Shown: piece by piece, positions 1 to 64,000 of the stretch | Layout of the letters: every line of letters starts with the position of its first letter | Position numbering within the stretch: the first letter of the stretch is position 1 | From: Achromobacter spanius | Lineage (GTDB): Bacteria > Pseudomonadota > Gammaproteobacteria > Burkholderiales > Burkholderiaceae_B | Assembly: GCF_002812705.1 (NCBI RefSeq) | Contig: NZ_CP025030.1 | Location: forward strand, 5,208,001-5,272,000 | Direction of reading: 5' to 3' | DNA length: 64,000 bases | Made by a program: the position numbers and the translations under genes | Notes under the pieces: model-generated | The model's database searches: none | What the model saw: the letters and a program-made list of their open reading frames with translations, nothing else | What the model was told of the DNA's origin: nothing

Positions 1-607
1 CGGACTCCACCGCCGCCAGATGTTCGGCCAGGCGGTCTACCGGGAACGGCTGGCGCACCACGCCCTTGGGCCGGCCGGTCGTGCCCGAGGTGTACGCCAT
101 GTGGCCGCGCGGGGCGACCACGGGGCCGTCGTAGCGGGGCTGTGCGTTGCGCCAGGCGTTGTAGTCGGCGCTATCGCCACTACCGTTGCCACCGTTGCTA
201 TTGCCGTTGCCACTGCCACCATCGCCGCATCCACCGTCTTCGCTGCGCGCGGCGGCCACCGCATCGCCATTTCCCGCGACCCGCAGCGCGGGCAGGCCGG
301 TAGGCAAGGCGGCGTGCACCTGACGCCACAGATCGTCCTCGGCGATCAACACCTTGGCGCCGCTGTCGGCTACCAGGAACGCCACCTCGTCAGCCGTGTA
401 ATGCCAGTTGATGGGGCAGTAATAACAACCCAGCCGTTTGCAGGCCTGGATGATTTCCAGGTACGGCATGCCGTTGCGCAGCAGCACGGCGATGACGTCG
501 CCTTCGCGCACGCCCATCGCCGCCAGGCCCGCCGCAACCTGCTCGCCCCGGGCCACCAGCGCATCGCGCGTCAGGCTCACGTCCCCGGCAATGATGCGTG
601 CCGTCAT
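1..607 (-). CDS. AMP-forming acyl-CoA synthetase, N-terminal part (runs off window)
   Basis: Reading leftward from the ATG at 607, the frame stays open to base 1 (202 residues seen). The family adenylates a carboxylic acid with ATP and forms the acyl-CoA thioester. The phosphate-binding loop YTSGTTGRPKG lies at about residues 172-182, and the segment before it fits the N-terminal domain of the ANL superfamily. The start overlaps the stop of the upstream SDR gene as ATGA, so the two are probably translationally coupled and cotranscribed. Residues about 123-146 are a Gly/Asn/Ser-rich low-complexity insertion, unusual between the core and the P-loop. The C-terminal domain is outside the window, so acyl-chain specificity cannot be inferred. 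Confidence 0.85.
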   Translation of the reverse strand, partial: MTARIIAGDVSLTRDALVARGEQVAAGLAAMGVREGDVIAVLLRNGMPYLEIIQACKRLGCYYCPINWHYTADEVAFLVADSGAKVLIAEDDLWRQVHAALPTGLPALRVAGNGDAVAAARSEDGGCGDGGSGNGNSNGGNGSGDSADYNAWRNAQPRYDGPVVAPRGHMAYTSGTTGRPKGVVRQPFPVDRLAEHLAAVES

Positions 608-1503
608 GCCGGCTTCCCCGCGCGTTGCGCCTTGTCTTGCGCGGTGCGCGCTTCGATGGCGGCGCGGGCGGCCGCCCAGTCGTCGTCTGACCAGTCGAAG
701 TACTGCTTGAAGTAGGCGCCGTTGGCCAGGTAATCGCCCCCGTCCAGCGCAATTGTCTGGCCGTTGATCCAATCGTTGCCCGGCCCCAGCAGAAAGGCCG
801 CCAGTTCGCCGATGTCATGGCCGGTGCCCAGTCGCCGCATGGGGTTCTGTTGCGTCAGGGCGTCCTGGCCGTCGCCATTGGGGCGCAAGCGCGCCGTCGC
901 GCCTTCGGTGGGAATAACCCCCGGCGCAATGGCGTTCAAGCGGATGCCATGCCTGCCCCACTCCACCGCCAGCGATTTGGTCATGGCGTCGATGCCGGCC
1001 TTGGACATGGCCGAGGGCACCACGAACGGCGACCCGGTCCATACCCAGGTCACCACAATCGACACCACCGCGCCGCGTGTGTCGGACGCAATCCAGCGCT
1101 TGCCCACCGCCTGCGTCATGTAGAAGGTGCCCCGAAACACGGTGTCGGCAATGGCGTTGAAACCGCGCGCCGACAATTTTTCGGTGGGGCTGATGAAGTT
1201 GCCCGCTGCGTTGTTGATCAGGCCATCCAGCCCGCCATGCGTGGTCCAGATGCCTTCAACCATGGCGTCCACCGCGTCGGCGTCGCGGATGTCGACCGCA
1301 TGCGCGTAGGCATGGGTGCCGTACTTGGCGCGTAGCCCGGCAGCGGCTTCTTCCACCACGGCCTGGCGGCGGCCACACAAATGCACGGTGGCGCCCAGCG
1401 AGGCCAATTGTTCGGCCATGGCCAGCCCCAGCCCCGTGCCGCCCCCCGTGACGAGGATGCGCTGGCCGCGGAACAGGTCCGCGCGGAACATGCTTTGCAC
1501 CAT
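604..1503 (-). CDS. SDR family oxidoreductase, 2,4-dienoyl-CoA-reductase-like
   Basis: This is a 299-residue short-chain dehydrogenase. The dinucleotide-binding glycine motif TGGGTGLG is at residues 19-26, NNAAG follows about 70 residues later, and the C-terminal half carries VVPSAMSKAG followed by a MTKSLAVEWGRHG-type helix. That block closely resembles mitochondrial 2,4-dienoyl-CoA reductase as I recall it, so reduction of unsaturated acyl-CoA in fatty acid breakdown is the likely role. The classical YxxxK is SxxxK here. The start is set by AAGGAG seven bases upstream. It lies upstream of and overlaps the acyl-CoA synthetase gene, and is divergent from a LysR regulator that may control it. 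Confidence 0.85.
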   Translation of the reverse strand: MVQSMFRADLFRGQRILVTGGGTGLGLAMAEQLASLGATVHLCGRRQAVVEEAAAGLRAKYGTHAYAHAVDIRDADAVDAMVEGIWTTHGGLDGLINNAAGNFISPTEKLSARGFNAIADTVFRGTFYMTQAVGKRWIASDTRGAVVSIVVTWVWTGSPFVVPSAMSKAGIDAMTKSLAVEWGRHGIRLNAIAPGVIPTEGATARLRPNGDGQDALTQQNPMRRLGTGHDIGELAAFLLGPGNDWINGQTIALDGGDYLANGAYFKQYFDWSDDDWAAARAAIEARTAQDKAQRAGKPA

Positions 1504-1594
1504 GGTTTGTCTCCTTTATCTGATCGCAATGCGGTGTGGGAAGCAGATTATCAACGCGCCAATGGCGCGACAATCCTTCAGCCTGAGTAAACTC

Positions 1595-1613
1595 TGTTTC
1601 CTCAGAGGCAACA
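1595..1613. promoter_or_regulatory. Candidate LysR-type operator in divergent intergenic region
   Basis: TGTTTCCTCAGAGGCAACA is a 19-bp inverted repeat with one mismatched pair, centred on A1604. It has the T-N11-A style symmetry of LysR-family sites. It sits 14 bases before the lysR start and about 90 bases upstream of the divergent SDR gene, as expected for an autoregulated activator site. No binding data are available; the function is inference. Confidence 0.45.
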
Positions 1614-1626
1614 ATCCAAGACAGCC

Positions 1627-2556
1627 ATGTCCGCCTTGCCCGCGCTAGACCTGAACCTGATCCAGCTATTCGTGACCATCGTCGAGGCGGGCACGCTAAG
1701 CGAAGCGGCCATGCGCCAAGGGGTGACGCGGTCGCACGTCAGCCGCAACCTGCAAAAGCTGGAACGCGCGTTCGGCGCGCAGCTGATCCGGCGCACCACG
1801 CGCCGCCTGGAACTGACGCAGCAGGGCACGGTGCTGTACGAACATGGGGCGCGCATGGCGCGCGAGGTGGAATCGGCGCGACATGCCTTGCAGAAGCTGG
1901 GCGCGGAACCCACCGGCCACGTCCGCTTGTCCTTGCCCACCGGCCTGGGCGAACTGGACGCGCTGCGCCCCCTGCTGGTGCGTTTTGCGCTGGAGCATCC
2001 CAGCCTGAGCCTGCGGGTTCTGTTTTCCAACCGCGTCAGCGATCTGATTTCGTCAGAGATCGACGTGGCGTTGCGGGTGATTTCGCAGCCCCCGCAAGAC
2101 TACGTGGCCCGCGAGCTGGGCGACGTGAAATGGCATTTGTGCGCCGCCCCCGATTATTTGCAGCGCGTGGGCATGCCCGCGCACCCGCGCGACCTGAGCC
2201 GGTTCGACTTCCTGTGCCCGCCCGGCCCCAAGCCGCAGACCACGCTGCGTTTGAGCCGCAAGGGGCAAACCTATGAAGCCAAGCTGGCGCCCCGGCTGCA
2301 ATCCGAATATTTCCCTTTTCTGGCCCAGGCCGCGCGCGACGGCGCGGGCATCGCATTACTACCCGCCTACATCGTGCAACCCGACCTGGAATCGCAGCGG
2401 CTGCGTGAAGTGCTGCCGGCCTACCGGGCAGAAGGCCCCGGCGACAAGCTGTTCATCCTGACCTCGCCCACGCCCTATCCGTCGACCGCCCAACGCGCCC
2501 TGGTCGCCTTCCTGAAGCGGGAACTGGAGCCGTTGCTGCGCGGCTACCTGAACTGA
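1627..2556 (+). CDS. LysR family transcriptional regulator
   Basis: This is a 309-residue LysR-type regulator. Residues about 7-65 form the winged helix-turn-helix, with DLNLIQLFVTIVEAGTLSEAA and the RSHVSRNLQKLERAFG recognition helix. The rest is the periplasmic-binding-like effector domain, including a VRLSLPTGLGELDALRPLL segment that matches the domain start. It is transcribed away from the SDR/acyl-CoA synthetase pair, the usual arrangement for a regulator and its target. The inducer is unknown; an acyl-CoA or fatty acid derivative is only a guess from the neighbours. Confidence 0.93.
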   Translation: MSALPALDLNLIQLFVTIVEAGTLSEAAMRQGVTRSHVSRNLQKLERAFGAQLIRRTTRRLELTQQGTVLYEHGARMAREVESARHALQKLGAEPTGHVRLSLPTGLGELDALRPLLVRFALEHPSLSLRVLFSNRVSDLISSEIDVALRVISQPPQDYVARELGDVKWHLCAAPDYLQRVGMPAHPRDLSRFDFLCPPGPKPQTTLRLSRKGQTYEAKLAPRLQSEYFPFLAQAARDGAGIALLPAYIVQPDLESQRLREVLPAYRAEGPGDKLFILTSPTPYPSTAQRALVAFLKRELEPLLRGYLN

Positions 2557-2708
2557 TCCGGACGCCCTCTTCCCGGGCCGCGCCTGCCGCCACGCCGCTG
2601 TAGGACAACCCTGGTAAAACCACGGGGTCTTGCGGGCTTGGTCCTTGTCCGCCAAAGTAGGGGTTTTGCAGTCGCTGAACGGGACCTGACTGGACTTGGG
2701 CTTGAACT

Positions 2709-2745
2709 TTGACGTGCGACCCAAGTCTTATATAAGATATAAGAC
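2709..2745 (+). promoter_or_regulatory. acnA promoter with overlapping 9-bp inverted repeat (operator candidate)
   Basis: TTGACG (2709-2714), a 16-bp spacer and TATAAG (2731-2736) make a good sigma-70 promoter about 110 bases before acnA. The -10 is embedded in a perfect inverted repeat: GTCTTATAT (2725-2733), AAG, ATATAAGAC (2737-2745). A repressor bound there would block RNA polymerase. CTTATATAAG-like sites occur, as I recall, at TCA-cycle genes of betaproteobacteria under GntR-type control; that link is not verified here. Confidence 0.55.
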
Positions 2746-2855
2746 ATACGGCCGCGCGCGGGCTTGTGTCCCCTACAATGACAAACGCGCAAAAACGCCA
2801 GAAAATGCCGCCTGCGCTTGGGCGAACACAGCCGGGCAAAACCACGGAGTCCATC

Positions 2856-5561
<2,706 letters not shown>

Positions 5562-5603
5562 CCCCGCCACCCGCTTGCGCCCCCCTCTCGGCGGCGCAAT
5601 GCG

Positions 5604-5637
5604 AAAGCCCCGAAGCCTTGCGGCCTCGGGGCTTTTT
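5604..5637 (+). terminator. Rho-independent terminator after acnA
   Basis: AAGCCCCGA (5605-5613) pairs with TCGGGGCTT (5626-5634), with a small inner GCC/GGC stem and a run of T. The upstream side is A-rich, so it may also serve the convergent dioxygenase gene. Confidence 0.85.
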
Positions 5638-5658
5638 ACTGTCCATGCACTTAGCGGG

Positions 5659-6435
5659 TCAGTCGTCGAACTGATAGGCGTCCATGGCCAGCGCGCTGTA
5701 CGAGATCTCGTCATTCAAGCGCGTGGCCGACGCACCGCCCGCGCCCAGCGCCACATACAGCGGCATCAGGTGATCGTCATGCGGATGGGCCTGCGCTGCG
5801 CCCGGCGCCCGCGCCTGCCAGTCCAGCAGCGCCGGCACGTTGTGATCGGCCAGATTGCGCGCGTACCAGTCCTGAAACTCGGGCACATAGGGCGCCGCCG
5901 GCGCGTCTTGCGGCATGCGCACATGGCGCAGATTGTGCGTCAACGACCCCGAGCCGATGATCAGGATGCCCTCGTCGCGCAGCGGCGCCAGGGCGCGTCC
6001 CAGCGCCAACTGGCCCGCGGCGTCGCGGCCCATGTCCAGCGACAGTTGCACCACCGGCACGTCGACATCGGGATACAAGTAACGCAACGGCACCCAGGCG
6101 CCATGGTCCAGCGGGCGGCGCGGGTCGCGGTCGGCGGTGATGCCCGATTCAGCCAGCAGCGTTTGCACGCGCGCGGCCAGTTCGGGCGACCCGGGCGCCG
6201 CATATTCCAGCGTATAGAGCTCAGGCGGAAAGCCGCCAAAGTCGTGCCAGGCCACTTGCTGGTCGCGCGTGGATAGCGCCAGGCCTTCGCCCATCCAATG
6301 CGGCGACACCACCAGGATGCCGCGCGGCTTGCGGCCCTGGGCCTGACTCCAGGCCGCCAGCACGGGGCCGGTCAGCCCGGGTTCAACGGCCAGCATGGGC
6401 GAACCGTGGGAAACGAATAACGTGGGCCAACGCAT
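5659..6435 (-). CDS. ygiD: LigB-family extradiol dioxygenase (YgiD-like, 4,5-DOPA dioxygenase)
   Basis: This 258-residue protein belongs to the class III extradiol ring-cleavage dioxygenases (LigB superfamily). Metal-ligand candidates are visible: the first histidine in FVSHGSPM, another in VSPHWMGEG, and one in SGSLTHNLRH. Length matches E. coli YgiD and plant DOPA dioxygenase, which open catechol-type rings such as L-DOPA. The start at 6435 gives the canonical N-terminus MRWPTLFVSHGSP. It converges on acnA and is not in an obvious operon. The natural substrate is unknown. Confidence 0.85.
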   Translation of the reverse strand: MRWPTLFVSHGSPMLAVEPGLTGPVLAAWSQAQGRKPRGILVVSPHWMGEGLALSTRDQQVAWHDFGGFPPELYTLEYAAPGSPELAARVQTLLAESGITADRDPRRPLDHGAWVPLRYLYPDVDVPVVQLSLDMGRDAAGQLALGRALAPLRDEGILIIGSGSLTHNLRHVRMPQDAPAAPYVPEFQDWYARNLADHNVPALLDWQARAPGAAQAHPHDDHLMPLYVALGAGGASATRLNDEISYSALAMDAYQFDD

Positions 6436-6663
6436 GGCGAAGCCTCCAGGAATTAAGTCGATGCCCAGATTTTCGAACGTTTCCGATCAGCAATAAACCC
6501 TTACGGCGGGGATGCTCTGTTGCCAATCCGGCATCAATACAGAACCGCCACGCCGCCGCCAGGCCCAACCGCCCCTGCCCTTGCAAACCCTAGCAGCCAC
6601 GCCGACGCGCGCGGCGGGCGTTAAACTACGTCGTTACACACTTACTGGACGTCCCTCGAAGTT

Positions 6664-7866
6664 ATGGCCCGATCCCGCAGCCAATCCGCTCCCCGCATGA
6701 CCCGCGACGCCACCCGCCTGGTGGCGCTGTCCCAAGCGCTTAACCGTTCGGGCAGCCGCGTTGAAGACGTGTTCTGGGAGAACCAGCTTGGCGAAGCGAT
6801 TCCCAAGCTGCTCAAGGCTGGGCAGGACGCCCCGCTGGAAGCGGCCCTGGACCACCTCGCGCAAAGCGACATAGGCGCCTACGAAGTCTTGATCGAACAG
6901 GCGGAAACGCTGTCCGAGTCGATGAAGATGGAGAAAGACGGCGTCGTGCACGACGTGTTGCTGATCGTCGCGCCAATTGTCGCGTGGACCCGCTACACCA
7001 TCCCCACCGGCCCCGTTTCCGCCAGCGCCCAGCAGGCGCTGCTGGCGCAGTTGCACGGCCATGTGCTGTCCAGCCAGGCGCGCACCGCGTTGATGCCCAT
7101 GCTGGTCAGCGTGGATCAGATGCCGCGCACCTTCGGCGAAACCTGGCAGTGGCTGCAACGCCTGGGCTCGCAAGCCCTGGGCGGCGAAGCCATCAAGCCC
7201 ACGCTGAACACCGAAGTGGAAACGGCCAACATGCTGGCCGACACGCGCTACATCATCGGCGCCGTTGCCGTGCCCGAAAACGCGCCCATCTTCCGCTGGC
7301 AGGAAAGCCTGGGCGAAGCCGACGCCACGCGCGACGCCTGCCAGGAACAATGGGCCGCCCAGGCGCAACCCACCCTGGCCGCGCTGCTGCCCGGCTGCGG
7401 CTTCGAAGCCCTGTTGCCGGACGCCTACTACGTCAGCAACCGCGAAGCCGACCGGCGCGTGCGCCCCCTGTCGCTGCGCGCGGCCGTCAGTTGGCTGGAA
7501 GGCGCGGTCAACCTGGAAGCCTCGCAACTGCGCGCGGTGGTGGCCGGCTGCGGTGAAAACCGCATCGACGAATACCGCGTCAGCTTCACGGCGCGCAACA
7601 GCAATGACGTGTATTACGGCTGCGTATGGCCCTTGTATGGACGCGAGGAAGAAACTCCATCCGACGAAGGCCAACCCGACGTGGTCGATGAAATCGCGGC
7701 CTTGCTGAAGGAATACGGCGTCACCGAAATGCGCCGTATCCCCGGTGTGCTGCCGGCGGAATATTGCGAAGATTGCGGCGCGCCCTACTTCCCGAATCCG
7801 CTGGGCGAATTGGTACACGCCGAATTGCCCGAGGACGCCGAAGCCGCGCCGGCCAAGTTCCACTAA
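6664..7866 (+). CDS. DUF2863 family protein
   Basis: This 400-residue protein looks like the DUF2863 family found in Burkholderiales; its function is unknown. There is no signal peptide or membrane segment. Residues about 1-60 are basic then helical; the middle is Ala/Leu-rich. A C-terminal CEDCGAPYFPNP motif could be a small metal-binding knuckle, but only two cysteines are close together. It ends six bases before earP, so it is probably cotranscribed with the EF-P modification gene; whether that reflects a functional link is unknown. Confidence 0.75.
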   Translation: MARSRSQSAPRMTRDATRLVALSQALNRSGSRVEDVFWENQLGEAIPKLLKAGQDAPLEAALDHLAQSDIGAYEVLIEQAETLSESMKMEKDGVVHDVLLIVAPIVAWTRYTIPTGPVSASAQQALLAQLHGHVLSSQARTALMPMLVSVDQMPRTFGETWQWLQRLGSQALGGEAIKPTLNTEVETANMLADTRYIIGAVAVPENAPIFRWQESLGEADATRDACQEQWAAQAQPTLAALLPGCGFEALLPDAYYVSNREADRRVRPLSLRAAVSWLEGAVNLEASQLRAVVAGCGENRIDEYRVSFTARNSNDVYYGCVWPLYGREEETPSDEGQPDVVDEIAALLKEYGVTEMRRIPGVLPAEYCEDCGAPYFPNPLGELVHAELPEDAEAAPAKFH

Positions 7867-7872
7867 ACGTCC

Positions 7873-8985
7873 ATGCAAGCGGATATTTTCTGCCGGGTCG
7901 TCGATAACTATGGCGACATCGGCGTGTGCTGGCGGCTGGCCCGCCGGCTGTCTCAGGGTTTTGGCTGGGATATCCGCTTGTGGGTGGACGACCTGACCAG
8001 TTTCGCGCGCATCCAACCCGGCATAGCCGACCACGCCGCGCGGCAGCGCTGCGCGGGGGTGGATGTCGTGCACTGGTCCGAGACCTCCGACCCCACCCTG
8101 GGCGCGCGCGATGTCGTCATCGAGGCCTTCGCCTGCGATCCCCCGGACGCCTTCCTGCAAAGCATGCGCCAAGCGCACCCGGCCTGGATCAACCTGGAAT
8201 ATTTAAGCGCCGAAGCCTGGGTGGAAAGCTGCCACGGCCTGCCTTCGCAGCGGCCTGATGGGCTGGTGAAGCACTTTTTCTTTCCCGGATTCACCGCCGC
8301 CACGGGCGGCCTGCTGCGCGAACCGGGCTTGAGCGCGGAACGCGACGCGCTGCAAGCGTCGATCGATCTGCAAAACGATTTTTTGCGCGCGCTGGGCGTG
8401 GACGACGCCGTGCTCTCGCGCCGCCGCGACGGGGCGCGCACGGTCAGCCTGTTCTGCTATCCCACGGCGCCGGTGCAGGCGTTGGTCAGTGCCCTGGCGG
8501 CTGACTCGCGGCCCAGCGTGCTGCTGGCGCCCGTAGGCATCGCGCCGGGCCTGGAAGCCGCCTGCGCGGCGCCCGGCACCCCGTTGCTGGCCCGCCTGCC
8601 CTTTGTGGCCCAGCCGGATTTCGACCGCGTGCTGTGGTTGTCGGACCTGAACTTCGTGCGTGGTGAAGACTCGTTCGTCCGTGCCGCCTGGGCGGCGCGG
8701 CCGCTGGTGTGGCAGATTTACCCGCAAGATCAGAACACGCACCTGGAAAAGCTTGAAGCCTGGCTAGCCCGCTATCCGGCCCCGGAATCCGCGCAGTCGC
8801 TGATCCGCGCCTGGAACGCGCCGCAAGGCGAACAAACCATCGCGGCGGCCGCTGCGGCGCTGGCGCCGGATGCCTGGCACGCCTGGGCCACGGCCGCCCG
8901 CGACTGGGACGCCAAGCAGGCCGCCCTGCCCGACCTGGCTGAAAATCTGGCCAGATTTTGCGCAGACTTGGCCAAGAAACGTTAG
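7873..8985 (+). CDS. earP: EF-P arginine rhamnosyltransferase EarP
   Basis: This 370-residue GT-B fold glycosyltransferase transfers rhamnose from dTDP-L-rhamnose to an arginine of elongation factor P, allowing EF-P to rescue ribosomes stalled at polyproline. Recognisable family features are the N-terminal MQADIFCRVVDNYGDIGVCWRLAR, which includes the conserved DNYGDIGV stretch, and the C-terminal FVRGEDSFVRA nucleotide-sugar region. Its genetic partner efp is the next gene, with Arg at residue 32 as required. Two residual helices end the protein. It lies in a DUF2863-earP-efp run. Confidence 0.95.
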   Translation: MQADIFCRVVDNYGDIGVCWRLARRLSQGFGWDIRLWVDDLTSFARIQPGIADHAARQRCAGVDVVHWSETSDPTLGARDVVIEAFACDPPDAFLQSMRQAHPAWINLEYLSAEAWVESCHGLPSQRPDGLVKHFFFPGFTAATGGLLREPGLSAERDALQASIDLQNDFLRALGVDDAVLSRRRDGARTVSLFCYPTAPVQALVSALAADSRPSVLLAPVGIAPGLEAACAAPGTPLLARLPFVAQPDFDRVLWLSDLNFVRGEDSFVRAAWAARPLVWQIYPQDQNTHLEKLEAWLARYPAPESAQSLIRAWNAPQGEQTIAAAAAALAPDAWHAWATAARDWDAKQAALPDLAENLARFCADLAKKR

Positions 8986-9037
8986 AATAGAGAGTTTTCT
9001 GAGCTGCCCTGAATTTTGTCGGGCCTCAACATGACGC

Positions 9038-9163
9038 CTCCCGGGGTGTGCAAAAAGCCGCAAGTACGCAATGCAAGTACGCAAAGCAAGTACGCAAAGC
9101 AGTACGAAATTAAGCGTACAGCGGCTTTTTGCAAGCACGGCGAGTGCACCCTACCCCCCGGAG
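9038..9163 (+). promoter_or_regulatory. Structured efp leader: long inverted repeat that can cover the ribosome binding site
   Basis: TGCAAAAAGCCGC (9049-9061) is perfectly complementary to GCGGCTTTTTGCA (9121-9133). The stem continues inward as GTACGC (9064-9069) with GCGTAC (9114-9119). Outside it, CTCC (9038-9041) and GGGG (9043-9046) can pair with CCCC (9156-9159) and GGAG (9160-9163); the last is the efp Shine-Dalgarno sequence. The loop holds the tandem repeats described separately. The right arm ends in a T run, so the hairpin could also work as a terminator between earP and efp. Pairing is visible in the sequence; a regulatory role is inference. Confidence 0.5.
9060..9110 (+). repeat. 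13-bp tandem repeat in efp leader
   Basis: There are three units of GCAAGTACGCAA(T/A) at 9060-9072, 9073-9085 and 9086-9098, followed by a degenerate fourth copy starting GCAGTACGAAAT. They fill the loop of the leader hairpin. The copy number could vary by slippage. Confidence 0.9.
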
Positions 9164-9171
9164 TTTTATCG

Positions 9172-9729
9172 ATGAAAACCGCTCAGGAATTGCGAGTCGG
9201 CAACGTGGTCATGGTCGGCAAGGATCCCCTCGTGGTCCAGAAAGCCGAATACAACAAGTCTGGCCGTAACGCTGCTGTTGTGAAGCTGAAGTTCAAGAAC
9301 CTGCTGACCGCCTCGGCCAGCGAATCGGTCTACAAGGCCGACGAAAAGTTCGAAGTCGTTCAACTGGATCGCAAGGAGTGCACCTACTCCTACTTCGGCG
9401 ACCCGATGTACGTCTTCATGGACGAAGAGTACAACCAGTACGAAATCGAAGCGGAAAGCATGGGCGACGCCCTGAACTACCTGGAAGAAGCGATGCCCGT
9501 GGAAGTGGTCTTCTACGACGGCCGCGCCATTTCGGTGGAACTGCCCACGACGATCGTTCGCGAAATCACCTACACCGAACCCGCCGTGCGTGGCGATACG
9601 TCGGGCAAGGTCACCAAGCCCGCCAAGATCAACACCGGCTACGAACTGAACGTGCCGCTGTTCTGCGCCATTGGCGACAAGATCGAAATCGACACCCGCA
9701 CGAACGAATACCGCAGCCGCGTTCAATAA
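9172..9729 (+). CDS. efp: Elongation factor P
   Basis: EF-P is a 185-residue, three-domain factor that binds between ribosomal P and E sites and promotes peptide bonds at consecutive prolines. The loop that carries the modification reads NKSGRNAAV with Arg32 at the tip, which is the rhamnosylated residue in EarP-type organisms and agrees with earP upstream. The frame is open to 9016, but the ATG at 9172 with GGAG upstream gives the canonical [12 protein letters not shown] start. The gene is preceded by a structured leader and followed by a strong terminator. Confidence 0.97.
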
Positions 9730-9747
9730 GATCCGGCAGCAGGTACG

Positions 9748-9785
9748 AAAAAGCCAGGCCCCTGACAACAGGGCCTGGCTTTTTT
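9748..9785 (+). terminator. Rho-independent terminator after efp
   Basis: AAAAAGCCAGGCCC pairs perfectly with GGGCCTGGCTTTTT around a 9-base loop (9762-9770), ending in a T run. The A-rich left side would let it act in both directions, serving the convergent DUF1178 gene too. Confidence 0.93.
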
Positions 9786-9837
9786 CATGGGCGCGCTATC
9801 CGGGAATGGCAGCGCGCGCCAATTGCGTATTAGGTAC

Positions 9838-10296
9838 CTACTGCAAGCGTTCGTCGTCCAGGAAGTCTGGCACGGCCATGACTTCGATGCCGTCCTCGGC
9901 CAGGGCCTCGCGTTCTTCGGGCGTTGCGGTGCCACGGATGGGGCGTTCATCGGCGTCGCCGTCGTGGATACGGCGGGCTTCTTCCGCAAAGCGCGGGCCA
10001 ACGTTTTCGGTGTTGCGCAACAGCGCCCGCACCTGCTTCATGACCACAGCCTGCACGGCCGCCATCTTCTCAGCGTCGGACGCGCCGGCCGGCACGGCGG
10101 GCGGCTGGGCCGGCGCATGCAGGTGCGACACGTTCAAGCGCGGCGCCGACAGCCGCTTGGTGATGCTGGCCGAGCCACAAACGGGGCACGTGACCAAACC
10201 ACGCGCCTGTTGCGCGTCATAGTCGTCGTGCGAACCGAACCAGCCTTCAAAAATGTGGCTGTGCTCGCACTGAAGGTCGAAAACTTTAAGAGCCAT
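9838..10296 (-). CDS. DUF1178 family protein
   Basis: This small protein of 152 residues matches the DUF1178 family, whose function is unknown. The N-terminal 45 residues carry FDLQCEHSHIFEGWF, then TCPVCGS about 25 residues on, a zinc-ribbon-like pair of cysteine motifs. A Pro/Ala-rich linker follows, and the C-terminal helix ends in acidic residues. There is no signal peptide. It is convergent with efp and transcribed alone from the DUF2968 side. Confidence 0.85.
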   Translation of the reverse strand: MALKVFDLQCEHSHIFEGWFGSHDDYDAQQARGLVTCPVCGSASITKRLSAPRLNVSHLHAPAQPPAVPAGASDAEKMAAVQAVVMKQVRALLRNTENVGPRFAEEARRIHDGDADERPIRGTATPEEREALAEDGIEVMAVPDFLDDERLQ

Positions 10297-10391
10297 GGTC
10301 GATATATGGGGGCCAGCGGTCAGAATACAAGAATCCGCCCGCCGCGCGTGCTATCCCCTTGAAAGCGCAGGGACAAGGCGCCGCGCCCCAA

Positions 10392-10416
10392 GAAAAAACG
10401 GGCCCGCAGGCCCGTC
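10392..10416 (-). terminator. Rho-independent terminator after the DUF2968 gene
   Basis: Read on the minus strand, ACGGGCC-TGC-GGCCCGT is followed by six T. It lies 24 bases after the stop codon at 10441. Confidence 0.85.
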
Positions 10417-10440
10417 TTGGCACGGCGTAATGAACAACAC

Positions 10441-11163
10441 TTACTTGCCGCGCTTGGCGCCCGGGCCTGCATTGATCTGGGCTTGCTGGGCTTGCAGCGA
10501 ATCAATCTGGCGCTGCAAATCACGCAGTTGCTCGCGCACGTCCTTTTGCTGGTCCGCCAACGCCGTGGCTTCCTGACGCGACTGTTCCTGGCGCGCCGCC
10601 ACTTGCTGTTCCTGCTGCATGCGCAAGGTGCGATCTGCCTGCAGCGTGCTGAGCTGGGCGCTGCGGCTGGCCAGAAGCTTTTCAGCATGCGCGTATTCGG
10701 CTTGCAGCTTGATGCGCTTGATGTCGACTTCGGCCAGTTCCGCCGACTGCGCGGCAAACGCGCGGTAGGTGGATTCGGCCTGCTTTTCAGACACCGTCTT
10801 CAGCACGCGCCAAAAATCCTTCTGCTGGAACAAGGCCACGTAATAGGTCAGGTCCTCGGGCTTGAACAGCAGGCTGGCGCCATACGTACCGTTATAGGCA
10901 GTGCGCAGTTCCGACACCTGGCGGCTTTGGATCAGGTCTTGCAATTCGGCCACCGTCGAGGCCGGCCGAGCGGGTGCAGCAGGTGCAGCAGGTGCGGCCG
11001 GCGGGGTCACCGGCGTGGCAGCGGCAGCGGCCTGCGGGTCTTCGACCTGCTTGACCGTGGGCCGCGGCGCTTCGGGCTGCGCGCTGGCGCACGCCGCCAA
11101 GCCGGACATCACCGTGCCTAACAGCGCCATGCGTGTGGCGGCACGGATAAATTGGACGTTCAT
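10441..11163 (-). CDS. DUF2968 family predicted lipoprotein
   Basis: This 240-residue protein has a lipoprotein signal peptide whose lipobox LAAC ends at about residue 25. A Pro/Ala-rich linker follows (about 30-70), then the DUF2968 core (about 70-150), and a long C-terminal segment rich in Gln, Glu, Arg and Leu (about 150-230) that should form a coiled coil. It is probably anchored to the inner or outer membrane and faces the periplasm. No function is established. It is transcribed alone, with its own terminator. Confidence 0.85.
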   Translation of the reverse strand: MNVQFIRAATRMALLGTVMSGLAACASAQPEAPRPTVKQVEDPQAAAAATPVTPPAAPAAPAAPARPASTVAELQDLIQSRQVSELRTAYNGTYGASLLFKPEDLTYYVALFQQKDFWRVLKTVSEKQAESTYRAFAAQSAELAEVDIKRIKLQAEYAHAEKLLASRSAQLSTLQADRTLRMQQEQQVAARQEQSRQEATALADQQKDVREQLRDLQRQIDSLQAQQAQINAGPGAKRGK

Positions 11164-11280
11164 GCCTTCCCCAAAAAAATCGTTGCGGAACTATAGCAAT
11201 TTATTTCGCTCACGGCTGATCCGCTTACATTAGCCGCTGGCGAGTTGTCGCCCCCTAAGGGCCTTCCCCTATTGCAGCAA

Positions 11281-12693
11281 TCAAGATGCCTCGACGACCC
11301 CTTCCGCCGTTTCACCCTGGCCGCCACCCAGATGCAGTTTTCGCATCTTTTCCCATAGCACTTTGCGGCTGATGCCCAGCGTGTTGGCAGTGTCCTGGCG
11401 GCGCCAGCCATTGACGTCCAGCGCGGCCAGGATGCGGGCGCGCTCGGCGCGTTCGGCATCGGTGAATACCGGCGGCTCGCACATGGCGCTGGTGCCGCCC
11501 AGGGCGCCGGCGGCGCGCAGCGGTTCGGCGATCTGATCAAAGATGCGCTCGATGCGGGCCTGGTCCCACCCCTGGAATTGCCGCCGCATGATGGCCACGC
11601 GCTCGGCCACGTTGGACAGTTCGCGCACATTGCCCGCGTACTGAGTGCGCGCCACGCGCTCCAGCAGCCAGTCCGGCGGCTCGCCCTCGCCGCCCAGGCG
11701 TTCGAGCAAGGCGCGGAAAATCGCGATCTTTTCTTCGCCGCCGCGTTGCTCCAGGTTGGGAATACGCAGTTCAATCACCGCCAGGCGGTAATAGAGATCC
11801 GCGCGGAATTCGTCCTGGCCCACCAGCACGCGCAGGTCTTTATTGGTGGCCGCGACCAGCCGGAAATCCACCGGAATCTCTACCGTCGAGCCCAGCCGCG
11901 TCACGGCGCTTTGCTCCAGCACGCGCAGCAGCTTGACCTGCTGATACAGCGGCAGGTCGCCGATTTCGTCCAGGAACAGCGTGCCGCCGTTGGCTTGTTC
12001 AAAATAGCCCTTGTGCGCGCCGACCGCGCCGGTGAAGGCGCCCTTGGCATGGCCGAAGAAATGCGCTTCAAACAGCCCTTCCGGAATGGCGCCGCAGTTG
12101 ACGGCCACGAAGGGGCCGTCGGACCAGGCGGCACGGTCATGCAGCAGGCGCGCAATGCGTTCCTTGCCCACGCCGGTTTCACCGTGGATCAGCGCGTTGC
12201 TGCGGCAATCGGCAAACATCTCGGCCTCGGCCAGCAGCGCCCGCATGGGCTCGGAAACGGCAATCAGCGGCTGTTCGCGCTTGGGCGCGGACCGGTTGAA
12301 CCGGTCCAGCGTGCCCAACAGTTCATACAGCAGCTTGCGCAAGTCGGCCGTGGTGAAGGACAGCGGCAACGTGTAGGAATATTCAGGCGGGTAATAGCGC
12401 GAATCGCGTCCCCGCGCCTCGGCCGACACCCATATCACCGGCATGGCTTGGGCCGATAGCCAGTCGTAGCCGCTGAAGCGGTTGTCGCCCATGACCGACA
12501 CCGATACCAGGGCCACGGCGGGGCGCGTCGGGTCGCGTGGCGGCGGGAAAGCGGTGCCGGCGTCCGCGCGCACCAGCATGACGTCCATGCCGGCCAGGCA
12601 GCGTTCCGCGCGGCCGGCAATGTCGGACGTGCCTTCCCAGACATACACGTCGAACTCGTCGCGGGCAAATTTTTGGGTCATCGCAGACACCAT
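11281..12693 (-). CDS. Sigma-54-dependent Fis-family activator at the end of the tad locus
   Basis: This 470-residue enhancer-binding protein has an N-terminal domain of about 130 residues with alternating hydrophobic strands, like a degenerate receiver without a clear phosphoacceptor Asp. A AAA+ domain follows, with Walker A GETGVGKE at 171-178, the sigma-54 contact loop GAFTGA at 218-223 and Walker [13 protein letters not shown] at about 236-247. A Fis-type helix-turn-helix ends the protein ([18 protein letters not shown]). The intact GAFTGA means it should activate sigma-54 promoters. It follows tadG by 37 bases in the same direction, so it is probably expressed with the pilus genes. A VpsR-like role is possible but unproven. 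ATG at 12681 is an alternative start. Confidence 0.92.
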
Positions 12694-12730
12694 GCCGACA
12701 AAGAAAGGGCGTAGTCCAAAAGCATCCTCA

Positions 12731-14827
12731 TCAGTACACCAGGCGGGGTTGCCCGCAATCCACCGACAGCAGCGATACGTCGGTCTGGCCCACGCTGACG
12801 CCCAGCGTGTCCAGCAATTGCTGTAGCACGGCCGACAGGGGCGCCAGCACGGGCTGCAACAGGTTCACCACGATGGACAGCACCCCGCCCACTTGCGAAC
12901 TGCCGTCCAGCGCCAGCGCCGCAACCGAATTGATGCGGCACTGCCGGATGGCGCTGGGCGTGATCGCCAGCGTGCAGACCAAGTCATTGACGGGCGCCAC
13001 CAGCAGCGACGTCAGGATATTGCCCACCAATTGCAGCGTGCCGCCCAGCACGCCCGTCAAGCCGCCCGTGGACAACCGGTTGCCCAACTGGTTCAGCGCG
13101 GTCGCGGACCACTGCATGTCATTGAATACCTGCGTGATGGACTTGCCGGCATTGCTGCCGCCGCCGCCCACCAGATTGGTGGCAAGCGCCGTGCGCTCCG
13201 CGGCCGTCAACGGCGTCCCGGAATTGACCAGATCGCCCAGGATGCCGCCCACCACGGCGTCCGCCAGATTCGAGGCCAAGCCGCCCAGGTCGATGGACGT
13301 GGCGTTCACCGTCTGGGTGGATGGCGCGCCCGGCGGTTCCGTCAGCGTGACCGACACCGGTGTCGTGGAATTGAAGATCGGCAGGGTGACCTTGGCGGTC
13401 AGGGGCAGAATGCCCAGCACGTTCAACACCTGATGGCGCTGGATGGCGCCGAACGAGCTGGGCTGGCAGCTATTGGTCAGCGACACGAAATTCGCGGCGG
13501 TCTGGTCGGTGCTGGATGTCATGCCGGGAAAGCGCCCCAGGCAGATGCTGGCCGCCGCCGCGGTCACGTCGATGGTGGCCTGGTGCTCGGTCAGCGGCGC
13601 CTGGCACAGGTTGGTCAGCGTGCCCGTGGATTGCGCCACATCGATGATGATGGGCAGGTCAACCCGCGTGCCCAGGGTGTTTGCCAGCAAGGGCCCCACC
13701 AGCGGGATGTTGCTGGTGTTCAAGCGCAGGTAGACGCGTATGCCCGCGCTGGTGGCCTGGGTGCCGATGCCGCCGATGGCCAGCGTGGGCGGTTCCACGA
13801 CCCGCACCCGGGCGTCCACGCCCAGCAGCGGCACGCTCAAGCCCAGGTTGATCAGGTTCTGCCCGTTGGCCACGACCAGCGCGGTTTCCAACAGGTTCAG
13901 CGCATTCACGTTCGCCGCCAGGGCGCCCGTGGCGTCGCCCCCCACCACCGACAGATCCAGCACGCCGCCATCGCCAAACAGCTTCACGGGCAGGTTCAGC
14001 GGCATTACCGCCAGCACCGTGTTGATGGCATTGCTGATCAGGCCGATGTCGGCGGCTGCCGTGCCGCTTTGGTTGACGACCGTCAGCGTGGCTTGCAGCA
14101 ACTGGCCAAGGGTCAGGTTGTCGAGCGCCGCCAATTCCGCCGGCGTGCCCACGCCCGTGGCCACCGACAGCGGCAAGCCCAGCGCCTGCAACAGGCCGGA
14201 TGGGGTGATGTTGACGCTGGCCAGGCCGGCCGCGTCCAGCACGTCCAACTGCGCGGGCGAGGCGCCCACGGTCGACAGCAATTGCGACAGCAGCCCGCCG
14301 CGTTCCAGGCGCAGCAAGCGCGAACCCACGGTGAATGCCGCCACGGGCTGCGTATTGGTGGCCACGGCGTTGACCGATACCGTCGTGCTCAACCCCAAGG
14401 TGCCGAACAGACTGGCCAGTTCCTTGCGGATGGTCAGGCGCACGGCGTTGAGTGTCTGCGCGCCGGTGGGGTCGAACACATGCATGCCGCTGGCGTCGGC
14501 GCGGGTGGAATCCCACAGCTTGCATTCCACCGTGATGTCGTCGGCCGCGAAGGTGTCAAAGATATTGGGCAGGTTCGCCAAGGCAGACGTCTTGCCGGCC
14601 GCGCTGGCGCGCGTGCAATCCGCCGGAGATCCCATGCCCAGCACCTGCACCGCGGACAACGCGGCCAGGTCCGCGGACTTTTGCACTTCGCGCTTCATGT
14701 AGTAGCCGTAGCCCAGTTGCGCCACACCCAGCATCGCCACGCCCACCAGCACCGCGAACACGACGGCCACGGTCATGCTGCCGCGCTGGGGGGGCAAGGA
14801 CACACAACGATGAGGTCTGGCAGGCAT
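12731..14827 (-). CDS. tadG: TadG-like Flp pilus assembly protein
   Basis: This 698-residue protein has a basic N-terminus, then [30 protein letters not shown], a single membrane helix at about 15-40 of the pilin-like TadG N-terminal type. [17 protein letters not shown] follows, typical of the family. The remainder is a long periplasmic part with many VTL/NVA/GLL stretches and several cysteines (for example [24 protein letters not shown]). It is longer than many TadG proteins and lacks an obvious von Willebrand A domain, so it is better called TadG-like. It acts with TadE/F proteins in pilus assembly. The neighbours are DUF3613 upstream and the sigma-54 activator downstream. Confidence 0.8.
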
Positions 14828-14877
14828 GATCGGGCAATCCTGGATCGCAATGCGGTGAGGGCGCGTCGGCGCCGGGG

Positions 14878-15363
14878 TTAGTTCGTGTTCTTGGTCTCCA
14901 CGCGCTTTTGCAGATACTCCGGAATCGGATGCGAAAAGCTCTCCAGGTAGCGGTTCCAGGCGGCGGTGGACACCGGCCCCAGCACGGGCAGCATGTTCCC
15001 GGCGCGGCGGCCGTCCGCCTGCGCGGCCAACAAGCCCCGCGTGACGTCGCCAAACGCTTCCTCGGCCGGGGCGGCGGGCTGGGCAGCCGGGGTAGCGGTC
15101 GAGGTGGGCTGCACGACTTGTGTGGAAGCAGTGGCTGGCTGGGGCTGCGGCATCGGCGTCTGCACCTGCTGCACCACGGGCCGGGTGGGCAGTTGCGCCT
15201 GCGGCAAGGCCTGGGCCGGCGCGGCAGCGGGCGGGCTGCTGGTCATGCCGCCGGTCAGCGGCGCGTTCGATTGCGCCTGGCTGGTCAACGGCGCCAAGGC
15301 CACCAGCGTGGTGATCAACGCAGCGGTCAGCACTTGGGAAGCGGAATAGCGGGAGTCAGACAT
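14878..15363 (-). CDS. DUF3613 domain protein of the tad locus
   Basis: This 161-residue secreted protein starts with MSDSRYSASQVLTAALITTLVALAPLTSQAQ, a normal signal peptide. A Pro/Gln/Ala-rich linker spans about 30-105. The conserved C-terminal block of about 50 residues (DVTRGLLAAQADGRRAG ... WNRYLESFSHPIPEYLQKRV) fits DUF3613. ATG at 15363 is chosen because GAGGAAGAG precedes it; the longer frame would need a TTG start. It is found with tad genes in Burkholderiales; its role in pilus biogenesis is unknown. Confidence 0.8.
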   Translation of the reverse strand: MSDSRYSASQVLTAALITTLVALAPLTSQAQSNAPLTGGMTSSPPAAAPAQALPQAQLPTRPVVQQVQTPMPQPQPATASTQVVQPTSTATPAAQPAAPAEEAFGDVTRGLLAAQADGRRAGNMLPVLGPVSTAAWNRYLESFSHPIPEYLQKRVETKNTN

Positions 15364-15384
15364 GGATCTCTTCCTCAATACGGA

Positions 15385-16263
15385 TTAGCGCACGATGGGC
15401 CCATTGCCCAGGCCTTCCATCAACGGACTCATCACCGGCATGATCATGCCGCCGCCGCCCGACATACGGGTCGCCGACGTATCGGCCGCCGCCACGGGCA
15501 CGGGCGCCGACGGACGCTGCGCGCGGATGTCGGAGGCCATGCGCAGCACCTGGCTGCGCGCCTCCTCGGTCAACTGGGCCTGGTCCATCAGCCGTTGCGC
15601 GCGCACGGGCTCGCCCTCCACCAGCAGCAGCACCGCCAGATTGGCCAGCACCTTGCCGTTGTCCGGCGCCAGCTCGGCCGCCTGCCCCAAGGGCACGCGC
15701 GCGCCGGCTGCATCGCCCGCGCGCAGCCGGGCATAACCCAGGTCACCCAGAATGCGCGGATCCATCGGCGACAACTTCGCCGCGCGCGCCAAGTCGTCGG
15801 CAGCCTGGTCGAACTGGCCGCGCGAGCCGGCGATCAAGCCCAGGCCGTGCCAACCGTCTGCCGCCTGATCGGTGCCAAGCAGCGCGCGATACGCCTGTTC
15901 GCTCAGCGCCGTCTGCCCGGTCTGGCGCAAGGCTTCCGCCCGCAGCACCGCCACCCGTGCATCGTTGCCGAACTGTTGCTGATAGGCGTCGATATACGCC
16001 AGGGACGCGAAATAGCGCTCCTGGCGTTGTGCTTCCAAAATCAGCGACAGCATCATCTCGGGCGCCTTGGGACGCGCCTTGGCATCGGCCTCTTCTTCCT
16101 TCTGCCGCGCCAGCGCCTGTTCCTGCTGTTGCTGCTGGATAAGCTGCCAGGCCGACTCCGCGCTATTGGTCTTGCATCCCGTCAAGCCCGCGCCGGCTGT
16201 CACCGTCGCCGCCACCAGGGTCCACCGCAAGACGCGCGCCTTGCTCTTGATTACGCCAGCCAT
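15385..16263 (-). CDS. tadD: TadD-like TPR lipoprotein
   Basis: This 292-residue protein has a lipobox (AGLTGC) ending near residue 30, a short charged coiled-coil segment (QQQQQEQALARQKEEE), and tetratricopeptide repeats from about 75 to 225 with helices such as AADGWHGLGLIAGSRGQFDQAADDLARAAKLSP. TadD is the pilotin-like lipoprotein needed for secretin assembly and Flp secretion in tad systems. Its start codon overlaps the tadC stop by one base (TAATG), indicating coupling. The C-terminus is a Gly/Met-rich tail. Confidence 0.88.
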   Translation of the reverse strand: MAGVIKSKARVLRWTLVAATVTAGAGLTGCKTNSAESAWQLIQQQQQEQALARQKEEEADAKARPKAPEMMLSLILEAQRQERYFASLAYIDAYQQQFGNDARVAVLRAEALRQTGQTALSEQAYRALLGTDQAADGWHGLGLIAGSRGQFDQAADDLARAAKLSPMDPRILGDLGYARLRAGDAAGARVPLGQAAELAPDNGKVLANLAVLLLVEGEPVRAQRLMDQAQLTEEARSQVLRMASDIRAQRPSAPVPVAAADTSATRMSGGGGMIMPVMSPLMEGLGNGPIVR

Positions 16264-17261
16264 TACATCCCCCCCATGCGCGACATGCCGCGCAATACCG
16301 CGATAAACCCCGCCCCGCCCGTCACGATCAACAGCGCGGGCAGCAAGGTCACGATCATGACCCCCGTCATCTTGACGGTGGTCTTGCCGACCTTTTCCTT
16401 CAGTTCCAACCTGCGCTTGTCGCGCAGGCGCTCCCCAAACCGATTCAAGGGCTCTTGCACCGCGCCGCCGTGCTGGTCCACCTGCGCAATCAAGCGGCAG
16501 ATGGCCGACAGGTCGTCGTTGTCAAAGCCCGAGGCCAGCCGCGCCAGCGATTGCTCGCGGCTGCGGCCGCGCACGTGCAGTTCAGACGCCAGCCGCAGCT
16601 CATGCGACAGCACCGGCAGCACTTGCGCGAATTCCTTGATCAGCACCTGCATGCTTTGGTCGATGGACAGCCCCACCCCTTGCAGCAAGCGCAGCAGGTC
16701 GATCAACAACGGCAGCTCGTCGCCGGCCATCCGCTTGCGGCGCGACAAGCGCCGGCTGACCACCCACTTGGGCAGCATGTAGCCGATGGCGAAGCCGAAG
16801 AACGCCGCGGCCAAGCCGCCCATCGGGGAGTCGATCAATTGCTTCTGCTGGTTGAGCAGCACCGCCGCGACGGGCAGCACGATGGCCAGGCCGAAGCGCG
16901 CCGCCACGAAGCGCGACCGCGCGGTGCCGGAATTTGCATAACCCGCCATGTCGACCATCTTGCGGTCCTCGGCGGCCATCAGCGTGTCGGCCAGACGGCC
17001 TTCGCTCAGGCGTTTGCCAAAGGCGTCGGCAACGCGGGTGGCCGATGAAAACCGCCCTTCTCCCGAGTTCGCGGGCATCGCCGCCGCTGCCGCGCCGGGG
17101 TTCTGGCGCGTGGCCAGCGCCTGGTCTATCACCTGGCGGCTGCGGTCCTGCCCGCGCAGGCGCCGCGCCATGCCGATGCCCAACACCAACAGCGCCACGG
17201 CCACCAGCATCAATGCCGCCGCCAGCACGGTCGATGAATTCCAGGATTGCAGCATCTCCAT
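16263..17261 (-). CDS. tadC: TadC, type II secretion F-domain platform protein
   Basis: This 332-residue inner-membrane protein has a first helix near residues 10-28, a cytoplasmic charged region, two helices at about 120-165 and a last pair at about 280-320. The T2SSF domain is recognisable by GDELPLLIDLLRLLQGVGLSIDQSMQVLIKEF. It forms the inner-membrane platform of the Flp pilus machine with TadB and contacts the TadA ATPase. Thirteen bases separate it from tadB, and it overlaps tadD by one base. Confidence 0.93.
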   Translation of the reverse strand: MEMLQSWNSSTVLAAALMLVAVALLVLGIGMARRLRGQDRSRQVIDQALATRQNPGAAAAAMPANSGEGRFSSATRVADAFGKRLSEGRLADTLMAAEDRKMVDMAGYANSGTARSRFVAARFGLAIVLPVAAVLLNQQKQLIDSPMGGLAAAFFGFAIGYMLPKWVVSRRLSRRKRMAGDELPLLIDLLRLLQGVGLSIDQSMQVLIKEFAQVLPVLSHELRLASELHVRGRSREQSLARLASGFDNDDLSAICRLIAQVDQHGGAVQEPLNRFGERLRDKRRLELKEKVGKTTVKMTGVMIVTLLPALLIVTGGAGFIAVLRGMSRMGGM

Positions 17262-17273
17262 CGTCGCCGCCCC

Positions 17274-18197
17274 TTAAATTGACTTGGCCATGCGATACAG
17301 CCAATAGCAGCCGCCAATCTGCAACACCACGGCGGTCAGCAGCATCTTGAAGCCCAGCGGGTCTTCCCACAGCCCCATGAAGAGCTTGTTGTTCGCCACC
17401 ATGATGAAGCCGGCAATGCCCACCGGCAGCAAGGCCAGGATCCATGCCGACAAGCGCACCTCGGCGGAGCTGGCCGTCAATTCGTTGCGGGCCTGGGCCA
17501 CGTCACGCATGAAGGCGGCCATGCGTTCCAGCACCTGGTCGCTGCGGCCGCCGAACCGCATCGCCAGCGACACCACGGCAGCCACCATGTACAACTCTTT
17601 CAAGCCATACATGCGCGACACCTGCACCAGCGCCGCATCCAGTTCCTTGGCCGACCGGCTCAGGCTGGCCGCCGTTTCCACGACTTCGAGCAGGGGCTGA
17701 TCCGTTGCGGCCGCCGCCGTCTGGAACGCCGCGCCCATGCTGTTGCCGATGGTGATCAAGCGCACGATGTTGTCCAGGAAGGCAGGCAGTTGCGCAATCA
17801 TCCGACGCCGGCGCTTGTCGGCGCGCAGCCAGAGCAGGAAGTACGTCAGAACGGCAAGCATGATGAAAGACACCACGCCGGACAAGGGTCCCAGGAACAC
17901 CCACGCCAGCACCGCGCCCGCGACCACGGGAACGGTGATCCGCAGATAGAACCCCACGCTTTGTCGCACGCCCGCCAGCAGCAGCAGGCGGTCCCAACTG
18001 GAAAACCCGCTGCGCAACGCGCGCCCGCCTTCAGCGAACGGCGCGGCTTCAGCCGCTTCGCGGCCCCGCTTGAGCTGGTTGTCCAGGAACGCCGAGCTGG
18101 CCGCGCGGCGCGCGCCGCTATTGGCATGGCGCCACAGCAGTACCGCGCCCGAAGCCAGCACCAACGCCAGCGCGCCCAGGATCAAAGCGTCTTGCAT
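17274..18197 (-). CDS. tadB: TadB, type II secretion F-domain platform protein
   Basis: This 307-residue inner-membrane partner of TadC has a helix at the N-terminus (ALILGALALVLASGAVLLW), a pair at about 90-125 (VVAGAVLAWVFLGPLSGVVSFIMLAVLTYFLLW) and two at the C-terminus. The T2SSF core reads AQLPAFLDNIVRLITIGNSMGAAFQTAA. Its ATG shares a base with the tadA stop (TGATG), so the ATPase and platform are translationally coupled. Confidence 0.93.
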   Translation of the reverse strand: MQDALILGALALVLASGAVLLWRHANSGARRAASSAFLDNQLKRGREAAEAAPFAEGGRALRSGFSSWDRLLLLAGVRQSVGFYLRITVPVVAGAVLAWVFLGPLSGVVSFIMLAVLTYFLLWLRADKRRRRMIAQLPAFLDNIVRLITIGNSMGAAFQTAAAATDQPLLEVVETAASLSRSAKELDAALVQVSRMYGLKELYMVAAVVSLAMRFGGRSDQVLERMAAFMRDVAQARNELTASSAEVRLSAWILALLPVGIAGFIMVANNKLFMGLWEDPLGFKMLLTAVVLQIGGCYWLYRMAKSI

Positions 18198-19570
18198 CAG
18201 CGCCTCCGGCTCCAGAATCCGCCGCCGCCGTCGTTGTCGCCAGGCGGCGTGTCGTTGTTGCGCGCGTCGTTGTTGCGCGCGTCGTTGCGCAGCTTTGCCA
18301 GCTTGGGCGTGTGCGGATGGATGCCCAGCCAGTTCCAGCGGTCCTTCTCTTCGCCCTCGGGCGTGGTGAAGGTTTCGTGGCGATACAGTTCCTGCGTCGA
18401 GATGACGTTGTCGCCCATGCCGGTGACCTCGGTCACCGACAGCACGCGGCGCTTGCCGTTGGACAGGCGGCCGATCTGCACAATGAAGTCCAAGGCGCTG
18501 GCGATCTGGCGGCGCAGGCTGTCTTCGCTGCCCTGAAAGCCCGCGAAGCCGGCCAGCATTTCAATGCGGTACAGGCATTCACGCGGTGAGTTGGCGTGGA
18601 TGGTGGCCATGGAGCCTTCGTGGCCGGTGTTCATGGCTTGCAGCATGTCCATGACTTCGGCGCCGCGCACTTCGCCCACCACCACGCGATCGGGCCGCAT
18701 CCGCAGGCTGTTGCGGATCAGTTCGCGAATGCTGACCGCGCCGCTGCCGTCAAAGCCGCCCTGGCGCGATTCCAGCCGCACCACGTGCGGGTGGTTCAGC
18801 GACAGTTCGGCGGTGTCTTCCACCGTCACCACACGTTCGGTCTCCGGAATGAAGAACGCCAGCGCGTTCAAGAGCGAGGTCTTGCCCGAGCTGGTGCCGC
18901 CCGACACCAGCACGTTGCAGCGGTGCTTCACCGCTTCGTGCAGCAGCCGGTAGATGTCTTCGTCAAAGGTGCCCAGCGTCAGCAGGTCGGCGGGCTTGAG
19001 CGGGTCTTGGCGGAACTTGCGGATGGACACCATCGGGCCATCGACGGCCAGCGGTTCAATCACCACGTTCAGGCGGCTGCCGTCGGGCAGGCGCGCGTCC
19101 ACCATGGGGCTGGACTCGTCCAGCCGCCGGCCGATGGGCGCCAGGATGCGGCGCACGATGCGCAGCACATGCTGGTTGTCAGTGAAGCGCAGCGTCTCGC
19201 GCGCCAGCACCCCGCGCCGCGACACGAACACGTTGTCATAGCCGTTGATCAGAATGTCTTCAACGGCCGGGTCGGCCAGCAGGTCTTCGAGCGGGCCCAG
19301 TCCCGCCAGTTCCTTGGTCAGCGCCTCGGCAATCTGGCGCATTTCGCCTTCGTTGATCGGCACGCGGCGCAAGCGCACGAAGCTGGCCACTTCGATGTCG
19401 ACAAATTCCTGAATCGCCGAACGCGCCCAACGACCGAACTCGGCGCCCAGCCCCTCGATACGGGAAAGCAGGTGCTCGTACGCCGCCGTCTTGACTTCCT
19501 GAAACCGGTTCGACGAGGCAAAGCCCTTGTCGCCGTCACCGCCGAATTCTATGGTCGCTGTCATGATCAT
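18197..19570 (-). CDS. tadA: TadA/CpaF pilus assembly ATPase
   Basis: This 457-residue secretion ATPase powers Flp pilus assembly. Its N-terminal domain (about 30-130) carries the family LLADPAVEDILINGYDNVFVSR. The ATPase domain has Walker A SGGTSSGKTSL at 223-232, an Asp box and Walker B region (RMRPDRVVVGEVRGAEVMDML), and the His box TGHEGSMATIHANSP. It differs from tidy homologues at its C-terminus, which is a low-complexity Asn/Asp/Arg tail encoded by 15-bp repeats. ATG codons at 19570 and 19564 are both possible starts. Confidence 0.95.
   Translation of the reverse strand: MIMTATIEFGGDGDKGFASSNRFQEVKTAAYEHLLSRIEGLGAEFGRWARSAIQEFVDIEVASFVRLRRVPINEGEMRQIAEALTKELAGLGPLEDLLADPAVEDILINGYDNVFVSRRGVLARETLRFTDNQHVLRIVRRILAPIGRRLDESSPMVDARLPDGSRLNVVIEPLAVDGPMVSIRKFRQDPLKPADLLTLGTFDEDIYRLLHEAVKHRCNVLVSGGTSSGKTSLLNALAFFIPETERVVTVEDTAELSLNHPHVVRLESRQGGFDGSGAVSIRELIRNSLRMRPDRVVVGEVRGAEVMDMLQAMNTGHEGSMATIHANSPRECLYRIEMLAGFAGFQGSEDSLRRQIASALDFIVQIGRLSNGKRRVLSVTEVTGMGDNVISTQELYRHETFTTPEGEEKDRWNWLGIHPHTPKLAKLRNDARNNDARNNDTPPGDNDGGGGFWSRRR
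18251..18292 (-). repeat. 15-bp in-frame tandem repeat in tadA 3' end
   Basis: GTCGTTGTTGCGCGC occurs at 18251-18265 and 18266-18280, followed by a partial GTCGTTGCGCAG. The period is a multiple of three, so each unit adds five residues (NDARN-type) to the hydrophilic tail of TadA without a frameshift. Confidence 0.9.
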
Positions 19571-19604
19571 GTCGGATTCCGCCGCCGCCCCGTGAATCTT
19601 GCCG

Positions 19605-20936
19605 TTAACCGACGATCATGCGGCGGTGCACGCCGGGCAGCCACGTGGCCAGCCAGCTTGCCCGCCCGCCGGGAGTGTTCTCTTCCGCGCTGAGTTTTTC
19701 CGCCAGCGTCTGCACCGCGCGCACATACACGTCGCGCTCGGCTTCTTCGTGCAGCAGGTGGCCCTGGTTCGTGCAGACCATCAAGGCCAGCGTGCGATCG
19801 GGCAAGGTACCCACGAGCTCCAACTGAAAGCGGTCGGCGATCTGCTGCGCGGTCATGCCGTAGCGTTCGTCGTAGCGGTTGACGATCAGCCCCAGGCTGC
19901 GGCGGTCCACGTGCAGTTGCTCAAGCTCTTGCAGCAGGCCGGCCAGCGACACCAACGCCCCGACGCTTTGGTCGGTCACTATCCAGTTCTGTTGAGACGA
20001 ACGGGCCAGGCCCGCCACGAACTCCGGGTTCGTGAAGCCGCCCGCATCCGCTACAACCACGCCGAAGTGTTGGCGCATGCGCTCGAACACCAGCAGGGAG
20101 TCGGACTGCGAAACGTCGCGCATCTGGGCAAGGTCGCGCGGCAATGCCAGCACGCTCAGGCCGTTGGCGGTGTGCGCCATCGCCGAGCCCAGCAAGGTGG
20201 AATCCAGTCGGCGCAGGTTGCGCGCGGCTTCGGCAAAATCAAAGTCACTGCCGATATTCAGGTAAAGCTGGCAATCGCCCACGGGCCAGCCCAGGTCCAT
20301 CAAGGCCACGCGGCTGGCCAGCGGCAGCATGGCGCCCGTTTGCTCGGCAGGTTTGGCGGGCTTGGCGCCATTGGCCGCGCTGCGCGTGGCGTGCATCTGC
20401 TTCAAGCGGTCTTGCACCATGCCGGCCAAATGCACGGCCAGCGTGCTGGTGCCCACGCCGGGGCGCGCGCCCAGCAGCAACACACTGCGGCGCGATCCGT
20501 CCATGCGGCCGCCGCCCGCCGGCAGTTCCAACAGGCGCAGTACAACGTCTTTCACTTCTTCGGGAGCCACCGTGGGGTCGACGAAATCGCTGACGCCGGC
20601 GCGCAGCGCGGCAATGGCGCCTTCAGGCTGGCTCAGCAAACCCACCGCCACGCGCGGCACGGTCGGCGCAATGCGCGCCAACACACGTGCCAGCTCGGCG
20701 GACTTGAACAGCTTGCCCGGTTCGTCTTCGCTTAGCGTGAAGTCCAGGAACACCACCTGCGGTGCAATCTCGGTCAAGCGCCGCGCCAGCTCTTCGATGC
20801 CCGGGGTTTCCTGGGTCAACATGCCCATGTCCCCCAAAGCTTGTCCAAGCTGCGCGGCTACCCCATCGCCTTTTGAGCAAAACAGAAACCGCCTTCCGTT
20901 TTGCAGGCCAACCCACTCGCTGGCATGTGTCTTCAT
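19605..20936 (-). CDS. tadZ: TadZ/CpaE pilus localisation ATPase
   Basis: This protein of about 443 residues has an N-terminal receiver-like domain (about 15-125) and a C-terminal MinD/ParA-type P-loop domain. The deviant Walker motif reads LLGARPGVGTSTLAVHLA; the second Lys of MinD is absent. TadZ proteins set the polar site of the Tad machine. The ATG at 20936 has GGTGAG four bases upstream; a GTG at 20945, overlapping the secretin stop as GTGA, is the alternative start. Confidence 0.88.
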   Translation of the reverse strand: MKTHASEWVGLQNGRRFLFCSKGDGVAAQLGQALGDMGMLTQETPGIEELARRLTEIAPQVVFLDFTLSEDEPGKLFKSAELARVLARIAPTVPRVAVGLLSQPEGAIAALRAGVSDFVDPTVAPEEVKDVVLRLLELPAGGGRMDGSRRSVLLLGARPGVGTSTLAVHLAGMVQDRLKQMHATRSAANGAKPAKPAEQTGAMLPLASRVALMDLGWPVGDCQLYLNIGSDFDFAEAARNLRRLDSTLLGSAMAHTANGLSVLALPRDLAQMRDVSQSDSLLVFERMRQHFGVVVADAGGFTNPEFVAGLARSSQQNWIVTDQSVGALVSLAGLLQELEQLHVDRRSLGLIVNRYDERYGMTAQQIADRFQLELVGTLPDRTLALMVCTNQGHLLHEEAERDVYVRAVQTLAEKLSAEENTPGGRASWLATWLPGVHRRMIVG

Positions 20937-20941
20937 ATTAC

Positions 20942-22327
20942 TCACCGTGAAAAGCCCGGCATTTGCTGCCCGCCCACCGGGCCCATCAGGTAATAGCCCC
21001 AGGCATTGAAAGTCGAATCCGATACTTCTTGCCGCCCGCCCGGCAGCGGCAGCGTCACGCCGCGCGCAATCGGGCGCACCAGTCGCGGCGTCACCACGAT
21101 CACCAGTTCGGTGTCTTCCTGCGTGTAATCGACGCTGCGAAAGAACGCGCCGATGATGGGCAGGTCGCCCAGCATCGGCACTTTGTTGACCATCGCCTTG
21201 GTCTGCCGCGACACCAGCCCGCTGATCACGAAGCTTTCGCCATCGCCCAATTCAACGGTGGTGTCCGCGCGGCGCGTGCGCAGCGCCGGAATGACCATCA
21301 CGTTATCCGAACCGGTGTTGATGGAAATGCCGTTGGTGTAGTCGAGCTCGCTGGCCTCGGGAGCCACCTTCAAGGAAATGCGGTCGCGCGACAGCACGGT
21401 GGGCGTCACGGTCAGGCCGATACCGAATGGCTTGAAGGTGACCGTGGTGGTGCCCAGGCCGCCGGCTTCCGGAATCGGCAATTCGCCGCCCGCCAGAAAG
21501 CTGGCGCTTTGGCCGGTCAGCGCCACCAGCGTGGGCTCGGCCAGCACGCGCGCCATGCCGTTGCTTTGCAAGAGGCGCAGGCGCGCCGCAAAGTTGTTGG
21601 AGTCGTAGAACAACGAGAAACCCGCGGCAAGGACGCCGCCCGGGGTAAAGCCGCCCACCGACGACGACTGGCTCGAGAGCGGCTGCGCGCTTGTGCTCGC
21701 CCACGGCCCCCCGCTGGCCGCGAAGTTGATGCCAGCCTGCTTCAGCACCGAACGCGACACTTCCACGACCTTGACCTCGACCTGGACCACGCCGCCCGTG
21801 CCGGCGGTGGACACGTCGACCACGTTCTTGTCGCCCACGGCCGCGGCCGCCGCTTTTGCGGCGGCAATCTGCGCCAGCGGGGTTTCGGAGTAACCGGACA
21901 CGATGGCGCGGTCGCCAGCGATGTCGACGTTGACGCCGCCGTCGATGCCACGGCTGGCCAGCGCCGCTTGCACCGAAGACGCCACGCGCACGTTCCAGAC
22001 TTGCGGCGCGGCATTGTTGCCGGTCCATATCTGAAGCTGCGTGGTGCCCGCCTTCTTGCCGTAGATCAGCAGCGAGCCCGCGCCCTTGCCCGTGGCAGGC
22101 AGGATTTTCACGTCGGCAACCTCGGGGTCGCCAATGGCGATGCGGCGCGGCGTGGCGCCATCCAGCATGAGGGATTGCTGGCCCTTGACGGCCACCGCGA
22201 TATCACGGACAAGAGCATTTGCCCCCGTCGCGGGCGCGGCGGTCTGCGCCAGGCTGACGACACCGTATGTCATCGCCGCTGCGGCCGACAGGACGCAGAT
22301 CATAGTGGTGCGCTGAAATATCTTCAT
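20942..22327 (-). CDS. cpaC: CpaC/RcpA secretin of the Tad system
   Basis: This protein of about 461 residues forms the outer-membrane secretin channel. The signal peptide covers MKIFQRTTMICVLSAAAAMTYG to about residue 27. It has an N-terminal pilus/BON-type region (about 40-165), then the secretin domain with VEVKVVEVSRSVLKQAGINF, VLAEPTLVALTGQSASFLAGGELPIP and the final VPMLGDLPIIGAFFRS/ELVIVVTPRLVRP blocks. ATG at 22327 is chosen because it gives the signal peptide; the longer frame starts with a TTG overlapping the cpaB stop. Confidence 0.92.
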   Translation of the reverse strand: MKIFQRTTMICVLSAAAAMTYGVVSLAQTAAPATGANALVRDIAVAVKGQQSLMLDGATPRRIAIGDPEVADVKILPATGKGAGSLLIYGKKAGTTQLQIWTGNNAAPQVWNVRVASSVQAALASRGIDGGVNVDIAGDRAIVSGYSETPLAQIAAAKAAAAAVGDKNVVDVSTAGTGGVVQVEVKVVEVSRSVLKQAGINFAASGGPWASTSAQPLSSQSSSVGGFTPGGVLAAGFSLFYDSNNFAARLRLLQSNGMARVLAEPTLVALTGQSASFLAGGELPIPEAGGLGTTTVTFKPFGIGLTVTPTVLSRDRISLKVAPEASELDYTNGISINTGSDNVMVIPALRTRRADTTVELGDGESFVISGLVSRQTKAMVNKVPMLGDLPIIGAFFRSVDYTQEDTELVIVVTPRLVRPIARGVTLPLPGGRQEVSDSTFNAWGYYLMGPVGGQQMPGFSR

Positions 22328-22392
22328 TGTGCCGGATCTAGTTATTTTGAAAGGTCCAGCCGCAGGCGGCACCAGGCCACGCACGGCGATGG

Positions 22393-23349
22393 TCAATAGC
22401 GAACGCGCTCGGATTTATCTCCCCGCACGATTTCGATGGTTCTGCCGCCACCGCCGCCACCCGTCGTCGCCACGCGGTTGACGGGAGCCCGGGCCGCGGG
22501 CGTCTTGCCTTCCAGTTGCAGCAGGCTGTCGCCCGCGTACGCGCGGTTAGGGCCGGCCAGCAAGGCCTCGCGCTGCGCCGGCGTCAGGTCGGCGCGCGTG
22601 GGCAACACCGTGCCGCGTTTGGCGAACAGCGTCTCGTCGGGCACCGCGTCGTCACCTACCGGGCGCAAGGCCAATTGCAGGCGGCCGGCGCGGCTTGCCA
22701 GGATCAGCTCGTTGATATGCTCGACGGGCACCGCCAGCACCGCCGTGCGCGCCGGCTGGCTGGGGCCTTGCTGCAGCATCGATTTTTCTTCCGGGCCATC
22801 CACCGAGGCCTTGCCGTACGCCAGCACGCGCAATTGCGCCTGCAGCAACCGGGCCTGGCCGCCCGAGATTTCCTGGCTTTTCTCCACCATGAAGAACACG
22901 TCCACCAAATCGCCCGGCGCGATGCGGTTGCCGCCACCCACCACTTCATCGACCGCGATGGCGACGGCGCGCTCCCCGGGCTTGAGTTGCCTGGCAAGGC
23001 CTTGCGCCAAGAGGCTGGGCAAGATGGGGTCGCCCGCCGCGACGTCCACGCGCGTCACCGCCCCTTCCAAGGGCGCCATGGTGTCGAAGCTGTTGGACAG
23101 CGACACCTGCCATTGCGCCACCGTCAGCATTTTTTCCGCTTCGATCCGGGTGCCGGCGGGAATCGCTTCCTTGGCCACCACAACGGAATAGAACTTGACC
23201 GGCGGCGCGGCGGGCGCGGGCGCCGAGGCCACCGGCGCCGGGCTTGCCGGCGGCGCGCCGGGATGCGACGCCAGGCGCCAGGCCAGGAAGGCCAGCACCA
23301 GGCCCGCCACCAACAACATGCCCGCGATGATCTTGCTAAGACTGCTCAT
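22393..23349 (-). CDS. cpaB: CpaB/RcpC Flp pilus assembly protein (SAF domain)
   Basis: This 318-residue inner-membrane-anchored periplasmic protein has a membrane helix at residues about 6-27, an Ala/Pro linker, and a SAF domain (VVVAKEAIPAGTRIEAEKM) at about 55-120. The RcpC-like domain contains GERAVAIAVDEVVGGGNRIAPGDLVDVFF. It links the secretin to the platform or peptidoglycan in Tad systems. ATG at 23349 overlaps the previous stop as ATGA; the longer reading frame has no support. Confidence 0.92.
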   Translation of the reverse strand: MSSLSKIIAGMLLVAGLVLAFLAWRLASHPGAPPASPAPVASAPAPAAPPVKFYSVVVAKEAIPAGTRIEAEKMLTVAQWQVSLSNSFDTMAPLEGAVTRVDVAAGDPILPSLLAQGLARQLKPGERAVAIAVDEVVGGGNRIAPGDLVDVFFMVEKSQEISGGQARLLQAQLRVLAYGKASVDGPEEKSMLQQGPSQPARTAVLAVPVEHINELILASRAGRLQLALRPVGDDAVPDETLFAKRGTVLPTRADLTPAQREALLAGPNRAYAGDSLLQLEGKTPAARAPVNRVATTGGGGGGRTIEIVRGDKSERVRY

Positions 23350-23846
23350 GGTGTCCCTTGCGATATCTGTACGACGGCTTTCGACGACAACCTGCTTGGA
23401 ACCCAGTCCTTGTTCGTGCCGGGCAACAGGACGATGAACGACTGCAAGGTGGCCAGCAAAGGCCAGGACTGGGTGTTGTAGGTCATGGCGACGGTGGCGC
23501 AATTGGCCACTTGGCCGCCGGATCCCGTCCACGTGCATGGGGCGCTGGTGGTCGCGCAGGCAACCGCCGAACCCGTGGAGAAGACGCTCATGGCGGCCGC
23601 GCAGGCAGCGCCCTGCACATTCGGGCTGCCGGTGATCTGTGCATGCACGGCGGCGCGCGCGCCTTCGCCGGCGGCGGCGGCCAGTTGTTGCTGCATCCAG
23701 AACAGCACGCCGTAGCCGACCACGGCGCAGATGAAGATCAGCAGCATGGTCAAGGTCAACGACAGCTCAAGCGCGGCAATACCGCGTTGGCGGATCAAGC
23801 GAGGGCAATGGCGAAGATGACGGGGCAGAGGCATGGGCAGGGTCAT
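23346..23846 (-). CDS. TadE/TadF-like pseudopilin
   Basis: This 166-residue protein has a basic N-terminus (RHLRHCPRLIRQRG) then IAALELSLTLTMLLIFICAVVGYGVLF, a class-III pilin-like segment cut by the TadV peptidase after a glycine and followed by a Glu at +5 (IAALE). Its periplasmic part has four to five cysteines. ATG at 23846 has GGAGG five bases before. It overlaps cpaB by four bases and is the second of two TadE-like genes here. Confidence 0.85.
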   Translation of the reverse strand: MTLPMPLPRHLRHCPRLIRQRGIAALELSLTLTMLLIFICAVVGYGVLFWMQQQLAAAAGEGARAAVHAQITGSPNVQGAACAAAMSVFSTGSAVACATTSAPCTWTGSGGQVANCATVAMTYNTQSWPLLATLQSFIVLLPGTNKDWVPSRLSSKAVVQISQGTP

Positions 23847-23847
23847 G

Positions 23848-24355
23848 TCAACCTCCCACGCCAACCGTGTTGCCCAGATGGACCGTGGCGCGCGCGCTCA
23901 ACACGCTGGAAGCCGGCATCATGGCCAACTGCAACAGCGGGAACGACGGAATCAGGGGGTTCGCGCCATAGGCGTAAGACACCGTCACTTCAATCTGGTC
24001 GGGCGCCAGAGGTTGGCCGCTGCAGGTGCCGCCGGCGCTGCTGCTCAAGGCGCCCCCGCTGCCGCACACCGCCACCTTGATGGGCGCGGACGACATCGAG
24101 GACATCCATTGTGCGATGTCCAAGGCAGTGTCACGCCCGGCATTGGCGCGCGCTGCCAGCGAGGCCGAACCGGCCTGCCATTGCAGAACCTTGCGCGCGC
24201 CGTCCTGCGCCGCCAAGGTCACCGAATTTTGTGCAAGAAACACCAGCCCGTAGGTCAGGATGCCGTAGAACACCAGAAAGAACACCACGAATACCAGGGC
24301 GAACTCAATGGCATAAGCACCACGCTGAGCGCGGCGATGCCCAGATACATCGCAT
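23848..24355 (-). CDS. tadE: TadE-like pseudopilin; start codon missing, frameshift suspected
   Basis: The coding signal is clear from about 24335 leftward: RRAQRGAYAIEFALVFVVFFL is a TadE pilin-like N-terminus with glycine cleavage and Glu at +5, followed by a periplasmic domain with two cysteines. However, in this frame there is no ATG, GTG or TTG for over 100 codons upstream. ATGs at 24355 and 24350 lie in the other two frames. Removing one base from the CCC run at 24340-24342 would join ATG 24355 to this frame and also give tadV a stop at 24305. The coordinates assume that. A sequencing error, real frameshift or unusual start are all possible. Confidence 0.7.
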
Positions 24356-24776
24356 AGGGAACCTGGCGCCAGCGTTGCGTCAGCGCCCAGTAGCGCGACA
24401 GGAAAACAACCACCAGGCTGTGCAGGCCGGCCAGCAGGCTCGACAGCAGCAGCACCAGCACCAGCGGCGCCAGGCCCAGCCACAATCCCAGAATGGCAAT
24501 GGCCTTGATATCGCCCGCGCTCATCAGGCGCCGGCCCCAAAGCGGCAGGAACAGAAAGGCGGCCAGAAAGCCCGCCAAGGTCATCAGCCAGCCCGTCCAA
24601 CGTGGGGGAAACAACCATCCGGGCACGAACGCGGCGGCGGCCAGCCAAAGCAGCTGCGCCGCGAATCCCCCCACGATCAACGTGTTGGGTACGCGGCGAT
24701 AGCGCAGATCGTTGTAGATCAGCGCCCCACTCCAGCATGCGAACACCAGCAGCCACAGCACTTCCCCTGGATACAA
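24255..24776 (-). CDS. tadV: TadV/CpaA-type prepilin peptidase
   Basis: This 173-residue polytopic A24 aspartic peptidase processes Flp pilin and TadE/F pseudopilins. The two catalytic aspartates are in LIYNDLRYRRVPN (residue about 23) and MSAGDIKAIA (about 90), separated by membrane helices. The start at 24776 is TTG, with AAGG upstream; a GTG at 24761 is the alternative. The last 20-30 residues after about 24350 (SSPWYSWCSFWCST) are not typical of the family and overlap tadE in another frame, consistent with a one-base error near 24341. Confidence 0.85.
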   Translation of the reverse strand: MYPGEVLWLLVFACWSGALIYNDLRYRRVPNTLIVGGFAAQLLWLAAAAFVPGWLFPPRWTGWLMTLAGFLAAFLFLPLWGRRLMSAGDIKAIAILGLWLGLAPLVLVLLLSSLLAGLHSLVVVFLSRYWALTQRWRQVPYAMYLGIAALSVVLMPLSSPWYSWCSFWCSTAS

Positions 24777-24923
24777 GGCAGGACCTTCTTATCAATCAGA
24801 TTCAACGGCAGGCGTGCTCATCCAGACGAACATACCCCGGTCAAGCAACTGATACAGATCGCGTACCGCGATGACTCGCCACATTGATTGAGCCGTCGCG
24901 GTACGCGTAGCACAGCAGGACGA

Positions 24924-25109
24924 TTAACCGCCCGCGCCGCCGGCCGTATCGAGCTTGCCGCCGAGCCCCGTGAACATGTCGCCGAGGGCATCAGTGAAAG
25001 TGCCCACGGCAGCGATCAGGGCCACTGCCACCAGACCTGCGATCAGCCCGTATTCCAGGGCGGTGATGCCGTCTTCGTCGTTCCAGAACTGCGCAAGTTT
25101 CGCTTTCAT
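24924..25109 (-). CDS. flp: Flp-type type IVb major pilin
   Basis: This 61-residue pilin carries a short leader ending at Gly14, then the Flp motif ITALEYGLIAGLVAVALIAAV with Glu19 (+5) and Tyr20 (+6) of the mature protein as in all Flp pilins. The C-terminus is a short Gly/Ala tail. It polymerises into the adhesive Tad pilus. It is the first gene of the minus-strand tad locus and lies about 150 bases ahead of tadV. Only one flp copy is visible in the window. Confidence 0.95.
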   Translation of the reverse strand: MKAKLAQFWNDEDGITALEYGLIAGLVAVALIAAVGTFTDALGDMFTGLGGKLDTAGGAGG

Positions 25110-25225
25110 TTCGAGCTCCTAACACTCGCTTGATAATTGAGCCGATCCGCAATGCGGCGCCGACCCCCTATTCCCGGTATTTCTGCTTTGCGAATGCCCC
25201 GCATCCGTTCGCAGACCGGGCCCTG

Positions 25226-26056
25226 CTAACCCGGCCCCAGCGTGGAGCCGGGCGCCTTGCCTGGTTCAGCCACAGGCGCCGATTCAATGAAAGAGTCGAT
25301 CCGCTGCGCCATGCGCGCGCGGAATCGGTTTGATGCCCGCTGCAATTGCCAACGCATGATCAGCAACATGAGCGCGGACAGCACGAAAGCGATGTAGGGC
25401 AGCATGACCCCGCCCACTTGCAGGCTGGAACTGTCGCGAGGGGCGGTGCAGATAACAGTGCCGGCCGCCGCGCCGGTGTAATGCATGCCGCACACGGCCA
25501 CCGCCATCAAAATGGCCGCGCCGCCGCGCTGAAACTCATTCTGGGTATTGAAGGCCAGCCACAGAGCGGCCGAAGCGGCAATTACGGCGATAAGCACCGA
25601 TAAAACGACAATGGGCAAATTCCACAGCAACACGGCGGGCATGCGCATTGCGCCCATGCCCAGATAATGCATGGCGGCAACGCCCAGCCCCGCTGCCAAC
25701 CCGCCCATGACGCAACGGCCGAACGTGAAGCTCGCGCGCCCGACATACCAGAATGCCCAACCGGAAAAGCCCGCGGCGACGAAGAAGCTGAGTATGGTCA
25801 GGCCGACTTGATAACCCACGTCGAACGGCAGGTTTTGTGCTTGCATGCCAATGAAGTGCATGCTCCAGATACCGACGCCACCCATCGCCACGGCACCAAT
25901 GATGATGTAACCGATGCGGATATCACCGTCTTGGGTTTCAGTGCGGATGCCGGCCGCCGCCAACAAGGCGACATACGAACCCAGCACCGCCGTCAGGAAT
26001 GACAGAGCGACCAGACCGCCGTTGAACGATAGCGGGACGACATCACCCGGGCTCAT
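25226..26056 (-). CDS. MHYT-domain integral membrane protein
   Basis: This 276-residue protein has seven or so membrane helices and three copies of the MHYT-type metal-sensing motif: MHFIGM, MHYLGM and MHYTGA. Each has Met and His near the outer face of helices, thought to bind copper or a gas such as O2, CO or NO. No GGDEF, EAL or kinase domain follows the short basic C-terminus, so it is a stand-alone sensor. ATG 26056 gives the family start MSPGDVVPLSFNGGLVALSF; the longer frame would use TTG. It lies next to the tad locus and is divergent from the TpsB gene. Confidence 0.88.
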   Translation of the reverse strand: MSPGDVVPLSFNGGLVALSFLTAVLGSYVALLAAAGIRTETQDGDIRIGYIIIGAVAMGGVGIWSMHFIGMQAQNLPFDVGYQVGLTILSFFVAAGFSGWAFWYVGRASFTFGRCVMGGLAAGLGVAAMHYLGMGAMRMPAVLLWNLPIVVLSVLIAVIAASAALWLAFNTQNEFQRGGAAILMAVAVCGMHYTGAAAGTVICTAPRDSSSLQVGGVMLPYIAFVLSALMLLIMRWQLQRASNRFRARMAQRIDSFIESAPVAEPGKAPGSTLGPG

Positions 26057-26544
26057 GAACGGCCCCAGCAAAAGCGCCGGAAACCAAAGTGCGGGATCGG
26101 TTGATCGCGCCAAGCATTATTGGGGTGATGCGCGCCCATTTTGTGGACTCCCGGTGGCTCATAACCGATGTGTTTTTGATACGTTTATATAGTCTCATCT
26201 ATTAACATTTAATACACATCCGGGTTTTTACCTATATTCGCGATAATGCGGCTACAGACTTGTAACCGATACAGCAAAATTCGCGCCAATTTGATTAAAA
26301 AACCATAGTTAACCCTTATATATCGTGAATATTTTCGTTCCTGAGAATTTCCATATGTTGTAATTCTGTCGTGCCCATACGGTCACAAAGAAATAAATTG
26401 TTATTACTAATCGTCATTGGCCCCATACTACCCGCGGCGCACCAAAGCGCGTTTACCAATGCTGTGTCCCTTTATATATTCAATATATCGGCAATACCGA
26501 ATATTCATCGGGACGGCGTCGGCGGAAACCGAGACACCCAGGCA
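26057..26544. other. AT-rich divergent intergenic region
   Basis: These 488 bases lie between the divergent MHYT and TpsB genes. From about 26170 to 26530 the sequence is markedly richer in A/T than anything else here (for example TTTATATAG, AATATATCG, TTATATATCG). It contains no convincing gene. A frame in phase with TpsB is open from 26371 but lacks family features. It probably holds promoters for both genes; no single promoter could be picked with confidence. The base composition is compatible with binding by an H-NS-like protein, which is inference. Confidence 0.6.
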
Positions 26545-28254
26545 ATGAGACGTACGTACCCGGCAAGTTCGCTTACCCTCGCCCTTGTTTGCATCTTTGC
26601 CTTTGGCGCGCAGGCGCGGGCGGATGGCCCCCTGCGGGGCAATCCCGTTGACGCCCTGCCACAGCTTGAAAGACCGCCCGGCGCCGCGCAGCCGCCGCCC
26701 GCTGTGCAAACCGCCACGCCCGAACAGTTGGCGTTGCAGGCCAGGCTGGCGCAACGCATCGTGCCGCTGAACTTTGACGTAAGCGGCGTGCACGCCATTC
26801 CCTTCGACGAAGTTTCCGCGATACTAAGCCCGCTGTCGGGCAAGGAAATCAGCCTGGGCGACCTGGTCCAGCAAGTCGACAAGATCACGCAGTTGTACCG
26901 CGACAAGGGCTATCCGCTGTCTTTCGCGCTGGTGCAGAACCAGACGTTCGCCAAGGGCCTGGTGGTGGTGACCGTGGTTGAAGGCTTCATTTCGAATGTC
27001 CGGATTGAAGGCGATATCGGTAACGCGCAGGGGCGTCTGGATACCTTGGCCGGCCCGCTCATCGAAGAGCGTCCACTGAAGCAGGCCACGCTTGAGCGCC
27101 AGTTGAATCTGATGCGAACCGTGCCCGGCGTGAAGTTCACACCCAGCCTGGATCTGCCGCGCCGCGCGGATGGCGCAACTGAATTGGTCTTGGCGGCCAC
27201 ACGCCACCCGTTCAGTTTGACGGGCGGCATCGCCGACCTGGGTACCGGCATGCAACCCCTGGTCAATATTGGCGCCAACAGCCTCACACCGCTGGGCGAA
27301 CAGGTCAAACTGACGGCGTCGGTGCCGTTCAATACCGACGACGTCAAATACGTCATGGGCGAAATCAGCGTGCCCATCGGGCCCGACGGTTTGGCGGTCA
27401 AGGTGGATGGCTACCACTATGACGCCAAACCGCAGGACGACGCGATCGAATACCTGGGGTTTGAAAGGCGCGTGAAGAACGACCGCATCGGCATTGGTGT
27501 CAGCTATCCGATATTGCTGAACAACACGCGTTCACTTACCGGTACCGTGGGTATGTACGCGGCCAATTCCAAAGACCGATATGAAGCGCGCAATTCGGAT
27601 CGTTGGCTGCAACAAGACGCGCGCGTGCGTGCCGCTAATATCGAACTACGATATATACAGGTTTCTGAAAGCCAAACTTCGGACATTAGCGGCAGCGTAT
27701 CCAAGGGGTTTGACGCGGCGGGCGCCAAGAAGGACATCTCGACCAATTACGGTTATTCAGCGACCCCCATTCTGGATCTGGATTTCGTCCGCTATAACCT
27801 GAACGCCAAACAAACGTTTGCGCTACCCGCGCAGTTTGGCCTGACCTTCTCTGGCGCGGCGCAATATTCCAGCAATATATTGCCGTCCTCGGAACAGGTC
27901 TCGTTCGGCAGTTGGCGTTATGCCATGGGATACCCCCAAGGCGAACAAAGCGGCGACAAAGGCGTAGGCGTGTCGGCCGAAGTGAACCGGCGCTTCGGCA
28001 CCGGTTGGGAATACCTGTCCAGCGTTCAGCCTTACGCGCTGATCGACTATGCGCGCACTTGGTACAACAACAAGGACCTGCAAGCCTTGAACCAGCGGCA
28101 CCTGTCATCCGTAGCGCTGGGGTTGCGGTTCACGGACGATAAATACTACTTGTTCGACTTCAACGTGGCCAAGCCCATCGGCTCCGCCACCGTCAACAAT
28201 GACCGCGACGTACGCTTCAACGCCAACTATTCACTGTTTTACGACGCCTTCTGA
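26545..28254 (+). CDS. Orphan TpsB (ShlB/FhaC-type) outer-membrane transporter
   Basis: This 569-residue protein has a signal peptide MRRTYPASSLTLALVCIFAFGAQARA, a Pro-rich linker, two POTRA regions (about 70-240, with VPLNFDVSGVHAIPF, ITQLYRDKGYPLSFALVQNQ and VVEGFISNVRIEG) and a 16-strand-type barrel ending in a terminal Phe. Such Omp85-superfamily proteins secrete TpsA adhesins or cytolysins across the outer membrane. The loop-6 motif, VRGY/F in FhaC, reads AMGY at residues 460-463, so its arginine is missing, although SGDKG follows normally. No TpsA gene with a haemagglutination domain is nearby. The upstream frame is open to 26371; ATG 26545 is chosen for the signal peptide. Confidence 0.88.
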   Translation: MRRTYPASSLTLALVCIFAFGAQARADGPLRGNPVDALPQLERPPGAAQPPPAVQTATPEQLALQARLAQRIVPLNFDVSGVHAIPFDEVSAILSPLSGKEISLGDLVQQVDKITQLYRDKGYPLSFALVQNQTFAKGLVVVTVVEGFISNVRIEGDIGNAQGRLDTLAGPLIEERPLKQATLERQLNLMRTVPGVKFTPSLDLPRRADGATELVLAATRHPFSLTGGIADLGTGMQPLVNIGANSLTPLGEQVKLTASVPFNTDDVKYVMGEISVPIGPDGLAVKVDGYHYDAKPQDDAIEYLGFERRVKNDRIGIGVSYPILLNNTRSLTGTVGMYAANSKDRYEARNSDRWLQQDARVRAANIELRYIQVSESQTSDISGSVSKGFDAAGAKKDISTNYGYSATPILDLDFVRYNLNAKQTFALPAQFGLTFSGAAQYSSNILPSSEQVSFGSWRYAMGYPQGEQSGDKGVGVSAEVNRRFGTGWEYLSSVQPYALIDYARTWYNNKDLQALNQRHLSSVALGLRFTDDKYYLFDFNVAKPIGSATVNNDRDVRFNANYSLFYDAF

Positions 28255-28275
28255 CATCGGTTTACACGCCATCCC

Positions 28276-28304
28276 AAAGCGCCTGTTTCGACAGGCGCTT
28301 TTCC
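28276..28304 (+). terminator. Rho-independent terminator after the TpsB gene
   Basis: AAGCGCCTGT and ACAGGCGCTT form a perfect 10-bp stem around TTCG, followed by TTCC. It separates the TpsB unit from the lipoprotein unit. Confidence 0.85.
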
Positions 28305-28350
28305 TTTGGCACGGCGCCAGCGCAAAGCCAGATTTAGTCCGGAATCCACT

Positions 28351-28388
28351 CCACGTTACGTAACGTGGCCCGTAACGTAACGTCGGAT
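28351..28388. promoter_or_regulatory. 18-bp palindrome plus second half-site array, likely enhancer/operator
   Basis: CCACGTTACGTAACGTGG (28351-28368) is a perfect palindrome. CGTAACGT half-sites recur at 28371-28378 and 28376-28383. The array lies about 200 bases upstream of the sigma-54 promoter, the distance at which enhancer-binding proteins bind. A MarR binding site is the other option, because the MarR gene is in the same unit. Which protein binds is unknown. Confidence 0.55.
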
Positions 28389-28552
28389 CACCCGCCATTC
28401 GTAACAATCGCAGGGTTCTTGTGGTCGCAAATTAACGATCATCGTCTGTTAGTACAAACCCTGGACAAAAAAATATAAGCCATTGATACGAAAGGACTTT
28501 TAAGAAACAAAACAATAGACGAGCCACGCACAATCTCGGGTTTTGAAAAATC

Positions 28553-28569
28553 TTGGCACGGTTTATGCA
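28553..28569 (+). promoter_or_regulatory. Sigma-54 promoter of the lipoprotein-marR unit
   Basis: TTGGCACGGTTTATGCA differs from the sigma-54 consensus (YTGGCACGRNNNTTGCW) at one base. The -24 GG and -12 GC are separated by exactly 10 bases. The -12 element ends 57 bases before the ATG at 28626, leaving a leader of about 45 bases that includes GAGGAG at 28614-28619. It lies in an A/T-rich intergenic stretch, not inside a gene. Confidence 0.75.
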
Positions 28570-28625
28570 TGTAGAGCCGTATCGGGCAGTTTCTTTGCCT
28601 GGACCATCCAACCGAGGAGCTCGTC

Positions 28626-30236
28626 ATGGTTTCCAAGATTGAAGCAGACCGCATTCGACGCATTTTGACCGCCACCGTCATGGCAGCAGCCTTGGCTGGC
28701 GCATTGACCGCTTGCGGCGGCGGCGGTAGCGATAGGTCCGCGGGCCTGCCCGGCACGAATGTTCCTTCCAACCCGGGCGGCTCGGACCCGACCACGCCTG
28801 GTGGCACGGATCCCAATAATCCCGTCAACCCCGTCACGGCGGGTTTGCTGCAAACCACCCTGGGTAACACCGGCAACGCCGTCGACAATACCCTGCCTTT
28901 GAATCTGGGCTCGACATTGGGCGGCGTGGGCAAGTCGCTGGATCCCACGGTAGCGCCCGTGGTCGACACCGTGGTGGGCCTGACGCAGCAAATCGGCGCT
29001 ACGACCGGCCTGGGCGCCCCCGTGGATGGCATCACCACGCAAGCAGGCGGCCTGGTCAGCGATCTGGGCACCACCCTGAAGAGCTCCGGCCTGCCGGGCG
29101 GCCTGGATGCCGGCGTAGGCGGCCTGGTGGATGGCCTGGGCAAGACCGTGTCCAGCGCGGGAGACCTGTTGAATGCGGACCCCGCCAACCCCATGCCCTT
29201 GACGACCGTGCTGGGTACTGCCACGAACTCCGTGGGCGCGCTGACTGCTGGCCTGTCGGGCCAGGGCGGCTTGCTGAACCCGGTCACCCAAGGGCTGGGC
29301 GGAGTAACGGGTGGCATGTTGGGCGGCCCGGCCAGCCCCGTGCTGCAACCCGCTTTGTCCAACACGGGCAAAGCCGTGGACAACGTGTTGCCCTTGGGCC
29401 TGCAACCCGCACTGGGCGGCATCGGCGCGGCACTGGACATGAACGTGGCGCCGGTTGCCGGCGTGGTTACCAACCTGACGCAGCAAGTGGGCGCCACCAC
29501 CAATCTGGGCGCACCGGTGGCCGGGCTGCTCTCCAGCCTGGGCGGCACAGTCGCCGGGGCCGGCAGCACGCTGCCTGGCGACACGGCGGGCTTGAACGGG
29601 GTGCTGCAAGGCTTGGGCGGCGCGGTCGCCAGCGCCGGCGGCCTGCTCCACGCCACGCCGGGCAACACCAACCCGCTGGGTGCCACGCTGGCCAACGCGA
29701 CCGGCGCGGTCGCCTCGTTGACCGGCGGCCTGGGCGGCGCCACGGGTGGTCTGACGGGTGGCGGCACGGGCGGCTTGCTCAGCCCCATCACCGGCATTCT
29801 GGGGGGTGTCGGCGGCGTCGGCGGTACGCCGGCGGCGGGCGGCGTGGGTGGCTTGCTGGCACCGGTGACCGGCCTGTTGGGCGGGGTGACCGGTGCGGCG
29901 GGCGGTGCAACCGGCGGCGCCAATGGCGGGCTGCTGGGCGGCTTGCTGGGTGGCGTAACCGGTGGGACCACAGGCGGCGCGGGTGGCGGCTTGTTGGGCG
30001 GTGTGGTGGGTGGCGTGGTTGGCGGTGTATCGGCCGGCGCCACGACAGGCACCGGCGCCAGCGCGGGTGCCAGCGCCGGTGGCGCGGCCGGTGCGGGGAC
30101 GGCTGCCAACGGCGGCTTGCTGGGTGGTTTGCTGGGCGGCGTCACAAGCGGCTTGACGGGCGGTACGACGGCGGGCGGCACCAACAACGGCGGCTTGCTG
30201 GGCGGTCTGCTCGGCGGCTTGTCGGCACAGAAGTAA
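28626..30236 (+). CDS. Gly/Leu/Val-rich repetitive predicted lipoprotein
   Basis: This 536-residue protein has a signal peptide with lipobox ALTAC, Cys at residue 30, followed by GGGGSD, which would direct a lipoprotein to the outer membrane. A Pro/Asn/Gly linker spans 35-70. Two related blocks of about 160 residues follow (about 75-230 and 239-400); each contains an N(T/A)G.AVDN.LPL segment and a VT.LTQQ(I/V)GATT.LGAPV segment. The tail from about 400 is almost all Gly, Leu, Val, Thr and Ala (GGLLGGLLGGVTGG). It is not a true Gly-X-Y collagen. Database names such as collagen-like would be misleading. No function is known. It precedes marR by 27 bases and is transcribed from a sigma-54 promoter. 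Confidence 0.8.
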   Translation: MVSKIEADRIRRILTATVMAAALAGALTACGGGGSDRSAGLPGTNVPSNPGGSDPTTPGGTDPNNPVNPVTAGLLQTTLGNTGNAVDNTLPLNLGSTLGGVGKSLDPTVAPVVDTVVGLTQQIGATTGLGAPVDGITTQAGGLVSDLGTTLKSSGLPGGLDAGVGGLVDGLGKTVSSAGDLLNADPANPMPLTTVLGTATNSVGALTAGLSGQGGLLNPVTQGLGGVTGGMLGGPASPVLQPALSNTGKAVDNVLPLGLQPALGGIGAALDMNVAPVAGVVTNLTQQVGATTNLGAPVAGLLSSLGGTVAGAGSTLPGDTAGLNGVLQGLGGAVASAGGLLHATPGNTNPLGATLANATGAVASLTGGLGGATGGLTGGGTGGLLSPITGILGGVGGVGGTPAAGGVGGLLAPVTGLLGGVTGAAGGATGGANGGLLGGLLGGVTGGTTGGAGGGLLGGVVGGVVGGVSAGATTGTGASAGASAGGAAGAGTAANGGLLGGLLGGVTSGLTGGTTAGGTNNGGLLGGLLGGLSAQK

Positions 30237-30263
30237 TCGATCTATCCGCTACGGAGCGACATC

Positions 30264-30812
30264 ATGCTGCAACAAGAATCGATGGTCCACCACGAGCATG
30301 TGACCGTGATGCCTGAATCCCGCACGAGTGACTTGCGACCGGGAATGCTTGACGATATCGCCCTGATGCTGGGTCGGCAGTTCTCGGTGTACAACACCGC
30401 GTGCCAGTCAGCCCTGGCGGAAAAGCTGGGTATCCCCCTGGCCGACCTGAAAGCGCTGGAACTGGTGATGGAGTTCGACGCCTTGCCCACCGGGCAGCTT
30501 GCCCAGATGATGGGCATCAGTTCAGGCGGCGCCACCGCCTTGATCAACCGGCTGGAGGCGGCAGGCTATGTGCAGCGCGGCCGCCACCCGCTGGATCGCC
30601 GGATGATCGTGATCCGGCCGGTCGAGGAACAGTGCCAGCAGTTGGCGCAAGAACGTCAATGGGTCGCGGATGCGGTGATGTTGATGGCGCGGCGCTACGA
30701 CACGGTCGAGCTGGAAACCGTGCATGCCTTCCTGGCGCAATGCGTGCGCGCCTTGCGGCACGACACGCTGGTCTGGCTTGAAACGCCCAGCGCCCATCGC
30801 GACGATCTGTAA
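30264..30812 (+). CDS. MarR family transcriptional regulator
   Basis: This 182-residue protein carries a winged helix-turn-helix at about 75-130 (LPTGQLAQMMGISSGGATALINRLEAAGYVQRGRHPLDRRMIVIRP), with flanking dimerisation helices. MarR proteins repress or activate in response to small ligands. A GGAG lies before ATG 30264. The gene follows the lipoprotein gene by 27 bases in one apparent transcription unit and ends at a strong terminator, so it may control its own unit through the 28351-28388 palindrome. Confidence 0.9.
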   Translation: MLQQESMVHHEHVTVMPESRTSDLRPGMLDDIALMLGRQFSVYNTACQSALAEKLGIPLADLKALELVMEFDALPTGQLAQMMGISSGGATALINRLEAAGYVQRGRHPLDRRMIVIRPVEEQCQQLAQERQWVADAVMLMARRYDTVELETVHAFLAQCVRALRHDTLVWLETPSAHRDDL

Positions 30813-30846
30813 ACCCGGCGGCGTCCGCCACGACGCCGACTGACCA

Positions 30847-30886
30847 CGCGCCCTGATTTCACGGAAATCGGGGCGCGTTTTTCATG
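30847..30886 (+). terminator. Rho-independent terminator after marR
   Basis: CGCGCCCTGATTT pairs with AAATCGGGGCGCG (one G-T pair) followed by TTTTT. It lies between convergent genes. Confidence 0.9.
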
Positions 30887-30927
30887 GATGCGCGATAGGC
30901 ATGCGCAACACGCGGCGCGGCGCCGAT

Positions 30928-32634
30928 TCACCCCCCGCTGGGCGTACCGAACTCCAGACGTGGCACCGCCGCCAGCAGCCGGCGCGTCAATTCCTGGCGG
31001 GGCGCGTGCAATACGGTGTCGGCCTCGCCCAGTTCAACAATGCGGCCGCCGTCCATGACGGCGATGCGGTCCGCCAGATACTCGACCACGCCGAAGTTGT
31101 GCGTGATGAAGAGATACGCAATGCCCAATTCGGCCTGAAGCTCGCGCAGCAGGTCCAGAATCTGCGCCTGCACCGACACATCCAGGGCCGACGTGGGTTC
31201 ATCGCAGATCAGTACCTTGGGTTCCACCGCCAGCGCGCGCGCAATGGCGATGCGCTGGCGTTGGCCGCCCGAGAATTCATGGGGATAGCGCGTCAGCGTG
31301 TTGGCCGGCAAGCCCACGCGCTCGATCAACTGCGCGGCGTGCGCGGCGCGCGCCTGCTGGCTCATGCCCCGTCGCAACGACGCCAGGCCCTCGTCGAGGA
31401 TGTCGCCCACGCGCATGCGCGGATCGAGCGATGCGTACGGGTCCTGGAACACAATCTGGATGTCTTGCCGCAGATCGCGCAGCGTGCGGCGGTCAGCCGA
31501 CAGCACGTCCTTGCCTTGTAGCATGGCGCGGCCCGAGATGCGCGCACCGTCGATCAGCCGCAGCAGCGCCTTGCCCGTGGTGGTTTTGCCGCAGCCGGAC
31601 TCGCCCAGCAGGGCCAGCGTTTCGCCCGCGCGCAACGAAAACGTTACGCCGTCAACGGCCTTGACCCAGGACACGATGCGCCGCAACGGCCCCTTGCGCA
31701 CGGGGTAATGCACTTTCAGGTCCTGCACATCCAGCACCACCCCCCCTGCCGCGCGCTGCGTGGCCCGTTCCTTGGCTCGCTGCGCGCCGTCTTGCACGAT
31801 GGCATCACGCGCCTGCGCCGTCAGCGGCGCGCCGCGCTTGGCGAAAGTGGGGATGGCTTCGAACAATTGCCGTGCGTACGGATGCTTGGGCGCGCGAAAG
31901 AATTCATCGGCGCTGGCGCTTTCAACGATTTCGCCGCCGCGCATCAGCGCCACGTGATGCGCCACGTTCTTCACCACGGCCAGGTCATGCGTGATCAGCA
32001 GCACGGCCATGCCCATTTCGCGCTGGATGTCGGCCAGCAGGTCCAGCACCTGCGCCTGCACCGTGACGTCCAGCGCCGTGGTGGGTTCGTCCGCGATCAG
32101 CAGCAGCGGCTCGGCCGCCAGCGCGATGGCGATCATGACGCGCTGCTTCTGTCCGCCCGAAAACTGGAACGGGTAGTCGTCCACGCGCCGCTCGGGCTCG
32201 GGGATGCCCACGCGGCGCAGCCAATCGATGGCCCGCGCCCGCGCCGCCGCGCCGCGCAGCGGCGTATGCGCCGTCAGGGTTTCGATGATCTGGTCGCCCA
32301 CGCGCATGACGGGGTTCAGGCTGGTGGACGGCTCCTGGAAGATGATGCCGATACGCCCCCCGCGCACGCCGCGCATCGCGCTTTCGGGCAGCCGGTTCAG
32401 GTCTTGCCCGTCCAGGTCGATCTGCCCGCCCACGATGCGGCCGGCGTCCGGCAGCAAGCGCAGCAACGCCAACGCCGTGATGCTTTTTCCGCAGCCGGAT
32501 TCTCCGACCAGCGCGAAGGTCTCGCGCTGCGAAATAGCCAGTTCCAGCCGCTTGACGGCATGCGTCATGCCGGATTCGCCGGCAATGTCCACCTCCAGGC
32601 CGCGCACGTCCAGCAAGAGAGTATCCGAGCTCAT
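30928..32634 (-). CDS. yejF: Yej-like ABC importer, dual ATP-binding protein
   Basis: This 568-residue protein has two complete nucleotide-binding domains. Walker A is GESGCGKSITA in the first and GESGCGKTTTG in the second; both have FSGGQ signatures (FSGGQKQR, FSGGQRQR) and LLIADEPT or LICDEPT Walker B boxes. This fused arrangement is typical of YejF of the peptide/nickel ABC family, imported here by a two-permease system. ATG 32634 overlaps the upstream permease stop (ATGA); the longer frame is antisense noise. It is the last gene of the operon. Confidence 0.93.
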   Translation of the reverse strand: MSSDTLLLDVRGLEVDIAGESGMTHAVKRLELAISQRETFALVGESGCGKSITALALLRLLPDAGRIVGGQIDLDGQDLNRLPESAMRGVRGGRIGIIFQEPSTSLNPVMRVGDQIIETLTAHTPLRGAAARARAIDWLRRVGIPEPERRVDDYPFQFSGGQKQRVMIAIALAAEPLLLIADEPTTALDVTVQAQVLDLLADIQREMGMAVLLITHDLAVVKNVAHHVALMRGGEIVESASADEFFRAPKHPYARQLFEAIPTFAKRGAPLTAQARDAIVQDGAQRAKERATQRAAGGVVLDVQDLKVHYPVRKGPLRRIVSWVKAVDGVTFSLRAGETLALLGESGCGKTTTGKALLRLIDGARISGRAMLQGKDVLSADRRTLRDLRQDIQIVFQDPYASLDPRMRVGDILDEGLASLRRGMSQQARAAHAAQLIERVGLPANTLTRYPHEFSGGQRQRIAIARALAVEPKVLICDEPTSALDVSVQAQILDLLRELQAELGIAYLFITHNFGVVEYLADRIAVMDGGRIVELGEADTVLHAPRQELTRRLLAAVPRLEFGTPSGG

Positions 32635-34139
32635 GGCGCTTCTCCCGATTTCGAGGCGCGCGGTTCGGCGGCCAACACCTGGCGGCGGCCGAACACGCTG
32701 CCCATCCGCGCCAGGCGGCTGGGCTTGTAGCGACGGGTGCGCGGGTCGAAGGCATCGCGCACGGCATCGGCAAACAGGTTGGCCGCCAGCACCAGCGCCA
32801 GCATGAAGAGAAAAGCAGTCATCAGGCTCCACCAGATCATGGGATCGCGCGACATTTCCAGGCGCGCCCCGTCGATCATCGAACCAAAGGAATTCATGCT
32901 GGGGTCCACGCCGATGCCCAGGTAGGACAGCACGGCCTCATACAGCACCAGGCCCGAGAACTCCAGCACCACGGTGATCAGCACCAGGTGCGCCACGTTG
33001 GGCAGCAGGTGCCGCGTCATGATGCGCCAGTGCGACACGCCGAACGCGCGCGCGGCCTGCACGTATTCCAGCTCGCGCAGCTTCAAGGTTTCGGCGCGCA
33101 GCAGGCGGCACAGGCCCGCCCAGCCGGTCAGCCCAAGAATCATGCAGAGCAGGAACAGCCGCAGGTCCGCGCGCGCGACCGAGGTGTCGAACAAGTCGGC
33201 ATGGTTGTCGATATACACCTGCATCATCAGCGCGCAGGCGGCCACCAGCAGCACGCCGGGGATCGACGTGATGGTGGTGTAGAGGTATTGGATGGCGTCG
33301 TCGACCTTGCCTTTGAAGTAGCCCGCGGCAATGCCGAAAATAATGGCGGGCGGCAGCATGGCGATGGTGGTCAGGCTGCCGATGACCAGCGCCGTGCGTA
33401 TGCTTTTCAGCGCTTGCCACAACACGTCGTTGCCGATGCGGTCGGTGCCCAGCGCGTGGTAGCCGCTGGACAACCCCGCCAGCGCGCCGGCCGTCATGCA
33501 GAGCAAGCCAAAGGTGATTGCCATGGCCCGCCACGGCACATCGGATTCACCCCGCAGCAACACCTGGCCCGCGTGCGACGCTGACCCCAGGTGGCGCGCC
33601 AGGCAGGCGTAAAGCACGGCCGCCGACAGCAGCGCCACGACCAGCCCGCCCGCCACGCCCCACCCCAGGCGTTTCAAGACATCGCCCACATGTTGCGTGT
33701 CGGGGTCGGTCAAATGCGTGGCGGCGCCGCGCAGGCGCGGGAAATCGCGCACCGGCTTGTCGTCCACCAACATGGTTTCCTTCAGGAACAGCTTGGTGGC
33801 CAGGGGCTGCGAGTAATTTCTTTCCGGTTGCGTCAGCACCGTGCCGGCCAAGAGGCCGTCCAGCGCGGACTTGACCACGGGGGCATAAATGGGCGCGGCA
33901 TCGGCGGCGGCCCCCGGCGCGGGCGGCAGTTGCGGCCGGTAGTGAATAGAGTCCAGCAGCCCCACCACGGTGAACGCAGCCAGGATGACGGCCGAGCACA
34001 TGGCGGGCGTGTCGCGCGCCACGCGCCCCCAGGTTGCGCGCAGGTTCGGGCTGCGGCGCACGTGCCACAGGTAGGCCAACGCGCTCAGCACCATCAGCCA
34101 CAGCGCGATGTCGGTCCACAGGAAGACGATCTTGGGCAT
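32631..34139 (-). CDS. yejE: Yej-like ABC importer permease (YejE type)
   Basis: This 502-residue permease has one helix at the N-terminus, a second near 45-65, and a long non-membrane insertion at about 70-155 that is unusually large for this family. The permease core (about 250-480) has the EAA loop ELEYVQAARAFGVSHWRIMTRHLLPN. It pairs with the YejB-type permease. The start lies six bases after the yejB stop. A role in oligopeptide uptake is inferred from the family. Confidence 0.88.
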   Translation of the reverse strand: MPKIVFLWTDIALWLMVLSALAYLWHVRRSPNLRATWGRVARDTPAMCSAVILAAFTVVGLLDSIHYRPQLPPAPGAAADAAPIYAPVVKSALDGLLAGTVLTQPERNYSQPLATKLFLKETMLVDDKPVRDFPRLRGAATHLTDPDTQHVGDVLKRLGWGVAGGLVVALLSAAVLYACLARHLGSASHAGQVLLRGESDVPWRAMAITFGLLCMTAGALAGLSSGYHALGTDRIGNDVLWQALKSIRTALVIGSLTTIAMLPPAIIFGIAAGYFKGKVDDAIQYLYTTITSIPGVLLVAACALMMQVYIDNHADLFDTSVARADLRLFLLCMILGLTGWAGLCRLLRAETLKLRELEYVQAARAFGVSHWRIMTRHLLPNVAHLVLITVVLEFSGLVLYEAVLSYLGIGVDPSMNSFGSMIDGARLEMSRDPMIWWSLMTAFLFMLALVLAANLFADAVRDAFDPRTRRYKPSRLARMGSVFGRRQVLAAEPRASKSGEAP

Positions 34140-34144
34140 GGCGG

Positions 34145-35122
34145 CTACTCGAATCGGACGCGGGGGTCAGCCAGCGTGTAGGAAATGTCGGCCAGGATCA
34201 GCCCCACGATGTAGAGCGCCGCGCCCAGGAACACCATCGCGCGCACCACGGAAAAGTCTTGCGCGTTGATGGCGTCGATCGTGTAGCTGCCCAAGCCGGG
34301 AATGCCGAAGAACGATTCGGCGATCAGGCTGCCCATGAACAGCAGCGGCAAGGCGGCGACCGTGCTGGTCAGGATGGGCAGCATGGCGTTGCGCAGCACA
34401 TGGCGAAACAGCACCACGCGCTCGGCCAGGCCCTTGGCGCGCGCGGTGCGCACGTAGTCCTTGCCGATTTCTTCCAGGAACAGCGTGCGGTAGAAACGCG
34501 CTTCGGGGCCCAGGCGGGAAATGATGGCGATCAGCACCGGCAGCGCCAGGAACTTGACCACGTCCAGCCCACCGGAAAACCCCGAGAACGGCACCAGCCG
34601 CATCAGCTTGGCGAACACCCATTGCCCCGCGATGATGTAGAACAGGCTGGATATCGACAGCAGCAGCACGCACACCACCACGCCCCAGAAGTCCAGTCGC
34701 GTGGCGCGGAAATACACCAGCGTCAGTGAAAACACGATGCTGACGAACAGCCCCAGCACGAAGGTAGGCACGGCCAGCGCCAGGCTGGGACCCATCCGCG
34801 TCTGGATCTCGCGGCCGATGTCGCGCCCGCTGTCCGACGAGCCAAAATCCATGGCCAACAGCGGCACCGAGCGCTGATAGAAGATGGTGTCGGTCAGTTG
34901 CGCCGTGCCTTGCGCCTGCGCATTGAAGAACAGCGGCTTGTCGTAGCCGCGCTCGACCTTCCATTTTTCCACCGCGTCCTGGCTGGCGCGTTGCCCGCCG
35001 ATGGCCAGGCGCGCCATGTCGTCGGGCGTGTTGACCGCGAAGAACAGGATGAACGTGAACAGGTTCACGCCGATCAGAATCAGCACGCCATACAGCAGCC
35101 GGCGGATCACATAGCCGATCAT
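34145..35122 (-). CDS. yejB: Yej-like ABC importer permease (YejB type)
   Basis: This 325-residue permease has an N-terminal helix (GYVIRRLLYGVLILIGVNLFTFILFF), a periplasmic loop, and five further helices. The EAA motif is RTARAKGLAERVVLFRHVLRN. The DFGSSDSGRDIGREI segment is typical of YejB. Its start ATG overlaps the stop of the binding-protein gene as ATGA. Confidence 0.92.
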   Translation of the reverse strand: MIGYVIRRLLYGVLILIGVNLFTFILFFAVNTPDDMARLAIGGQRASQDAVEKWKVERGYDKPLFFNAQAQGTAQLTDTIFYQRSVPLLAMDFGSSDSGRDIGREIQTRMGPSLALAVPTFVLGLFVSIVFSLTLVYFRATRLDFWGVVVCVLLLSISSLFYIIAGQWVFAKLMRLVPFSGFSGGLDVVKFLALPVLIAIISRLGPEARFYRTLFLEEIGKDYVRTARAKGLAERVVLFRHVLRNAMLPILTSTVAALPLLFMGSLIAESFFGIPGLGSYTIDAINAQDFSVVRAMVFLGAALYIVGLILADISYTLADPRVRFE

Positions 35123-37353
35123 GATTGATGCTCCTTCTTCACGGCCGGGCCGAAGGCGGTCTGGCGTTCACGACGCTTGAGCGCAACGTAGGACGGCCAG
35201 ATCGCCAGCGCCAGGAGCAGCACGAACAGGCCGATCGGCCACCATCTTGGGACGTTCCATTCGTCGATCTTCTGCTGCCGCAGTTGCGGATCGATCTTCA
35301 TGTACTGAAGCGTGTTGCGCACCATCTGCGTGGGCTTGGCGTTGCCGACCCACTGCTGGTACGCGCCGCCCGACATGGGGAAATAGCCAAACATCCACGG
35401 CGCGTCGCGTTGCACCACCGCCACCATCTTGGCGATCAATTCTTCTTTCTCGGGGCCGTCGTCCAGGAACTTCATCTGCTCGAACAGCTTGTTGAATTCG
35501 GGGCTGTCGTAGTTGGCCGCGTTCTCGCCGCCCCCACGCGCCTTGGCGTTGGGGCCGTAAAGCAGGAACAGGAAGTTTTCGGCGTCGGGATAATCAGCAT
35601 TCCAGCCCCACAGGAAAATCTGCGCCGCGCCACGCTTCATCTTGTCCTGGAAGCGGTTGTAGTCGGTGGAGCGCACGTCCAGTTGCACGCCGATCTTGGC
35701 CATTTGACGGCGCATCCAGTCAAAGCGCGGGTTCGAGCCGCCGCCTTGCATGGCGTCGTAATACAGCACCAGCGGCGCGCCGGTTTCGGCGCTGCGTCCG
35801 TTGGGGTAGCCCGCTTCGGCCAGCAGGCGCTTGGCCACGTCGACGGATTTGCGCACCGGCTTGCCGTCCACCAGGTTGTAGACAACCGGGTTCACGCCTT
35901 CGGGCGGTTCACGGTAACCCAGCACGCCAGGCGGCACCGGGCCTTGCGCCACTGAGGCCTGGTCGTTTTCGAACACGGTGACGAACTCTTCCCAGTCGAA
36001 CACGATGCTGATGGCCTGGCGCAGCTTGCGGTTCTTTTCCGCCTGCTCGGGCGTGTCGCCCTTGCCCACCACCGGGTCCAGCCAGTTGAACCCCATGTAC
36101 CAGTTGGCGGTTTCCACCGTGGTGGGCAGGCGGATGCCGTGCTCCCGGTACTGCTTGGCCTTGTCCTGGCTGTCGCCCGCGGCCACCAGCATGGCCACGC
36201 CGTACTCGCCGCGTTCAATCTGCGGCACGTCGTAATAGCCCTGCATGAATTTGCCTATCAGCGGGATGGCTTCTTTTTCCAGGCTGAATACCGCGCGGTC
36301 GATGAAGGGCGTGGGCTTGCCGCAGTCGGCCAACAAGCCCGCTTCCTTATCGCCGGGTTCGCCTTCGCAGGGGTAGGCTTCGCCGTGGTAGTTGGGATTG
36401 CGCACGAGCACATGGCGGCGGTTCTGCAACGATTCCGCCATCATGTAGGGGCCGGTGCCGACCGGCCAGGTGTTCAAGGACAGGTCGTGCTCGGCCATGC
36501 CGGGCTGGTTATAGAACCGGTCGGCCTCCCAGGGGATGGGCGCCGTGAACGTCATGGCCAGCCAGTATTTGAACTGCGGATACTTGCCTTTGACGCGGAT
36601 GCGCAGCGTGTGCGGGTCCAGCGCCTGGACGCCGGTAAAGCCGTCGGCTTCGCGCAGGTCCAGCCATGGGGCCGTGCTCCCGCCCGGAAGATCACGGCGC
36701 ATGGCCTGGTCACGTTGGCGCAGCCGGTCGCCGTATTCCTGCATGCCCACCACGTGGTCGGCCATCACCGAATAAATCGGCGACACGACGCGCGGGCTGG
36801 CCAGGCGGCGAAACGCGTAGACGTAGTCGTACGCCGTCAGCTCGCGCGTGCCGGTGCGCGGAAAGTCGGGAATGTAGTACTTGTCTTTGAGTTCGCCGTC
36901 GGCAAGCGGGTAGTAGTCGTAGCTGCCGTCGGCCTTGCGGGCAAAGGCGGGGTGCGGCTGGTAGCGAACGCCCGGCCGTATCTTGATGTCGTAAATGCTT
37001 TCGGCGATGGCCTCGCCCGGCGCGTCGGCCGGCAGCGGCTGGCCCTGGGCATCCAGATACTGAGGCGGGTCGATGGACTGCGCGGCGCGTGGCACCAGCT
37101 CGTAGGGCCGCTTCAGATAGTGATAGCCGTACAACGTCTCGTAGATGTTGTAGGTATAAGGCGTTTCGTCGCCGGAATAAGAGCTTGCCGGGTCCAGGTA
37201 CTTGGGCGAACGCTGCACGAACGCGGAGTAGAACGTGTTCTGGCCTTCGGCGCCGGACGGATACGGGCTGTTGATGGGGCTTTCTTGCGAGCAGCCCGCC
37301 AGCGCCAGCAACATCAGCATGGCTGTTGCCCCGAGCCGCTTCATAGCAAGCAT
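35119..37353 (-). CDS. yejA: Yej-like peptide-binding protein with N-terminal lipobox and C-terminal membrane helix
   Basis: This 744-residue solute-binding protein (family 5) has lipobox LALAGC near residue 21 and the family core containing FVQRSPKYLDPASSYSGDETPYTYNIYE, a TGPYMMAESLQNRR motif, and NADYPDAENFLFLL. A hydrophobic helix WPIGLFVLLLALAIWPSYVALKRRE lies at about 710-735, so the protein may be anchored at both ends; that is uncommon in the family. It should capture oligopeptides for the permeases. ATG 37353 is preceded by GGAAGG. It is the first gene of the operon. Confidence 0.88.
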   Translation of the reverse strand: MLAMKRLGATAMLMLLALAGCSQESPINSPYPSGAEGQNTFYSAFVQRSPKYLDPASSYSGDETPYTYNIYETLYGYHYLKRPYELVPRAAQSIDPPQYLDAQGQPLPADAPGEAIAESIYDIKIRPGVRYQPHPAFARKADGSYDYYPLADGELKDKYYIPDFPRTGTRELTAYDYVYAFRRLASPRVVSPIYSVMADHVVGMQEYGDRLRQRDQAMRRDLPGGSTAPWLDLREADGFTGVQALDPHTLRIRVKGKYPQFKYWLAMTFTAPIPWEADRFYNQPGMAEHDLSLNTWPVGTGPYMMAESLQNRRHVLVRNPNYHGEAYPCEGEPGDKEAGLLADCGKPTPFIDRAVFSLEKEAIPLIGKFMQGYYDVPQIERGEYGVAMLVAAGDSQDKAKQYREHGIRLPTTVETANWYMGFNWLDPVVGKGDTPEQAEKNRKLRQAISIVFDWEEFVTVFENDQASVAQGPVPPGVLGYREPPEGVNPVVYNLVDGKPVRKSVDVAKRLLAEAGYPNGRSAETGAPLVLYYDAMQGGGSNPRFDWMRRQMAKIGVQLDVRSTDYNRFQDKMKRGAAQIFLWGWNADYPDAENFLFLLYGPNAKARGGGENAANYDSPEFNKLFEQMKFLDDGPEKEELIAKMVAVVQRDAPWMFGYFPMSGGAYQQWVGNAKPTQMVRNTLQYMKIDPQLRQQKIDEWNVPRWWPIGLFVLLLALAIWPSYVALKRRERQTAFGPAVKKEHQS

Positions 37354-37502
37354 GGAAACCTTCCCTTCAAATCGTTGCGACAGAGAATAGCAAACGCGGG
37401 ACAGAGCCCATACCCAGGCATCCCCCTAGCGGGTGCCGGGGTTGCGCGGATTGCGCGGGGAGCATGGCGTGCATGGGGTGCATGGCTGCGCACTGGCCCG
37501 CG

Positions 37503-38189
37503 TCAACCGCACTGGCGCTGACGCCAGCAGTCATAGCGCCACTTCCAGGGCTGCATGGCGGCGGGCTGCGCCCACAGGCCGCGCTTGGCGTCCTTGGCCT
37601 GGCGTTGCAGGCCGGGCAGGGCCTTGTCGCGCAGGTATGCGCCCTTTCTGGCGGTGTAGGCCCAGGCGTAGCCCGCTTCCACCTGCAAGCGATTGGCCGA
37701 GCGCCCGTCGTCCAGGATCAGCGCGCACACGTCGCGGCCGTATTGGTCTTGTTCGTAGCACTGGGCGGTCAGGGTCTTGCCCGCCACCAGGTCGGCCAAA
37801 TGCTTGCGCGAGGCTTCGGCATAGGGTTGGCCGGGTTGGTCGGCGCCATGGCCCTCTTCGGGTGCATCGATGCTGTCCATGCGGATGCGGCGCTGGCCGT
37901 CGCTTGCGCGCAGTGTGACGGTGTCGCCGTCGGCCACGTTGACGATCGCGCCGGTCAGCGTGTAGCTGCCCCCGGGAATGCCGCCTGCCAGCGCGGGGCC
38001 GGGCCGGGCGGAAGGCGCGGAATTCTGCGCGGGTGTGCTTTGCGATGGGGGTGGGCGCGAGGCCGGGGAGGAATCGCCGCGCCCCGAGGGCTGCAACCAA
38101 TTGACGATGGCGCCCGCCACCGCAAGAATCAGGGCGACGATCAGGGCGGTCAGCTTGCCGCCGCCGCGAAATGGGGGTTTGCCACGCAC
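37503..38189 (-). CDS. Thermonuclease family (SNase-like) protein
   Basis: This protein has an SNase-like OB fold from about residue 80: VADGDTVTL, RIRMDSIDAPE, YGRDVCALIL and QVEAGYAWAY motifs contain the catalytic-type Asp, Arg and Glu of staphylococcal nuclease. N-terminal GGGKLTALIVALILAVAGAIVNWL is a membrane helix, followed by a Pro/Ser linker, so the nuclease domain is probably periplasmic and tethered. Start: GTG 38189 with GGAG upstream; the longer frame would begin with TTG at 38249. Confidence 0.75.
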   Translation of the reverse strand: MRGKPPFRGGGKLTALIVALILAVAGAIVNWLQPSGRGDSSPASRPPPSQSTPAQNSAPSARPGPALAGGIPGGSYTLTGAIVNVADGDTVTLRASDGQRRIRMDSIDAPEEGHGADQPGQPYAEASRKHLADLVAGKTLTAQCYEQDQYGRDVCALILDDGRSANRLQVEAGYAWAYTARKGAYLRDKALPGLQRQAKDAKRGLWAQPAAMQPWKWRYDCWRQRQCG

Positions 38190-38280
38190 CGGCTGGGCTC
38201 CAGATGAGAAACGCGGCAAGTGTGCCACAGGCGAGGCGCGATTTTGCAAAAACCGCGCGCGAAAACCGCCCTGCCGTCCG

Positions 38281-38328
38281 CCCGCTATTGCCCGCCCGCT
38301 ATTGCCCGCCCGCTATTGCCCGCCCGCC
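38281..38328 (+). repeat. 14-bp tandem repeat between nuclease and corA genes
   Basis: CCCGCTATTGCCCG occurs three times in a row (38281-38294, 38295-38308, 38309-38322) and a fourth copy breaks off after CCCGCC at the corA stop. It occupies most of the gap upstream of the nuclease gene and downstream of corA. Confidence 0.93.
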
Positions 38329-39380
38329 TACAGCCAGCCCGATTTCCGGAAGCGCCAGTACAGGACCGAACAGATCGACGCAATGACGCCCAGCGTCACC
38401 GGGTAGCCCCACGGCGATTTCAGTTCCGGCATGAATTCGAAGTTCATGCCGTAAATGCCCGCGATGGCGGTCGGCACTGCCAGGATGGCGGCCCAGGACG
38501 CCAGCTTGCGGGTCGTGTCGTTCTGCGCGGCCTGCCCGATCATCAAGCTCGCTTCGAACGCGAAGGCCAACGATTCCCGCAAGGCGTTGAAGAGTTCGTC
38601 CACCCGCAACACCCGGTCGGCGACCTCGCCGAAGTACGGCCTGGCATGTTCATCCACGGCAGACATCTCGACCCGCGCCAGACGCCGGCAGATTTCGGCC
38701 ATGGGCGACACCACGGTGTGGATGCGCAATAGATCGCGACGCTGACGGTACAGCCTGCGGATGTCGGAATCCTTCGCGCCTCGGATCAGCAGCTTTTGTT
38801 CGGCGCCTTCCACCACGCTTTCGATCTTGCCGGCCGCCGCCACGTAGCGGTCGACCAGCCAGTCCAGCACTTCGGAAGCCACGTAGTCGCTGCCCCGCTT
38901 GAGCAGGTCGGGCGAGGCTTCCAGCCGTTCGCGCAGCGGGCTGTGCGCCGCGGTGGCGCCGCGCCGCACGGTGACCAGAAAGCCGTCGCCTATCAATAAC
39001 TGGGTTTCGCCAAAGACCGGGCGTTCGGCCTCGACTTCGACGGTGATGGTCACGATCAGGACCATGTTGCCGTAGTCGATGATCTTGGGCCGCCGATGCG
39101 GTTCCAGCATCTCTTCCTGGTTCTTGTCGCAGGCGCCGAGTTCACCGGTCACCCTGGCCAATAATTCAGGCGTGGGGTTGCGCAAGCCGATCCACAGCAT
39201 GCTGGGTGCGTGACCTGGCTTTTTGCCATCGCTTTGGTCGTCACTTTGACCACCGTATTGACCTATGTACTGCCCAACTTCGTCGATGGGCACCTCACGG
39301 TCGCGGCGTCCGTTCACATAGGCAATCGACGCAACCACCTCGCCCTTGTGGACGTCGGCGAAATTCTCTTCAGCGGACAT
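38328..39380 (-). CDS. corA: CorA-family magnesium/cobalt transporter
   Basis: This 350-residue pentameric divalent-metal channel has a soluble N-terminal domain (about 1-280), then two C-terminal membrane helices. The signature GMN is present in IYGMNFEFMP, followed by the YPVTLGVIASICSVLYWRFRK helix. ATG 39380 follows AGAGG; a GTG six bases earlier is also possible. An acidic Gln/Asp/Gly-rich insertion near residues 40-55 is not typical of CorA. Confidence 0.93.
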   Translation of the reverse strand: MSAEENFADVHKGEVVASIAYVNGRRDREVPIDEVGQYIGQYGGQSDDQSDGKKPGHAPSMLWIGLRNPTPELLARVTGELGACDKNQEEMLEPHRRPKIIDYGNMVLIVTITVEVEAERPVFGETQLLIGDGFLVTVRRGATAAHSPLRERLEASPDLLKRGSDYVASEVLDWLVDRYVAAAGKIESVVEGAEQKLLIRGAKDSDIRRLYRQRRDLLRIHTVVSPMAEICRRLARVEMSAVDEHARPYFGEVADRVLRVDELFNALRESLAFAFEASLMIGQAAQNDTTRKLASWAAILAVPTAIAGIYGMNFEFMPELKSPWGYPVTLGVIASICSVLYWRFRKSGWL

Positions 39381-39444
39381 GGACACCCTCTGGCAATGCG
39401 ATCCTTGCCGAACAACTCATGGCATCGGGCGATGATAGCCCAGG

Positions 39445-41559
39445 CTATGAGAACAGGCTGCGCACCCGCTTGGTCACGTCGATGGCGGGCGCCTGCGGTT
39501 CTTTGGCCGCGCCGCCGCCCGGCAGGTCGGCCAACGCGGGCGGCTTGGGCAGGTGGTCAAACAACGGCAGCATGGCATTGGTGATGTAGCGCGTGCGCGA
39601 CCCGTAGACGTGGCGGTCGCCCATGCCCGTCTGCTGATGCACGTAGAAGCGCTGCGGCACGATCAATTGCAGGCGTTCCTTGGCGCGCGTCATGGCCACA
39701 TACAGCAGGCGGCGTTCTTCCTCGATCTCTTCGGCGGTGCCGGTGCTCATGTCGGAAGGAATGCAGCCATCGACCACGTTCAGCACATAGACGGCCTTCC
39801 ATTCCTGGCCCTTGGCCGAGTGGATGGTGGACAGGATCATGTAGTCCTCATCGCGCGAGGGCGCGCCGGATTCATCGCTGGTGGCGTCGGGCGGATCCAG
39901 CGTGAGTTCGGTCAGGAAGCGTTCGCGCGACGGGTAGCCCGCCGCCAGCCGCACCAACTGATCAAGGTCGGTCTTACGCACGCGGGCGTCGTCATACAGG
40001 CGTTCGAGCTGGCCGGCGTACCAGCGCAAGGCCAGGTCCACGTCGGCGGGCCAACGCAGCCCTGGGTCGCACAGCGCCGCATAGGTATCGGCGAACGCGC
40101 CCCATTCCTGCTGCGCCGCCGCGCCCGGTTTGAATTCACGCAGCGCGCGCAACGGTTCGGCGCTGGCGGACATGGCGTCCATCAGCTTGCCGGCGGTGGC
40201 CGGGCCGATGCCGGGCATCAACTGCGCCACGCGAAAGCCCGCCATGCGGCCGCGCGGGTTTTCCGCCCAGCGCAATAGCGACAACAAGTCTTTCACGTGC
40301 GCGGCTTCCAGAAAGCGCAGGCCGCCAAATTTCACGAAGGGAATATTGCGCCGGGTCAGTTCGAGTTCCAGCGCGGCGCTGTGGCTGGCCGTGCGGAACA
40401 ACGCGGCTTGCGACTTCAGCGTGGCGCCGCCTTCGCGCTGCGCCAGCACCTGGTCGGCCACCCAGCGCGCTTGCCCGGCCTCGTCGCTGACCGTCACCAG
40501 TTCCGGCAATTGCGAGGACGCGCGGTCGGTCCAGAGGTCTTTGGCGAAGCGCTCTGTTGCCAGCCCGATCACCGCGTTGGAGGCGTTCAGGATGGGCTGG
40601 GTAGAACGGTAGTTGCGGTCCAGCGTGATGACGCGGGCGGGCTTGGGAAACTGCGTCGGGAAATCCAGGATGTTGCGCACGGTGGCGGCGCGGAACGAAT
40701 AGATGGATTGCGCGTCGTCGCCCACCACCGTCAGGCCTCGGCCGTCGGGTTTCATGGCCAGCAGAATGGCGGATTGCAGGCGGTTGGTGTCCTGGTATTC
40801 GTCCACCAGCACATGGTCGAAGCGCGCCCCGACATCCGCCGCGATGCCCGGGTCCGACATCATCTCGGCCCAGTACAGCAGCAGGTCGTCGTAGTCCAGC
40901 ACCTGCTGGTCCTGCTTGGCCGCCACATAGCCGCGAAACAGCGTCTTCAGCTCGTCTTCCCATTGCGCGCACCACGGGAACGAGGTTTTCAGCACATCGG
41001 CCACCGAGCTCTGGCTGTTGACCACGCGCGAATAGATGGCCAGGCAAGTACCCTTCAGGGGAAAGCGCGACTTGGTCGACGACAGGCCCTGTTCGTGGCG
41101 GACCATGCCCATCAGGTCTTCGGCGTCGCCACGGTCGTGAATGGTGAACGCTTCCGACAGCCCGATGCGCAGTGCGCAATCGCGCAGCAGCCGCGCGCCG
41201 ATGGCGTGGAAGGTGCCCGCCCACGGCAGCGACGGCGCCTGCTGCGAGCTGCGCAGGTTCATGACCCGTTGCAGCACGCTGCCCACGCGACGATCCATTT
41301 CCTGGGCCGCGCGGCGCGAAAACGTCAGCAGCAGCATGCGCTGCGGGTCGGCGCCGTTAAGAATCAGGTGGGCGACGCGGTGCGCCAGCGTGTTGGTCTT
41401 GCCCGAGCCCGCCCCGGCGATCACCAGCAAGGGGCCATCGTCGCCCGCCGCCAGGCTCCCATCCACGTTCACGCCGAATTCGGCGGCTTCGCGCTGGGCG
41501 GGGTTCAGGTCGGCTAAGGGGTCGGGGCGGGAATTCAAAGGGGGATTGTGGTCGGACAT
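39445..41559 (-). CDS. UvrD/Rep-type superfamily 1 DNA helicase
   Basis: This 704-residue helicase has Q-motif DLNPAQREAA, Walker A IAGAGSGKTNTLAHRV, motif II VLVDEYQDTN, motif III VGDDAQSIYSFRAA, motif IV TLDRNYRSTQPI, and motifs V/VI STIHSAKGQEWKAVYV, LLYVAMTRAKERL. Together these are the SF1A set for 3'-5' unwinding coupled to ATP. The C-terminal extension ends in Ala/Pro/Lys. ATG 41559 is chosen; the longer frame needs TTG. It is divergent from the DUF72 gene with overlapping upstream regions. It is shorter than UvrD and may be a Rep/PcrA-like paralogue. Confidence 0.93.
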   Translation of the reverse strand: MSDHNPPLNSRPDPLADLNPAQREAAEFGVNVDGSLAAGDDGPLLVIAGAGSGKTNTLAHRVAHLILNGADPQRMLLLTFSRRAAQEMDRRVGSVLQRVMNLRSSQQAPSLPWAGTFHAIGARLLRDCALRIGLSEAFTIHDRGDAEDLMGMVRHEQGLSSTKSRFPLKGTCLAIYSRVVNSQSSVADVLKTSFPWCAQWEDELKTLFRGYVAAKQDQQVLDYDDLLLYWAEMMSDPGIAADVGARFDHVLVDEYQDTNRLQSAILLAMKPDGRGLTVVGDDAQSIYSFRAATVRNILDFPTQFPKPARVITLDRNYRSTQPILNASNAVIGLATERFAKDLWTDRASSQLPELVTVSDEAGQARWVADQVLAQREGGATLKSQAALFRTASHSAALELELTRRNIPFVKFGGLRFLEAAHVKDLLSLLRWAENPRGRMAGFRVAQLMPGIGPATAGKLMDAMSASAEPLRALREFKPGAAAQQEWGAFADTYAALCDPGLRWPADVDLALRWYAGQLERLYDDARVRKTDLDQLVRLAAGYPSRERFLTELTLDPPDATSDESGAPSRDEDYMILSTIHSAKGQEWKAVYVLNVVDGCIPSDMSTGTAEEIEEERRLLYVAMTRAKERLQLIVPQRFYVHQQTGMGDRHVYGSRTRYITNAMLPLFDHLPKPPALADLPGGGAAKEPQAPAIDVTKRVRSLFS

Positions 41560-41652
41560 GACGGAAAAGTAGGCCAAATGACTGGCTATTTATCCAGCTA
41601 TCATAGCAGCGTAGCCCTACCCTGCCCGCGCGCCAACTTGCCCCCCGTCGCC

Positions 41653-42549
41653 ATGCGTATCCTGACCGGCACCGCCTCCTGGACCGACCCCACCCTGCTT
41701 GCCTGCGGGCGCTTTTACCCGCCCGACGTGCGTGGCGCCGAGGCGCGGCTGCGTTTCTACGCCACGCGCTTTGCCATGGCCGAAATCGATTCCAGCTACT
41801 ACGCCCTGCCCTCGGCCAACAACGCTTATCTTTGGGCGCAGCGCACGCCCGACAATTTCGTGTTCAACATCAAGGCGTTCCGCCTGTTCACCGGCCACCA
41901 GACGCCGCTTGCCGCCTTGCCCAAAGACATTGCGCGCGAGCTGGAAGATTGGCCGGAACCCATGATCTACCACCACCACATGCCCGAGGACTTGCGCGAC
42001 GAACTGTGGCGCCGCTATCAACTGGCGCTGGAGCCGCTGCGCATGCCGGGCAAGCTGGGCGCGGTGCATTTTCAGTTTCCCCCATGGATCCGCCGCGACG
42101 CCCGAGGCCGCGCGCATGTGGCCGATTGCGCGCAGCGCATGCAAGAGCACCTGATATCCGTGGAATTCCGCCATCGCAGTTGGTTCGACAGCCCGGCGGC
42201 CATCGCCGACACGCTGGCGTTTGAACGCGATCTGGGTGTGGTGCATACCGTGGTCGATGCGCCGCAGGGCTTTGACAACACGGTGCCCGCCGTGTGGGAA
42301 AGCACGCATCCCGACCTGACCCTGCTGCGCCTGCATGGCCGCAATGCGGCAGCATGGAACGCGTCTGGCCCCGCCTCGTCCAGCCGCTTTCAATACGAAT
42401 ACACGGAACAGGAACTGGCGGAACTGGCCGAACGATTCTCGCGCCTGGCCGCGCAAAGCGCCCAAGCGCATGCGGTGTTCAATACCAACTTTGAAGACCA
42501 GGGCATGCGCAACGCCGCAGCCTTTGCCACCGCGCTGTTGCCTTTCTGA
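41653..42549 (+). CDS. DUF72 family protein (YecE-like)
   Basis: This 298-residue cytoplasmic protein has family features RILTGTASWTDPTLLACGRFYPPDV, then FAMAEIDSSYYALPS, FVFNIKAFRLFTGHQ and EFRHRSWF. DUF72/YecE proteins form a TIM-barrel; some bind nucleic acid or have been implicated in DNA repair, but no function is firmly assigned. It is divergent from the helicase gene, which may be relevant. ATG at 41653 gives the usual N-terminus. Confidence 0.9.
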   Translation: MRILTGTASWTDPTLLACGRFYPPDVRGAEARLRFYATRFAMAEIDSSYYALPSANNAYLWAQRTPDNFVFNIKAFRLFTGHQTPLAALPKDIARELEDWPEPMIYHHHMPEDLRDELWRRYQLALEPLRMPGKLGAVHFQFPPWIRRDARGRAHVADCAQRMQEHLISVEFRHRSWFDSPAAIADTLAFERDLGVVHTVVDAPQGFDNTVPAVWESTHPDLTLLRLHGRNAAAWNASGPASSSRFQYEYTEQELAELAERFSRLAAQSAQAHAVFNTNFEDQGMRNAAAFATALLPF

Positions 42550-42606
42550 TTGCCAACCGACCGCCTGCCTGATGGCCTTTCTGATAGGCCTGCCTGACCC
42601 GGCGCG

Positions 42607-44100
42607 TCAGGCGGCGACGGGCTTGCGCGCGACTTCGGCCAGGCTTTCCAGCAGCACTTCAAACTTGCGCGCGATGTCGTGTTCGGGCACACAGGCGTAG
42701 CCCAGCAACAGCCCCGGCCGCCGACCCTCGGCGTTGACGTAATAGCGCGACAACGCGCGCGTCAGCACGCCCTTGCCGCGCGCCACGTCCACCACGCGCA
42801 GGTCGTCCATGTCCGGCGGCAAGGTCAGCACCAGATGCAGGCCCGCCATGCTGGCGTCGCGATGCAGCCAGTCGGGACCCAGGCGGCGTTCGATCAGGTT
42901 GACCAGCATGGCGCGGCGCCTGCCGTACAGCATGCGCATGCGACGGATGTGCGCGGCGTAATGCCCTTCAGAGATGAACGTGGCCAGCGCCGCGTGCGTC
43001 ATCAGATGGCCTTCGCGATAGAGCTCGGCATGCGCCGCCTGGAATGCGGCGGTCAAGGGCTTGGGCAAGACCAGGTAGCCCACGCGCAGGCCCGGGTACA
43101 GCGTCTTGCTGAACGTGCCCATGTAGATGACCGGCGCGTCGGGTTCCAGGCCCAGCAGCGACGCAATGGGCCGGCCCGAGAATCGGAATTCACTGTCGTA
43201 ATCGTCTTCGATGATCCAACTGCCGCTTTGCCGGGCAACCGCCAGCAACTGGCGGCGGCGCGTCAGGGACATCACCGGCCCCAGCGGATACTGGTGCGAC
43301 GGCGTGACGAATATGAAGCGTGGCGGCGTGCCGCCCGGTTCGGGCAGGCGCATGCCCTCTTCGTCCACCGGCAGGTGCACCGTGTGCAGCCCGTTGGCCT
43401 GCAGGATGGTGCGGGCGCCCCAGTAGCCAGGGTCTTCGACCCAGGCCGTTTCACCCGCTTCGCCCAGGATGCGGGTGGTCAGGTCGATGGCCTGGTGCGA
43501 GCCTTCGGTGATGAGGATCTGGTCCGGGTCGCAGTCGATGGATCGCGTCAGCGCCAGATGCTGGGCCAGCGCTTCACGCAGGGCCGGCAGGCCGCCGCCG
43601 TAGGCGTAGGTCAGCAGATCGGGCGACGGGTTGCGCCACAGGCTGCTGACGATGCGGCCAAACTTCTTGTGCGGGAATTCGGTCAGGTCGGGCACGCCGG
43701 GCATGAAGGCGCCCCATTGGTAGGGCGAGGCCGACACGCCGTCCACAATGGCCGCCCCACGCGCCGACAGCGCGGCGCCCGGTTGGGCCTGGGCAGGGTG
43801 ACGCAGGCGACGGCCGCTGGCCAGGTAGGAATCGGGCACCGAGGCGTTGACGAAGGTGCCGTTGCCCTGCCGGCTGCGCGTATAGCCTTCGGCCAGCAGC
43901 TGGCTATAGACGTGGACCACCGTGTTGCGGGCGATACCGAGCTCGGTAGCCAGGTCGCGCGAGGCGGGCAAACGCGAGTCCGCCGCAATGGCTCCATCCA
44001 GGATCGCTTCGCGTATCCCGCGGTACAGCCGCTTGTTCATGGGCTCGCTGGAGGCCTCGGCCAGGCGCAGCAGCAGCAAGTCACCTACAATGGACCGCAA
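42607..44100 (-). CDS. MocR-type regulator (GntR helix-turn-helix fused to aminotransferase), GabR-like
   Basis: This 497-residue protein carries an N-terminal GntR winged helix (about 20-85; RLPASRDLATELGIARNTVVHVYSQLLAEGY) and a fold-type-I aminotransferase domain. The PLP lysine is in TFSKTLYPGLRVGYL and an EDDYDSEFRF motif is upstream. It lies next to and divergent from gabT-gabD, the arrangement of GabR, which senses GABA and PLP and activates gabTD. No ATG opens the frame; the start is probably TTG at 44100, since ATG 44040 would remove residues that fit the family. Confidence 0.88.
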   Translation of the reverse strand: MRSIVGDLLLLRLAEASSEPMNKRLYRGIREAILDGAIAADSRLPASRDLATELGIARNTVVHVYSQLLAEGYTRSRQGNGTFVNASVPDSYLASGRRLRHPAQAQPGAALSARGAAIVDGVSASPYQWGAFMPGVPDLTEFPHKKFGRIVSSLWRNPSPDLLTYAYGGGLPALREALAQHLALTRSIDCDPDQILITEGSHQAIDLTTRILGEAGETAWVEDPGYWGARTILQANGLHTVHLPVDEEGMRLPEPGGTPPRFIFVTPSHQYPLGPVMSLTRRRQLLAVARQSGSWIIEDDYDSEFRFSGRPIASLLGLEPDAPVIYMGTFSKTLYPGLRVGYLVLPKPLTAAFQAAHAELYREGHLMTHAALATFISEGHYAAHIRRMRMLYGRRRAMLVNLIERRLGPDWLHRDASMAGLHLVLTLPPDMDDLRVVDVARGKGVLTRALSRYYVNAEGRRPGLLLGYACVPEHDIARKFEVLLESLAEVARKPVAA

Positions 44101-44196
44101 TTGGTTCTACCTGTTTTATCAAAGTGGTTCCCACAAGTGGGGCCATCGTAGCATTAAATAAGGTTTTTCCCGCCCACCCTGTTCATCGAGGCTGAG
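44101..44196. promoter_or_regulatory. Divergent promoter region of the MocR/gab genes with direct repeats
   Basis: AAGTGG occurs at 44122-44127 and 44135-44140 on the same strand, 13 bases apart. Direct repeats in this kind of divergent gap are the usual binding pattern of MocR regulators. An A/T-rich stretch (ATTAAATAAGG) precedes gabT. Function is inference. Confidence 0.4.
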
Positions 44197-45459
44197 ATGA
44201 AGAATCAAGACCTGAATACCCGCCGTTCCCTGGCCACGCCGCGCGGCGTTGGCGTCATGTGCGACTTCTACGCGGTGCGCGCCGAGAACGCCACCCTGTG
44301 GGACGCCAACGGCAAGGAATACATCGATTTCGCGGGCGGCATCGCCGTGTTGAACACGGGCCACCTGCACCCCAAGATCAAGGCCGCCGTCGCCGCGCAG
44401 CTGGACAACTTCACGCACACGGCCTACCAGATCGTTCCGTACGAAAGCTACATCTCGCTGGCCGAACGCATCAACCGCCTGGCCCCCATCGACGGCCTGA
44501 AGAAGACCGCCTTCTTCACCACCGGCGTCGAAGCCGTTGAAAACGCCATCAAGATCGCGCGTTCGTCGACGGGCCGCTCGGGCGTCATCGCGTTTTCGGG
44601 CTCGTTCCACGGCCGCACCATGCTGGGCATGGCGCTGACCGGCAAGGTCGCCCCGTACAAGCTGTCGTTCGGCCCGATGCCCGGCGACATCTATCACGTG
44701 CCGTTCCCCAACGCCACGCAAGCCATCAGCGTGGCCGATTCGCTCAAGGCGCTGGACCTGCTGTTCAAGTGCGACATCGACCCCAAGCGTGTCGCCGCCA
44801 TCATCATTGAACCGGTGCAAGGCGAAGGCGGTTTCAACATCACCCCGCCCGAACTGATGACCGCGCTGCGCAAGATCTGCGACGAGCACGGCATCCTGCT
44901 GATCGCCGACGAAGTGCAAACGGGCTTTGGCCGTACCGGCAAGCTCTACGCCATGGAACACCACTCGGTGCAGGCTGACCTGATCACCATGGCCAAGAGC
45001 CTGGGCGGCGGCTTCCCGATTTCGGGCGTGGTCGGCCGCGCCGACGTCATGGACGGCCCGGCCGCTGGCGGCCTGGGCGGCACCTACGCCGGCAACCCGC
45101 TGGCCGTTGCCGCGGCCCACGCCGTGCTGGACGTGATTGCCGAAGAAAAGCTGTGCGATCGCGCCAACGTGCTGGGCGAGAAGCTGCGCGGCCACCTGGA
45201 AGGCCTGCGCGCCAAGGTGCCGGGCATTGCCGATGTGCGCGGCCTGGGCTCGATGGTGGCGCTGGAACTGAACGACGCCAGCGGCAAGCCGGACGCCGAA
45301 GCCGTCAAGCGCGTGCAAGCGCGCGCGCTGGAACAAGGGCTTATCCTGTTGAGCTGCGGCGTGTATGGCAACGTGCTGCGTTTCCTGTACCCGCTGACCA
45401 TTCCCGACGCGCAATTCGACCGCGCGCTGGCGATTCTGTCCGACGCACTGGCAGCGTAA
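44197..45459 (+). CDS. gabT: 4-aminobutyrate aminotransferase
   Basis: This 420-residue class-III PLP aminotransferase converts GABA and 2-oxoglutarate to succinate semialdehyde and glutamate. Features include TTGVEAVENAIKIAR, SFHGRTMLGMALTGK, the IIIEPVQGEGGF and LLIADEVQTGFGRTG blocks, and the PLP-lysine context TMAKSLGGGFPISGVVG. Followed 126 bases later by gabD and divergent from its probable regulator. Confidence 0.96.
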   Translation: MKNQDLNTRRSLATPRGVGVMCDFYAVRAENATLWDANGKEYIDFAGGIAVLNTGHLHPKIKAAVAAQLDNFTHTAYQIVPYESYISLAERINRLAPIDGLKKTAFFTTGVEAVENAIKIARSSTGRSGVIAFSGSFHGRTMLGMALTGKVAPYKLSFGPMPGDIYHVPFPNATQAISVADSLKALDLLFKCDIDPKRVAAIIIEPVQGEGGFNITPPELMTALRKICDEHGILLIADEVQTGFGRTGKLYAMEHHSVQADLITMAKSLGGGFPISGVVGRADVMDGPAAGGLGGTYAGNPLAVAAAHAVLDVIAEEKLCDRANVLGEKLRGHLEGLRAKVPGIADVRGLGSMVALELNDASGKPDAEAVKRVQARALEQGLILLSCGVYGNVLRFLYPLTIPDAQFDRALAILSDALAA

Positions 45460-45585
45460 CGTTCACGGCCTGAACCCTTTATTCAGGGGGCCACGGGCAC
45501 GGTAATTGCGGGCGTCGCGGATCTTTCCGCCGCGCCCGCTAGTGCATGCTGGCCCCGCTGAATCCCCATCAAGGAGACTTCAATA

Positions 45586-47055
45586 ATGACCGCATTGACT
45601 CATCCCCTGTCGCGCCCGGATCTGCTGCGCGACGCCTGCTACATCGACGGCAAGTGGGTTGGCGCCGGCAACGGCGCGTCGATCCCGGTGGACAACCCCT
45701 CCACCGGCAAGACCATCGTGTCGGTGCCCAAGCTGGGCCGCAAGGAAACCGAACAGGCCATCGCCAGCGCGCAAGCCGCGCTGCCCGCCTGGAGCGCCAA
45801 GACCGGCAAGGAACGCGCCGCGATCCTGCTGAAGTGGTCGCAACTGATGATGCAGAACCAGCAAGACCTGGCCGCCATCATGACGTCCGAACAGGGCAAG
45901 CCCGTGACCGAAGCCGCGGGCGAAATCGCCTACGCCGCCTCGTTCCTGGAGTGGTTCGCCGAAGAAGCCAAGCGCATCGACGGCGACGTGCTGCAAAGCC
46001 CCAAGGCCGGCCAGCGCCTCCTGGCGTTGAAGCAGCCCATCGGCGTTACCGCCGCCATCACGCCGTGGAACTTCCCGGCCGCCATGATCACCCGCAAGGT
46101 CGGCCCGGCGCTGGCCGCCGGCTGCACCATGGTGGTCAAGCCCGCTCAACAAACCCCGCTGACCGCGCTGGCGCTGGCCGTGCTGGCCGAAGAAGCCGGC
46201 GTGCCCGCGGGCGTGTTCCACGTCATCACGGGCAGCTCGCGCGATATCGGCGCCGCCCTGTGCGAAAGCGATGTCGTGCGCAAGCTGAGCTTCACCGGCT
46301 CCACCGAAGTGGGCCGCACGCTGATGGAGCAATGCGCCCCCACCATCAAGAAGCTGTCGCTGGAACTGGGCGGCAACGCGCCGTTCATCGTGTTCGACGA
46401 CGCCGACCTGGACCGCGCCGTTGACGGCATCCTGGCCTCCAAGTACCGCAACGCCGGCCAGACCTGCGTGTGCGCCAACCGCATCTACGTGCAAGCCGGC
46501 GTGTACGAAGAAATCGCCAAGCGCCTGGTCGCCAAGGTCGAAGCCATGAAGGTCGGCGACGGCTTTGCCGACGGCGTGACGCAAGGTCCGCTGATCGACA
46601 AGAACGCCATTGAAAAGGTGCAGGAGCACATCGCCGACGCCACCTCGCACGGCGCCAAGGTCATTGCCGGCGGCAAGCCGCATGCGCTGGGCGGCACGTT
46701 CTTTGAACCCACCGTGGTGCGCGACGTGACGCAGTCGATGCGCTTTGCCACCGAAGAAACCTTCGGCCCGGTGGCCCCGCTGTTCCGCTTCGACACCGAA
46801 GAAGAAGTCATTGGCATGGCCAACGACACCATCTTCGGTCTGGCCGCCTACTTCTTCACCCGCGATTACGCCCGCATCTGGCGCGTGTCCGAAGCATTGG
46901 AGTACGGCATTGTCGGCATCAACACCGGCCTGATCTCCAACGAAGTCGGCCCGTTCGGCGGCGTCAAGCAGTCGGGCCTGGGCCGTGAAGGCTCGAAGTA
47001 CGGCATCGAGGAATACCTCGAAATCAAGTACCTGTGCGTGGACCTGGGCGCCTGA
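45586..47055 (+). CDS. gabD: Succinate-semialdehyde dehydrogenase (NADP+)
   Basis: This 489-residue aldehyde dehydrogenase oxidises succinate semialdehyde to succinate, feeding the GABA shunt into the TCA cycle. ITPWNFPAAMITRKVGPALAAG contains the catalytic Asn, LSLELGGNAPFIVFDDADLD the Glu, and GQTCVCANRIYVQ the nucleophile Cys. Start ATG 45586 follows AAGGAG. Probably cotranscribed with gabT. Confidence 0.96.
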   Translation: MTALTHPLSRPDLLRDACYIDGKWVGAGNGASIPVDNPSTGKTIVSVPKLGRKETEQAIASAQAALPAWSAKTGKERAAILLKWSQLMMQNQQDLAAIMTSEQGKPVTEAAGEIAYAASFLEWFAEEAKRIDGDVLQSPKAGQRLLALKQPIGVTAAITPWNFPAAMITRKVGPALAAGCTMVVKPAQQTPLTALALAVLAEEAGVPAGVFHVITGSSRDIGAALCESDVVRKLSFTGSTEVGRTLMEQCAPTIKKLSLELGGNAPFIVFDDADLDRAVDGILASKYRNAGQTCVCANRIYVQAGVYEEIAKRLVAKVEAMKVGDGFADGVTQGPLIDKNAIEKVQEHIADATSHGAKVIAGGKPHALGGTFFEPTVVRDVTQSMRFATEETFGPVAPLFRFDTEEEVIGMANDTIFGLAAYFFTRDYARIWRVSEALEYGIVGINTGLISNEVGPFGGVKQSGLGREGSKYGIEEYLEIKYLCVDLGA

Positions 47056-47064
47056 GCCCAAAGT

Positions 47065-47121
47065 GGTGCGCGGCGCTCGCCGCGCACCGGGGATAAGCGG
47101 TTTTCAACGCCGCTTATCCCC
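47065..47121 (+). terminator. Two adjacent strong hairpins after gabD
   Basis: GGTGCGCGGCG pairs with CGCCGCGCACC (47065-47088), and GGGGATAAGCGG pairs perfectly with CCGCTTATCCCC (47089-47121). Neither has a downstream T run, so intrinsic termination is uncertain; they may protect the transcript end. Confidence 0.4.
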
Positions 47122-47193
47122 AACAACTGTGGACAACCCGGCCGATAAGTCCTGCATAGCCCGGAAAAGTCCTTTCAATCCAGTCACTTGCGA
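47114..47193 (+). repeat. 80-bp intergenic element, copy 1 (before the IMPase gene)
   Basis: The element runs TTATCC...CTGTGGACAACCC...CACTTGC. It aligns without gaps with the element at 48248-48327, sharing CTGTGGACAACCC, an AAAA block and CACTTGC at the same spacing. TGTGGACAA is the complement of a DnaA-box-like TTGTCCACA. Confidence 0.55.
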
Positions 47194-47251
47194 ATCGCGA
47201 TCAAATGCCGCCCAGGCGTGATAGATTTGCGCGTTCCCTGGACGGATCCGT

Positions 47252-48106
47252 ATGAGCAAAACCTTCTCCCTTGAGGACACCCGCAAGCTGGCCGCCGTGC
47301 TGGCCGAAACGGCCCTGGCCGAGGTCATGCCGCGCTTTCGCAACCTGCCCGAAGGCTCGGTGCGAGGCAAGAGCTCGCCGCGTGACCTGGTGACCGACGC
47401 GGACGAAGCGGCCGAACGCATGATTGGCGCGCGCCTGGCCAAGCTGCATCCGGGCGCCGTGCTCATCGGCGAAGAAGCCTCCGCGCGCAACCCCGCGCTG
47501 CTGAACATGCTGGTCGACGCCGATCTGGCCTTTCTGATCGACCCCATCGACGGCACGCGCAACTACGTCGCGGGCCTGCCCTTGTTCGGCATGATGATCG
47601 CGGCCTGTCACCGCGGCGACGTGATCGCCGGCGTGATCTACGACCCGGTCAACCGCGACAGCGCGCTGGCCGTGCGCGGCGAAGGCGCCTGGATGGAATA
47701 CGACAACGGCCGCCGCGTGCCGCTGACCGTGGCCGCCCCCGCGCCGCTGGAAGACATGGACGGGCTGATCTCCACGGGCGCCCTGCCCGAGCCCCAGCGC
47801 ACCACCGTCAACAGCCACCTGTCGCGCCTGGCCAGCACCGCGTCGCTACGCTGCGCCGCGCACGAATACCGCATGTTGGCGGCAGGCCACTGCCACATTG
47901 CGCTGTACAACCAACTGACCGCCTGGGACCACGCCGCCGGCTGGCTGCTGCACCGCGAAGCGGGCGGCTACGCGGCGCGCTTCGATGGCTCGCCCTACAA
48001 GCCCACGCATCGCACGGGCGGCTTGTTGTATGCGCCAGATGCCGGCAGTTGGCATGCCGCGCGCAAGGCGTTGTTGGGCGAGGGGTTGGAAGGGGCTGAG
48101 GGCTGA
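47252..48106 (+). CDS. Inositol monophosphatase family protein (SuhB-like)
   Basis: This 284-residue lithium-sensitive phosphatase-fold protein has GEEASARN, IDPIDGTRNYVAGLPLFGMMIA and the second metal-binding block WDHAAGWLLHREAGGYA. DPxDGT and WD provide the metal ligands. Substrates in the family include inositol phosphates, PAP and fructose bisphosphate; it cannot be narrowed here. It is flanked at both ends by related 80-bp intergenic elements and has no operon partner. Confidence 0.88.
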   Translation: MSKTFSLEDTRKLAAVLAETALAEVMPRFRNLPEGSVRGKSSPRDLVTDADEAAERMIGARLAKLHPGAVLIGEEASARNPALLNMLVDADLAFLIDPIDGTRNYVAGLPLFGMMIAACHRGDVIAGVIYDPVNRDSALAVRGEGAWMEYDNGRRVPLTVAAPAPLEDMDGLISTGALPEPQRTTVNSHLSRLASTASLRCAAHEYRMLAAGHCHIALYNQLTAWDHAAGWLLHREAGGYAARFDGSPYKPTHRTGGLLYAPDAGSWHAARKALLGEGLEGAEG

Positions 48107-48247
48107 AAATGTCCGCTGTCAGCTTCGGGGCCAGGCCTACAGCAACGTTGAACGCGATATGGGGCAATGCGGCGGCCAGATTGGACAAAATTCGCTGAGC
48201 AGCGAATATGCCCGTTCTGCCGAAAAACCCGGGTATTCCCTAGGAAT

Positions 48248-48327
48248 TTATCCACAGTTCCTGTGGACAACCCTATGGAAAGGTCTGTAACGGCGCGAAA
48301 AATCCCTGACAGGGCAAGCACTTGCTT
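48248..48327 (+). repeat. 80-bp intergenic element, copy 2 (after the IMPase gene)
   Basis: TTATCCACA (48248-48256) is a perfect DnaA-box consensus, and TGTGGACAA (48262-48270) is an inverted near-match four to six bases later. The rest aligns without gaps to copy 1 at 47114-47193. Both copies run in the same direction. Confidence 0.6.
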
Positions 48328-48361
48328 AAACCGGTCAAAAACCGGCCGGTTACAGGTGGGC

Positions 48362-49180
48362 TTACAGCGCGTCCAGCGCTAGCGCGCAAGGCTGTTCCAC
48401 CTTCAGGGTCAAAAGGTTGTCGGCCCGCGTGCGGCCCAGGTTGATGGCGGCGATGGGCATGCCGTTGCGCGACGCTGCCGTCACGAAGCGGTAGCCCGAA
48501 TACACCATCAGCGACGAGCCCACCACCAGCACCGCATCGGCGCTCATCAGCCCGGCATTGGCGCGATCGACGCGATCACGCGGGACGGTTTCGCCGAAGA
48601 AGACCACATCGGGTTTGACGATACCGCCGCAGCGCGGGCACGGCGGCACAATGAATTGCGAGAAATCCTGGCCGTCCAGGTCGGCGTCGCCGTCCGGGGC
48701 ATCGGTGGCGTCCAGCAAGGCCCATGCGGGGTTGCTGTGTTGCAGCCGGTCTTGCCAGTCATGGCGGCCGCCGCGCCAGTCGCATTGCATGCAGCGCACT
48801 TCGTCCAGCCGGCCGTGCAAGTCCACCACATCACGGCTGCCGGCGGCGGCATGCAGGCCGTCCACGTTTTGCGTGACCAGCACGCTGAGGCGGCCGCGCG
48901 ACTCCAGCCGCGCCAGCGCCCGGTGTGAATCATTCGGCTTGACCTGGCCAAAGCGGCGCCAGCCCACCATGCTGCGCGCCCAGTAGCGGGCGCGCGCCAG
49001 TTCCGTGCCCATGAAGGTTTGCAGCGTCATGGGCGGCGAACGTTTCCATTCGCCTTCCGTGTCGCGATAGTCGGGGATGCCGGAATCGGTGCTGACGCCC
49101 GCCCCCGTCAACACGAACAGCCGCGGGTGGCGGTCGACAAAGCCGCGCAACGCGGCCAGATCCGAGACTTGCGTGTCCAT
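48362..49180 (-). CDS. Sir2-family NAD-dependent protein deacylase (SIRT4-like)
   Basis: This 272-residue sirtuin has the NAD-binding LTGAGVSTDSGIPDYRD, the active-site TQNVDGLH and ELHGRLDEV-type His, and four zinc cysteines in RCMQC and PPCPRCGG. RYWARSMVGWRRF and the absence of the CobB-type Tyr/Arg pair place it near class II/SIRT4 rather than E. coli CobB; that is from memory. ATG 49180 is chosen because the longer frame only reads through tandem repeats. Its substrate acyl group is unknown. Confidence 0.9.
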   Translation of the reverse strand: MDTQVSDLAALRGFVDRHPRLFVLTGAGVSTDSGIPDYRDTEGEWKRSPPMTLQTFMGTELARARYWARSMVGWRRFGQVKPNDSHRALARLESRGRLSVLVTQNVDGLHAAAGSRDVVDLHGRLDEVRCMQCDWRGGRHDWQDRLQHSNPAWALLDATDAPDGDADLDGQDFSQFIVPPCPRCGGIVKPDVVFFGETVPRDRVDRANAGLMSADAVLVVGSSLMVYSGYRFVTAASRNGMPIAAINLGRTRADNLLTLKVEQPCALALDAL

Positions 49181-49227
49181 CCTGGCTCCTATCCCTGGCT
49201 GCCCTTGGGCATCCTCACTGGCGATGC

Positions 49228-49305
49228 TGGCCGCTTGCCCTGGCCGCTTGCCCTGGCCGCTTGCCCTGGCCGCTTGCCCTGGCCGCTTGCCCTGCCCGCT
49301 TGCCA
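49228..49305 (+). repeat. 13-bp tandem repeat between cysE and the sirtuin gene
   Basis: TGGCCGCTTGCCC occurs five times without change (49228-49292) and a sixth copy is slightly altered. It fills most of the 125 bases between the cysE stop and the sirtuin start, so copy-number changes would alter the spacing of the two genes but not the proteins. Confidence 0.95.
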
Positions 49306-50253
49306 TCAACCGCCCAAGCCGCAGTCCGGCATGTCGCTGACCAGGCTGGCCTGCGTGACGTTGCTGCCCGGGGGCACGCTGCGTGTCAGCCAGACGTTGC
49401 CGCCAATGGTGGACCCCTTGCCGATCGTGACGCGGCCCAGGATCGTGGCGCCCGCGTAGATCACTACGTCGTCTTCGATCAACGGATGGCGCGGCAAGCC
49501 CTTTTTAAGCTCGCCGTTTTCGCCGGGCGGGAAGCGCTTGGCGCCCAGCGTCACCATTTGGTAGAGCCGCACGCGGTCGCCGATGATGGCCGTTTCGCCA
49601 ATGACGACACCCGTGCCGTGGTCGATAAAAAAGCTGCGGCCGATGGTGGCGCCGGGATGGATGTCGATGCCGGTGTCGGCATGCGCGATCTCGGCCACGA
49701 TGCGGGCCAGCATCGGCACGTTCAGCCGATACAGCACGTTGGCCAGGCGGTGGTGGATCATCGCCGCCACGCCGGGATAGCACAGCAGCACTTCGTCCAC
49801 GCTGTGCGCGGCCGGGTCGCCCTGGTAGGCGGCCGTCACGTCCAGGTCCAGCGCGGCGCGCACGCGCGGCAGCTCGGCGCCGAACTGGCGCACGATCTCG
49901 ATGGCGCGCCGCTGCGTCTCGGCCGGGTCGACATGTTCATGGCGGCCCACGTATTGCAGTTCAAGACAGACCTGATGCAACAGCGCATCCAGCGCCGCGC
50001 CGATGGTGTGGCCCACATAGAAGTCTTCGACTTCCTCGCGCAGATCGATGGGGCCCAGCCGCATCGGGAACAAGGCGCCACAGAGGTCCTTGATGATCTG
50101 GCGCAGGCTTTCCTGGGACGGGAATTCACGCAGGCCCGCGTCTTCGCGCAGGCGGCCACGCGGGCCGCGCCAGGCGACGCGCGCTTCGCGCAAGCCGGAC
50201 ACGATGCTGTCCAGGTTCCAGTGGGCGGGCGGAAGGTGGGTGGGCCCGTTCAT
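49306..50253 (-). CDS. cysE: Serine O-acetyltransferase
   Basis: This 315-residue hexapeptide-repeat acyltransferase makes O-acetylserine for cysteine synthesis. The N-terminal helical domain is about 1-170; the left-handed beta helix starts at IHPGATIGRSFFIDHGTGVVIGETAIIG, with catalytic-type His in FIDHG and GAKRFPPGENGELKKGLPRHPLIEDDVVIYAGATILG. It fits the EpsC subgroup. It is transcribed toward the sirtuin gene. Confidence 0.93.
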   Translation of the reverse strand: MNGPTHLPPAHWNLDSIVSGLREARVAWRGPRGRLREDAGLREFPSQESLRQIIKDLCGALFPMRLGPIDLREEVEDFYVGHTIGAALDALLHQVCLELQYVGRHEHVDPAETQRRAIEIVRQFGAELPRVRAALDLDVTAAYQGDPAAHSVDEVLLCYPGVAAMIHHRLANVLYRLNVPMLARIVAEIAHADTGIDIHPGATIGRSFFIDHGTGVVIGETAIIGDRVRLYQMVTLGAKRFPPGENGELKKGLPRHPLIEDDVVIYAGATILGRVTIGKGSTIGGNVWLTRSVPPGSNVTQASLVSDMPDCGLGG

Positions 50254-50401
50254 TGGGACTGCCCCTGGCGGTTGCTGGGGAGCCCGGGCTGGGAATGGGT
50301 TTCAAACATGGAAGTGCCTCGCTGACGGTGCTACGCAATAGTCCCGTCAACTGTAACCGCTGGCGCCCCTTTTCCGGAAAACCTCCGATATGGCGTCGGG
50401 G

Positions 50402-51469
50402 TTATGCGGCGGCCTGGCTGGGCTCGTCCGGGGCGTAGCCCAGCGGGTTGCCTTGCTGCCAGCGCCAGCCGTCGGCGCACATGGCGGCCACGTCGTAGGT
50501 GCTGCGCCAGCCCAGCAGCGACTCGGCAAGCGCAGGGTCGGCCCAGGTGCGCGCCACGTCTCCGGGGCGTCGCGCCAGGGTCTGCAAGGGAATCCGGCAG
50601 CCGCTGGCTTGTTCAAACGCGCGCACCAGTTCCAGCACGCTGGTGCCCCGGCCCGTGCCCAGATTGACTGCAATAAACCCGGGGTGGTCCATGCAATACG
50701 ACAACGCCCGCACATGGCCCTGCGCCAGGTCCATCACATGCAGATAGTCGCGCACGCCCGTGCCGTCGGCGGTGTCGTAGTCGTCGCCGAACACCCGCAG
50801 GAATGGCTGGCGGCCCACCGCCACCTGGGTGATGAAGGGGAACAGGTTATTGGGCAGGTCGCGCGGGCTCTCGCCGATCTGCCCGCTGGGGTGCGCGCCG
50901 ATGGGGTTGAAGTAGCGCAGCGTGACGGCGCTGAAGGCGGGGTCGGCCGTGCAGACGTCGCGCAGCATCTCTTCCACCATCAGCTTGGTGCGCCCGTAGG
51001 GGTTGGCCGGCGCCAGCGGATGCGCCTCGGTAAAGGGCAGGTACTGGGGCTCGCCATACACGGTGGCCGACGAGCTGAACACCAGCCGCGTGACGCCCGC
51101 CTCGCGCATGGCGCGCAGAAGCACCATGGAACCCGCGACGTTGTTGTCGTAGTACTTGAGCGGGTCCGCCACCGATTCCCCAACCGCCTTGCAGCCGGCC
51201 AGATGCAGCACGGCCCGCACCGATTGGCCGCGTGCCGCCGCATCCGACAGCACGCGTTCGATCAGGCCCGGCGTGCGGATATCCCCTTCGATCAGGGGTA
51301 TCGGCACGCCGCACAAGCGCTCGACCCGGCGCACGGCCTCGCGGCTGCCGTTGCTGAAGTTGTCCAGCACCAGCGGCCGCTGGCCGGCCGCCAGCATCGC
51401 AATCAAGGTGTGCGTGCCGATATAGCCAGCCCCGCCCGTGACCAGCACGTGCATGTCTGCGTCTGGCAT
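50402..51469 (-). CDS. galE: UDP-glucose 4-epimerase
   Basis: This 355-residue NAD-dependent SDR-type epimerase makes UDP-galactose for surface glycans. MHVLVTGGAGYIGTHTLIAML is the Rossmann motif, SSSATVYGEPQYLP gives the catalytic Ser/Thr, and NPYGRTK the YxxxK pair. ATG 51469, with a G-rich sequence upstream, is preferred; ATG 51454 is the alternative. The upstream open frame overlaps pgi and is not used. Twelve bases separate it from pgi. Confidence 0.93.
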   Translation of the reverse strand: MPDADMHVLVTGGAGYIGTHTLIAMLAAGQRPLVLDNFSNGSREAVRRVERLCGVPIPLIEGDIRTPGLIERVLSDAAARGQSVRAVLHLAGCKAVGESVADPLKYYDNNVAGSMVLLRAMREAGVTRLVFSSSATVYGEPQYLPFTEAHPLAPANPYGRTKLMVEEMLRDVCTADPAFSAVTLRYFNPIGAHPSGQIGESPRDLPNNLFPFITQVAVGRQPFLRVFGDDYDTADGTGVRDYLHVMDLAQGHVRALSYCMDHPGFIAVNLGTGRGTSVLELVRAFEQASGCRIPLQTLARRPGDVARTWADPALAESLLGWRSTYDVAAMCADGWRWQQGNPLGYAPDEPSQAAA

Positions 51470-51480
51470 CCCCGCCCCCG

Positions 51481-53148
51481 TCACAGGTGCGCCGCCACGC
51501 CCGGCACCCACGCGTGCCGGGGACGCGGCGCCTGCGCGTGGCCGCGGTAGCGATCGATCCAGTACGAGGTGGACGCATCGTGGCCCCAATCGACCACGCC
51601 GGCCGACACCGGCACCGCCAGTTCGCGCTCGATGCCCGAGGCCAGCCGCTTGCCCAGTTCCACGCCCCATTGATCGAAGGGGTTGATGCCCCACACCACG
51701 CTCTGCACGAACACCTTGTGTTCATACAGCGCCAGCAGCGCGCCCAGGCCGCGCGGGTCCAGTTGACGCAGCACGACCAGCGTGGACGGCCGCCCGCCCG
51801 GATGCACCATGTGCTGCGCCAGGCTCAGGGCGCGTTCCTGGTCGTCGATATGGGCCACGTCCTGCAAGGCTTCTTCCAGGCTCTTGCCGCGCAGCAGCGC
51901 CTGGCGCTGCGCCAGGCAGTTGGCCAGCAGCAGGCGGTGCGCGTCCGGGCTGTCCGCATGGCCTTGCAGGCTGGCGATGAAATCAACCGGCGCGCCGTTC
52001 TCACTTTGGTGCAGCCATTGGAAGAACGTGTGCTGGCCATCGGTGCCCGGCATGCCCCAGATGATGGGCGCCGTGGGCACGCCGACCGCCGTGCCGTCGC
52101 CCGCCACCCGCTTGCCCAGCGACTCCATTTCCAACTGCTGCAGGTAGGTCACCAGGTGCAGCAAGCGCGCGCTATAGGCGGCGATGTTCAAGGAGTTATG
52201 GCCCAGCACGCTGCAATTGACCAAGCCGGCCAAGGCCAGTTGGATGGGTGCGTTCGCGGCGAACGGCGCCTGCTGGAAATGCTGGTCCATGGCCTCGGCG
52301 CCAGCCCGCATGCCGATCAGCACCTCGGCGCCCACGGTCAGCGCGATGGACAGGCCGGCCACCGACCAGACGGAATAGCGTCCGCCCACCCAGTCGCACA
52401 TCTTGAACGTGTGGCTGGCCGGCACGCCCAGGGCGCGCGCGGCCGACACGTTGGCGGTGACCGCCGCCAGGTGCTCGGACACATCGGCTACCCCGCCCTG
52501 CTTGAGCCACGCCATCGCCGTGCGCGCGTTGTGCAGGGTTTCGGAGGTGGTGAAGGACTTGGACGAAATCACCACCAGGCAGCGCCGCGGGTCCAGGCCG
52601 GCCACGGCGTCATGGAAGGCGTGGCCGTCGATGTTGGACACGAAGCGGATCTGGCGGCGCTGCGACGGGCCGCCGAACGCCTGAACCGCCAGGCGCGGGC
52701 CCCAGTCGCTGCCGCCGATGCCGATATGCAGCACCGTTGAAAAATCCGCCGTCTGGTCCAGCTTGCGCACGAAGTCGGTCATGCGCGAATACTCGCAGAC
52801 CGAATCCGCGTCCAGGCCGTCCGGCTGCTCGCGGGTACGCCCCGCCCGCAGCGCGGTGTGCCAGGCGGGCCGGCCTTCCGTCCAGTTGACGGGGTCGCCC
52901 GCGAACAGCGCGTGGCGGGCATCCGCCAGCCCGCGCGCCTGCAGCAGATTCAATGCCGCCGCTTCCAGCGCGGGTGACTGGCGCTGCATGGTCAGGTCCA
53001 CGCACAAGCCTGCGGCCTCGATCACTTTAAGCGTGTTGGCGTCCAGCTCGGCGGCCTCGGCGGCCTGCGCGAACGCCTGCCACTCAGGGCTTTGCGCCAG
53101 GCCGGAATTCGCCCTTAACGCCTCAATCGCATAATTGGCCTTTCCCAT
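51481..53148 (-). CDS. pgi: Glucose-6-phosphate isomerase
   Basis: This 555-residue enzyme interconverts glucose- and fructose-6-phosphate, feeding both glycolysis and nucleotide-sugar synthesis. SIS-type blocks are visible: IGIGGSDWGPRLAVQAFGG, VISSKSFTTSETLHNA, and the signature SFDQWGVELGK variant NPFDQWGVELGK. ATG 53148 follows AAGGAG. The next gene upstream is the mutase. Confidence 0.95.
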   Translation of the reverse strand: MGKANYAIEALRANSGLAQSPEWQAFAQAAEAAELDANTLKVIEAAGLCVDLTMQRQSPALEAAALNLLQARGLADARHALFAGDPVNWTEGRPAWHTALRAGRTREQPDGLDADSVCEYSRMTDFVRKLDQTADFSTVLHIGIGGSDWGPRLAVQAFGGPSQRRQIRFVSNIDGHAFHDAVAGLDPRRCLVVISSKSFTTSETLHNARTAMAWLKQGGVADVSEHLAAVTANVSAARALGVPASHTFKMCDWVGGRYSVWSVAGLSIALTVGAEVLIGMRAGAEAMDQHFQQAPFAANAPIQLALAGLVNCSVLGHNSLNIAAYSARLLHLVTYLQQLEMESLGKRVAGDGTAVGVPTAPIIWGMPGTDGQHTFFQWLHQSENGAPVDFIASLQGHADSPDAHRLLLANCLAQRQALLRGKSLEEALQDVAHIDDQERALSLAQHMVHPGGRPSTLVVLRQLDPRGLGALLALYEHKVFVQSVVWGINPFDQWGVELGKRLASGIERELAVPVSAGVVDWGHDASTSYWIDRYRGHAQAPRPRHAWVPGVAAHL

Positions 53149-53161
53149 CGCGTGATGCTCC

Positions 53162-54565
53162 TTAGAACGGTAAACGAACATGAGGTGCAATGCGCCGGAA
53201 CGCGTTGCGGAAATCCTCCTCGATACGGGCCAACGCGGCCACGGTGTCTCCTTCAAAACGCATCACCACCGTTGGCGTGGTGTTTGATGGACGCGCCAGG
53301 CCGAAGCCGTCGACGTAGTCCACCCGCACACCGTCCAGATCGTTGATGGACACCGCGCGGGGGAATTCCCCTTGTTGGCGCAGCGCCTCCACCAGTTCGA
53401 ACTGTTCGCCTTCGGAGGTGTCCAGCTTGATTTCGGGGGTAGCGCAAGACTGCGGCAGGCTTTCCAGCAGGCCCGACGGGTCCGGCGCCGCCGACAGGAT
53501 CTCCAGCAGCCGGGCAGCGGCGTAGATGCCATCGTCAAAGCCGTACCAGCGCTCTTTGAAAAACATGTGGCCGCTCATCTCTCCAGCAAGTAGCGCTCCC
53601 GACTCGCGCATCTTGGCCTTGATCAGGGAATGCCCGGTCTTGCACATGGTGGGTTTGCCGCCGGCCTCGAAGATGGCGCGGGCCACGTGGCGGCTGCATT
53701 TCACGTCGTAGAGCACTTCGGCGCCCGGGTTGCGCGCCAGCACGTCGCGGGCGAACAAAATCAGTTGCCTATCAGGCCAGATGATCTGTCCCGATTTCGA
53801 CACCACGCCCAGGCGATCGCCGTCGCCATCGAAGGCCAGGCCGACCTCGCAGTCGGAATAGCGCAGGCAATAGATCAGGTCCTGAAGGTTTTGCGGGTCG
53901 GCCGGATCGGGGTGGTGGCCGGGGAAAGTCCCGTCCACCTCGCAGAACAGCTCGGTCACATCGCAGCCCAGCGCGCGAAACAAGGCCGGCGCCACCGCGC
54001 CCGCCACGCCGTTGCCGCAGTCGATGGCGATCTTCATCGGACGCGCCATGCGGATGTCGCCCACCAGGCGCGCGGCATAGCAGGGCTGAATCTGCATCTG
54101 CGTGCGCCCGCCCGACACGCTGGCCGATTCGATCGGCAAGCGCATCGCATCGCGCAACGCGGTAATGCCCTCGCCATACAGCGACGCGCCGTCCAGCACG
54201 ATCTTGAAGCCGTTGTGCGACGGCGGGTTGTGGCTGCCCGTGACCGCGATGCCCGCCCCCGTGTCCATCAGGCGCGTGGCGAAATACACCATCGGCGTGG
54301 TCGCCATGCCGATGTCGATCACATGCATGCCCGCCGAACGCAGCCCGGCCTGCAAGGCCGCCGCCAGTTCCACGCTGCTCAAGCGGCCGTCGCGCCCCAC
54401 CACCATCGAACGCGCCCCCTGCGCGTGTGCCTGGGTGCCCGCCGCCATGCCCAGGCTGTGGGCAAAGCGTGCGTCAATCTCGTCCGGTACCGTTCCTCTT
54501 ATGTCGTAAGCCTTGAAAACCGCATCCAGAATTTGCGGGGTATCCCAGCCAAAAGTTCCGTGCAT
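53162..54565 (-). CDS. Phosphomannomutase/phosphoglucomutase
   Basis: This 467-residue alpha-D-phosphohexomutase converts mannose-6-P to mannose-1-P (and probably glucose-6-P to glucose-1-P). The phosphoserine loop is GIAVTGSHNPPSHNGFK, the metal loop AFDGDGDRLG, and a sugar-binding GEMSGHMFF follows. AlgC-like size and motifs. It lies between wzc and pgi, and supplies ManC. Confidence 0.93.
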   Translation of the reverse strand: MHGTFGWDTPQILDAVFKAYDIRGTVPDEIDARFAHSLGMAAGTQAHAQGARSMVVGRDGRLSSVELAAALQAGLRSAGMHVIDIGMATTPMVYFATRLMDTGAGIAVTGSHNPPSHNGFKIVLDGASLYGEGITALRDAMRLPIESASVSGGRTQMQIQPCYAARLVGDIRMARPMKIAIDCGNGVAGAVAPALFRALGCDVTELFCEVDGTFPGHHPDPADPQNLQDLIYCLRYSDCEVGLAFDGDGDRLGVVSKSGQIIWPDRQLILFARDVLARNPGAEVLYDVKCSRHVARAIFEAGGKPTMCKTGHSLIKAKMRESGALLAGEMSGHMFFKERWYGFDDGIYAAARLLEILSAAPDPSGLLESLPQSCATPEIKLDTSEGEQFELVEALRQQGEFPRAVSINDLDGVRVDYVDGFGLARPSNTTPTVVMRFEGDTVAALARIEEDFRNAFRRIAPHVRLPF

Positions 54566-54585
54566 GCCAGTTTCTCCGGGTGGCG

Positions 54586-56847
54586 TTACTTGGGACCGTT
54601 CTGTTTGAAATCGCCGTAATACGCCGCACGGGAGTATCGATAATTCCCATACTTGGACCGGAAACCGAAGCGTTCCGGCATGAGCTTGAGGCCGTTGAAC
54701 AGCACGCCGTCCACGGGTGCGCCGGCCTGGATCAGGCGCTTGGCCGTTTCGCGAATTTCGCCGACCGTGTTCATGCCCGAGCGCACCACCACCATGACGG
54801 CGGCCGCATGCGTGCCCACCACCGCCGCGTCGGGCGAGGACAGCACGGGCGCGGTGTCCAGGATCACCATGTCGTATTGCGAGGACAGCTCGCGCAGGGT
54901 CGCGCCGAACACGGGCGAAGCCAGCAGTTCAGACGGGTCGAAGGTGACCGCGCCGGTGGCGATGAAGTCCACGCCTTCGGACACGCTGTGCTTTCTGACG
55001 CGCGTCAGCGGAATCGTGCCCGACAGCACTTCGAACAGGCCGTCTTCCTTGGGCACGCCGAAATAGCGGTTCAACTGGCCCTTGCGGAAGTCGGCGTCGA
55101 TCAGCAGCACGCGCTTGCCCACGCCGCCCTGGATGAACGCGAAGTTGGCCGACAGGAACGACTTGCCCACGCCCGCCACCGGGCCGGTGAACATCACCAT
55201 GTTGTTGGCCGACTGACGCAGCGACGCTTGCAGCACGTTGCGAAACGACCGCAGGCTTTCGATGGGGGGTGAATTGCCCTGGCTTTGCGCCAGCAACGCG
55301 GGCACCGTGGCGTTCTTGCGCCGACTGCGGCGCCACAGCTTGTCCTGCATGTCGCTGTACGGAATGGCCGCCAGCACCGGCAGGCCCGTGTAGCGTTCCA
55401 CATCGTCCGGCTCAGACAGGCCGCCGAACAGTGCATTGCGTACAAACGCGCACAGCATGCCGAAGATCAGGCCGATGACCGTGGCCACGCCAATGATGAT
55501 CGCGGCCTTCGGGCGCACGGGGCGGTCCGGCTGCACCGCGGCGTCCAGGATGCGCACGTTGCCCACCTTGCCGGCGCGGATCAGGCGCAGTTGCTGCGCG
55601 TTGTTCAAGAGGCCCGTGTACAGCTCGGTGTTGACCCGCACATCGCGCACCAGGCGCACCACGTCCTGCTCCAGGTCCGGCAACTGCTTGATGTTGTTGC
55701 CGATGCGGCTGACGTCGTTCGACAGCGAAGCAATCTGCCGATCGATGGACACGATGCTGGGATGGCTGGGCGAAAAGCGCGTGATCAGTTCCTGGCGCTT
55801 GGCGCGCAGGTCCATCACGCGCGTTTGCGCTTCAACCGATTGGCCCAGGATCAGCTTGGCCTCTTCGCTCAGGTCGATGGTGCCGCGCTTGTTGCGCAAG
55901 GCGTTGTACTTGGTTTCGGCCGCGTCCAGCTCGCTCTTGAGCAACGGCAACTGCTGTTCCAGAAAGCCCAGCGACTTCTCGGCCTGCGCCGCCTTGCGGT
56001 TCACGTTCTGCTGCACGTATTCCTGGCCGATCTGGTTCAGCACGGCGGTGGTCAGCGCCGGGTCGTTGCCTTCCAGCGTGACGCCGATCACGCCCGACGC
56101 GCGGCCCCGCTCGAAGATGCCCATGTGCGACTGCACGTTTTCAATCGCCGCCAGGCGCGAGCTGCGCGAGATGGTGAACTGCGTGCCCGGGCGGCCCGTC
56201 AGCGCGTCGATATGCACGTCCATCACGCCACCGCCGGGCAGGCGGAACTGTTCGGGCTTGCCCACCGCGCCGCTGAACGTAGAGCCCGTGAACTTGTCGG
56301 TCACCGTGTAGCGCCCTTCGCCTTGCGTGGTCACGATGAACGGCTTGCCGAGCCATTCATTGGGCACGTCCAGGTGCGAGATCGCGATCGTCTCGCCGCC
56401 CCAGGCGTAGCCGCCGCGCGGCAGGCTGGAGGGATACGGCAAGGCTTCGTAGCGCTGGGCCAGCCATTCACCGATCACGGGGAAGTAGCGCGGCTTGGCG
56501 TGGATGTACAGCAAGAACTTGTCGACCGCCGGCCCCACCACCATGCGCGAACGCAGCACTTCCATTTCGCCCGAGGTCTCTGCCTTGGTATCGAACATCG
56601 ACGACACATCGCCCAACAGGCTGCGCGCCTGCCCATTGGGCGCTTCTTCTTCAACCTGCACGATGATGTCGGCCGAATAGACCGATGGAGTCACCATCAC
56701 GTAGGCCAGCGCGCCCAGGAAGGCGAGCAGCGTGATCGCAATGATCATCCACCGGTTGCTGATGATGGCATCCACGTGCGAGGACAACGGGGTTTCCTGC
56801 TGGCGAGCCGGGACGTTCGGCTCGAATGATTCGATGGGCAACGACAT
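54586..56847 (-). CDS. wzc: Wzc-type polysaccharide co-polymerase with tyrosine autokinase
   Basis: This 753-residue inner-membrane protein controls chain length and export. The Wzz-type N-terminus has a helix at about 33-53 and another near 435-455. Between them is a coiled-coil periplasmic domain. The BY-kinase domain has Walker A FTGPVAGVGKSFLSANFAF, Walker A' VLLIDADFRKGQLN and Walker B ILDTAPVLSSPDA. The C-terminus is a tyrosine cluster (YGNYRYSRAAYYG) that would be phosphorylated. No Wzb phosphatase gene is in the window. ATG 56847 follows GGAGAG; the longer frame runs into wza. Confidence 0.94.
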   Translation of the reverse strand: MSLPIESFEPNVPARQQETPLSSHVDAIISNRWMIIAITLLAFLGALAYVMVTPSVYSADIIVQVEEEAPNGQARSLLGDVSSMFDTKAETSGEMEVLRSRMVVGPAVDKFLLYIHAKPRYFPVIGEWLAQRYEALPYPSSLPRGGYAWGGETIAISHLDVPNEWLGKPFIVTTQGEGRYTVTDKFTGSTFSGAVGKPEQFRLPGGGVMDVHIDALTGRPGTQFTISRSSRLAAIENVQSHMGIFERGRASGVIGVTLEGNDPALTTAVLNQIGQEYVQQNVNRKAAQAEKSLGFLEQQLPLLKSELDAAETKYNALRNKRGTIDLSEEAKLILGQSVEAQTRVMDLRAKRQELITRFSPSHPSIVSIDRQIASLSNDVSRIGNNIKQLPDLEQDVVRLVRDVRVNTELYTGLLNNAQQLRLIRAGKVGNVRILDAAVQPDRPVRPKAAIIIGVATVIGLIFGMLCAFVRNALFGGLSEPDDVERYTGLPVLAAIPYSDMQDKLWRRSRRKNATVPALLAQSQGNSPPIESLRSFRNVLQASLRQSANNMVMFTGPVAGVGKSFLSANFAFIQGGVGKRVLLIDADFRKGQLNRYFGVPKEDGLFEVLSGTIPLTRVRKHSVSEGVDFIATGAVTFDPSELLASPVFGATLRELSSQYDMVILDTAPVLSSPDAAVVGTHAAAVMVVVRSGMNTVGEIRETAKRLIQAGAPVDGVLFNGLKLMPERFGFRSKYGNYRYSRAAYYGDFKQNGPK

Positions 56848-56930
56848 GCAGCTCTCCAGACGTGGGCGCCGCGGCGGATGCGGCGCCCCCAAAAGGCGTT
56901 GTTTAGGGCCGGTAAGCCCTGAAAGGCGGA

Positions 56931-58067
56931 TTAATCGATCGACTTCACGGTCTGCACCGTTTGCGCGCTCGGGAACAGGTTGCTGATGAAGCGGTTCCAC
57001 CGCACCAGCGATGCCGTATCCACGAACACGACGTCTTTGGGGTCCAGCTCAAACTTCGATCCCACTGCCAAAGCCTGCGGCGACTTGGCGTTCAGGTGGA
57101 ACACCTCGGGCGTCGCTTGCTCGGTACTGCGCACCACAAACACTTGCGACGCATCGGCCGTCAACTGATTGGGGCCTCCCGCCAAGCCCAACGCCTCGGT
57201 CAACGACATGCGTCCATCGCGCATCACGACCGTGGTGGGCAGGAACACTTCGCCCATCACAAAGACCTTGCTGTCATCGCGCGGCGTCACACGTACGATG
57301 TCACCCGTTCTCAGCATCACTTGATTCAAGTCCTGGCCGCGTTCAACCAGCGCGGGCAAGTTCACACGGGTGCGGCGGCCATCGCGAATGACATAGACGG
57401 CGCTGCGGTCCGCGGTGGGCAGCAAGCCACCCGCGCGGTTGACCGCTTCGAGCAAAGTCATCGGAATGTCGTTGATGGCAACCGTGCCCGGGAACTTGAC
57501 TTCGCCTTCCACGTAGACGCGCTTGCTTCGATAGCCCAGCACGCGTACCGTGATCTGCGGATCCTGGATGTACTTGCCGGAGCTATTCACTATGAGATTG
57601 CGCGCCTGCAGTTCCGTCAACCCCGCCACTTTCAGCAATCCCGTATAGGGAAATTGGATATATCCAGTGGATGAGACGGTATACCCCGGTATGCCCGAGG
57701 CGGTATCCCCCATGACTAGTTCGGTCACCCCAGTCCCGATTGCGTAGGTTTGCGTCGGAAGGACGAGTTCGGGGTGATCCCACACCACGATGGAAAGAAT
57801 GTCGCCCGGCCCGATGCGGTAGGGCTCGGCGGTACCCAGCAGCTTTTCGACTCCGTCGTTGTTGATCAACGCCTGGCGGTTGCGCAGGTCGTCGACGACC
57901 AGCGAGGGTGTGATTTCCTTGATCGTCGCCACGGAATTCGGATCCAGGGGATCAACGAGGTGGTCGGATTTAAAGGTCATACCGGGGGACAAGGCGCAAG
58001 CGCCCAGCGAGGACACGAGCGCGATAGCGGCGATGGCTCGGCTCAACGTTCCGATAAATGTCGTCAT
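56931..58067 (-). CDS. wza: Wza-type outer-membrane polysaccharide export lipoprotein
   Basis: This 378-residue protein has lipobox SSLGAC near residue 22, the Poly_export domain (YRIGPGDILSIVVWDHPELVLP) and soluble ligand-binding SLBB repeats (about 170-330). The C-terminal amphipathic helix (about 350-372) matches the Wza pore. It works with Wzc. Its gene is the first of a minus-strand unit read away from the initiating transferase, 83 bases before wzc. Confidence 0.94.
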   Translation of the reverse strand: MTTFIGTLSRAIAAIALVSSLGACALSPGMTFKSDHLVDPLDPNSVATIKEITPSLVVDDLRNRQALINNDGVEKLLGTAEPYRIGPGDILSIVVWDHPELVLPTQTYAIGTGVTELVMGDTASGIPGYTVSSTGYIQFPYTGLLKVAGLTELQARNLIVNSSGKYIQDPQITVRVLGYRSKRVYVEGEVKFPGTVAINDIPMTLLEAVNRAGGLLPTADRSAVYVIRDGRRTRVNLPALVERGQDLNQVMLRTGDIVRVTPRDDSKVFVMGEVFLPTTVVMRDGRMSLTEALGLAGGPNQLTADASQVFVVRSTEQATPEVFHLNAKSPQALAVGSKFELDPKDVVFVDTASLVRWNRFISNLFPSAQTVQTVKSID

Positions 58068-58311
58068 GGCAAATCCACTGTGAATGACTTCGTTGCTTGG
58101 AATGGAGCCCGATGCGTAACGGGTTGCGACATTTCACTCTCTTTTCGAAGTCCCGCACATTCGACGGATGCCCTAAGCCTTCTCCTACATCGTTTGGAGG
58201 TTTCGGGTAAGCCTCGCACTCAATAAGATTTCGTCGGTAGCCACATGTTTTGCGGCAGTGCATCGTTTTTGCTTTCGCCGCAAGAAGACGCCCCACGAAC
58301 AGGAGTGCGCG
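58068..58311. promoter_or_regulatory. Divergent promoter region of the polysaccharide locus
   Basis: These 244 bases separate wza from the initiating transferase gene. CGGTAGC at 58235-58241 matches seven of eight bases of the ops core, the RfaH recruitment site, on the plus strand. A promoter for either side could not be picked with confidence. Confidence 0.4.
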
Positions 58312-59721
58312 ATGGACCCGTCCCAATCGGACACATCGGCAAGATTCAGCGGAGCAAGCTATCTGTACCGCCTGCTCGACGCCGCGATCGTCATCACCTG
58401 CGGCCTGACTGCCACCGGCTTGAAATTCTCGGACGATGCAATGGCGGAGCCTCCGCAGATTCATCTGTTCCTGATCTATTTGTGCGGCTTGGGCGTGATT
58501 GCCCTGTTCCCGGCATTTCGCCTGTACGTGTCATGGCGCGGCCGGCTGCTGACGGATCTGGTGGTGCGCAGCCTGGCCGCGTGGGCGACCGTGTTCGCGC
58601 TGGGCATCCTTGTCAGTTTTCTCATGCATCAGACCGCCGCGATATCCCGCATGTGGGCGGGTACCTGGTTTGGCATGACCGCCCTGACGCTGGCGGGTGT
58701 ACGCATCGCGGTCTACGCCGCGCTGGGCGCCGCGCGCGATCGCGGCCTGAACAAGAAGCACGTGTTGCTGGTGGGCTTCGGCGCGCTGGGGCATGACCTG
58801 TGGCGCCGCGTCGAACGCTATCGCGGCGCGGGTTATGAAGTGGCCGGCATCTACGCCGAGCCGCACGAAAGCCTGCCGCCGCAAGTCCGCCGCCTGCACG
58901 AACTGGACAACCTGCACACCTTCGTGCGCGAAAACAATGTGCGCGAGATCTGGATCGTTCTTCCGATGGAGGCGGGCCAGGAATTGCGCGAAGTGCTGTA
59001 TCACCTGCGCAACGACCTGGTGGATATCCGCTGGATTCCGGATGTGATGTCGATCCAGTTGCTGGGCCATCGCATCGGCGAATTCCTGGGCCTGCCCGCC
59101 ATCCAGCTCAACAGCCTGCCGGCCGCCGGCGTGCGCGGCTGGGCCAAGGAAGTGTTTGACCGCAGCTTCGCGTTCTTCGCCTTGATCGGCCTGGCGCCCC
59201 TGATGCTTTCCATTGCGCTGGCCATCAAGCTGACTTCGCGCGGGCCGGTGTTCTTTACACAGCCCCGGCTGGGCGTGGACGGCAAGGTGTTCCACGTCTA
59301 CAAGTTCCGCACCATGACCGTGCACCAGGAACAAGGCACGGTCACGCAAGCCACGCGCAACGATTCCCGCATCACCCGCATCGGCGGCTTTCTGCGTCGC
59401 ACCAGCCTGGACGAGCTGCCGCAGTTCCTGAATGTGCTGATGGGCGACATGTCGGTGGTGGGCCCGCGTCCGCACGCGCTGGAGCACAACGAAATGTACA
59501 AGGACCTGGTGCAGCGCTACATGATGCGCCACCGCGTCAAGCCGGGCATCACGGGCTGGGCGCAGGTCAATGGCTTTCGCGGGCAGACGGACACGCTGCG
59601 CAAGATGAGCGACCGCGTCGAGCACGACATCTACTACATCCAGCATTGGACGTTTCGGATGGACCTCTTGATCATCGCCCGCACGGCCGTGTCGGGATGG
59701 ACGGGCCGCAATGTCTACTAG
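58312..59721 (+). CDS. Undecaprenyl-phosphate hexose-1-phosphate transferase (WcaJ-like)
   Basis: This 469-residue polyisoprenyl-phosphate glycosylphosphotransferase starts the repeat unit by loading a sugar-1-phosphate on undecaprenyl phosphate. Four N-terminal helices are followed by a CoA-binding-like domain (about 140-280), a re-entrant helix (SFAFFALIGLAPLMLSIALAIKL) and the catalytic domain: KFRTMTVHQEQG, RRTSLDELPQFLNVLMGDMSVVGPRP, KPGITGWAQVNGFRG. ATG 58312 follows AGGAG. The sugar (Glc, Gal or other) is not certain. Confidence 0.93.
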   Translation: MDPSQSDTSARFSGASYLYRLLDAAIVITCGLTATGLKFSDDAMAEPPQIHLFLIYLCGLGVIALFPAFRLYVSWRGRLLTDLVVRSLAAWATVFALGILVSFLMHQTAAISRMWAGTWFGMTALTLAGVRIAVYAALGAARDRGLNKKHVLLVGFGALGHDLWRRVERYRGAGYEVAGIYAEPHESLPPQVRRLHELDNLHTFVRENNVREIWIVLPMEAGQELREVLYHLRNDLVDIRWIPDVMSIQLLGHRIGEFLGLPAIQLNSLPAAGVRGWAKEVFDRSFAFFALIGLAPLMLSIALAIKLTSRGPVFFTQPRLGVDGKVFHVYKFRTMTVHQEQGTVTQATRNDSRITRIGGFLRRTSLDELPQFLNVLMGDMSVVGPRPHALEHNEMYKDLVQRYMMRHRVKPGITGWAQVNGFRGQTDTLRKMSDRVEHDIYYIQHWTFRMDLLIIARTAVSGWTGRNVY

Positions 59722-60262
59722 CCCCTTGGGATGGCCCGCCGCGCGCCCGGAACCCCGCCCCGAGCCCAGCGCCGGTCTCGCCTTTGCGCCCTCCACCGCA
59801 CCCGAAGGCGTATTGCCTCCCGCGGACTTCCGCCACGCCGTGCAGATGCTGCCGCTCGTTTCCATCGACCTCTTGCTGCGCGACGCCGGCGGCCGCTACC
59901 TGACCGGGCTGCGCACCAACCCGCCCGCGCGCGGCGCCTGGTTTGTGCCGGGCGGCCGCATTCGCAAGAACGAGCCCCTGCGCGCCGCGCTGGACCGCAT
60001 CGCCCGTGAAGAACTGGGCCTGGCCATCGCGCCCGATGCGTGGAAGCCGCGCGGCGTGTACGAACACTTCTATGGCACCAATTTCGCGGGTGAAGCGGGA
60101 CGCTCCACCCACTACGTCGTCCTCGCCTACGAGGCCGAGCTTTCGTTGGACACCGCAAGCCTTCCGCGCGGCCAGCACCACGGCTACCGCTGGCTGCAAG
60201 CGGAAGAGATCGCCGCCGATCCCGGCGTGCATCCGTACACCCAGGCCTACTTCAAGGAGTGA
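59711..60262 (+). CDS. gmm: GDP-mannose mannosyl hydrolase (Nudix)
   Basis: This 183-residue Nudix enzyme hydrolyses GDP-mannose to GDP and mannose. The block FVPGGRIRKNEPLRAALDRI-AREELGL lacks the first Glu of the RE pair, the deviation that defines this subfamily. HFYGTNFAGEAGRSTHYVVLAYEAEL and HHGYRWL fit colanic-acid WcaH. A 40-residue N-terminal extension (Pro/Arg-rich) is longer than in WcaH. The ORF overlaps the transferase gene by 11 bases, so the true start could be lower. Confidence 0.88.
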   Translation: MSTSPLGWPAARPEPRPEPSAGLAFAPSTAPEGVLPPADFRHAVQMLPLVSIDLLLRDAGGRYLTGLRTNPPARGAWFVPGGRIRKNEPLRAALDRIAREELGLAIAPDAWKPRGVYEHFYGTNFAGEAGRSTHYVVLAYEAELSLDTASLPRGQHHGYRWLQAEEIAADPGVHPYTQAYFKE

Positions 60263-60267
60263 GCGCC

Positions 60268-61698
60268 ATGACGAATCCCCCTCCCGCCTACCGGGCAGTC
60301 ATCCTTTGCGGCGGTTCCGGCTCGCGCCTGTGGCCGCTGTCGCGCGAACTGTTGCCCAAGCAGTTCATCCGTTTGACCGATTCGCGCAGCCTGTTGCAGA
60401 ACACGCTGCTGCGGCTGGGCTCGGCGGGCGCGCAAGCCAAGCCGATGCTGGTCTGCAACGATGCCCACCAATACATTGCCGCCGAACAGGCGCAGGAACT
60501 GGGCATCAAGGACGCGGAAGTGATTCTGGAGCCCTTCGCGCGCAACACCGCGCCGGCCATCGCCGCCGCCACGCTGCGCGCCATGCGCGACGGCGAAGAC
60601 CCCATCATGCTGATCATGCCGTCCGACCACGTGCTGGAAGACGGCGAGGTGCTTCGGGCGGCCTTCGCCCAGGCCTATGAGGCGGCGCGCCAGGGCGCGC
60701 TGGTCACCTTCGGCATTACGCCCACCGCGCCGCTCAGCGGCTATGGCTACATCCAGTCGGACGAACCCGGCGAGATGGCGCCGGCGCGCCGGGTGCTGCG
60801 TTTTGTGGAAAAGCCCTCGCCCGAAGTCGCGCAACGCCTGATCGAAGACGGCGGCTATTACTGGAACAGCGGCATGTTCGCGTTCCAGGCGTCGGTGTTC
60901 CTGTCCGAGATGGGGCGGCTGGCGCCGAAGATGCTGGCGCAGGTGGAGGCGGCGGTGGCCGACGGCCATGGCGAAAACGCACTGTTCCACCTGGATGGCC
61001 CGGCGTTTGAGGCTTGCCCCAGCGACTCGATGGACTACGCCATCATGGAACGCACCGACAGCGCCGTGGTCATTCCGCTGGCGGCGTCGTGGAGCGACGT
61101 GGGCGCCTGGGACGCGGTCTGGGGCATCGCGCAGAAAACCGAGGAAGGCAATTCCACCAGCGGCGACGTCATGGTGGAGGATTCGCGCAACTGCCTGATC
61201 CATTCCACCAGCCGGCTGGTCGCTTCGGTGGGCCTGGACGACATTGTGGTGATCGAAACGGCGGACGCCGTGCTGGTGGCGCACAAGTCGCGCTCGCAAG
61301 ACGTGAAGCGGCTGGTGGAAACGTTCAAGACGCAGCACCGCTCCGAACTGAACCACCATCGCGAGGTGCAGCGGCCCTGGGGCTCGTATGACTCGGTGGG
61401 CCACGGCCCGCGCTACCAGGTCAAGCGGATCACGGTAAAGCCCGGCGCGCGCCTGTCGTCGCAGATGCATCACCACCGCGCGGAGCACTGGATCGTGGTG
61501 TCGGGCACGGCGCGCATCTACAACGGCGACAAGCAGTACCTGCTGACGGAGAACCAATCGACCTACATCCCGCTGGGCGAAACCCACAGCCTGGAAAACC
61601 CGGGGAAGATTCCGCTGGAGATCATTGAAGTCCAGTCCGGCGCGTATCTCGGCGAAGACGACATCGTCCGTTTTCAAGACATGTATGGCCGAGTCTGA
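60268..61698 (+). CDS. manC: Mannose-1-phosphate guanylyltransferase / mannose-6-phosphate isomerase
   Basis: This 476-residue bifunctional enzyme makes GDP-mannose. The nucleotidyltransferase signature is ILCGGSGSRLWPLSRELLPKQF; FVEKPSPEVAQ and YYWNSGMFAF follow. The C-terminal type-II isomerase has the cupin block RPWGSYDSV and HHHRAEHWIVVSGTARI. ATG 60268 follows AAGGAG (also the end of gmm). Downstream genes gmd and fcl use its product. Confidence 0.95.
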   Translation: MTNPPPAYRAVILCGGSGSRLWPLSRELLPKQFIRLTDSRSLLQNTLLRLGSAGAQAKPMLVCNDAHQYIAAEQAQELGIKDAEVILEPFARNTAPAIAAATLRAMRDGEDPIMLIMPSDHVLEDGEVLRAAFAQAYEAARQGALVTFGITPTAPLSGYGYIQSDEPGEMAPARRVLRFVEKPSPEVAQRLIEDGGYYWNSGMFAFQASVFLSEMGRLAPKMLAQVEAAVADGHGENALFHLDGPAFEACPSDSMDYAIMERTDSAVVIPLAASWSDVGAWDAVWGIAQKTEEGNSTSGDVMVEDSRNCLIHSTSRLVASVGLDDIVVIETADAVLVAHKSRSQDVKRLVETFKTQHRSELNHHREVQRPWGSYDSVGHGPRYQVKRITVKPGARLSSQMHHHRAEHWIVVSGTARIYNGDKQYLLTENQSTYIPLGETHSLENPGKIPLEIIEVQSGAYLGEDDIVRFQDMYGRV

Positions 61699-62095
61699 AG
61701 GGGTGTCTTCCGTCCCTTTTTGGCGTCCGGGCTTCGCCAGGCTCTGCCTGCCGGCGGCCGGCGTGTTCTTCCTGGTGCTGGTCACCGTGGGCAATCTGCC
61801 CGGCCTGGCGGCCGACATGTCCGACGCCTTTGGCGACAAGCGCCTGCATCTTGTGGCCTACGCCGTCCTGACGGGATTGATCTACCTGTCGGTCAACCGG
61901 CGCCCGGCGCTGGTGGCCATGTTGGCCGTGACGGCGCTGGGCGTGGTGGACGAGACCATCCAATCCTTTGTTCCCTACCGACAGGCTGAACTCTTAGACC
62001 TTTTGGCCGATATCTTGGCGGCGGGTGCAACAGTAATCTCATTGCACATCGGTTCCACAGCCTTCGGCTCCTTTCGTGAAGTCACTAAGTCTTAA
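61685..62095 (+). CDS. VanZ-like small membrane protein
   Basis: This 136-residue protein has about four helices. ATG 61685 overlaps manC by 14 bases, so it is translated in the same unit. [18 protein letters not shown] and [31 protein letters not shown] are the VanZ-family motifs (the E and Q-F pair in the second). The family is associated with glycopeptide resistance but mostly has no known role. In this locus it may aid the polysaccharide pathway; that is a guess. Confidence 0.75.
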
Positions 62096-62105
62096 GGACA
62101 CAACC

Positions 62106-63215
62106 ATGCCAAAACGGGCACTGATTACCGGCGTTACCGGCCAAGACGGGGCCTATCTGGCGGAGTTCCTGCTGGCCAAGGGCTATGAGGTCCACGGCAT
62201 CAAGCGGCGCGCTTCGCTGTTCAACACCGCCCGCATCGATCATCTGTACCAGGATCCCCACGACAAGCCGCGCAATTTTGTGCTGCACCATGGCGATATG
62301 ACGGACTCTTGCAGCCTGATCCGTATCGTGCAATCGGTGCAACCCGACGAAATCTATAACCTGGCCGCCCAAAGCCATGTGGGGGTCTCGTTCGAAGAGC
62401 CGGAGTACACCGCCAACGCCGACGGCCTGGGCACCTTGCGCCTGCTGGAAGCCATCCGCATCCTGAAGCTGGAAAACAAGTCGCGCTTTTATCAGGCGTC
62501 GACCTCGGAGCTGTACGGCCTGGTGCAAGAAACGCCGCAGAAGGAAACCACCCCCTTCTACCCGCGCAGCCCCTACGCCGCCGCCAAGCTCTACGCCTAT
62601 TGGATCAGCGTGAACTACCGCGAAGCGTATGGCATGTACGCCTGCAACGGCATCCTGTTCAACCACGAATCGCCCAAGCGCGGCGAAACCTTCGTCACGC
62701 GCAAGATCACGCGCGGGCTGGCGCGCATTGTGCTGGGCCTGCAGGAATGCCTGTACCTGGGCAACCTGTCCGCCCTGCGCGACTGGGGCCATGCGCGCGA
62801 CTACGTCGAAATGCAGTGGCTGATGCTGCAACAGGACACGCCCGAGGACTACGTCATCGCCACCGGCTTGCAGTACAGCGTGCGTGAATTCATCAATACA
62901 GCGGCCCGCGAGCTGGGCATTCTGTTGGCGTGGGAAGGCGAAGGCCTGGAAGAAACGGCCACCGTGCTGTTCTCGCCCGTGCATGACGTGAAGCCCGGCC
63001 AGGTGATCGTGCGCGTGGACCCGCGCTACTTCCGCCCGACCGAAGTGGAAACCCTGTTGGGCGACCCCACCAAGGCGCGCGAAAAGCTGGGCTGGTCGCC
63101 GCGCACCACGTTCGCGGAATTGGTCAAGGAAATGGTGGAGGCCGACCTGAAGGATGCGCGTCGCGATGCGCTGGTCGAACAGAACGGCTACGAAATCTAC
63201 GCCTACAAGGAGTAG
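62106..63215 (+). CDS. gmd: GDP-mannose 4,6-dehydratase
   Basis: This 369-residue SDR enzyme forms GDP-4-keto-6-deoxymannose. [19 protein letters not shown] is the Rossmann motif; [14 protein letters not shown] with the catalytic Thr/Ser-Glu, and [15 protein letters not shown] with YxxxK. Length and sequence fit Gmd. The ATG at 62106 is chosen over the longer frame. Fcl follows seven bases on. Confidence 0.96.
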
Positions 63216-63221
63216 TCGGCC

Positions 63222-64000
63222 ATGACGAACCTGGACCAACGCGTGTTTGTCGCGGGCCATCGCGGCATGGTCGGCGCCGCGATCACCCGCGAGCTGCACC
63301 GCCGTGGCTATCAGCACGTGCTGACCCGCAACCGAACCGAGCTGGACCTGGAAAACCAGAACCAGGTGCATCGCTTCTTCTCGACCACGCCGGTCGACGT
63401 GGTGTATCTGGCGGCCGCCAAGGTGGGCGGCATCCTGGCCAACCAGAACCATCCCGTCGACTTTCTCTACAAGAACCTGATGATCCAGTGCAACGTGATC
63501 CGCGCCGCGTATGCGGCCGGGGTGCGCAAGCTGCTGTTCCTGGGTTCGTCCTGCATCTACCCGCGCGAGGCGCCCCAGCCCATCCGCGAAGACGCCTTGC
63601 TGACCGGCCCGCTGGAAGCCACCAACGAGCCCTACGCCATCGCCAAGATCGCGGGCCTGAAGCTGTGCGAAGCCTACCAGCGGGAATACGGGGCGCGCTT
63701 TATCTGCGCCATGCCCACCAACCTGTACGGCCCGCACGACAACTACGACCTGCACAGCAGCCACGTGCTGCCGGCGCTGATCCGCAAATTCCATGAAGGC
63801 CGCGAAGCCGGCCAGGAAAGCGTGACGATCTGGGGCACGGGCACGCCGCTGCGGGAATTCCTGTACGTGGACGACCTGGCGAAAGGCTGCGTGATGCTGA
63901 TGGAACACCCCGACGCCGAAGGCATCTACAACATCGGCGCGGGCAAGGACATCAGCATTGCGGACCTGGCGGCGCTGGTGGCGCGCGTGGTCGGCTACCA
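63222..64000 (+). CDS. fcl: GDP-L-fucose synthase, 5' part (runs off window)
   Basis: The reading frame starts with ATG 63222 (AAGGAG upstream at the gmd end) and stays open to base 64000, so 259 residues are visible. RVFVAGHRGMVGAAI is the Rossmann motif, LGSSCIYPREAPQP gives the catalytic Ser/Cys, and EPYAIAKIAGLKLCEAY the YxxxK. The enzyme epimerises and reduces GDP-4-keto-6-deoxymannose to GDP-L-fucose. The C-terminal part lies beyond the window. Confidence 0.95.
   Translation, partial: MTNLDQRVFVAGHRGMVGAAITRELHRRGYQHVLTRNRTELDLENQNQVHRFFSTTPVDVVYLAAAKVGGILANQNHPVDFLYKNLMIQCNVIRAAYAAGVRKLLFLGSSCIYPREAPQPIREDALLTGPLEATNEPYAIAKIAGLKLCEAYQREYGARFICAMPTNLYGPHDNYDLHSSHVLPALIRKFHEGREAGQESVTIWGTGTPLREFLYVDDLAKGCVMLMEHPDAEGIYNIGAGKDISIADLAALVARVVGY

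Follow-up and report, generated by a model that had tools for sequence, protein, structure and literature searches.

A conserved sigma-54-type promoter with paired upstream dyads at a collagen-like lipoprotein gene in Achromobacter and its probable Tad-linked, GtrR-type activator

Bases 28354–28593 of the Achromobacter spanius window (the whole 64 000 bp stretch of DNA that was analysed) are read here, with a probability of about 0.83, as an RpoN-dependent promoter with a remote enhancer that would be driven by a GtrR-type, Tad-linked activator. The reading draws on sequence comparison, in which the −24/−12 element and the upstream dyads are both present and conserved, keep a similar geometry, recur at genes for collagen-like lipoproteins (CLPs) and accompany a shared activator with an unchanged recognition helix. 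The features concerned are:

11281–12693, minus strand: gene for the GtrR-type sigma-54 activator, the proposed dyad binder, at the far end of the Tad cluster (PF00158, E 5.1e-63; PF02954, HTH_8)
12731–25109, minus strand: Tad/Flp pilus cluster (pilin at about 24924–25109, prepilin peptidase, secretin, ATPase and Tad proteins)
26371–28254, plus strand: gene for a TpsB/FhaC-like outer-membrane transporter, the upstream neighbour (POTRA_2, ShlB)
28354–28365, unstranded: dyad 1, CGTTACGTAACG, core of an 18 bp palindrome and proposed enhancer site, centred at about −220 and identical in 28 of 30 aligned loci
28371–28382, unstranded: dyad 2, CGTAACGTAACG, centred at about −203, 17 bp from dyad 1
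28400–28414, plus strand: third conserved element, CGTAACAATCGCAGG, which holds a further GTAAC half-site (identity 0.928 over 30 loci)
28456–28462, plus strand: conserved AAACCCT element (identity 0.75–1.0 in columns 28457–28462), with a similar block upstream of the MHYT gene
28553–28569, plus strand: sigma-54 (−24/−12) element, TTGGCACGGTTTATGCA, ranked first of 259 17-column windows, with GG and GC in 30 of 30 loci
28579–28593, plus strand: conserved GTATCGGGCNGTTTC at or after the predicted transcription start (identity 0.907 over 30 loci)
28626–30236, plus strand: CLP gene, 536 amino acids, lipobox LTAC (PF15984, Collagen_mid, 54.6 bits against a cut-off of 31.1)
30264–30812, plus strand: gene for a MarR-family regulator (PF12802, PF01047), 27 bp behind the CLP gene

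The first-pass annotation had described a match to the sigma-54 consensus with one mismatch and a 10-base spacing, and both details were confirmed at 28553–28569, where TTGGCACGGTTTATGCA departs from TGGCACGNNNNTTGCW at a single position and 10 bases lie between GG (28555–28556) and GC (28567–28568). Judged alone, the match is no better than chance, as the window held 18 matches to the −24/−12 pattern with up to two mismatches against 20.0 expected, and the 17-base form with up to one mismatch was found 67 times genome-wide against 65 for the reversed control pattern. The finding therefore had to rest on comparison. A search for the lipoprotein found it in 34 of 61 relative genomes, 33 of the same genus and one (G042) with a weak match, and all 30 loci obtained from the 33 genus genomes were aligned. 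Within 28351–28625, the −24/−12 element came first in conservation among 259 windows of 17 columns. GG-N10-GC was retained in all nine variants of the element and at all 30 loci, and its mean pairwise identity was 0.918, compared with 0.446 in the preceding 85 bases (28464–28548). From the position of the −12 element, transcription is predicted to start at about 28580.

It is highly improbable that the gene is served mainly by a sigma-70-type promoter formed from the conserved module at 28400–28463, with a chance match at −24/−12. Parts of that module are conserved and single −24/−12 matches are common by chance, but a scan of 28230–28650 for sigma-70-type promoters gave no match (0.4 expected in shuffled sequences), and no other 17-base stretch is as conserved as the supposedly accidental element, which also accompanies the dyad in different families. 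A terminator scan also found none.

The 18 bp palindrome CCACGTTACGTAACGTGG is present at 28351–28368, as had been claimed, and is the sole match in the window at up to three mismatches (0.02 expected by chance). As a unit it stood in part: the 12 bp core CGTTACGTAACG is near-invariant in the genus alignment, whereas the outer bases vary, and the whole palindrome was rejected as the functional unit since conservation is confined to the core. The conserved arrangement is a pair of near-invariant dyads, CGTTACGTAACG and CGTAACGTWACG, about 170 bp upstream of the −24/−12 element (mean pairwise identity 0.989 for dyad 1 and 0.956 for dyad 2). Dyad 2 reads CGTAACGTAACG in 21 and CGTAACGTTACG in seven of the 30 Achromobacter loci, and in the window 170 bp separate its end from the −24/−12 element. 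The extra half-sites that the annotation had mentioned are real, namely CGTAACGTAACG at 28371–28382 and CGTAAC at 28400–28405. Its proposed genome-wide search for the palindrome, run with the refined pattern YGTWACGTWACR, gave only dyads 1 and 2 in the A. spanius genome. Dyad 1 itself occurs exactly at one place there, and with one mismatch at dyad 2 and at three other places. Those three were discarded, since no sigma-54 match scoring 10 or more out of 13 was found up to about 330 bp away from any of them (one place has a 9), and by the same measure no match lies near an extra dyad in genome G021. The comparisons support the suggestion that the dyads, about 200 bp upstream of the sigma-54 element, are placed as an enhancer would be.

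Between the dyads and the promoter lies a second conserved module (28398–28463), consisting of CATTCGTAACAWTCGCAG followed by GTCGCAAA-type and AAACCCT blocks. Its first part recurs in similar form at three CLP promoters of genome G099, where an element akin to CGTAACAATCGCAGG takes the form TTTGTAAC/ATGTAAC-AWTCGCA. A conserved block with CGTTACA and a AAACCCTGATGTGTATTAA stretch was seen on the minus strand at 26190–26270, upstream of the MHYT gene, and its resemblance to the second module of the lipoprotein promoter hints at a common regulator of the pilus side and the lipoprotein. The sigma-54-like match upstream of the same gene (26257–26273, minus strand) was not counted, being kept in two of 20 aligned sequences, the window and L217. 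The almost invariant GTATCGGGCNGTTTC may be an RNA-level or operator element, and an Rfam search of 26000–31000 gave no match. These other conserved elements suggest that further factors act on the CLP promoter.

The product of the first gene had been called an uncharacterised surface lipoprotein. It is a lipoprotein, with a lipobox (AGALTAC, read by eye) near residue 30, and glycine-rich repeats are visible, but it belongs to a described class, Collagen_mid in Pfam and ‘Bcc-CLP’ in the available text of PMC10224339. The marR gene is probably in the same transcript, and the proposed lipoprotein-marR unit appears sound in comparative sequence. The TpsB-like gene upstream probably has its true start further in, before the signal peptide, and a homologue of it was found in 11 of the 13 distant activator loci described below. 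According to the portions available of the papers cited, the Burkholderia cenocepacia CLP genes bcal1523/1524 adjoin the flp operon (PMC10224339), contact with host-membrane vesicles induces genes of the BCAL1520–1537 locus, including pilus genes and bcal1523/1524 (PMC7970998), and BCAL1524 promotes auto-aggregation (PMC10303873). By analogy, the CLP of the window probably serves in adhesion or aggregation and is probably produced alongside the pilus programme.

Strong Sigma54_activat matches were found in eight genes of the genome, and within the window only in the 11281 activator, which combines a GAFTGA-bearing AAA+ domain with a Fis-type HTH. Its best PDB match by sequence is 7vbs (E 2.2e-147, residues 9–463), and it is 53–61 % identical to Tad-linked activators of other families. 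The C-terminal residues of the activator in genome G544 equal the aligned end of 7vbs, and the end of the G544 gene is an exact match to the 20-base reverse primer for B. cenocepacia gtrR given in the accessible part of PMC8174753, the forward primer having five mismatches. Because of the 7vbs match, the common C-terminal residues and the gtrR primer match, we infer that the Tad-linked activators are GtrR orthologues. The structure 7vbs would itself be GtrR, an assignment made from the C-terminal residues and the primer match and not from the PDB label. GtrR (BCAL1536) is described, in the text available from PMC12838280 and PMC9684580, as the partner of RpfR and a broad regulator that responds to BDSF and c-di-GMP.

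The exact paired dyad was found once each in 32 of 268 genomes of the family, all 32 within the genus, where the activator was present in 37 and marR in 38 of 43 genomes. The activator was missing from G005, G018, G036 and G062 and from the incomplete G028 and G033. Eleven genus genomes were without the exact pair: G007, G010 and G024 have near variants in the alignment, G005, G018, G036, G062 and the 57 %-complete G033 are all without marR and the activator, and G028, G034 and G064 have marR and fall outside the 30-locus alignment. In the near-complete G005, G018, G036 and G062, there was no activator, marR, paired dyad or Collagen_mid match. Since the activator, the Tad genes and the CLP gene are neighbours, this co-occurrence partly reflects whether a single segment is there or not.

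A scan of public species genomes for the paired dyad returned 26 stretches, of which 20 were from Achromobacter, with a GG-N10-GC site 164–170 bp on in all 20. Five of the other six were simple or near-simple CGTTA repeats and one was from a Gammaproteobacteria MAG (L157). This stretch (L157, 5570–5599) is the sole non-repeat paired dyad outside Achromobacter in the scanned genomes, and a sigma-54-like match with a score of 11 lies 85 bp away.

In an order-level sample, the activator was found in 12 of 399 genomes (E ≤ 1e-110, with the best few candidates per genome scored), 10 of them outside the genus. Those 10, together with three of five named plasmid or megaplasmid records (Caballeronia and two Cupriavidus), supplied 13 distant loci with about 20 kb on each side. 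The setting seen in the window, an activator in a Tad/flp cluster beside CLP genes, was met again in the distant loci, and the single GAFTGA-type signature in each of the 13 was the activator's own. The recognition helix was identical in 13 of 13 aligned distant activators, and 7vbs has the same helix; the residues before it differ somewhat in three (G607, G358 and Cupriavidus metallidurans).

The 522 091 bases of the distant loci contained 139 sigma-54-like sites at the chosen score, and 13 of these, in nine of the 13 loci, have a correctly oriented dyad (up to one mismatch) 60–200 bp upstream. In permuted half-site controls (n=179), there were on average 0.17 and at most two pairs against the 13 real, the permuted families having been built slightly differently from the real one. 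With matched construction (n=359 permuted dyads), the mean was 0.18 and the highest counts were 11 for CGWTACGTAWCG and six for CGTAWCGWTACG, both near-copies of the dyad itself, followed by three. By eye, ten of the 13 pairs were seen to precede genes for proteins that have a lipobox and collagen-like ends; seven of the ten gave Collagen_mid matches and three (Caballeronia, C. metallidurans) tblastn matches to the window protein. The remaining three pairs, in L237, L243 and L266 (at 22502), do not lead into CLPs. At the standard criteria there was no pair in four loci, G042 and G572, which have pairs with looser criteria, and G358 and Cupriavidus campinensis, which have none. Genome-wide, the 10 outside genomes held 16 exact dyad places, seven inside the activator-locus stretches, and 48 places for the reversed control pattern; as the control is the commoner, the dyad is rare rather than frequent. 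One of the nine exact dyads outside the activator loci (G515, contig 17) leads to a CLP gene, and in six loci read of the remaining eight no CLP gene was found behind a sigma-54 match.

Several individual arrangements were also recorded. On the C. metallidurans CH34 megaplasmid (L267, 6929–7235), two divergent CLP genes, with a sigma-54 site each, have a single CGTTACGTAACG dyad between them. On the Caballeronia insecticola plasmid p1 (L266, 22502–22626), an EAL-like frame (by eye) adjoining the activator gene is preceded by a weak sigma-54 match and by a dyad with one mismatch. In G385 (L237, 1852–1950), a dyad and a strong sigma-54 match 69 bp apart lead to a non-CLP frame. In G607, the dyad precedes a non-CLP frame and the stretch includes masked bases.

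The distant loci bear on a further explanation, in which MarR would bind the dyads to autoregulate its own operon and the sigma-54 element would be a separate feature or a coincidence. MarR proteins usually have palindromic operators, and the marR gene immediately follows the CLP gene in the genus and is close to CLP genes in G099. However, CLP promoters in G515, G544, G383, G572, G421, Caballeronia and C. metallidurans have a dyad, and a search within about 20 kb of the activator found no MarR homologue there (E ≤ 1e-4) except for a 41-residue match in C. metallidurans (E 3.4e-6); a position some 200 bp upstream would also be odd for a repressor. Such loci, with a dyad at the CLP promoter and no clear MarR homologue found, make this explanation very unlikely. 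MarR was rejected as the dyad binder, as the operator does not travel with the marR gene (among the distant loci, clear homologues were found in G099 only).

A converse test started from the CLP genes: a search of 17 genomes for Collagen_mid gave 25 genes (four further rows being second stretches of the same genes). L272 was left out as its upstream sequence was absent, so that 24 genes remained, three in the genus and 21 outside it. A −24/−12 site together with an upstream dyad (up to two mismatches) was present at 18 of the 24 in a hand count with the starts of L270 and L289 corrected, and in the 16 genes with the pair and an assigned start the first base of the 17-mer lies 58–121 bp before the start codon. 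For the two G042 genes, the dyad counts only with two mismatches allowed, and L270 has an exact dyad 245 bp away and a two-mismatch dyad at 131 bp. The pair was absent from six genes (L275, L283, L290, L293, L294 and L296), two of which, L283 and L293, are directly behind a CLP gene with the pair. A script that ignores start codons found the pair at 15 of 24 genes with up to one mismatch (control mean 0.09) and at 19 of 24 with up to two (control mean 0.65), the extra gene being L294. The highest control reached 14 and 17, respectively, and we take it to be the same near-copy of the dyad. Most of the CLP promoters compared have several GTWAC half-sites, the exact spacing of which differs between species.

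Four of the 18 paired CLP genes are unlinked to the Tad cluster (G042 at 2198397, G515 contig 17, G544 contig 3 and G421 contig 173). Dyad-bearing CLP genes far from the cluster, and the seven other strong Sigma54_activat genes in the A. spanius genome, would fit an explanation in which another sigma-54 activator, or a global regulator of an unrelated kind, is encoded elsewhere and binds the dyads. We consider this very unlikely, as the refined dyad stands at only one promoter in the A. spanius genome, which would suit a global regulator poorly, and G005, G018, G036 and G062, with neither the Tad-linked activator nor the paired dyad, nevertheless hold 8–10 other sigma-54 activators each.

The co-occurrence of the dyad with CLP genes and the unchanged helix instead favour the Tad-linked activator, and with it the link to the regulator at 11281 that the first-pass annotation had suggested. 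Under this preferred reading, oligomers of the GtrR-type activator would bind the clustered GTWAC half-sites of the dyads at about −220 and −203, and DNA looping would bring them to the RpoN-RNA polymerase at the −24/−12 element. The GAFTGA AAA+ domain would then hydrolyse ATP, transcription of the CLP gene and marR would start near 28580, and an adhesin-type lipoprotein would be made when the pilus programme is on. The activator as binder, RpoN dependence, looping and the input signal are the predicted parts of this scheme. We would give even odds to a broader view, that clusters of GTWAC half-sites are the DNA code of GtrR-type activators across the Burkholderiales and that the ancestral, near-exclusive job of the pilus-encoded activator is the RpoN-dependent switching on of CLPs, including copies elsewhere in the genome. 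On this view, the Tad cluster would include its own regulator of a separate set of adhesin genes, and in Achromobacter that regulon would have narrowed to a single promoter.

The outcome is a proposed binding motif and direct target regulon for a regulator that, in Burkholderia, has been linked with quorum sensing and c-di-GMP. It also points to a way in which the Tad pilus programme and surface adhesin lipoproteins may be switched on together. Regulator, DNA site and target gene are now open to a joint test. The literature searches turned up neither the GTWAC motif nor an assignment of it to GtrR-type activators, nor CLPs as a conserved target; the original GtrR paper, known via citations, may hold binding-site data.

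Among known systems, GtrR (BCAL1536) of B. cenocepacia is like the window activator in the full-length match to 7vbs and the identical recognition helix, and differs in being reported, in the available text of PMC12838280, as a broad BDSF/c-di-GMP regulator, whereas the refined dyad stands at one promoter only in the window genome. In the BCAL1520–1537 locus, CLP genes lie beside the flp cluster, as in the window, and BCAL1536 falls inside by number (accessible parts of PMC10224339 and PMC7970998), although the text available of PMC7970998 does not name BCAL1536. The closest likeness to the window CLP is in the B. cepacia complex, where BCAL1523 and BCAL1524 are PF15984 lipoproteins beside the flp cluster (PMC10224339, in the part available); the available portions of PMC10224339 and PMC10303873 give no promoter or regulator for them. 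BerB, which acts with RpoN on berA in B. cenocepacia, is likewise a sigma-54 activator for surface and biofilm genes with a TGGCACG-type promoter, but its target is an exopolysaccharide regulator and its gene neighbourhood is different (PMC5552954, available text). The main text of that paper, as far as available, does not contain the string GTTAC or GTAAC, and the mapped BerB sites are in a figure only. In Pectobacterium, a regulator encoded beside the Flp/Tad pilus cluster controls the cluster, which is the likeness to the window; according to the accessible part of PMC3767616, that regulator is a two-component system acting on the pilus genes, whereas in the window it is the lipoprotein gene that has the conserved sigma-54 site. 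The general combination of a sigma-54 promoter and an upstream-bound activator is itself a known kind of system.
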